IMG/VR virus record: IMGVR_UViG_3300006789_000241
Span: 1 to 20,530 of that record
Strand: one strand, 5' to 3'
Length of the DNA stretch: 20,530 nucleotides
Source: a virus
Shown here one piece after another: positions 1 to 20,530 of the stretch; position 1 is the first letter of the stretch; each line of letters begins with the position of its first letter. The translations under genes and the position numbers were made by a program. The notes beneath the pieces were generated by a model. It was not told where the DNA came from, did no database searches, and was given only the letters and a program-made list of their open reading frames with translations.

Positions 1-24
1 CCCCTAGTGCAAAGGAGCACACCC

Positions 25-336
25 ATGTCTCGATACCTCCAAGACCCAGGAACCGAAGCAACCTTCCGCCTCCCTCAACACCTCCGAGAGTCCCTCCGAG
101 CAACCTCCTCGGGCCTCCTCCACAACCAACGCATCATCAACACGATCTGTGAGGACAAGGAGGACTGCGAGACCAAGCAACGAGCAGAGCGAGCAGCCAA
201 GGCCTGCCATGCTGCTGCCGTGCTGCTGCTCGGGATCGAGAACATCCTCGAGTTCCCTGAGTGGGCCGAGGACTACCGCGACGGCGTCATCAACAACCTC
301 GACAACCTCATCGACAGCGTCCAACCGCCGGGCTGA
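25..336 (+). CDS. Hypothetical early protein, 103 aa
   Basis: I do not recognise this protein. I start it at the ATG at 25 because an AAGGAG ribosome binding site (12-17) sits just ahead; a GTG further upstream in the same frame would swallow that site. The sequence is soluble and mostly charged, with a short Ala/Leu-rich helix (around residues 58-70, 'AAVLLLG') and two cysteines near residues 42 and 47. No signal peptide is visible. It is the first of a run of small same-strand genes left of the integrase, the place where T7-like phages carry early host-takeover genes. Its function is unknown; that it is a real gene is supported by the ribosome binding site and the well-spaced next gene. Confidence 0.7.
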   Translation: MSRYLQDPGTEATFRLPQHLRESLRATSSGLLHNQRIINTICEDKEDCETKQRAERAAKACHAAAVLLLGIENILEFPEWAEDYRDGVINNLDNLIDSVQPPG

Positions 337-352
337 AAGGAGCAGCTACACC

Positions 353-676
353 ATGTCTGATAGCGATCTTAACTACTACCGAAACCTGAACAGCCCTTAC
401 ACCCACTACCACAACCCATGGCTAGATAGCCCAGACCGTGCGGGACTCCCTGCGGTCTACGACAAGGATGGGTGGCAGGTGTTCCCTGTCCACCATGGGT
501 ACGACTTCGTCTACAACGGCTGCTGCATCACGCAGCGAGCAGGTATCACTAGCACCCCCATCGAAGAGACCATCAAGCAGTTGCAGAGAGGCTACAGCCC
601 TCCGCTTTCCCCTATCACCAACCCAACCATCCTCAAGGCCTTAGGCCTCGCTGAACCAGCCCCTGAGGTCGGGTAA
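353..676 (+). CDS. Hypothetical early protein, 107 aa, Tyr/Pro-rich
   Basis: This is an unrecognised soluble protein. The ATG at 353 follows an AAAGGAG site (336-342) and is the first Met that begins a plausible protein; the frame is open further upstream only because it runs through the previous gene. The N-terminal third is rich in Tyr, Asn, His and Pro (for example NYYRNLNSPYTHYHNPW). A middle segment has DGWQVFPVHHGYDF and a CC pair, and the C-terminus is proline-rich. There is no membrane segment. It lies 16 bases after the preceding gene in the presumed early operon. Confidence 0.7.
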   Translation: MSDSDLNYYRNLNSPYTHYHNPWLDSPDRAGLPAVYDKDGWQVFPVHHGYDFVYNGCCITQRAGITSTPIEETIKQLQRGYSPPLSPITNPTILKALGLAEPAPEVG

Positions 677-735
677 CACTCCTGACCACTCCCTGCCCTA
701 CCCCCCCCCCCTGATCTACGAAAGGATCACCCACC

Positions 736-912
736 ATGTACGGACAGCCACAACTCAAGCACCTCAACCTGACGAACCACCGCGACCAGCAGCGGCGTGC
801 AAAGGAGGCCCGCGACAAGGCCGAAGAGCACGCCTCGAGCATCGAGTACGACGATGAGCGGGGTCACGGGATCTCCGAAGAGGAGACCGTGGTCTCGGAC
901 CAAGCTATCTAG
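736..912 (+). CDS. Small charged hypothetical protein, 58 aa
   Basis: This short gene begins MYGQPQLKHLNLTNHRDQQ and ends VVSDQAI. An AAAGGA site (721-726) precedes the ATG at 736. The middle is strongly charged and helical (QQRRAKEARDKAEEHASS), followed by an acidic tail. There is no recognised domain. Between the previous gene and this one is a tract of eleven consecutive cytosines at 701-711. The gene is followed by two small hairpins rather than by an overlapping gene, so it may close a transcription unit. Confidence 0.55.
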   Translation: MYGQPQLKHLNLTNHRDQQRRAKEARDKAEEHASSIEYDDERGHGISEEETVVSDQAI

Positions 913-932
913 CAACGCCTCCTCTAACACCT

Positions 933-972
933 CCTCACCAGTCGTAAGGGCTGGCGAGGGGATTCACCCCTA
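933..972 (+). other. Pair of small hairpins after the first three genes
   Basis: CCTCACCAG (933-941) can pair with CTGGCGAGG (951-959), eight of nine positions, around a 9-base loop. An overlapping smaller stem, AGGGG/ACCCCT-type, follows within 957-972. Neither has a T-run, so this is not a standard intrinsic terminator. It could be a processing site or have no role. Confidence 0.3.
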
Positions 973-990
973 ACGAAAGGAACTAGAGCG

Positions 991-1278
991 ATGACTGACC
1001 AAGACCGAGCAGAGTTTGAGAAGTGGAGTCTGGGTGTAGGGGCCGACGAGTGTGATCTTGTCCAAGACGACAACGGCGATTATATGAGCCGCAAGACGCG
1101 GGACTACTGGGGAGTTTGGCTCGCCGCCCGCCGCACGCAGTACGAGCAGGTGCGGGAGTTGTGTGGCCTGATTAAAACCCTCCACAGTGAGGAACTACAA
1201 GACCGAGGCGAGGTGCCGGTGTTGCTAGATGACATCGCCACCCTCGCCGCCCAACTCAAGGAGCAACAAGATGACTGA
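991..1278 (+). CDS. Hypothetical early protein, 95 aa, first of three related genes
   Basis: The function is unknown. The N-terminal half has a pattern that recurs in many phage hypothetical proteins: an 'AEFEKW' start, then 'DDNGDYMSRKTRDYWGVWLAARR' spread over residues 28-50. The C-terminal half is a predicted helix or coiled coil ending in AAQLKEQQDD. That tail is shared with the next two genes. The codons for LKEQQ contain AAGGAG, which serves as the ribosome binding site of the next gene, whose ATG overlaps this gene's stop (ATGACTGA). Translation of the pair is therefore probably coupled. An AAAGGA site precedes the ATG at 991. Confidence 0.7.
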   Translation: MTDQDRAEFEKWSLGVGADECDLVQDDNGDYMSRKTRDYWGVWLAARRTQYEQVRELCGLIKTLHSEELQDRGEVPVLLDDIATLAAQLKEQQDD

Positions 1279-1733
1279 CGCAACATGCCCCCACTGCGCA
1301 ACCCCGTTCCGCCTCGGAGCAGACCTACAAGCTGCTCGTGACAAGATCGCCGAACTGGAATCCCGCGACAAGCAGGTACGGGAGTTGGTGGAGGCGGTGG
1401 GCGTACTGTTGAATAGCGGGGAAAAGATGCACAACCCGTACTACAGCGACCGAGTGTGGCAGAACTTGCACGATGCCTACGAAGCCGCCCAACTCAAGGA
1501 GCAACAAGATGAGCGGTGAACATGAACATTGCCCCGGATGCGGAGACGATATGCGCCAGTGCCACCATGCGATAAACGCCCGCATCGCCGAGCTTGAAGC
1601 CCGCGACAAGCAGTCGCGGGAGTTGGCAGCTCTGCTGGAGCGTCTAGAGCGATGGCTTCCAGTTGAGCAGGACGATCTCGCTCGCATGGATCATAACGAT
1701 ATTGATACTACCCTCGCCCAACTCAAGGAGCAC
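1246..1733 (+). repeat. Three copies of a gene-end/RBS repeat, ~235 bp apart
   Basis: A 29-base stretch at 1246-1274 recurs exactly at 1484-1512. Its central 17 bases, GCCCAACTCAAGGAGCA, recur a third time at 1716-1732. Each copy encodes the AQLKE tail of one gene and contains the AAGGAG ribosome binding site of the next. The spacing of 238 and 232 bases, plus a second shared block (around 1347-1390 and 1584-1627), indicates tandem duplication of a whole gene-sized unit. Confidence 0.85.
1271..1519 (+). CDS. Hypothetical CxxC/coiled-coil protein, 82 aa, second of three related genes
   Basis: I choose the ATG at 1271 because it overlaps the preceding stop and follows the AAGGAG embedded in that gene. 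The N-terminus carries a CPHC pair (C6, C9), half of a zinc-binding motif. Residues ~20-42 (KIAELESRDKQVRELVEAV) look like a coiled coil and closely match the next gene (RIAELEARDKQSRELAALL). The C-terminus repeats AAQLKEQQD from the previous gene. It probably dimerises or binds a partner through the coiled coil; the function is not known. Confidence 0.7.
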   Translation: MTDATCPHCATPFRLGADLQAARDKIAELESRDKQVRELVEAVGVLLNSGEKMHNPYYSDRVWQNLHDAYEAAQLKEQQDER

Positions 1734-1742
1734 GCACAATGA
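1509..1742 (+). CDS. Hypothetical zinc-ribbon-like/coiled-coil protein, 77 aa, third of three related genes
   Basis: This starts at the ATG at 1509, overlapping the previous gene by 11 bases, with AAGGAG at 1496-1501 inside that gene. Near the N-terminus CPGC (C8, C11) is followed by C18 and H19/H20, so a complete four-ligand zinc site is possible, unlike in its neighbour. The helix RIAELEARDKQSREL (residues ~24-38) and the LAQLKEH tail make it a paralogue of the preceding gene. Its stop overlaps the next start (ATGA). The function is unknown. Confidence 0.7.
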   Translation: MSGEHEHCPGCGDDMRQCHHAINARIAELEARDKQSRELAALLERLERWLPVEQDDLARMDHNDIDTTLAQLKEHAQ

Positions 1743-2017
1743 CTTGGACCTTCATCGACTACTCGATGACTCCAAGGACGGAGCATGTGTCCACTCGATA
1801 CGGACACAGGCCACGGACGGCCAGCCTCCGGCAGAAGCTCAAGCATGGGCTGGCCTACTTTGTCAGCCAGGACCACGAGCTGACCTCGGATCCCTCGCCG
1901 GAGCACATCGGACTGGTGATGTACACCGGAAAGCGAAGGAAGTATCAGGGAGTCCCTGCCTTTGTTCGCCTCGAAGACGCGAGGGCTAACCTCGCACTTG
2001 CACTTTCTCAATCGTGA
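1739..2017 (+). CDS. Hypothetical early protein, 92 aa
   Basis: The ATG at 1739 overlaps the preceding stop (ATGA), and AAGGAG at 1725-1730 lies in the previous gene. The protein is basic in its first half (RYGHRPRTASLRQKLKHG) and looks globular, with the segment HIGLVMYTGKRRKYQGVPAFVRLEDA towards the end. There is no cysteine, signal or membrane segment. It does not carry the AQLKE tail of the three genes before it and ends the early operon just ahead of the lysogeny-type regulatory region. I do not recognise the family. Confidence 0.65.
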   Translation: MTWTFIDYSMTPRTEHVSTRYGHRPRTASLRQKLKHGLAYFVSQDHELTSDPSPEHIGLVMYTGKRRKYQGVPAFVRLEDARANLALALSQS

Positions 2018-2062
2018 GTTATATTCTCACGCCTACGACATTCCCCGGGTTCTGGGAGGGCC

Positions 2063-2091
2063 TTGAGAAGCATATTGAGGGAGAGTATACT
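2063..2091 (+). promoter_or_regulatory. Sigma70-like promoter
   Basis: TTGAGA (2063-2068) and TATACT (2086-2091) are separated by exactly 17 bases; each box differs from consensus at only one position. The expected start is near 2097-2099. It would drive the possible 46-aa gene, the winged-helix regulator, the integrase and perhaps the tRNA. Confidence comes from the spacing and box quality; no transcript data are available. Confidence 0.65.
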
Positions 2092-2095
2092 GTTA

Positions 2096-2112
2096 GGTAC
2101 TTGTTAAGTACC
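2096..2112. promoter_or_regulatory. Perfect inverted repeat over the start site: candidate operator
   Basis: GGTACTT-GTT-AAGTACC is a perfect 7-bp inverted repeat with a 3-base centre, beginning 4 bases after the -10 box and thus covering the predicted transcription start. This is where a dimeric repressor would block the promoter. The natural candidate binder is the winged-helix protein encoded at 2315-2653. The alternative is a small hairpin at the 5' end of the transcript. Confidence 0.55.
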
Positions 2113-2144
2113 TCGCATGGATCATTACACACCTGGAGTCACCT

Positions 2145-2285
2145 ATGTTTCACACGTTCGCTGGTTCATTGTTCGGATTCGATTGGTTCGCAGAGTGTAC
2201 GACCCCTGGGTCATACGTTCGTGTATCAGGTAAAGACCTTGAAATCCACGCATGGAGACTGTACATTGTAGTCTGTCGTAGATAG
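2145..2285 (+). CDS. Possible 46-aa protein in the regulatory region
   Basis: This short open frame begins MFHTFAGSLFGFDWF and ends RLYIVVCRR. It is preceded by a usable ribosome binding site (GGAG at 2134-2137, 7 bases before the ATG) and sits directly downstream of the sigma70-like promoter. Its amino-acid composition is protein-like, with aromatic residues, a GKDLEIHAW segment and a basic end. It has no recognised domain. If real, it could be a small partner or excision/Cro-type protein of the lysogeny module, but that is a guess from position only. The surrounding codons are less G+C-rich than in neighbouring genes, which weakens the case. Confidence 0.4.
   Translation: MFHTFAGSLFGFDWFAECTTPGSYVRVSGKDLEIHAWRLYIVVCRR
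2239..2267 (+). promoter_or_regulatory. Weak sigma70-like promoter before the winged-helix gene
   Basis: TTGAAA (2239-2244) lies 17 bases from TACATT (2262-2267), a 5/6 and a 4/6 match. Just downstream are two TAGTCT copies (within 2269-2288), which could be part of a control site. It overlaps the end of the possible 46-aa gene. This is only suggestive. Confidence 0.25.
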
Positions 2286-2314
2286 TCTACCCCCCTTTAA
2301 CATTGGAACATCCC

Positions 2315-2653
2315 ATGGACATCAAATCGCTAAGGGCATTCACCCGGCTCATGGAGACCCTCGATCCTAACCTCACGATTCAACAGGTTCACATCCTCCT
2401 GACAGTGTTCGGATCTAAATCTCTGGAGAGAGATGGTTACGTTCCCTTGAGTGACATTGTGGACGCCACCGGGCACACCCTGGCGTCCGTGTCGAGGACC
2501 CTGGTGTTCTTCGGGACCCATTTGAAACCTAATCGACGGACCCCGGGCCTCGGGCTCATCGAACGTCGAGAGGACCCTGACAACAACCGCAAGAAGAACC
2601 TCTTCCTTACGAAACGAGGGAAGCTGGTCAAGACCCAACTACAGGAGCTATAG
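2315..2653 (+). CDS. MarR-like winged-helix DNA-binding protein
   Basis: At 112 aa, this matches the winged-helix part of MarR-type regulators. Helices at residues ~1-45 are followed by a recognition-helix region (LSDIVDATGHTLASVSRTL, ~50-68). The wing then carries the typical 'LIERREDPDNNRKKNLFLTKRG' pattern (~84-105, compare ER..DP.DRR...L.LT..G), followed by a short final helix. Full MarR proteins are ~140 aa, so the C-terminal dimer helix is short. I start at ATG 2315; a TTG at 2303 in frame is the alternative. It sits 2 bases ahead of the integrase gene and below a promoter with an inverted repeat, so it probably controls the choice between integration and lytic growth (inference). Confidence 0.75.
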   Translation: MDIKSLRAFTRLMETLDPNLTIQQVHILLTVFGSKSLERDGYVPLSDIVDATGHTLASVSRTLVFFGTHLKPNRRTPGLGLIERREDPDNNRKKNLFLTKRGKLVKTQLQEL

Positions 2654-2655
2654 TC

Positions 2656-3654
2656 ATGCCTATCAGAAAACGAGGATTCGGCTGGCAGGTGGATGTGAAG
2701 CACAAGGGCAACAGGATCCGAGAGACCATCCACGGATCCAAAGACCTCGCCTTGGCCCGGGAGTCCGAGATCAAGGCCCAGCTCTACAGAGGCGAGCCCA
2801 TCGTCACGGAGAGCAAGCAGGACAGGCGAGGAGGTCACACCCTGCGTGAGGCCTTCGAGCAGGCCAAGCTACAGTGGAAGAACACCAAGGCCGAGAGGAC
2901 CTCAGTAGGCAATGCCGAGAGGGTTCTCTCTTTCTTTGGGGACAACGCCTCGGTGAGTAGCATCGACCGGGACGCCGTCGCGAGGTACGTCAAGCACCTC
3001 GACGAGGACAAGGGCAACAGCTCGAGCACCATCAACCGCAAGCTCACGGCCCTGCGGGTGCTGCTCCGGACTGCCCACGAGCACGAGTGGATCGACAGGA
3101 TCCCGAGGCTCCCTAAGCTCAAGGAGCGGAAGCACCGAGTGGTCTGCTACTCCCCAGCAGAAGAGCTGAAGATCCTCGAGACCCTCAGGTCCTTAGGGTA
3201 CGACCGCCAGGCCTACCTCGTGGAGTTCCTGATCGACACTGGGCTCCGCGTCAGCGAGGCTCAGAAGCTCAAGTGGGCTCAGGTTCACGAGGATGCTGTC
3301 GAGGTCCTGGACTCGAAGAACGGTGAGAACAGGCGTGTGCCTCTCACCAAGAGAGCATCGAGGGCCATCAAGATGCAGCCCACCGGGAGGTTCCAAGGAC
3401 CCTTCGGGGGTCTCGACTACGAGAGTCACATCCGCACGGCCTGGGCCAACGTCAGGACCGCCCTGAACCGACAGGAGGATGAGCAGTTCGTCCTCCACGG
3501 CCTACGGCACACGTTCTGCTCCCGGCTCGTGCAGAGAGGCGTGCAGCTCCAGGTTGTGAAGGAGCTCGCTGGACACAAGTGTCTCCAGACCACCCTGAGG
3601 TACGCACACCTCGCACCCTCGAATCTCATGGATGCCGTGGCTCTGTTAGAGTAG
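2656..3654 (+). CDS. int: Tyrosine site-specific recombinase (integrase), 332 aa
   Basis: This is a phage integrase that would recombine attP with a host attB. An N-terminal beta/basic region (residues ~1-55, MPIRKRGFGWQVDVKHKG) resembles arm-binding domains. A SAM-like core-binding domain (~65-150) is followed by a catalytic domain with the full set of residues: R198 (TGLRVSE), a Lys in the DSKNGE beta turn, H281-x-x-R284 (HGLRH), H307 (AGHK) and the nucleophile Y316 (LRYAHL). Length is normal for the family. The ATG at 2656 follows AGGAG at 2643-2647. The gene ends 6 bases before a tRNA-Leu gene, the usual arrangement when the tRNA serves as the attachment site. Confidence 0.95.
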   Translation: MPIRKRGFGWQVDVKHKGNRIRETIHGSKDLALARESEIKAQLYRGEPIVTESKQDRRGGHTLREAFEQAKLQWKNTKAERTSVGNAERVLSFFGDNASVSSIDRDAVARYVKHLDEDKGNSSSTINRKLTALRVLLRTAHEHEWIDRIPRLPKLKERKHRVVCYSPAEELKILETLRSLGYDRQAYLVEFLIDTGLRVSEAQKLKWAQVHEDAVEVLDSKNGENRRVPLTKRASRAIKMQPTGRFQGPFGGLDYESHIRTAWANVRTALNRQEDEQFVLHGLRHTFCSRLVQRGVQLQVVKELAGHKCLQTTLRYAHLAPSNLMDAVALLE

Positions 3655-3660
3655 CGGTAA

Positions 3661-3744
3661 GGGCCTCTGGCGGAATTGGCAGACGCAAGCGACTTAAAAT
3701 CGCTTGATCGAAAGATCGTGCGGGTTCGAGTCCCGCGAGGCCCA
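3661..3744 (+). tRNA. tRNA-Leu (anticodon UAA); possible attachment site
   Basis: This is a complete class II tRNA. The acceptor stem GGGCCTC (3661-3667) pairs with GAGGCCC (3737-3743), discriminator A3744. The D arm has GGAATTGGCAGAC, the anticodon loop is CTTAAAA (3693-3699) with anticodon TAA (3695-3697), the long variable arm is GATCGAAAGATC, and the T arm is GCGGGTTCGAGTCCCGC. CCA is not encoded. TTA codons are rare in the surrounding genes, so codon supply is a poor explanation. The position directly behind the integrase suggests att function, as described for P-SSP7-type phages (inference). Confidence 0.93.
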
Positions 3745-3777
3745 TTAGATCTACAATCCTTACCTTTCAGCTCTGGC

Positions 3778-3801
3778 GGGTCACAGGTCACCTTGTGACC
3801 C
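3778..3801. other. Perfect 8-bp hairpin/inverted repeat
   Basis: GGGTCACA (3778-3785) and TGTGACCC (3794-3801) form a perfect stem around an 8-base loop that itself contains GGTCACC. There is no T-run. It could be an operator, an RNase III-type processing site for the tRNA transcript, or an integrase/IHF-region element. Confidence 0.4.
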
Positions 3802-3824
3802 CGAGGAGTGAGTAGGTGTGAAGC

Positions 3825-3857
3825 CAGCCTCGGTTTAACAGCCGGGGCTGAGCTTTT
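3825..3857 (+). terminator. Intrinsic terminator-like hairpin after tRNA-Leu
   Basis: CAGCCTCGG (3825-3833) pairs with CCGGGGCTG (3842-3850), one T-G wobble in nine, with an 8-base loop. It is followed by AGCTTTT (3851-3857). The T-run is short, so termination may be partial. It would end the regulator-integrase-tRNA transcript. Confidence 0.5.
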
Positions 3858-3895
3858 GGTGACCAGCTTTAGATTTAAAATCTATTCATCGAAAG
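3850..3895 (+). pseudogene. Degenerate tRNA-Leu(UAA)-like segment
   Basis: Positions 3872-3895 match 20 of 24 bases of the anticodon and variable-arm region of the tRNA-Leu at 3691-3714, including TTAAAATC and ATCGAAAG. A 4-bp stem TAGA/TCTA encloses the loop TTTAAAA with TAA at the anticodon place. Upstream, GAGC...GCTT can form a D stem with GG in its loop at about the right distance. No acceptor stem or T arm is visible. It may be a decayed tRNA copy, a second att core or a tRNA mimic. Confidence 0.4.
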
Positions 3896-3909
3896 GTTAC
3901 GCCCGAGTG

Positions 3910-3978
3910 ATACTCACCCGCCTGACATAACCCCTTGCCTACTATAGCTTTCTCTTTTATTTTAACCTATACTCACCC
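3910..3978 (+). repeat. Two direct copies of ATACTCACCC
   Basis: The identical decamer occurs at 3910-3919 and 3969-3978, 59 bases apart, in the region following the integrase and tRNA. Such short spaced repeats near attP can be integrase arm-type sites, but two copies of ten bases is thin evidence. Confidence 0.3.
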
Positions 3979-4043
3979 AGCATTGAGTGTCTACCCGGAC
4001 AGACCCCGATGTGTCCCCAGGTGTGACCCAGCAGGCCAGTTTG

Positions 4044-4063
4044 AATTAACCCACCCCTTAGAA
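4044..4063 (+). promoter_or_regulatory. Candidate phage RNAP promoter, copy 1 (before RNAP gene)
   Basis: AATTAACCCACCCCTTAGAA is identical to the copy at 15021-15040 and nearly so to 6729-6748. All three lie in intergenic gaps on the coding strand, at positions where T7-like phages have their own promoters. The CAC...TTAG-AA part loosely resembles the CACTATAG core of T7/SP6 promoters, with a likely start at the G. The start to the RNAP ATG is about 180 bases. Confidence 0.6.
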
Positions 4064-4074
4064 GGAAAGAAGCT

Positions 4075-4129
4075 CCTTAAGACATCCTTAAGACATCCTT
4101 AAGACCTCATCTGGACCTCATCTAGACCT
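4075..4129 (+). repeat. Five 11-bp tandem repeats (iteron-like)
   Basis: The units are CCTTAAGACAT (4075-4085), CCTTAAGACAT (4086-4096), CCTTAAGACCT (4097-4107), CATCTGGACCT (4108-4118) and CATCTAGACCT (4119-4129). The period is exactly 11, about one helical turn, so a protein bound to each unit would sit on one face of the DNA. They start 12 bases after candidate phage promoter copy 1. Possible roles are a replication origin or a control site for RNAP transcription. Confidence 0.75.
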
Positions 4130-4133
4130 CTCC

Positions 4134-4150
4134 ATGAAGTCCAAGAGAAG
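4134..4150 (+). repeat. 17-base repeat shared with the capsid leader
   Basis: ATGAAGTCCAAGAGAAG here recurs exactly at 18765-18781. Both copies are non-coding and lie near a candidate phage promoter, upstream of a major gene (RNAP here, capsid there). The ATG inside it leads to no useful frame. Confidence 0.7.
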
Positions 4151-4240
4151 TCCCCCTGACGTACCTCAGCGTAACTTTGTAATACCCCTTCCTACCCCTC
4201 CAAGGATGGAAGCATAAGACCCCCACAGGAGTCCTCCCCT

Positions 4241-6709
4241 ATGAATCAGCAAGACCTCTACCTGAAGCAGATCGAACTGGAAGAACACATGAGCAATGCA
4301 GGCTTGGAGCGATACCAACGCCAGGCCCAGCGTGAGCGTGAACACCAGCGAGGTTACAACACCAAGTCAGGGAAGATGCTCCTCCACGCAGTCTTGGAAC
4401 CTGCCACCCAGTACCTGACCGAGTGGCTGGAGACCCCGGTGAGAGGGAGGCCCCATGTGTCTATCACTTTCCTCAAGCAGATCAAGCCTGAGCTGGCAGT
4501 GTTCATTGCCTCTCGTCTGCTTATCGACGCAGTCATGACGCAGGACCGTCTCATCTCTGTCTGTGAGAGGATCGGTAGCCAGGTTGAGGACGAGATCAAG
4601 TACGCCCACTTCCTCGCTAATGGGAAGCTCCGAGACGGGTCGGACGTTGGCCCCTACTGGAAGAGAGTACACGAGGACATCAAGTCCAAGCGACTCCAGG
4701 ACTACGATCTCATCAAGCGTCAGCTCGACGTTGCCTTGGACCTCCACGACATCACCTGGTCAGCCTGGTCTGAGCGTGAGCGTCTGCGAGTGGGGGAGAA
4801 GCTCGTGGATGTCATCTCCAACAGCACGGACCTCGTCCAAGTGCTGAACCTCCGCAACGGTAGAAAGTCCTCCCTCGTCGTCCACCCAGGGCCAGGGATC
4901 ACGGAGATGATCGGTGAGTATGACCTGCGTATGGGCCTCCTGGCTCCTGTCCACCTCCCGTGTCTCATCCCTCCGAAGCCTTGGACCAAGCCCTTCGGTG
5001 GGGGCTACCACGGCCAACGGATCCGTAGGCTCACCTTGGTCAAGACCCGCAGTCGGTCCTACCTCGATGACCTCGGGGGCGTTGAGATGCCTGCGGTCTA
5101 CAAGTCAATCAATGCTCTCCAAGACACAGCGTGGTCGGTCAACCCCTCAGTCCTTGAGGTCGTACAGGATCTCAAGGAGCACGGGTTCGGCTGTGCTGGT
5201 CTCCCAGATCGGGAGGACCTCGAGATCCCTCCGTACCCTGACAAGTCTCACCCGGACTTCGAGAGGGTCGAGAAGGAGTGGCGACGAGACGCCCGGCAGA
5301 TCCATGAGTTCAATGCGGTGAACCTCAGCAAGCGACTGGGGACCGAACGCATCGTCAACGTGGCCGAGGACTTCATGGAGTACGAGGAGTTCTACTTCCC
5401 ATACCAGCTCGACTTCCGAGGTAGGGTCTACCCGGTAGCCTCGGACCTCCAACCTCAGGGTTGCGATCTGTCCCGTGGTCTCCTCCAGTTCTCCGAAGCC
5501 AAGGCCATCGAACACCCGGAGCAGGCCCGCTGGCTTGCCATCCATGGAGCCAACTGCTTCGGGGTTGACAAGGTCAGCATGGAAGAGCGAGTGGACTGGG
5601 TAGAGGAGCACGAGGAACTGATCCTCGGGGTCGCTACGGATCCTCTCGATACCCGTTGGTGGCAGGAGGCTGACAAGCCCTTCCAGTTCCTGGCCTGGTG
5701 CTTCGACTGGGCTGGGCTCCTGTCGGATGGGTACGGCTACGAGTCGAAGCTCCCCATCCAGATGGACGGGACCTGCAACGGCCTCCAGATCTTCTCCCTG
5801 CTCCTGCGAGATGCAGTGGGTGGGCAAGGGGTCAACCTCGTGCCCTGCGAGGATCCTCAGGACATCTACCAGCAAGTGGCAGATGAGACCACAGAGATCC
5901 TGCGTAAGGTCCTGAGGGAGTCCCCGGCCTCTGACGAGGGAGTGTGGGCGGAGAGGTGGTTACAGCTAGGCGTGGACCGCAAGCTCTGCAAGCGACCAGT
6001 CATGACCCTGCCCTACGGGGTCACTCGGTTCTCCATCCGGTCCTTCGTCTTCGACGTGGTCAAAGAGAGGTCCGAGGGATCCAAGGAGACCATCTTCGGG
6101 ACCCACCCGGAGACCCGAGAGGCCTGCAACTGGATGGGAGATCAGATCTGGGAGGCCATTGGCCGGGTCGTCATCGCAGCTCGTGAGGCTATGGACTGGC
6201 TCCAAAGCCTCGCCCGCCTCGCCAACGATCACACCAAGCCGGTGAGCTGGATGACCCCCTCAGGTCTGCCCATCATCCAGAGCTACCGTAAGCATCGGAG
6301 CAAGCGGCTGGACCTCCACATCGGGGAGTCCATGCACCGGGCTCGGATCTCTGAGGTCACCTCGACCTTGGACAAGAAGCGACAAGCCAATGGCATCGCC
6401 CCTAACTACGTCCACTCCTTGGACGGTGCTGCCCTGGCTCTGACTATCTGTCACGCCCTCGACTACGGGGTCACCTCGTTCTCGATGGTCCACGACTCCT
6501 ACGGGACGCACGCAGCGGACTCTCCGGTCCTGGCTGACTCCCTGCGAGAAGTCTTCGTTGAGATGTTCGACGGCAAGGATCTCCTCGGGGATCTTCAGCA
6601 GAGCATCCAAGACTCAGTACCCGGCGTGGACCTGGACCTCCCTCCTCGGCCCGCCTTCGGAGACCTCGTGGTCAGCGAAGTCTTGGAGTCTGAGTACTTC
6701 TTTGCCTGA
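4241..6709 (+). CDS. T7-like single-subunit DNA-directed RNA polymerase, 822 aa
   Basis: This is the phage-specific transcriptase that reads middle and late genes (T7 gene 1 equivalent; T7's is 883 aa). The conserved motifs are all present: the DFRGRVYP block (D391, R393-R395), motif A QMDGTCNGLQ with catalytic D509, motif B RKLCKRPVMTLPYG with K584 and Y592 spaced as in T7 (K631, Y639), and motif C MVHDSYG with catalytic D752. The chain ends EYFFA, like the aromatic C-terminal foot of T7 RNAP that enters the active site. The ATG at 4241 follows CAGGAG at 4226-4231. Unusually, a copy of the presumed phage promoter lies upstream, so it may activate its own gene. Gene-specific promoter choice cannot be read from the sequence. 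Confidence 0.97.
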   Translation: MNQQDLYLKQIELEEHMSNAGLERYQRQAQREREHQRGYNTKSGKMLLHAVLEPATQYLTEWLETPVRGRPHVSITFLKQIKPELAVFIASRLLIDAVMTQDRLISVCERIGSQVEDEIKYAHFLANGKLRDGSDVGPYWKRVHEDIKSKRLQDYDLIKRQLDVALDLHDITWSAWSERERLRVGEKLVDVISNSTDLVQVLNLRNGRKSSLVVHPGPGITEMIGEYDLRMGLLAPVHLPCLIPPKPWTKPFGGGYHGQRIRRLTLVKTRSRSYLDDLGGVEMPAVYKSINALQDTAWSVNPSVLEVVQDLKEHGFGCAGLPDREDLEIPPYPDKSHPDFERVEKEWRRDARQIHEFNAVNLSKRLGTERIVNVAEDFMEYEEFYFPYQLDFRGRVYPVASDLQPQGCDLSRGLLQFSEAKAIEHPEQARWLAIHGANCFGVDKVSMEERVDWVEEHEELILGVATDPLDTRWWQEADKPFQFLAWCFDWAGLLSDGYGYESKLPIQMDGTCNGLQIFSLLLRDAVGGQGVNLVPCEDPQDIYQQVADETTEILRKVLRESPASDEGVWAERWLQLGVDRKLCKRPVMTLPYGVTRFSIRSFVFDVVKERSEGSKETIFGTHPETREACNWMGDQIWEAIGRVVIAAREAMDWLQSLARLANDHTKPVSWMTPSGLPIIQSYRKHRSKRLDLHIGESMHRARISEVTSTLDKKRQANGIAPNYVHSLDGAALALTICHALDYGVTSFSMVHDSYGTHAADSPVLADSLREVFVEMFDGKDLLGDLQQSIQDSVPGVDLDLPPRPAFGDLVVSEVLESEYFFA

Positions 6710-6728
6710 CAACACTCAACGCTGGTTG

Positions 6729-6748
6729 ATTAAACCCACCCCTTAGAA
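6729..6748 (+). promoter_or_regulatory. Candidate phage RNAP promoter, copy 2 (after RNAP gene)
   Basis: ATTAAACCCACCCCTTAGAA shares 16 exact bases (AACCCACCCCTTAGAA) with copies 1 and 3, with one extra A upstream. It lies in the 76-base gap after the RNAP gene, the place where T7 has phi1.1A/B and its primary origin. It would drive the small genes through endonuclease I to the terminator at 9007. Confidence 0.6.
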
Positions 6749-6785
6749 ATAAGAAACCTTCATTCCTCCACAGGAGCCACACACC

Positions 6786-6998
6786 ATGTCGGAACTGGAC
6801 AACATCGAAGAACGCATTGAGCATTGGATCGGAGAGAAAGAGGCGGTGCAACGAAGCATCGACTCCCTCGAGGCCCGGCTGCAAGAGGTTGAAGAATCTC
6901 TCGATGAGCTGGCTGACCTCGCTGACCTCACTGAGTCTGTTGAGGACTCCGAGGAACAGGCCTGGTTGTTCGCACAAGATCTGGAGGAAGAAGATTGA
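6786..6998 (+). CDS. Small acidic coiled-coil protein, 70 aa
   Basis: The protein is nearly all predicted helix with heptad character (IEERIEHWIGEKEAVQRS, then LEARLQEVEESLDELADL) and a strongly acidic C-terminal half ending LEEED. CAGGAG lies 12 bases before the ATG at 6786. It is the first gene after the RNAP and behind a candidate phage promoter. By position it falls among the T7 gene 1.1-2 set, but no similarity to T7 gp2 or other known members is apparent. Acidic small proteins here often bind host enzymes; that is only an analogy. Confidence 0.7.
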   Translation: MSELDNIEERIEHWIGEKEAVQRSIDSLEARLQEVEESLDELADLADLTESVEDSEEQAWLFAQDLEEED

Positions 6999-7276
6999 GT
7001 AAGACTTACACCGTCATCGCAGAGGGGGAGAAGGCGTGCAGCCTCCATCCTCCGATCTCTGAGGGAGAGGTGACCATCCTCACCCAGGACATCGAGTTCC
7101 GGGGGCAGGTGACCAACACCTCGGAGACCTCCGTGTCTGTGCGAGGCTTCCGCAACGTGGTAAAGAAGTCCCGAGGCAAGTACATCGACGTTCGTACCCC
7201 GTTCGTCCTGCACTTCAGCCGGGGTGACATCATCGACCCTCGCAAGGGATCGTTCAGTGGGGGTCGGATCGGTTGA
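6995..7276 (+). CDS. Hypothetical protein, 93 aa, TTG start
   Basis: The frame contains no ATG, so the TTG at 6995, which overlaps the preceding stop (TTGA) and follows GGAGGAAG, is the only sensible start. The protein appears to be beta-rich: KTYTVIAEGEK, GEVTILTQDIEFRGQV, ETSVSVRGFRNVV, with a basic middle (KKSRGKY). There are no membrane segments. The function is unknown. The next gene also begins with TTG overlapping this stop. Confidence 0.65.
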   Translation: MSKTYTVIAEGEKACSLHPPISEGEVTILTQDIEFRGQVTNTSETSVSVRGFRNVVKKSRGKYIDVRTPFVLHFSRGDIIDPRKGSFSGGRIG

Positions 7277-7539
7277 AGACTGACTTCAACCTGGACCAAG
7301 TGGTCAACGCTGTGCCTGACCACGTTGGACGACGAGCCTTCCGATTCATCAATCAGTTTGACCCCGACCTGCCCGAGGCGTGTGCCCTCGGTCTGAGCCT
7401 GGCCCTGCTCCGAGTGTGTGAGCACTGGGACACGGACCCCAAGCGATTCATGCAGGTCGCTGAGAAGATCTACCGCAAGACCGAGGCAGAGGAGCCTTAC
7501 ATGCGAGCAGTGGATCAGTTCATCCGAGAAGAAATATGA
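7273..7539 (+). CDS. Hypothetical helical protein, 88 aa, TTG start
   Basis: This starts at TTG 7273 overlapping the previous stop (TTGA); the internal Met codons are far too late. Beginning MKTDFNLDQVVNAVPDHVG, it is helical and acidic, with a central hydrophobic segment (ACALGLSLALLRVCEHW) too short and mixed to be a confident membrane span. Its stop overlaps the ATG of the next gene. The family is not recognised. Confidence 0.65.
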   Translation: MKTDFNLDQVVNAVPDHVGRRAFRFINQFDPDLPEACALGLSLALLRVCEHWDTDPKRFMQVAEKIYRKTEAEEPYMRAVDQFIREEI

Positions 7540-7670
7540 CCCTCTCCGACAAGATCAAGTTCAGCCTAATAGCAGGAGTAGCTACATGCTACGTCCTCGT
7601 CGCTGTTGCAGCAGGACTCGCTGTCCCTGCGGCTGCTATCTACGCCATCTACTACTTCGCAACCCACTAA
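7536..7670 (+). CDS. Small membrane protein, 44 aa
   Basis: The ATG at 7536 overlaps the preceding stop (ATGA). After a short polar start (MTLSDKIKF) the rest is a nearly continuous hydrophobic stretch: SLIAGVATCYVLVAVAAGLA, then VPAAAIYAIYYFATH. This gives one long or two short membrane helices with a Pro hinge. It could be an inner-membrane effector against the host or a holin-like peptide. Position between early genes and SSB favours host interference over lysis, but neither is shown. Confidence 0.6.
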   Translation: MTLSDKIKFSLIAGVATCYVLVAVAAGLAVPAAAIYAIYYFATH

Positions 7671-7688
7671 GCACAGGAAACAAACAAC

Positions 7689-8309
7689 ATGGCAAAATCA
7701 AAAGTTACCCCAGCAGGCACAGCCCAGTGGCCTCGTCTCAATTCCCCTGACACCAAGTTCGATGAGGACGGTGTCTACAAGACCGACCTGGTCCTCGGGG
7801 CTGAGGAGTCCGAAGACCTCCGCGAGGCCATCGACCAGATCGCTGAGGAGGGCTGGCAGAATGCTATCGACAAGGAGTCGAAGCCTGCCAAGAAGAACGC
7901 CCTGAAGAAGTTCAACTACCACGCTCCCTACTTCCCCGAGGAAGACGATCAGACTGGCGAGGAGACTGGCAACTTCGTGTTCCGGTTCAAGACCAAGGCG
8001 AAGAACAAGGACGGCAGCACCAAGAAGCTCCCCCTTGTCGATGCCAAGAAGAAGCCTGTCGGTGAGATCGTAGGTAACGGCTCGACCATCAAGGTCGCCT
8101 TCAGCCCTAACGACTACCAGATGCCTACCTCCAAGCAGTACGGCTGCACCCTGTACCTCAACGCTGTCCAGGTTCTCGACCTCGTGGCAGCAGGAGGCGG
8201 CGGTGCCAGTGCCTTCGATGAGGAGGACGGCTTCGAGTCTGAGGAGGCCCCTGAAGAGGTCTTCGCTGGTGCGAGTGACTCCGAAGATGAGACGGATGGC
8301 GACTTCTAA
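7689..8309 (+). CDS. Single-stranded DNA-binding protein, T7 gp2.5-like
   Basis: At 206 aa (T7 gp2.5 is 232), it begins MAKSKVTPAGTAQWPRLN. It has an OB-fold-like core with basic and aromatic segments (FVFRFKTKAKNKDGS, KVAFSPNDYQMPTSKQYG), then a Gly-rich linker and a very acidic tail ending in DGDF. The acidic tail with a terminal Phe is the feature by which T7 gp2.5 contacts polymerase and helicase. Position directly before endonuclease I matches T7. It would coat and anneal ssDNA during replication and recombination. AGGAAA precedes the ATG at 7689. The end overlaps the next gene by 14 bases. Confidence 0.88.
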   Translation: MAKSKVTPAGTAQWPRLNSPDTKFDEDGVYKTDLVLGAEESEDLREAIDQIAEEGWQNAIDKESKPAKKNALKKFNYHAPYFPEEDDQTGEETGNFVFRFKTKAKNKDGSTKKLPLVDAKKKPVGEIVGNGSTIKVAFSPNDYQMPTSKQYGCTLYLNAVQVLDLVAAGGGGASAFDEEDGFESEEAPEEVFAGASDSEDETDGDF

Positions 8310-8667
8310 ATATCGCTCAGGTCTCGAAGAGCGAAACGCCAAGCATCTAGAGTCCCTCGGGATCCCCTATGAGTACGAGAAGTTCAAGGTGAAGTTCGAG
8401 GTCAACAAGACCTCTACCTACACGCCTGACTTCGTCCTACCTAACGGGGTCATCATCGAGACCAAGGGTCGCTTCACCTCCGCAGACCGCGTCAAGCATC
8501 TGCGTGTCAAGGAGCAGCACCCTGACCTAGACATCCGCTTCGTCTTCAGTCGGTCAGGTTCACGCCTCTACAAGGGAGCCAAGTCCACCTACGCAAGCTG
8601 GTGTGAGAAGCACGGCTTCCTCTACGCCGACTGTCTGATCCCCAAAGACTGGTTGGCAGATGTTTAA
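8296..8667 (+). CDS. Endonuclease I (Holliday-junction resolvase), T7 gp3-like
   Basis: The 123-aa protein aligns along its length with T7 endonuclease I (149 aa): KYRSGLEERNAKHLES, then TYTPDFVLPNGVIIETKG, KEQHPDLDIRFVFS, LYKGAKSTYASWCEKHG and LIPKDWL. Catalytic residues are conserved at E11, D45, E55 and K57 (PD...ExK nuclease fold). I choose ATG 8296, which leaves the RSGLE motif near the N-terminus; it lies within the last codons of the SSB gene. The basic C-terminal tail of the T7 protein is missing. It resolves branched DNA and helps degrade host DNA. Confidence 0.95.
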   Translation: MATSKYRSGLEERNAKHLESLGIPYEYEKFKVKFEVNKTSTYTPDFVLPNGVIIETKGRFTSADRVKHLRVKEQHPDLDIRFVFSRSGSRLYKGAKSTYASWCEKHGFLYADCLIPKDWLADV

Positions 8668-8998
8668 GAAACGGAAGCAAACATCGAACATCTTCGTGTT
8701 CTACGAGGAGTTCGAGCACGACGCCAACGCTGATGACATTGATGCCCTGCATCGGTCTCGCGGTGGTCTGTGTAATGGGTTCCACTACGTCATCCGGAAG
8801 GACGGCAAGGTTGAGCAAGGACGCGATGAGCTGGAGCACGGGTGGCATACCCCAGGACGCAACGCTGACACCCTCGCGGTGTGTTACATCGTTGACCCTG
8901 GCGGGGAGCCGAACGACCAGCAGGTTGGGAGTGAGGTACTGAGAACTCTCTCGGTTAAGTACCCTCACGCCGAGGTGATCTACCCTCACCAACGATGA
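8660..8998 (+). CDS. Shortened lysozyme-like (T7 gp3.5) protein, predicted without amidase activity
   Basis: The 112-aa protein aligns with T7 lysozyme (N-acetylmuramoyl-L-alanine amidase and RNAP inhibitor, 151 aa), most clearly at GFHYVIRKDGKVEQGRDE (residues 40-57) and GWHTPGRNADTLAVC. From memory of T7 numbering, zinc ligand H17 is replaced by F14 (FVHC becomes FVFY), catalytic Y46 by F41, and the chain stops at YPHQR, before the T7 segment with H122, K128 and C130. So amidase function should be lost while the RNAP-binding fold may remain. It overlaps the endonuclease gene by 8 bases; a strong terminator follows at once. A sequencing frameshift near the end cannot repair the N-terminal changes. 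Confidence 0.85.
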   Translation: MFKKRKQTSNIFVFYEEFEHDANADDIDALHRSRGGLCNGFHYVIRKDGKVEQGRDELEHGWHTPGRNADTLAVCYIVDPGGEPNDQQVGSEVLRTLSVKYPHAEVIYPHQR

Positions 8999-9006
8999 AC
9001 CCAAAG

Positions 9007-9034
9007 AAGCCCCTGGCGAAAGCTGGGGGCTTTT
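9007..9034 (+). terminator. Intrinsic terminator after the lysozyme-like gene
   Basis: AAGCCCCTGGC (9007-9017) pairs with GCTGGGGGCTT (9022-9032) with two wobbles, capped by a GAAA tetraloop and followed by a T-rich run (TTTTATT). It is 8 bases after the stop of the lysozyme-like gene and separates the middle genes from the replication genes. Confidence 0.85.
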
Positions 9035-9063
9035 ATTCGTAACACACACACAGGAGCAACAAC

Positions 9064-9240
9064 ATGAGACGCAAGATGTACCCCCGGAGGTTTCGGGAGA
9101 AGTCCGTCTTCTCCATCCCAGATGCTTTACTGAACAGCACATGGGGATGGGCAGATATGGGGAGAGAGATGGAGAGACGCAAGGGAACCCTTGAGCAAGA
9201 GAAGGAACGGAAGGCCAGTGAAGAGCGGAGGAGTCGATGA
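9064..9240 (+). CDS. Small basic/charged protein, 58 aa
   Basis: The gene starts MRRKMYPRRFREK and has a strong AGGAG site (9051-9055) before the ATG at 9064. The first 15 residues are very basic. A short segment VFSIPDALLNSTWGWADMG follows, and the remainder is a charged helix rich in Glu, Arg and Lys. Its stop overlaps the start of the primase-helicase (ATGA), so the two are probably translated together. It may bind nucleic acid; no family is recognised. Confidence 0.6.
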   Translation: MRRKMYPRRFREKSVFSIPDALLNSTWGWADMGREMERRKGTLEQEKERKASEERRSR

Positions 9241-10859
9241 GTGAAAGCGAAGCAATCCAAACCCAACTCCCCTGCGAAGACTGCGGGAGCTCAGACGCCA
9301 AGGCCCTATACGATGATGGGCATACCTTCTGTTTTTCTTGTGAGAGCCACCGACAGGGCGAGGTATCGGAAGATGCCCCGAGACCTGAGGATACTCCTCG
9401 AGGACCACTCCTACCTACGGGAGAATACTCACCTCTACCGAGTCGAAAGCTAAAGGCAGAGACCTGTAAGAAGTACCGCTACTCCCTCGGTAAGTTCAAG
9501 GGCAAGACGGTACACATCGCCACGTTCTGCAACGACGCCGGTAAACCTGTGATGCAGAAGATCCGCACAGCGGACAAGGACTTCATCCAACTCGGAGACA
9601 AGAAGAACCCTCCCCTGTTCGGGCAGCACATCTGCCGAGACGCTGGGAAGATGGTCGTGGTCACCGAGGGTGAGCTCGATGCCATGGCAGCAGCACAGGC
9701 AATGAGCCCTAAGCTCACCTGGCCTGCCGTGTCTGTTCCTAACGGAGCACAGTCAGCTAAGAAGCACCTGGCGAATCACCTCGAGTGGCTCTGCCGATTC
9801 GAGAAGGTGATCCTGGCGTTCGACATGGACGAGCCAGGACGCAAGGCAGCAGAAGAGTGTGCTGCTTTGTTCCCTCCCGGGAAGGCCTTCATCGCACAGC
9901 TCCCCGCTAAGGATGCGTGCGAGGCCCTGCAAGAGGGGAAGTACAAGGAGCTGGTAGACAGCTTCTGGGGAGCCAAGGCCTGGAGACCTGACGGCATCGT
10001 CTCAGTCAATGAGATTGTTGACGATGTCCTCACGGATCCTCAGCACGGTGCTCCGTTCCCTTGGGCCTCATTAACAGACGCCACGTATGGCCGACATCCC
10101 GGGGAACTACTCACCATCGGAGCTGGCACCGGAGTCGGTAAGACTGACGTGCTCACCCAGATGGTGGCTTATGACCTCAACGAGCTGCACCTCAAGTGTG
10201 GCGTCATCTTCCTCGAGCAGAGCCCACGACAAACTGTCAGGCGGCTGGCAGGAAAGATCGACGGCAAGCGATACCACCTCCCTCAGGACGAGGAGGGCTG
10301 GGACTCTGAGCAACTGGAGAAGACGGTGAGGTCCATTGGGGACCGGGGGACTCTGTTCCTCTACAACCACTTCGGATCCATGGACTGGGAGAACATCAAG
10401 GCCAAGATCCGCTACATGGTTCTGAGCCTCGGTGCCCAGCACATCTACCTCGACCACCTCACGGCGATGGCGGCGGCAGAAGAGAACGAGAAGGAAGCCC
10501 TCGAGCACATCATGGCCGAGGTTGCGGGCCTGTCACAGGAACTCCAGGTGGTCTTCCACCTCGTGAGTCACCTGACCACTCCTGAGGGAACACCTCACGA
10601 GGAGGGCGGTCGAGTGAAGATCCGACACTTCAAGGGGTCCCGGTCCATTGGGTTCTGGAGTCACAACATGATTGGACTCGAGCGGAACCAACAGGCTGAG
10701 GACGAGGACGAGCGGTTCACTACCACCGTCCGCATCCTGAAGTGGCGAGAGAACGGGGAGGTGGTCGGACAGACCATCCCCATCAAGTACCAACCAAGCA
10801 CAGGACTTCTATTGGAGTCCGATGGCATAGGAGCATTCGATGACGAGACTGGCTTTTGA
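9237..10859 (+). CDS. Bifunctional DNA primase-helicase, T7 gp4-like, 540 aa
   Basis: This is the replication primase and 5'-3' hexameric helicase. An N-terminal zinc motif has C13, C16, C32 and C35 (CEDC...CFSC). The TOPRIM primase core shows VTEGELDAMAAAQ and LAFDMDEPGRKAAEE. The RecA-like helicase domain has a Walker A loop GAGTGVGKTD, a HIYLDHLTAM motif B region and a KGSRSIGFWSHNMIGLERN segment matching helicase motif H4. The chain ends FDDETGF, an acidic tail with terminal Phe as used by T7 gp4 to hold its polymerase. T7 gp4A is 566 aa. It overlaps the polymerase gene by 20 bases. Confidence 0.96.
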   Translation: MSESEAIQTQLPCEDCGSSDAKALYDDGHTFCFSCESHRQGEVSEDAPRPEDTPRGPLLPTGEYSPLPSRKLKAETCKKYRYSLGKFKGKTVHIATFCNDAGKPVMQKIRTADKDFIQLGDKKNPPLFGQHICRDAGKMVVVTEGELDAMAAAQAMSPKLTWPAVSVPNGAQSAKKHLANHLEWLCRFEKVILAFDMDEPGRKAAEECAALFPPGKAFIAQLPAKDACEALQEGKYKELVDSFWGAKAWRPDGIVSVNEIVDDVLTDPQHGAPFPWASLTDATYGRHPGELLTIGAGTGVGKTDVLTQMVAYDLNELHLKCGVIFLEQSPRQTVRRLAGKIDGKRYHLPQDEEGWDSEQLEKTVRSIGDRGTLFLYNHFGSMDWENIKAKIRYMVLSLGAQHIYLDHLTAMAAAEENEKEALEHIMAEVAGLSQELQVVFHLVSHLTTPEGTPHEEGGRVKIRHFKGSRSIGFWSHNMIGLERNQQAEDEDERFTTTVRILKWRENGEVVGQTIPIKYQPSTGLLLESDGIGAFDDETGF

Positions 10860-12639
10860 CGTCGAGGGGAATGACCTCCTCGACAACTGCACACACATTC
10901 ACTGCATCGTCACCAAGGACTTAGACACCGGCAAGGTGAAGACCTTCGTTGACGGTGAGATCGGGCTGGCGATTGAGGATCTCGAGAACGCCTCGGAGAT
11001 CTGGGCACACAACGGGATCAAGTACGACATCCCAGTGCTCCAGAAGCTCTGGGGTCTCCGGCCTCCTGTAGTCCGTGACACCCTCGTCACCCTCCGACTC
11101 ATGCACCCCGACACGTACACCCTCGACGAGCCTCTGGTCAAGAAGCAGAAGCTCCCTCAGAACCTCATGGGATCCCACAGCCTCGCTGCGTGGGGCCACA
11201 GGATCGGTGAGCACAAGCAGGACTACAAGGGAGGCTTCGAGACCTTCAGCCAAGAGATGCTTGACTACTGCGTGCAGGACGTTGAGGTGCTCTACAAGCT
11301 GGTCAAGAAGATCGAGGCCAAGGACTACAGCCAGCAGGCCGTCGAGCTTGAGCACAAGTTCGCTGAGCTGATCTGGCTCCAGGAGCAGAATGGTTTCGGG
11401 ATCAACCTCGACAAGGCCCGCTCACTACACACCGACCTCATGGCCCGACACTCGGAGCTAGAGGATGAGTTGCAGGCTGCGTTCCCTCCGAGGATCCAAG
11501 AGATGAAGAGCCGGTACTGGGTTGCTACGGGTTACGAAGATGATCCGGAGTGCCTGTTCGACACGCTGGCGGATGCTGAGGAATGTGGCTGGGGTAGAGG
11601 AGAACTTGAACAGGGACCTCACAAGACCAAGTCCATCCCCTTCAACCCTGGGTCCCGTCAAGAGTGCGGGGATCGCCTACGACAAAAGTACAAGTGGAAG
11701 GTCCCGGAGAAGCTCAGTGATGATGTCTTCGCGGGGCTCAAGTATCCCGAGGCTCAGCTCATCGCTGAGTACCTCATGGTCAAGAAACGACTCGGTCAAC
11801 TGTCTGATGGTAAGGCAGCGTGGCTGAAGCTAGAGAAGAACGGAGCGATACATGGAGCAGTCAACACCAACGGTGCAGTCACCGGACGATGCACGCACTC
11901 CCGACCCAACATGGCTCAGGTTCCTAAAGCATCTGATAGGGTGCCATTTGGATCTCGATGCCGTGAGCTATTTCAACCTACACGACGCGGATGGAAGCTC
12001 GTCGGGTGTGACGCCTCCGGACTCGAACTCCGATGCCTCGCACACTACATGGCACGCTGGGACGATGGAGCCTACGCCAAGGAAGTCCTCGAGGGTGACG
12101 TTCACACTACGAATCAAAAGGCTGCTGGCCTGGAGACCCGGGACCAAGCGAAGACGTTCATCTACGCCTTCGTGTACGGGGCAGGGGACGGGAAGCTAGG
12201 CGACATTAAGGGCAAGGGCCCTAAGGTTGGCAAGCAGCTCCGGTCCAAGTTCTTGGAGGACCTCCCGGCCCTCGATAAGTTAATCAAGGCAGTCAAGGCC
12301 AAGGTCGCCAAGACGAACACGCTGCTCGGTCTTGACGGTCGCATCCTCCACGTTCGATCAGCCCACTCAGCACTTAACACTCTGTTGCAGTCTGCTGGTG
12401 CTGTAATCATGAAGCAAGCACTCATCCACTTCTGTGAGGAGATGGACGAGAGGGAGATCCTCTACGGACTCTGTGCCAACGTGCACGACGAGTTCCAGGT
12501 GGAGGTCCCTGACCACTCAGCTTACGAGGCAGCAGCCATCGCAGAGTACTCAATACAGAAAGCCGGGGAGACCCTCGACTTTCGTTGTCCCCTAGCAGGA
12601 GAGGCCAAGGTTGGAAACAACTGGGCCGAAACACACTGA
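10840..12639 (+). CDS. Family A DNA polymerase, T7 gp5-like, 599 aa
   Basis: This is the replicative polymerase with 3'-5' proofreading. Exonuclease motifs: LAFDVEGND (D7, E9), the IKYDIPVL region and YCVQDVEVLYKLV. Polymerase motif A is GCDASGLELRCLAHYMARWD (D391). The O-helix is RDQAKTFIYAFVYGAG (R434, K438, Y442). Motif C is VHDEFQVEVP (H549, D550). At 599 aa it is shorter than T7 gp5 (704), so the thioredoxin-binding loop is probably reduced or absent. Y442 corresponds to the E. coli Pol I position 762 that is used to type viral polymerases, here a Tyr as in T7. Its stop overlaps the start of the next gene. Confidence 0.97.
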   Translation: MTRLAFDVEGNDLLDNCTHIHCIVTKDLDTGKVKTFVDGEIGLAIEDLENASEIWAHNGIKYDIPVLQKLWGLRPPVVRDTLVTLRLMHPDTYTLDEPLVKKQKLPQNLMGSHSLAAWGHRIGEHKQDYKGGFETFSQEMLDYCVQDVEVLYKLVKKIEAKDYSQQAVELEHKFAELIWLQEQNGFGINLDKARSLHTDLMARHSELEDELQAAFPPRIQEMKSRYWVATGYEDDPECLFDTLADAEECGWGRGELEQGPHKTKSIPFNPGSRQECGDRLRQKYKWKVPEKLSDDVFAGLKYPEAQLIAEYLMVKKRLGQLSDGKAAWLKLEKNGAIHGAVNTNGAVTGRCTHSRPNMAQVPKASDRVPFGSRCRELFQPTRRGWKLVGCDASGLELRCLAHYMARWDDGAYAKEVLEGDVHTTNQKAAGLETRDQAKTFIYAFVYGAGDGKLGDIKGKGPKVGKQLRSKFLEDLPALDKLIKAVKAKVAKTNTLLGLDGRILHVRSAHSALNTLLQSAGAVIMKQALIHFCEEMDEREILYGLCANVHDEFQVEVPDHSAYEAAAIAEYSIQKAGETLDFRCPLAGEAKVGNNWAETH

Positions 12640-13079
12640 TGAGCATCAATTCTTTTCGCTGTCGCACCTGCGACTGCAAGCTACGCCTCGATGACAACTG
12701 GCCCGTTCACCGTGCCAAGAACCGTCACTACATCTGTGACGCCTGTAACAAGAAAGAGCAGAGCCCCAAGGTCCCCAACGGCCACGGGTATGTCTACCTC
12801 CTCCGTAACGAGAACCACCCCGGTCGGTACAAGATCGGTAAGTCTCGCAACCCCGAGGCTCGCTGTCAGAAATTCAACACAGCCTGCCCCGACCGTTCCT
12901 TCTCAGTGGTGAGGACTTGGTACAGCAAGAACTACTCCAAGCTCGAGGCGGATGTCCACTTCACTCTACATGAGTACCGACTCCCTGGGACCGAATGGTT
13001 CGAGGGGGACGGTGAAAACTTTGAGGCCATCATCAATGCTCTATCTAATGCCCGACGCTCTCATGTCCACGCCGATTGA
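12639..13079 (+). CDS. GIY-YIG (T5orf172-type) endonuclease with N-terminal zinc finger
   Basis: In this 146-aa protein the first 40 residues carry C8, C11 (or C13), C33 and C36 (CRTC...CDAC), a likely zinc-binding DNA-recognition element. The rest fits the GIY-YIG superfamily in its T5orf172/Mug113 form: GYVYLLRN (residues 50-57), then RYKIGKSRNPEARCQKFN, a helix with SKLEADVHFTLHEYR and the final GTEWFEG. Such proteins in phages are often free-standing homing endonucleases inserted between conserved genes. Here it sits exactly between polymerase and exonuclease. The ATG overlaps the polymerase stop by one base. T7 has other small genes here (5.3 is an HNH-type enzyme), so the site is a known insertion point. 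Confidence 0.85.
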   Translation: MSINSFRCRTCDCKLRLDDNWPVHRAKNRHYICDACNKKEQSPKVPNGHGYVYLLRNENHPGRYKIGKSRNPEARCQKFNTACPDRSFSVVRTWYSKNYSKLEADVHFTLHEYRLPGTEWFEGDGENFEAIINALSNARRSHVHAD

Positions 13080-13287
13080 CCCCATCGAGACCTTCTCGAC
13101 GAATGAGCTCGTCACCGAGATCTCCAAGAGATTCGAGGGATTCATCCTAGCTGGGTACACGTTGCCCCGATGTAGGGGGGAGTACCCGCCTCAGGTCTAC
13201 GCTGACACTGACCTGGACACTCTCGCAGAGATCCAGGAGCTCGGTGGCAAGTTCTTTGACTTCATGGCATCGGAGTTGAGCGAATGA
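13063..13287 (+). CDS. Hypothetical acidic protein, 74 aa
   Basis: The ATG at 13063 lies within the last codons of the GIY-YIG gene; an in-frame ATG at 13048 is an alternative start and neither has a strong ribosome binding site. The protein is acidic and compact: MSTPIDPIETFSTNELVTEI, then FEGFILAGYTLP, then TLAEIQELGGKFFDFMASEL. There are no known motifs. Its stop overlaps the exonuclease start by four bases (ATGA), so it is likely co-translated with the replication genes. Confidence 0.55.
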   Translation: MSTPIDPIETFSTNELVTEISKRFEGFILAGYTLPRCRGEYPPQVYADTDLDTLAEIQELGGKFFDFMASELSE

Positions 13288-14039
13288 GAACTCTCCTCCT
13301 AGACGCCGATGTAATCGCCTTCAAGATCGCAGCGGTCAATGAGACAGCCGTGGACTGGGACGGTGATGGTGAGGATCCCCAGGTGTTCGCTAACGAAGCG
13401 GACGCCAGGGCCCAGCTCACCTCCTACGTGGATGAACTGCTGGACCTCACGGAGAGTGATGAGGTTGTGGTGTGTCTATCGTGCAAGACCGGACGCTACT
13501 ACCGCCACGACTTCTTCCCTGAGTACAAGGCCAACCGTACCCACGGTCGGAGACCCGAGCTACTCACCCTGATGAAGGACGTGCTGGCTGATGAGTACCA
13601 CAGCTATCGCAAGGACAGCCTCGAGGCTGACGATGTCCTCGGGATCCTTCAGACCAAGCCTACCAAGGCATGGTCCGAGTCGGTGATCTGCACCGTGGAC
13701 AAGGACCTCCGACAGATCCCCGGGCTCCATGTGAACATGAAGACCTGGCAGATCGAGGAGGAGACCGAGGAGGCGGGGGAGTACTTCTTCTACACCCAGA
13801 TACTGACCGGCGACACCGTCGATGGTTTCAAAGGGTGTCCGGGGATTGGCCCTAAGAGGGCCGAGAAGATCCTCGGGGATCTCCAGGCCGATGAGTACTG
13901 GCCTGCGATTGTCGAGGCCTACGAGAAGAAGGGCCTGACCGAAGAAGACGCAATCATCCAAGCTCGCGTGGCTCGCATCCTGCGACACGGTGAGTATGAC
14001 TACACAAACAAGGAGCCGATTCTATGGAATCCACAATAA
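13284..14039 (+). CDS. 5'-3' exonuclease (FEN family), T7 gp6-like, 251 aa
   Basis: This enzyme degrades duplex ends and removes RNA primers. Metal-binding acidic clusters of the FEN/PIN-like nuclease fold are visible: DADVIAF (D7, D9), EYKANR, EADDVLG (E114, D116, D117), TVDKDLRQIPG (D139, D141) and GDTVDGFKG. A helix-hairpin-helix (CPGIGPKRAEKIL) follows. T7 gp6 is 300 aa. The gene directly follows the polymerase block as in T7. The ATG at 13284 overlaps the preceding stop; the last 16 bases overlap the next gene. Confidence 0.93.
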   Translation: MRTLLLDADVIAFKIAAVNETAVDWDGDGEDPQVFANEADARAQLTSYVDELLDLTESDEVVVCLSCKTGRYYRHDFFPEYKANRTHGRRPELLTLMKDVLADEYHSYRKDSLEADDVLGILQTKPTKAWSESVICTVDKDLRQIPGLHVNMKTWQIEEETEEAGEYFFYTQILTGDTVDGFKGCPGIGPKRAEKILGDLQADEYWPAIVEAYEKKGLTEEDAIIQARVARILRHGEYDYTNKEPILWNPQ

Positions 14040-14263
14040 AAGTACCAGACCTGGATATGGCACACGCCCTCGCATCTTTCATCCCCAGTCGTATGTATGT
14101 TCTGTACGACCCCAAGCGGAAGAAGGTAAACGAGCCTATCCGCAGTACTAACGGGCCTTTCTATCGTAGTCAGGCAGCAGCCCGACGAGCCAACCGACAG
14201 TACGGGGGCAGCCTCCAGATCTTTGAGTTCACCGCTAAGGGTCCATACTTGGAGGTCGAATAA
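14024..14263 (+). CDS. Hypothetical protein, 79 aa
   Basis: This starts at ATG 14024, inside the end of the exonuclease gene; AAGGAG (14010-14015) lies 8 bases upstream. The sequence looks like a small folded domain: ASFIPSRMYVLYDPKRKKV, then FYRSQAAARRANRQYGG, then LQIFEFTAKGPYLEVE. The beta-helix-beta order and the basic helix suggest a partner- or nucleic-acid-binding role, but no family is recognised. Its stop overlaps the next ATG (TAATG). Confidence 0.65.
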   Translation: MESTIKVPDLDMAHALASFIPSRMYVLYDPKRKKVNEPIRSTNGPFYRSQAAARRANRQYGGSLQIFEFTAKGPYLEVE

Positions 14264-14655
14264 TGTACACAGAAGTAAAAGACTCAGGCCATCGGGAAGA
14301 CTTCACCACCGGCAGTGTCCGGGACACCCGGGAAGGCAAGGGTCGCTACGACCTCATCTCCCCGATCTTCACCGAACGCCTAGCGAAGCACCTCGAGCTC
14401 GGGGCAGCGAAGTACGACGAGCGGAACTGGGAGAAGGGACAGGAGGTCAGCCGCTGCATGGACTCATGCAAGCGACACCTCAACAAGTACCTCGAGGGTC
14501 ACCGGGACGAGGACCACCTTGCCGCCGCCTCCACCAACCTCATGTTCATCATCCATACCGAGGAGATGGTACGGCGGGGTAGGCTCCCGGTGACCCTGAT
14601 CGACTGGCCGAACTATCTGGCCGAGTGGGATGACCAGGACGAGGACGACTGGTGA
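14263..14655 (+). CDS. dATP/dGTP diphosphohydrolase-like (DUF5664) nucleotide enzyme
   Basis: The 130-aa protein fits the phage dNTP pyrophosphohydrolase N-terminal family (DUF5664, related to all-alpha MazG-type enzymes). Visible hallmarks are REGKGRYDLISP near residue 25, LELGAAKYDERNWEKGQ (~46-62), a helix with CKRHLNKYLEGH and the acidic DEDHLAAASTNLMF (~84-97). The Asp/Glu/His positions would bind Mg and the triphosphate. It should adjust the dNTP pool during replication; the exact substrate cannot be read from the sequence. Its TGA overlaps the GTG start of the next gene. Confidence 0.8.
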   Translation: MYTEVKDSGHREDFTTGSVRDTREGKGRYDLISPIFTERLAKHLELGAAKYDERNWEKGQEVSRCMDSCKRHLNKYLEGHRDEDHLAAASTNLMFIIHTEEMVRRGRLPVTLIDWPNYLAEWDDQDEDDW

Positions 14656-15026
14656 AGTACGTCTACCTCTCCGGTCCCATGACCGGCATCAAGGACTTCA
14701 ACCGCCCCCTGTTCAACGACGTCGCAGAGACCCTCCGTAGCCACTTCAAGTGGGACGTGTGGAACCCTGCGGAGCATGATGGCCCAGAGATCGAGCAGTA
14801 CGTGGAGCGGAGGAAGCTCCCTGACCACCTGTGGCAGGAGGTTCTGGACAAGGATCTAGCGGTCATCAAGGAGAAGTGCTGGGCTGTGGCTGTCCTCCCA
14901 GGCTGGACCGAGAGCCCCGGTGCCAGGGCCGAGGTGGATCACGCCCTTGAGAATGGCCTTAAGTTGTATCATATCAACAACTTAGGCTCCCTGCGGTACA
15001 GCACTGACAGCATCCTAGCCAATTAA
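14652..15026 (+). CDS. DUF4406 / nucleoside 2-deoxyribosyltransferase-like protein
   Basis: The 124-aa protein begins KYVYLSGPMTGIKDFNRPLF, the signature of DUF4406 and related nucleoside deoxyribosyltransferase folds. It has WNPAEHDG, a DLAVIKEKCWAVAVLPGW strand and SPGARAEVDHALENG, where the S/GAR.E segment contributes the active-site Glu in the family. It starts with GTG at 14652 overlapping the previous stop (GTGA); the first internal Met is in the signature itself and would remove it. With the preceding gene it forms a two-gene nucleotide-metabolism unit. The biochemical role of phage members is not settled. Confidence 0.8.
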   Translation: MKYVYLSGPMTGIKDFNRPLFNDVAETLRSHFKWDVWNPAEHDGPEIEQYVERRKLPDHLWQEVLDKDLAVIKEKCWAVAVLPGWTESPGARAEVDHALENGLKLYHINNLGSLRYSTDSILAN

Positions 15027-15040
15027 CCCACCCCTTAGAA
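15021..15040 (+). promoter_or_regulatory. Candidate phage RNAP promoter, copy 3 (before virion genes)
   Basis: AATTAACCCACCCCTTAGAA is identical to copy 1 at 4044-4063. It overlaps the last codon and stop of the preceding gene and ends 16 bases before the ATG at 15057. It marks the start of the late region (gp7.3-like, portal, scaffold, capsid). Confidence 0.6.
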
Positions 15041-15056
15041 CCCCAGAGGATTCTAA

Positions 15057-15233
15057 ATGAAGCACCTGCATATACCTAAGGATGTCATTAAGCACCTCGA
15101 GGGTCACATTAAACCCCTCCAGCCAAAGCCCTCGGAAACCATCGAGAGCATCATGTATCAGGCTGGGAGACTGCAAGTTCTTGAACATCTCAAGCACCTG
15201 CATGAAACCTATGACCAAGAGGAAACTGCCTGA
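15057..15233 (+). CDS. Small late protein, 58 aa
   Basis: This begins MKHLHIPKDVIKHLEGH and contains a helix IESIMYQAGRLQVLEHLKHL. An AGAGGA site (15045-15050) stands before the ATG at 15057, and the TGA overlaps the ATG of the next gene. It is the first gene behind candidate promoter copy 3. His-rich and helical, it may be a small virion or assembly factor, like T7 gp6.5-7 by position only. No homology is recognised. Confidence 0.6.
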   Translation: MKHLHIPKDVIKHLEGHIKPLQPKPSETIESIMYQAGRLQVLEHLKHLHETYDQEETA

Positions 15234-15445
15234 TGTGTCTGTCATCCCCTAAGACTCCGAAGATCGAAGCCGTCAAACCGGCCACGCCCCCGCCCCCTCC
15301 TATCGCTCCTGAGCGTCCACAGGCATCTCCTGTGGTCCAGAGGAACCGGAAGAACAAGGTGCGGCGTAACTCACTCACCATCTCTAACCCCACGACCGGG
15401 ACCAATGCGAACAGCTCTGGCTCTGGTGTTAGCGTCCGTAGCTAA
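15233..15445 (+). CDS. Tail-assembly-like small protein (T7 gp7.3-like)
   Basis: The 70-aa protein has a form common just ahead of the portal gene in T7-like phages: an MC start, a proline run (ATPPPPPIAP), then a basic end KNKVRRNSLTISNP and a Ser/Gly-rich tail SSGSGVSV. The basic-SLT/S-Gly-rich C-terminus resembles T7 gp7.3 (99 aa), a virion protein needed for tail assembly and host range. It is mostly disordered and probably fills or decorates the head-tail junction. The identification rests on position and composition. Confidence 0.65.
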   Translation: MCLSSPKTPKIEAVKPATPPPPPIAPERPQASPVVQRNRKNKVRRNSLTISNPTTGTNANSSGSGVSVRS

Positions 15446-15450
15446 TAGAG

Positions 15451-17016
15451 ATGCAGACGAACATCACTGCCAAGGGGCGATACAACCAGCTCGCTTCTGA
15501 GCGGTTGAAGTTCCTTGAACGAGCCAGAGAGTGTAGCTGGTACACACTGCCCTACTTGATTCCCAAGGAAGGCACCACCAGCTCCACGGAGTTCCACACA
15601 CCCTACGCAGCTCTGCCTGCCCAGTGTGTGAACAACCTAGCTGCCAAGCTCATCACAACCCTGCTCCCTCCTGGCACAGCCTTCTTTAAGCTGAACCTGG
15701 AGAGGCTCGCAGCGGAGCAGGTAGTAGAGATCCCGGCCCCAGGCGGGGAGAACCTCAAGGCGGTAACGGAGAAACAACTCCTCCGCACTGAGCTGATCGC
15801 TACCGATGAGATCGAGGGGATGTCCCTGAGGCCCAAGGCCTACGAGCTCTTCCGTCACCTCATCGTAGGGGGCAACGCTCTCCTCCTTGAGGACGGCGAG
15901 GACAGCCGTGTGCATCCTCTCTCCAACTACGTCTGCCGACGTGACGGGGTAGGCACTCCTGTCGAGATCATCGTCAAGGAGAGCACCAACTACTGGGACC
16001 TCACCGAAGAACAGCAAGCCCAGGTCCAAGACTACGAACGTAAGGAAGAGGACCAAGGCGAGCTGGATGTCTACAAGTCCTGTACGTGGGACTACGAAAA
16101 GAACAAGTGGGTTGTCTACCAAGAGATCAACGGCAACAAGCTCCAAGGGACCGAGGGTACTTACACCCGTGAGAACTTCCCTTACATCCCCCTCCGCTGG
16201 ACTCGCCTCGACGGTGAGGACTACGGACGGAGCTATGTCGAAGAATACCTCGGGGATGTCATCTCCCTGGAGGAGCTGACCAAGTCAATCGTACAAGGGT
16301 CAGCCGTAGCATCACGAATCATCTACCTGGTCCAGCCGGGTGGTACAACGAATCCAAAGGAACTCGAGGACGCTGACAACGGTGCCTACGTGAAGGGAAG
16401 CCCGGACGAAGTCCAGGCCCTCCAGTCACAGAAGGCCCAGGATCTCCGCATTGCAGCAGAGATGGTCAGCAACATCGAGGCCTCCTTGAAGTCCGCCTTC
16501 CTCATGATGAGCTCTGTCCAACGACAGGCTGAGCGTGTGACGGCGGAAGAGATCCGACTCATGGCTCACGAGCTGGAGAATGCCCTCGGTGGTATCTACT
16601 CCCTGCTCGGCCAGGAGTTCCAGAGACCTCTGGTCCAGAGACTTCTCTCTCGCTTGAAGAAGCAGAAGAAGATCCCTGCACTCCCCGACGAACTGGTGAA
16701 CATCCAGATCATCACTGGCCTTGAGGCCCTCGGCAGGGGCCAGGACCTACAGCGACTACAGGTTGCTATCGGGTCCATCCCTCAGCCTCTTCTACCTGAG
16801 GTCCTCCCGTACCTGAATGCTACGGAGATGCTCAACCGCATCTTCGGTGCTGTGGGTGTGGACACTACAGGGCTTCTTAAGGACTCCGAAGAGGTAGCAG
16901 CCGAACGGCAGCAGGCCCAGATGCAGCAGATGGCCGAGAAGCTCGGTCCCCAAGCTATCCAACAAGCTGGTGCTATGGCACAACAGCAACAACAACAGCA
17001 GCAACCTGAACAGTAA
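15451..17016 (+). CDS. Head-tail connector (portal) protein, T7 gp8-like, 521 aa
   Basis: This is the dodecameric portal for DNA entry and exit. The N-terminus GRYNQLASERLKFLERAREC followed by YTLPYLIP and NNLAAKLITTLLPPGTAFFKL is typical of T7-type portals. Also conserved are PYIPLRWTRLDGEDYGRSYV and the stem helix region with SSVQRQAERVTAEEIR. Length is close to T7 gp8 (536). The C-terminus is glutamine-rich with eight consecutive Gln before PEQ. The start is the ATG at 15451, 5 bases after the preceding stop, with only a weak ribosome binding site, which fits coupled translation. Confidence 0.96.
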   Translation: MQTNITAKGRYNQLASERLKFLERARECSWYTLPYLIPKEGTTSSTEFHTPYAALPAQCVNNLAAKLITTLLPPGTAFFKLNLERLAAEQVVEIPAPGGENLKAVTEKQLLRTELIATDEIEGMSLRPKAYELFRHLIVGGNALLLEDGEDSRVHPLSNYVCRRDGVGTPVEIIVKESTNYWDLTEEQQAQVQDYERKEEDQGELDVYKSCTWDYEKNKWVVYQEINGNKLQGTEGTYTRENFPYIPLRWTRLDGEDYGRSYVEEYLGDVISLEELTKSIVQGSAVASRIIYLVQPGGTTNPKELEDADNGAYVKGSPDEVQALQSQKAQDLRIAAEMVSNIEASLKSAFLMMSSVQRQAERVTAEEIRLMAHELENALGGIYSLLGQEFQRPLVQRLLSRLKKQKKIPALPDELVNIQIITGLEALGRGQDLQRLQVAIGSIPQPLLPEVLPYLNATEMLNRIFGAVGVDTTGLLKDSEEVAAERQQAQMQQMAEKLGPQAIQQAGAMAQQQQQQQQPEQ

Positions 17017-17026
17017 GGAGCACTAG

Positions 17027-17839
17027 ATGCCCGAAGTACCCCTCGAGTCTGATCCTGCCATCGACCCTAAGGTCGAGGATGCAGTGAAGAACGAGACTCC
17101 CATGCCAGGCTTAGAGAAGTTCTGGGATGAGGAGAGTAAAACCTACCGTCAAGAAGACATCCAGAAGAGCTACGTTGAGCTTCAAAAGAAGTTCAGCTCC
17201 AAGGCTCCTGAGGGTGGCGACAAGCCTGACCTGAGCATCGACAAGGGTGAGCCAGAGGATCCTAAGACTGAAGAGCCTAAGGATCCCGAGGTCAACCCTG
17301 AGCAGGTGGTCAGCGATGCTGGCTTAGACATGGATGCCCTCAACGCGGAGTACGCAGAGACGGGCGACCTGTCCAAGGACTCCAAGCAGGCCATCCTCGA
17401 ACAGGTCAAGCACCTGGGCGTGGACGAGGCTGGCTTGGACCTGTACCTCAAGGCCCAGGCTGAGGCCTCAGCAGGCTTCGCTAAGGAGGTCTACGAGATC
17501 GTAGGAGGTGAGCAGGAATACCAGGCTCGCCTCGAGTGGGCACAGGCCAACCTAAGCCCTGACGAGATCCAGGCCTTCAATGACGTTGTCAACGACAGCG
17601 ACAAGGAGAAGGTCAAACTATCCGTGGCTGGACTCGATGCTCGATACCGGGACGCAGTGGGCTCGCCCCCTAAATCCCCAGTGTCTGGTAGACGATCCTC
17701 GGCGGGTGGGGTTCAGCCCTTCGCTTCCCAGATGGAAGCAACCCAGGCAACCATGGACCCTCGGTATAGCACCGATGAGTCCTATCGCCGGGAAGTGACA
17801 CAACGTCAAATTGAAACCCTGAGACTCCGAGGTAAGTAA
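17027..17839 (+). CDS. Capsid assembly (scaffolding) protein, T7 gp9-like, 270 aa
   Basis: This internal scaffold guides procapsid formation and leaves before DNA packaging. It is acidic and largely helical: an EKFWDEESKTYRQEDIQKSY segment near residue 30, a long Asp/Glu/Pro linker (GEPEDPKTEEPKDPE), helices around 130-200 and a basic C-terminal helix (SYRREVTQRQIETLRLRGK) that should contact the capsid protein. An AAGGAG site (17016-17021) precedes the ATG at 17027. It lies directly after the portal as in T7, but unlike in T7 the capsid gene does not follow at once: three small genes intervene. Confidence 0.9.
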   Translation: MPEVPLESDPAIDPKVEDAVKNETPMPGLEKFWDEESKTYRQEDIQKSYVELQKKFSSKAPEGGDKPDLSIDKGEPEDPKTEEPKDPEVNPEQVVSDAGLDMDALNAEYAETGDLSKDSKQAILEQVKHLGVDEAGLDLYLKAQAEASAGFAKEVYEIVGGEQEYQARLEWAQANLSPDEIQAFNDVVNDSDKEKVKLSVAGLDARYRDAVGSPPKSPVSGRRSSAGGVQPFASQMEATQATMDPRYSTDESYRREVTQRQIETLRLRGK

Positions 17840-18024
17840 TGGATACCGAAGCAATCGTAACCGCCATCGTAGCGGCACACGCCCTGGCAGTAGCAATCGT
17901 CAACCTGACCCCTACGCCTAAGGACAACGCCCTCTTGGGTAAAGCCTACAAGGTGATCGAAGTGGTCGCAGGTATTGTCACGTCTACAGCAAAGCAGGTG
18001 GCAGATGAACAGTCGGACAGTTGA
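17839..18024 (+). CDS. Holin-like small membrane protein, 61 aa
   Basis: The ATG at 17839 overlaps the scaffold stop (TAATG). A hydrophobic helix at residues 5-22 (AIVTAIVAAHALAVAIVN) is followed by LTPTPKDN, a polar loop, and a second mildly hydrophobic helix AYKVIEVVAGIVTS. The 'N.TPTPKD..(G)K.YK.IE..A' pattern occurs, from memory, in small phage proteins found in lysis cassettes. I therefore call it holin-like without proof. It could instead be a virion membrane-active peptide. It overlaps the lipoprotein gene by 20 bases. Confidence 0.6.
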   Translation: MDTEAIVTAIVAAHALAVAIVNLTPTPKDNALLGKAYKVIEVVAGIVTSTAKQVADEQSDS

Positions 18025-18403
18025 TCCCCTACGGATCCTAAGCGGCCTAGTAGTCTGCATCTTTGTCTGCATGGCCTTCGCCTCCCTCCCCGGATGCGTT
18101 GGGACTCCCCAGGCCAAGCAGACCTCCTACGAGGCCTTCGTGGTCGCGGGGGAAGCCAGAGCCTCAGTCATCACCTCGATCACTCTGCTCAACGACGCAG
18201 GGTTCATTGACGAGGATGACTACGAGGACATTGACCTAGCAATCGAATTGACCGGCCAGGCCCTTCGGCTCTGGTCGGAGTCCCTACTGAAGGGCGAGCC
18301 CTCTCAAGAGGCCGAGCAGAAGTTCTACGAGAGCTTCGAGGTCCTTAAGGGTGTTCGAGATCCAGCCCTCTATCAAGCTAACCAACGGAAACCTGACGCA
18401 TGA
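18005..18403 (+). CDS. Predicted lipoprotein, 132 aa
   Basis: From ATG 18005 the protein has a basic start, a hydrophobic segment (ILSGLVVCIFVCMAFA, residues 11-26) and a lipobox-like LPGC with the acceptor C31; the Pro at -2 is unusual. The mature part is helical and acidic (DEDDYEDIDLAIELTGQALRLW). This suggests export and lipid anchoring. In a lysis cassette it could be an outer-membrane spanin, although those are usually proline-rich and shorter; it could also modify the host envelope (exclusion). It sits between the holin-like gene and another small gene, all overlapping. Confidence 0.65.
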   Translation: MNSRTVDPLRILSGLVVCIFVCMAFASLPGCVGTPQAKQTSYEAFVVAGEARASVITSITLLNDAGFIDEDDYEDIDLAIELTGQALRLWSESLLKGEPSQEAEQKFYESFEVLKGVRDPALYQANQRKPDA

Positions 18404-18633
18404 GCGTAGACCCGAAGACCATCATCACTGGTGCCCACGTAGCCCTGTCGATCATTCGTGAACTTCAGAAGGCAGTGAACGTGTCCCGTGACGCACGGAA
18501 AGAACTTGACCTGGCAACTGTCCAGTCCATCATTGATAAGAATATCAAGGTTGAGACTGAGTGGAAGAAGTCGAAGACTCGACGAAAGAAAGCGGAGAGT
18601 GAGACTCCCGCAGAGCCAGGCACTGAAGACTGA
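18400..18633 (+). CDS. Hypothetical helical protein with basic/acidic tail, 77 aa
   Basis: The ATG at 18400 overlaps the lipoprotein stop (ATGA). The N-terminal half, IITGAHVALSIIRELQKAVN, is an amphipathic or weakly hydrophobic helix; then comes a helix DLATVQSIIDKNIKVETEW, a strongly basic patch KKSKTRRKKAES and an acidic end. No signal peptide is evident. It may be a partner of the two preceding products (lysis or envelope) or a minor capsid-related protein. It is the last gene before a 200-base leader preceding the capsid gene. Confidence 0.6.
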   Translation: MSVDPKTIITGAHVALSIIRELQKAVNVSRDARKELDLATVQSIIDKNIKVETEWKKSKTRRKKAESETPAEPGTED

Positions 18634-18723
18634 ATCTAACGTCAGGCTGAGGAAACTCGGTCTGATGTTTTGTCTCCCTTGGGATCCCTCAGAGACCCTA
18701 CGGCAGATCCTGATAGGCCCTGG

Positions 18724-18736
18724 CCCCCTGCGGGGG
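18724..18736. other. G+C-rich hairpin in the capsid leader
   Basis: CCCCCTGCGGGGG can fold as a short C/G stem within the leader before the capsid gene; ACAACCTGTTGT (18745-18756) forms another small inverted repeat. There is no T-run. They may slow transcription, mark RNA processing, or have no role. Confidence 0.3.
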
Positions 18737-18764
18737 ATAACCGGACAACCTGTTGTTGACGCTA

Positions 18765-18781
18765 ATGAAGTCCAAGAGAAG
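18765..18781 (+). repeat. 17-base repeat, second copy (capsid leader)
   Basis: ATGAAGTCCAAGAGAAG is identical to 4134-4150. It ends 2 bases before the weak promoter-like copy 4 and about 55 bases before the capsid ATG. Confidence 0.7.
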
Positions 18782-18783
18782 AG

Positions 18784-18803
18784 AACCCACCCCACGAGGG
18801 AGT
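18784..18803 (+). promoter_or_regulatory. Weak match to the phage promoter motif, copy 4 (before capsid)
   Basis: AACCCACCCC (18784-18793) matches ten bases of the repeated motif, but the following TTAGAA is replaced by ACGAGG and the upstream AATT part is absent. The position just before the capsid gene is where T7 has its strongest promoter, phi10, so a variant promoter is plausible. Confidence 0.35.
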
Positions 18804-18835
18804 GAACCTCCACCTCTAAAAAAGAGAAATGAATT

Positions 18836-19804
18836 ATGGCAGATGCCACCCCTAACCTGATCGGTCAGGACCTTGGTGCCGGTGCAGATGATGCACTGTT
18901 TGAACAGCTCTTTATGAATGAGCTGCACGCTGCGTTCCTCGAAGCGAACGTCATGCGTGGCCGCACCACCGTCAAGTCCATCTCCCACGGTAAGTCCGCG
19001 ACCTTTGACCGGACGTGGAAGACCGACGCTCAGTACCACACCGCTGGCACTGAACTCCTCGGTACCAACAACGTCCAGCACACTCAGAAGACCATCCTGG
19101 TCGATGATCGTGTGTCCTCGGACATCTTTGTCAACGAGATTGATGAGCTCAAGAACCACTTCTCGGTTCGCAGCGAGTACGCCAAGCAGATGGGCTTCGC
19201 CCTCTCCAAGGTCCTCGACATCAATATCATCCGTACCATCGCTAAGGCGGCCCGTGCGACTCCGGACTTCGGTGCGGCTGATGTCACCACGCCTGCCGAC
19301 CGTACCATCACCAGTGCGACCATCGGCACTGACGCTGACGTGCTGAAGGACGCCTTCTACACGATTGCTCAGAAGTTCGATGAGGGTAACGTCCCAAGTG
19401 AAGACCGCTGCGTGGTCCTGGGTCCTGCCCAGTACTACCTCCTGTTCCAGACCACGGACAACTTCCTGTTGAACCGTGACTGGGCTGGTGGCGGCTCGAT
19501 CCAGAATGCGTCGGTCCCGACCTTCATGGGTCTCGACGTCGTCCGCTCGAACCACATGACTGCTGCTACCCTCGGTAACAACTACGCAGGCGTTGCTGGT
19601 GAGAACAACGACTACACCGCTGACTTCTCCGACACTGTCGGTGTGGCCTTCCACCGAAGTGCAGTCGGCACGGTCCTCCTGAAGGACCTGGCTCTCAAGG
19701 TTGTCGATCAGCCTGAGAAGTACGGCACGTTGCTGCTCGGCAGCTACATCGCTGGCACCTCGGACTTGCGTCCTGAGTCGGCCATCGAGCTTACCTCTGC
19801 GTAA
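18836..19804 (+). CDS. Major capsid protein, T7 gp10-like, 322 aa
   Basis: This forms the HK97-fold icosahedral shell. The N-terminus DALFEQLFMNELHAAFLEANV and the segments GKSATFDRTWKTDAQYHTAG, ILVDDRVSSDIFVNEIDELKNH, VRSEYAKQMGFALSKVLD, DRCVVLGPAQYYLLFQ and GSIQNASVPTFMGLDVVRSNH are typical of T7-type capsid proteins. T7 gp10A is 345 aa. The ATG at 18836 has only a purine-rich AAAAAAGAGAA stretch instead of a strong AGGAGG, odd for the most abundant product. I see no slippery site near the stop for a gp10B-type frameshift. A strong terminator follows. Confidence 0.96.
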   Translation: MADATPNLIGQDLGAGADDALFEQLFMNELHAAFLEANVMRGRTTVKSISHGKSATFDRTWKTDAQYHTAGTELLGTNNVQHTQKTILVDDRVSSDIFVNEIDELKNHFSVRSEYAKQMGFALSKVLDINIIRTIAKAARATPDFGAADVTTPADRTITSATIGTDADVLKDAFYTIAQKFDEGNVPSEDRCVVLGPAQYYLLFQTTDNFLLNRDWAGGGSIQNASVPTFMGLDVVRSNHMTAATLGNNYAGVAGENNDYTADFSDTVGVAFHRSAVGTVLLKDLALKVVDQPEKYGTLLLGSYIAGTSDLRPESAIELTSA

Positions 19805-19832
19805 GCAACACAACTGAATAGGCTCCTGTGCG

Positions 19833-19867
19833 GGGACTCAGGGCGAAAGCTCTGGGTCCCTGTTTTT
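19833..19867 (+). terminator. Strong intrinsic terminator after capsid gene (T-phi equivalent)
   Basis: GGGACTCAGGGC (19833-19844) pairs with GCTCTGGGTCCC (19849-19860) through 12 positions with two wobbles, closed by a GAAA tetraloop and followed by TGTTTTTT (19861-19868). It lies between capsid and tail tube genes, exactly where T7 has T-phi, and should make capsid transcripts the most abundant. Confidence 0.93.
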
Positions 19868-19889
19868 TCGTTTTTAACCAAGGAACACA

Positions 19890-20519
19890 ATGGCAGACGA
19901 AACCGTAGCTATCACAGCACGAACATCACTGGAGGCCATGAACTCCATCCTGGCCTTGGTGGGGAACTCGCCTGCCACGGACTACAACTCTACCTCGGAC
20001 CTCGATGTCATCCTGGTACGCCAGGTGATCGAAGAGACTTCTCTTGAGGTCCAAGAGGACTCGTGGCAATTCAACCGCGAGCTAGAGATCGAACTGACCC
20101 CCAACGGATCCGATGAGGTAGTACTCTCTGAGGCGTTCACCGCTACAGGCTACACACCCTCAGAGATCGCACGCATCGACTTCATTGCGAAGAAGAACTG
20201 CGGCAAGGACATCATCATCCGAGGGGGCAAGGCGTATGACAGGGTAGACCACACCTACGAGTTCACCAGCTCCATCTACGCTGACGTGGTTTGGTACCTC
20301 CCCTGGCTGGATATACCCAATGACCTCCGGTACTACATCACTGTCCGAGCTGCCCGTAAGTTCGCGGCTCGTCGCATCGGCTCCGACCTGATCGACGCCA
20401 TGCTGCGTGAGCAGGAAGGCGTGGCTTACACCAGAGCCCGTGGTGCTGAGATGGACCGGGGAGACTACAACGCCCTGAAGAATAACCCGGTACTCCGGAG
20501 GAGCCGTCGATGGCGTTAG
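19890..20519 (+). CDS. Tail tubular protein A, T7 gp11-like, 209 aa
   Basis: This forms the dodecameric adaptor ring between portal and nozzle. Typical features are the N-terminal SLEAMNSILALVGNSPATDY, EVQEDSWQFNREL with the conserved Trp-x-Phe/Asn, a variable beta region, and the C-terminal WYLPWLDIPNDLRYYITVRAARKFAARRIGS helix. T7 gp11 is 196 aa. AAGGAA precedes the ATG at 19890. The last ten bases overlap the next gene start. Confidence 0.92.
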   Translation: MADETVAITARTSLEAMNSILALVGNSPATDYNSTSDLDVILVRQVIEETSLEVQEDSWQFNRELEIELTPNGSDEVVLSEAFTATGYTPSEIARIDFIAKKNCGKDIIIRGGKAYDRVDHTYEFTSSIYADVVWYLPWLDIPNDLRYYITVRAARKFAARRIGSDLIDAMLREQEGVAYTRARGAEMDRGDYNALKNNPVLRRSRRWR

Positions 20520-20530
20520 TCACCTACACG
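20510..20530 (+). CDS. Tail tubular protein B, T7 gp12-like (start only)
   Basis: Only seven codons are in the window (MALVTYT). The ATG at 20510 lies within the end of the preceding gene, with GGAGGAG at 20497-20503 as ribosome binding site. T7 gp12 begins MALISQS and also follows gp11, so the identity is strongly suggested by order and start, not by the domain. Confidence 0.7.

Follow-up and report, generated by a model that had tools for sequence, protein, structure and literature searches.

The gene at positions 8660-8998 (+ strand) of the 20.5-kb virus record analyzed here in full (IMGVR_UViG_3300006789_000241, positions 1 to 20,530; referred to as the window) encodes a homologue of T7 lysozyme that, judged from its sequence, has lost its amidase function and is likely to have been retained solely to bind and inhibit the phage RNA polymerase (RNAP). 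T7 lysozyme, the product of gene 3.5 (gp3.5; PDB 1LBA, 1ARO), is the textbook case of a bifunctional phage protein, being both an N-acetylmuramoyl-L-alanine amidase and an inhibitor of the phage RNAP, and it serves as an RNAP brake in the pLysS and pLysE expression strains. The open reading frame of 112 codons and its translation were found exactly as given in a preliminary description of this DNA, which had recognized the homology to T7 lysozyme and had proposed that only the regulatory role remains. We refer to the product as the pseudo-lysozyme.

The window could be extended by two overlapping contigs. G001, a 31-kb contig, is 99.9% identical to window positions 5692-18995 (13.3 kb) and reaches about 16 kb farther to the right than this match; L258, a 4.7-kb contig, shares 182 bp with the end of G001 at 98.9% identity and contributes TerS, TerL, and a 90-amino-acid HExxH protein at the right end of the genome. 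Together with the window they represent about 41 kb of one T7-like phage with genes for SSB, endonuclease I, primase/helicase, DNA polymerase, exonuclease, portal, scaffold, capsid, tail, and internal virion proteins. The HExxH protein (L258:301-570, − strand) lies directly after TerL, carries the motif HELLH, and weakly matches phrog_1233, a family of unknown function. The gene for tail tubular protein B (nozzle) seems to be split in G001 (L004:2320-6101) into a 994-amino-acid ORF, an 85-amino-acid ORF, and a 159-amino-acid ORF matching the C-terminus of the nozzle family. An ORF after the DNA polymerase gene (12585-13079) appears by eye to encode a GIY-YIG/T5orf172-type domain.

At window positions 2303-3744, a transcriptional regulator gene (2303-2653, +; phrog_9665), a tyrosine integrase gene (2656-3654, +), and a tRNA-Leu gene (3661-3744, immediately downstream of the integrase) follow one another, with the regulator located where temperate T7-like phages, in the LUZ100 layout, have their MarR-like gene. 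Judging from this row, the window phage is a temperate-type T7-like phage, and the tRNA-Leu gene is likely its attachment site. The T7-like single-subunit RNAP of 822 amino acids, which we propose as the target of the pseudo-lysozyme, is encoded at 4241-6709 (+; RNA_pol, 356 bits). When RNAPs are compared, LUZ100 is the closest named phage (42%); it is a T7-like Pseudomonas phage that shows temperate features (PMC10134795). A search for prophages in bacterial genomes yielded 11 T7-like loci, 8 of them usable, and nothing closely related to the window phage.

The pseudo-lysozyme matched the T7 lysozyme chain 1aro_L with E=6e-12, the PHROG 822 amidase family with E=2.6e-19, and Amidase_2 with 28.3 bits (cut-off 26). 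Its start codon overlaps the stop codon of the upstream endonuclease I gene (gp3 homologue; 8296-8667, +), and the order endonuclease I, pseudo-lysozyme, primase/helicase (gp4) is that around T7 gene 3.5. On these sequence matches the protein belongs by descent to the T7 gp3.5/PHROG 822 family. An intrinsic-terminator-like hairpin (9005-9034, +; −22.7 kcal/mol, z=−4.5) lies directly after its stop codon; a consensus terminator scan did not list it. A frameshift or read error hiding a full-length C-terminus was considered and rejected: G001 encodes the identical 112 amino acids, and the missing segment KACPSF is absent from every other frame downstream of the gene. An AlphaFold2 model calculated from a 54-sequence alignment reached a pLDDT of 90 and a pTM of 0.83, and its best match among solved folds, with a TMq of 0.86, was 1aro_L, the T7 lysozyme chain of the complex with RNAP; peptidoglycan recognition proteins (PGRPs) were also among the structural matches. 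The amidase-2 fold is thus predicted to be retained, in agreement with what had been proposed earlier.

The active site fared differently. In the alignment to T7 lysozyme the zinc ligand H17 is replaced by F14 (codon 8699-8701, +) and the catalytic Y46 by F41, followed by H42, the equivalent of T7 H47, which is kept in all (codons 8780-8785, +), both replacements being as previously stated. The preliminary description had also reported that the C-terminal segment with H122, K128, and C130 is absent and that all catalytic positions are lost. This holds for K128 and C130, but it slightly overstates the case for H122, as H110 in the C-terminal ...YPHQR (codon 8987-8989, +) was placed at this position by the profile alignment, though one column off in another alignment. 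The protein therefore has, at the three zinc-ligand positions, a phenylalanine, an uncertain histidine, and a gap, and at the two catalytic positions a phenylalanine and a gap. Judged by these residues, a lone histidine three residues from the C-terminus is no zinc site without H17 and C130. The Y46F variant of T7 lysozyme has zero amidase activity, and PGRP-LB loses its zinc on the exchange C160S, which is equivalent to T7 C130 (PMC8124813). Taken with these mutant data, the residue losses argue that the pseudo-lysozyme is dead as an amidase while its fold is predicted to be intact, and its sequence rules it out as a T7-type zinc amidase. That it might still be an amidase by means of an alternative metal site is extremely unlikely; H110 and other histidine and cysteine residues (H31, H42, H60, H63, C38, C75) could be enlisted for such a site, but H17, K128, and C130 are gone, Y46F alone abolishes the activity of the T7 enzyme, and the homologues described below show different and unrelated losses.

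Loss of the active site was not confined to the window phage. In a survey of 116 gp3.5 matches from IMG/VR loci, all five residues were kept in 98. Given in the order H17, Y46, H122, K128, C130, the dead types were F,F,H?,-,- in the window; -,Y,-,-,- in L008; P,F,-,-,- in L026 and L183; and H,F,A,G,E/D in the L070-L182 clade. When named phages were included, further types were D,Y,R,T,G in CRP-804, CRP-403, and CRP-118 and eight contigs (L199-L206) and H,F,Y,L/V,S in the pelagiphage HTVC109P. Four other pelagiphages showed milder damage. In the gp3.5 of the pelagiphages AP013542 and MT375528, H122 is replaced by Cys and Y46 by Phe, with K128 and C130 kept, which on sequence is an intermediate state of the active site. 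The dead copies sit at the same genomic place as the intact ones. The RNAP tree places the window phage and the L008 phage as sisters (support 95); on this tree the dead label requires at least three changes, of which the starred branches alone force only one. By this sequence comparison, active-site loss is recurrent, in at least three lineages of the RNAP tree plus a pelagiphage. Among the open-licence papers searched, none described an amidase-dead gp3.5. Some of the proteins with a lost zinc site are annotated as lysozyme in cultured marine phages, roseophages included (gp12 of OR420734, OR420752, and OR420741; gp15 of MH598805).

Two dead clades were divergent enough for pairwise dN/dS, which was 0.04-0.20 where dS was measurable, indicating that the proteins of those clades are maintained; the estimate covers these other clades, the only close copy of the window protein being identical to it. 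The latter point leaves some room for the view that the pseudo-lysozyme is a decaying gene, which lost its active site and C-terminus after another lysin took over and is now functionless and on its way out. The gene can disappear entirely, as three relatives without gp3.5 show, and the short protein stops immediately ahead of the C-terminal catalytic segment. We nevertheless consider decay unlikely, since the ORF, with its overlapping start and its terminator, is open in two contigs, the fold prediction is good, the dead homologues recur under purifying selection, and the RNAP contact signature described below is kept.

The pattern of residues across the dead proteins also bears on what they may do. 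Residues C18, A20, K128, and C130 in the cleft are gone, and I14, V16, F/Y46, H47, I50, G54, R60, S76, I77, and V79 are kept. A non-catalytic peptidoglycan-binding protein that aids lysis or infection and has no part in transcription would be conceivable by analogy with animal PGRPs, which belong to the same fold family and recur among the structural matches, and whose non-catalytic members bind peptidoglycan without zinc (PMC8124813). This role is very improbable, as most or all dead proteins lack the cleft residues C18, A20, H36, N73, S67, K128, and C130, the gene has remained in the early/DNA operon beside endonuclease I and primase, and the covariation seen is with RNAP contact residues.

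Published contacts of T7 RNAP with lysozyme are residues 307, 309-312, 720, 721, 724, 726, 728, 736, 844, 850-853, and 855; zinc is unnecessary for the inhibition, and the RNAP-binding part of lysozyme comprises amino acids 2-52 (PMC5445346). Plain conservation of the T7 contact residues was dropped as a test, as most of these sites vary even among phages with an intact gp3.5. A ranked comparison with phages lacking gp3.5 was used instead. The alignment contained 58 RNAPs less than 90% identical to one another, 27 from phages with an intact gp3.5, 11 with a dead gp3.5, and 20 without gp3.5. Of the T7 columns, 172 were conserved in the intact as well as the dead group; they included only two published contacts, 307 and 724, and both were in the top 5 columns for loss in the 20 RNAPs without gp3.5 (p=0.0007). 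Column 304, three residues from 307, ranked first. An acidic residue at site 307 was present in 25 of 27 RNAPs of the intact group, in all 11 of the dead group, and in 3 of the 20 without gp3.5, and it was lost in all nested lineages without gp3.5 (L021, L222 ProddE, L076, L067/L223, and L221 Pasto). The pattern at site 307 held in 20 held-out genomes: D or E was found in 12 of 12 further named phages with gp3.5, and among the T7-like loci from bacterial genomes with a readable gp3.5 status E was found in 3 of 3 with gp3.5 and D or E in 0 of 5 without. A tree-based sign test for this site pointed in the expected direction and was not significant (median p 0.25, 3 starred independent pairs).

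The RNAP of the window phage keeps the equivalents of Y304, D307, and P724, and the segment Y274-L-D-D277 (T7 304-307; 5060-5071, +) is the proposed docking site of the pseudo-lysozyme. On the side of the lysozyme, R32 (codon 8753-8755, +), which corresponds to T7 position 37 in helix 1, was invariant in the first set of aligned dead homologues. One hint came post hoc: T7 (R) and L069 (M), the two exceptions in which gp3.5 is intact and site 307 is not acidic, are also the only 2 of 38 with K in place of R at lysozyme position 37, though L or I is found there in two others.

With a cognate T7-like RNAP in the genome and the contact signature kept, the one sequence feature of a T7-type RNAP inhibitor that is missing is the T7 N-terminus: the pseudo-lysozyme begins at the equivalent of F5, and R2-V3-Q4, which are important for inhibition in T7, are absent. 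As these residues are also missing in several intact homologues (e.g. L012 and CRP-125), the N-terminal requirement of T7 may not be general. The invariable synteny with endonuclease I and primase would also fit another protein of the replication operon as the partner, such as primase/helicase or endonuclease I. We regard this as very doubtful, as the coevolution test, in which RNAP was the sole partner examined, gave its signal at published lysozyme contacts. The relatives have repeatedly lost the amidase and kept both the protein and the RNAP docking site, so the protein most likely survives only to restrain RNAP. The earlier designation as a dedicated transcription regulator is thus well, though indirectly, supported by the predicted fold, the recurrent loss, the selection in other dead clades, and the RNAP signature.

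The position of the gene suggests how such a restraint might operate. A 23-nt repeat, TTGAWTWAACCCACCCCTTAGAA, occurs at 4041 and 6726 and with mismatches at 15018, with none expected by chance; the near-identical intergenic copies, also given as AACCCACCCCTTAGAA, are at 4041-4063, 6726-6748, and 15018-15040, all on the + strand, and a further copy follows TerL (L258:737-752, −). The first precedes the RNAP gene by about 180 bp, the second lies just after it at the head of the operon ending in the pseudo-lysozyme, and the third ahead of the structural genes. This layout resembles that of the LUZ100 phage promoters, so the repeat is probably the phage-RNAP promoter (putative sequence also written TTGAATTAACCCACCCCTTAGAA), and transcription of the RNAP gene by its own product is likewise probable. 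In the operon, which probably runs from 6726 to the hairpin at 9005-9034, the pseudo-lysozyme comes last. With a phage-RNAP promoter at the head, its dose should rise with RNAP activity. We infer from this arrangement that the gp3.5 descendant would be made in proportion to RNAP activity and, by physical binding and inhibition, would put a negative-feedback brake on the RNAP in the manner of T7 lysozyme. In Pseudomonas putida, T7 lysozyme and four further T7-like lysozymes each inhibited the cognate RNAP (PMC10138996).

The preliminary description had suggested that lysis is handled by another enzyme encoded elsewhere. This suggestion was borne out in relatives. None of the 7 complete genomes whose gp3.5 active site is fully preserved (T7, LUZ100, CRP-125, CRP-113, CRP-227, RHEph01, and BB8) carried CHAP or Phage_lysozyme, against 7 of 8 complete genomes with a damaged gp3.5 (Fisher p=0.0014, the phages not being independent), namely CHAP in CRP-804, CRP-403, and CRP-118 and Phage_lysozyme in HTVC109P, HTVC168P, S35C6, and Jormungand; neither was found in the eighth, Eistla. 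The L026-type contig G015 encodes a SleB-type Hydrolase_2 protein. In the cultured marine phages with a damaged 'lysozyme', lysis is likely due to the CHAP protein (gp40 in CRP-804, and relatives) or to the Phage_lysozyme protein (gp54 in HTVC109P), and the 'lysozymes' of CRP-804, CRP-403, CRP-118, and HTVC109P are probably not lysins. For the window phage itself the suggestion found no such backing, as searches of its about 41 kb, including L258, for Phage_lysozyme, Hydrolase_2, Peptidase_M15_4, SLT, and CHAP were negative. The L070-type phages G011 and G012, which have a dead gp3.5, likewise had no recognizable lysin. A candidate XhlA-like holin is encoded in the window phage (L004:15806-16018). 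We infer a replacement lysin there as well, which would be encoded either in the small unseen part of the genome or be of an unrecognized kind.

Natural amidase-dead gp3.5 proteins would be evidence that the two functions of this protein came apart several times in evolution, and the RNAP docking residues 304, 307, and 724 would be identified by coevolution. Since amidase toxicity is a stated problem for brakes on orthogonal phage RNAPs (PMC10138996), such proteins would also offer non-lytic brakes matched to these polymerases. A broader proposal, which we advance tentatively as a possibility, is that amidase-dead gp3.5 forms a recurrent, unrecognized class of dedicated brakes on single-subunit phage RNAPs that arises each time a T7-like phage acquires another lysin and that in temperate T7-like phages, the window phage included, damps the self-transcribing RNAP; with no known lysin in about 41 kb, the window phage would then have a lysin of an unrecognized type.

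Among known systems, T7 lysozyme shares with the pseudo-lysozyme its sequence homology, predicted fold, position between endonuclease I and primase/helicase, and a cognate T7-like RNAP, but it has the four active-site residues H17, Y46, K128, and C130, the C-terminal catalytic segment, and the inhibition-aiding N-terminal residues that the pseudo-lysozyme lacks. LUZ100 resembles the window phage in gene order, MarR-type regulator, integrase, and a phage promoter upstream of its own RNAP gene, whereas its gp17 keeps all five active-site residues. The 'lysozymes' of the Roseobacter phages CRP-804, CRP-403, and CRP-118 also have a dead zinc site (H17D, H122R, K128T, C130G), the same genomic place, and a preserved RNAP signature; they differ in being of full length, in having kept Y46, in their substitutions, and in that their genomes carry a CHAP protein able to replace the lysin. 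The non-catalytic PGRPs of animals likewise have the amidase-2 fold with a lost zinc site, but they bind peptidoglycan in immunity and have no link to an RNA polymerase.
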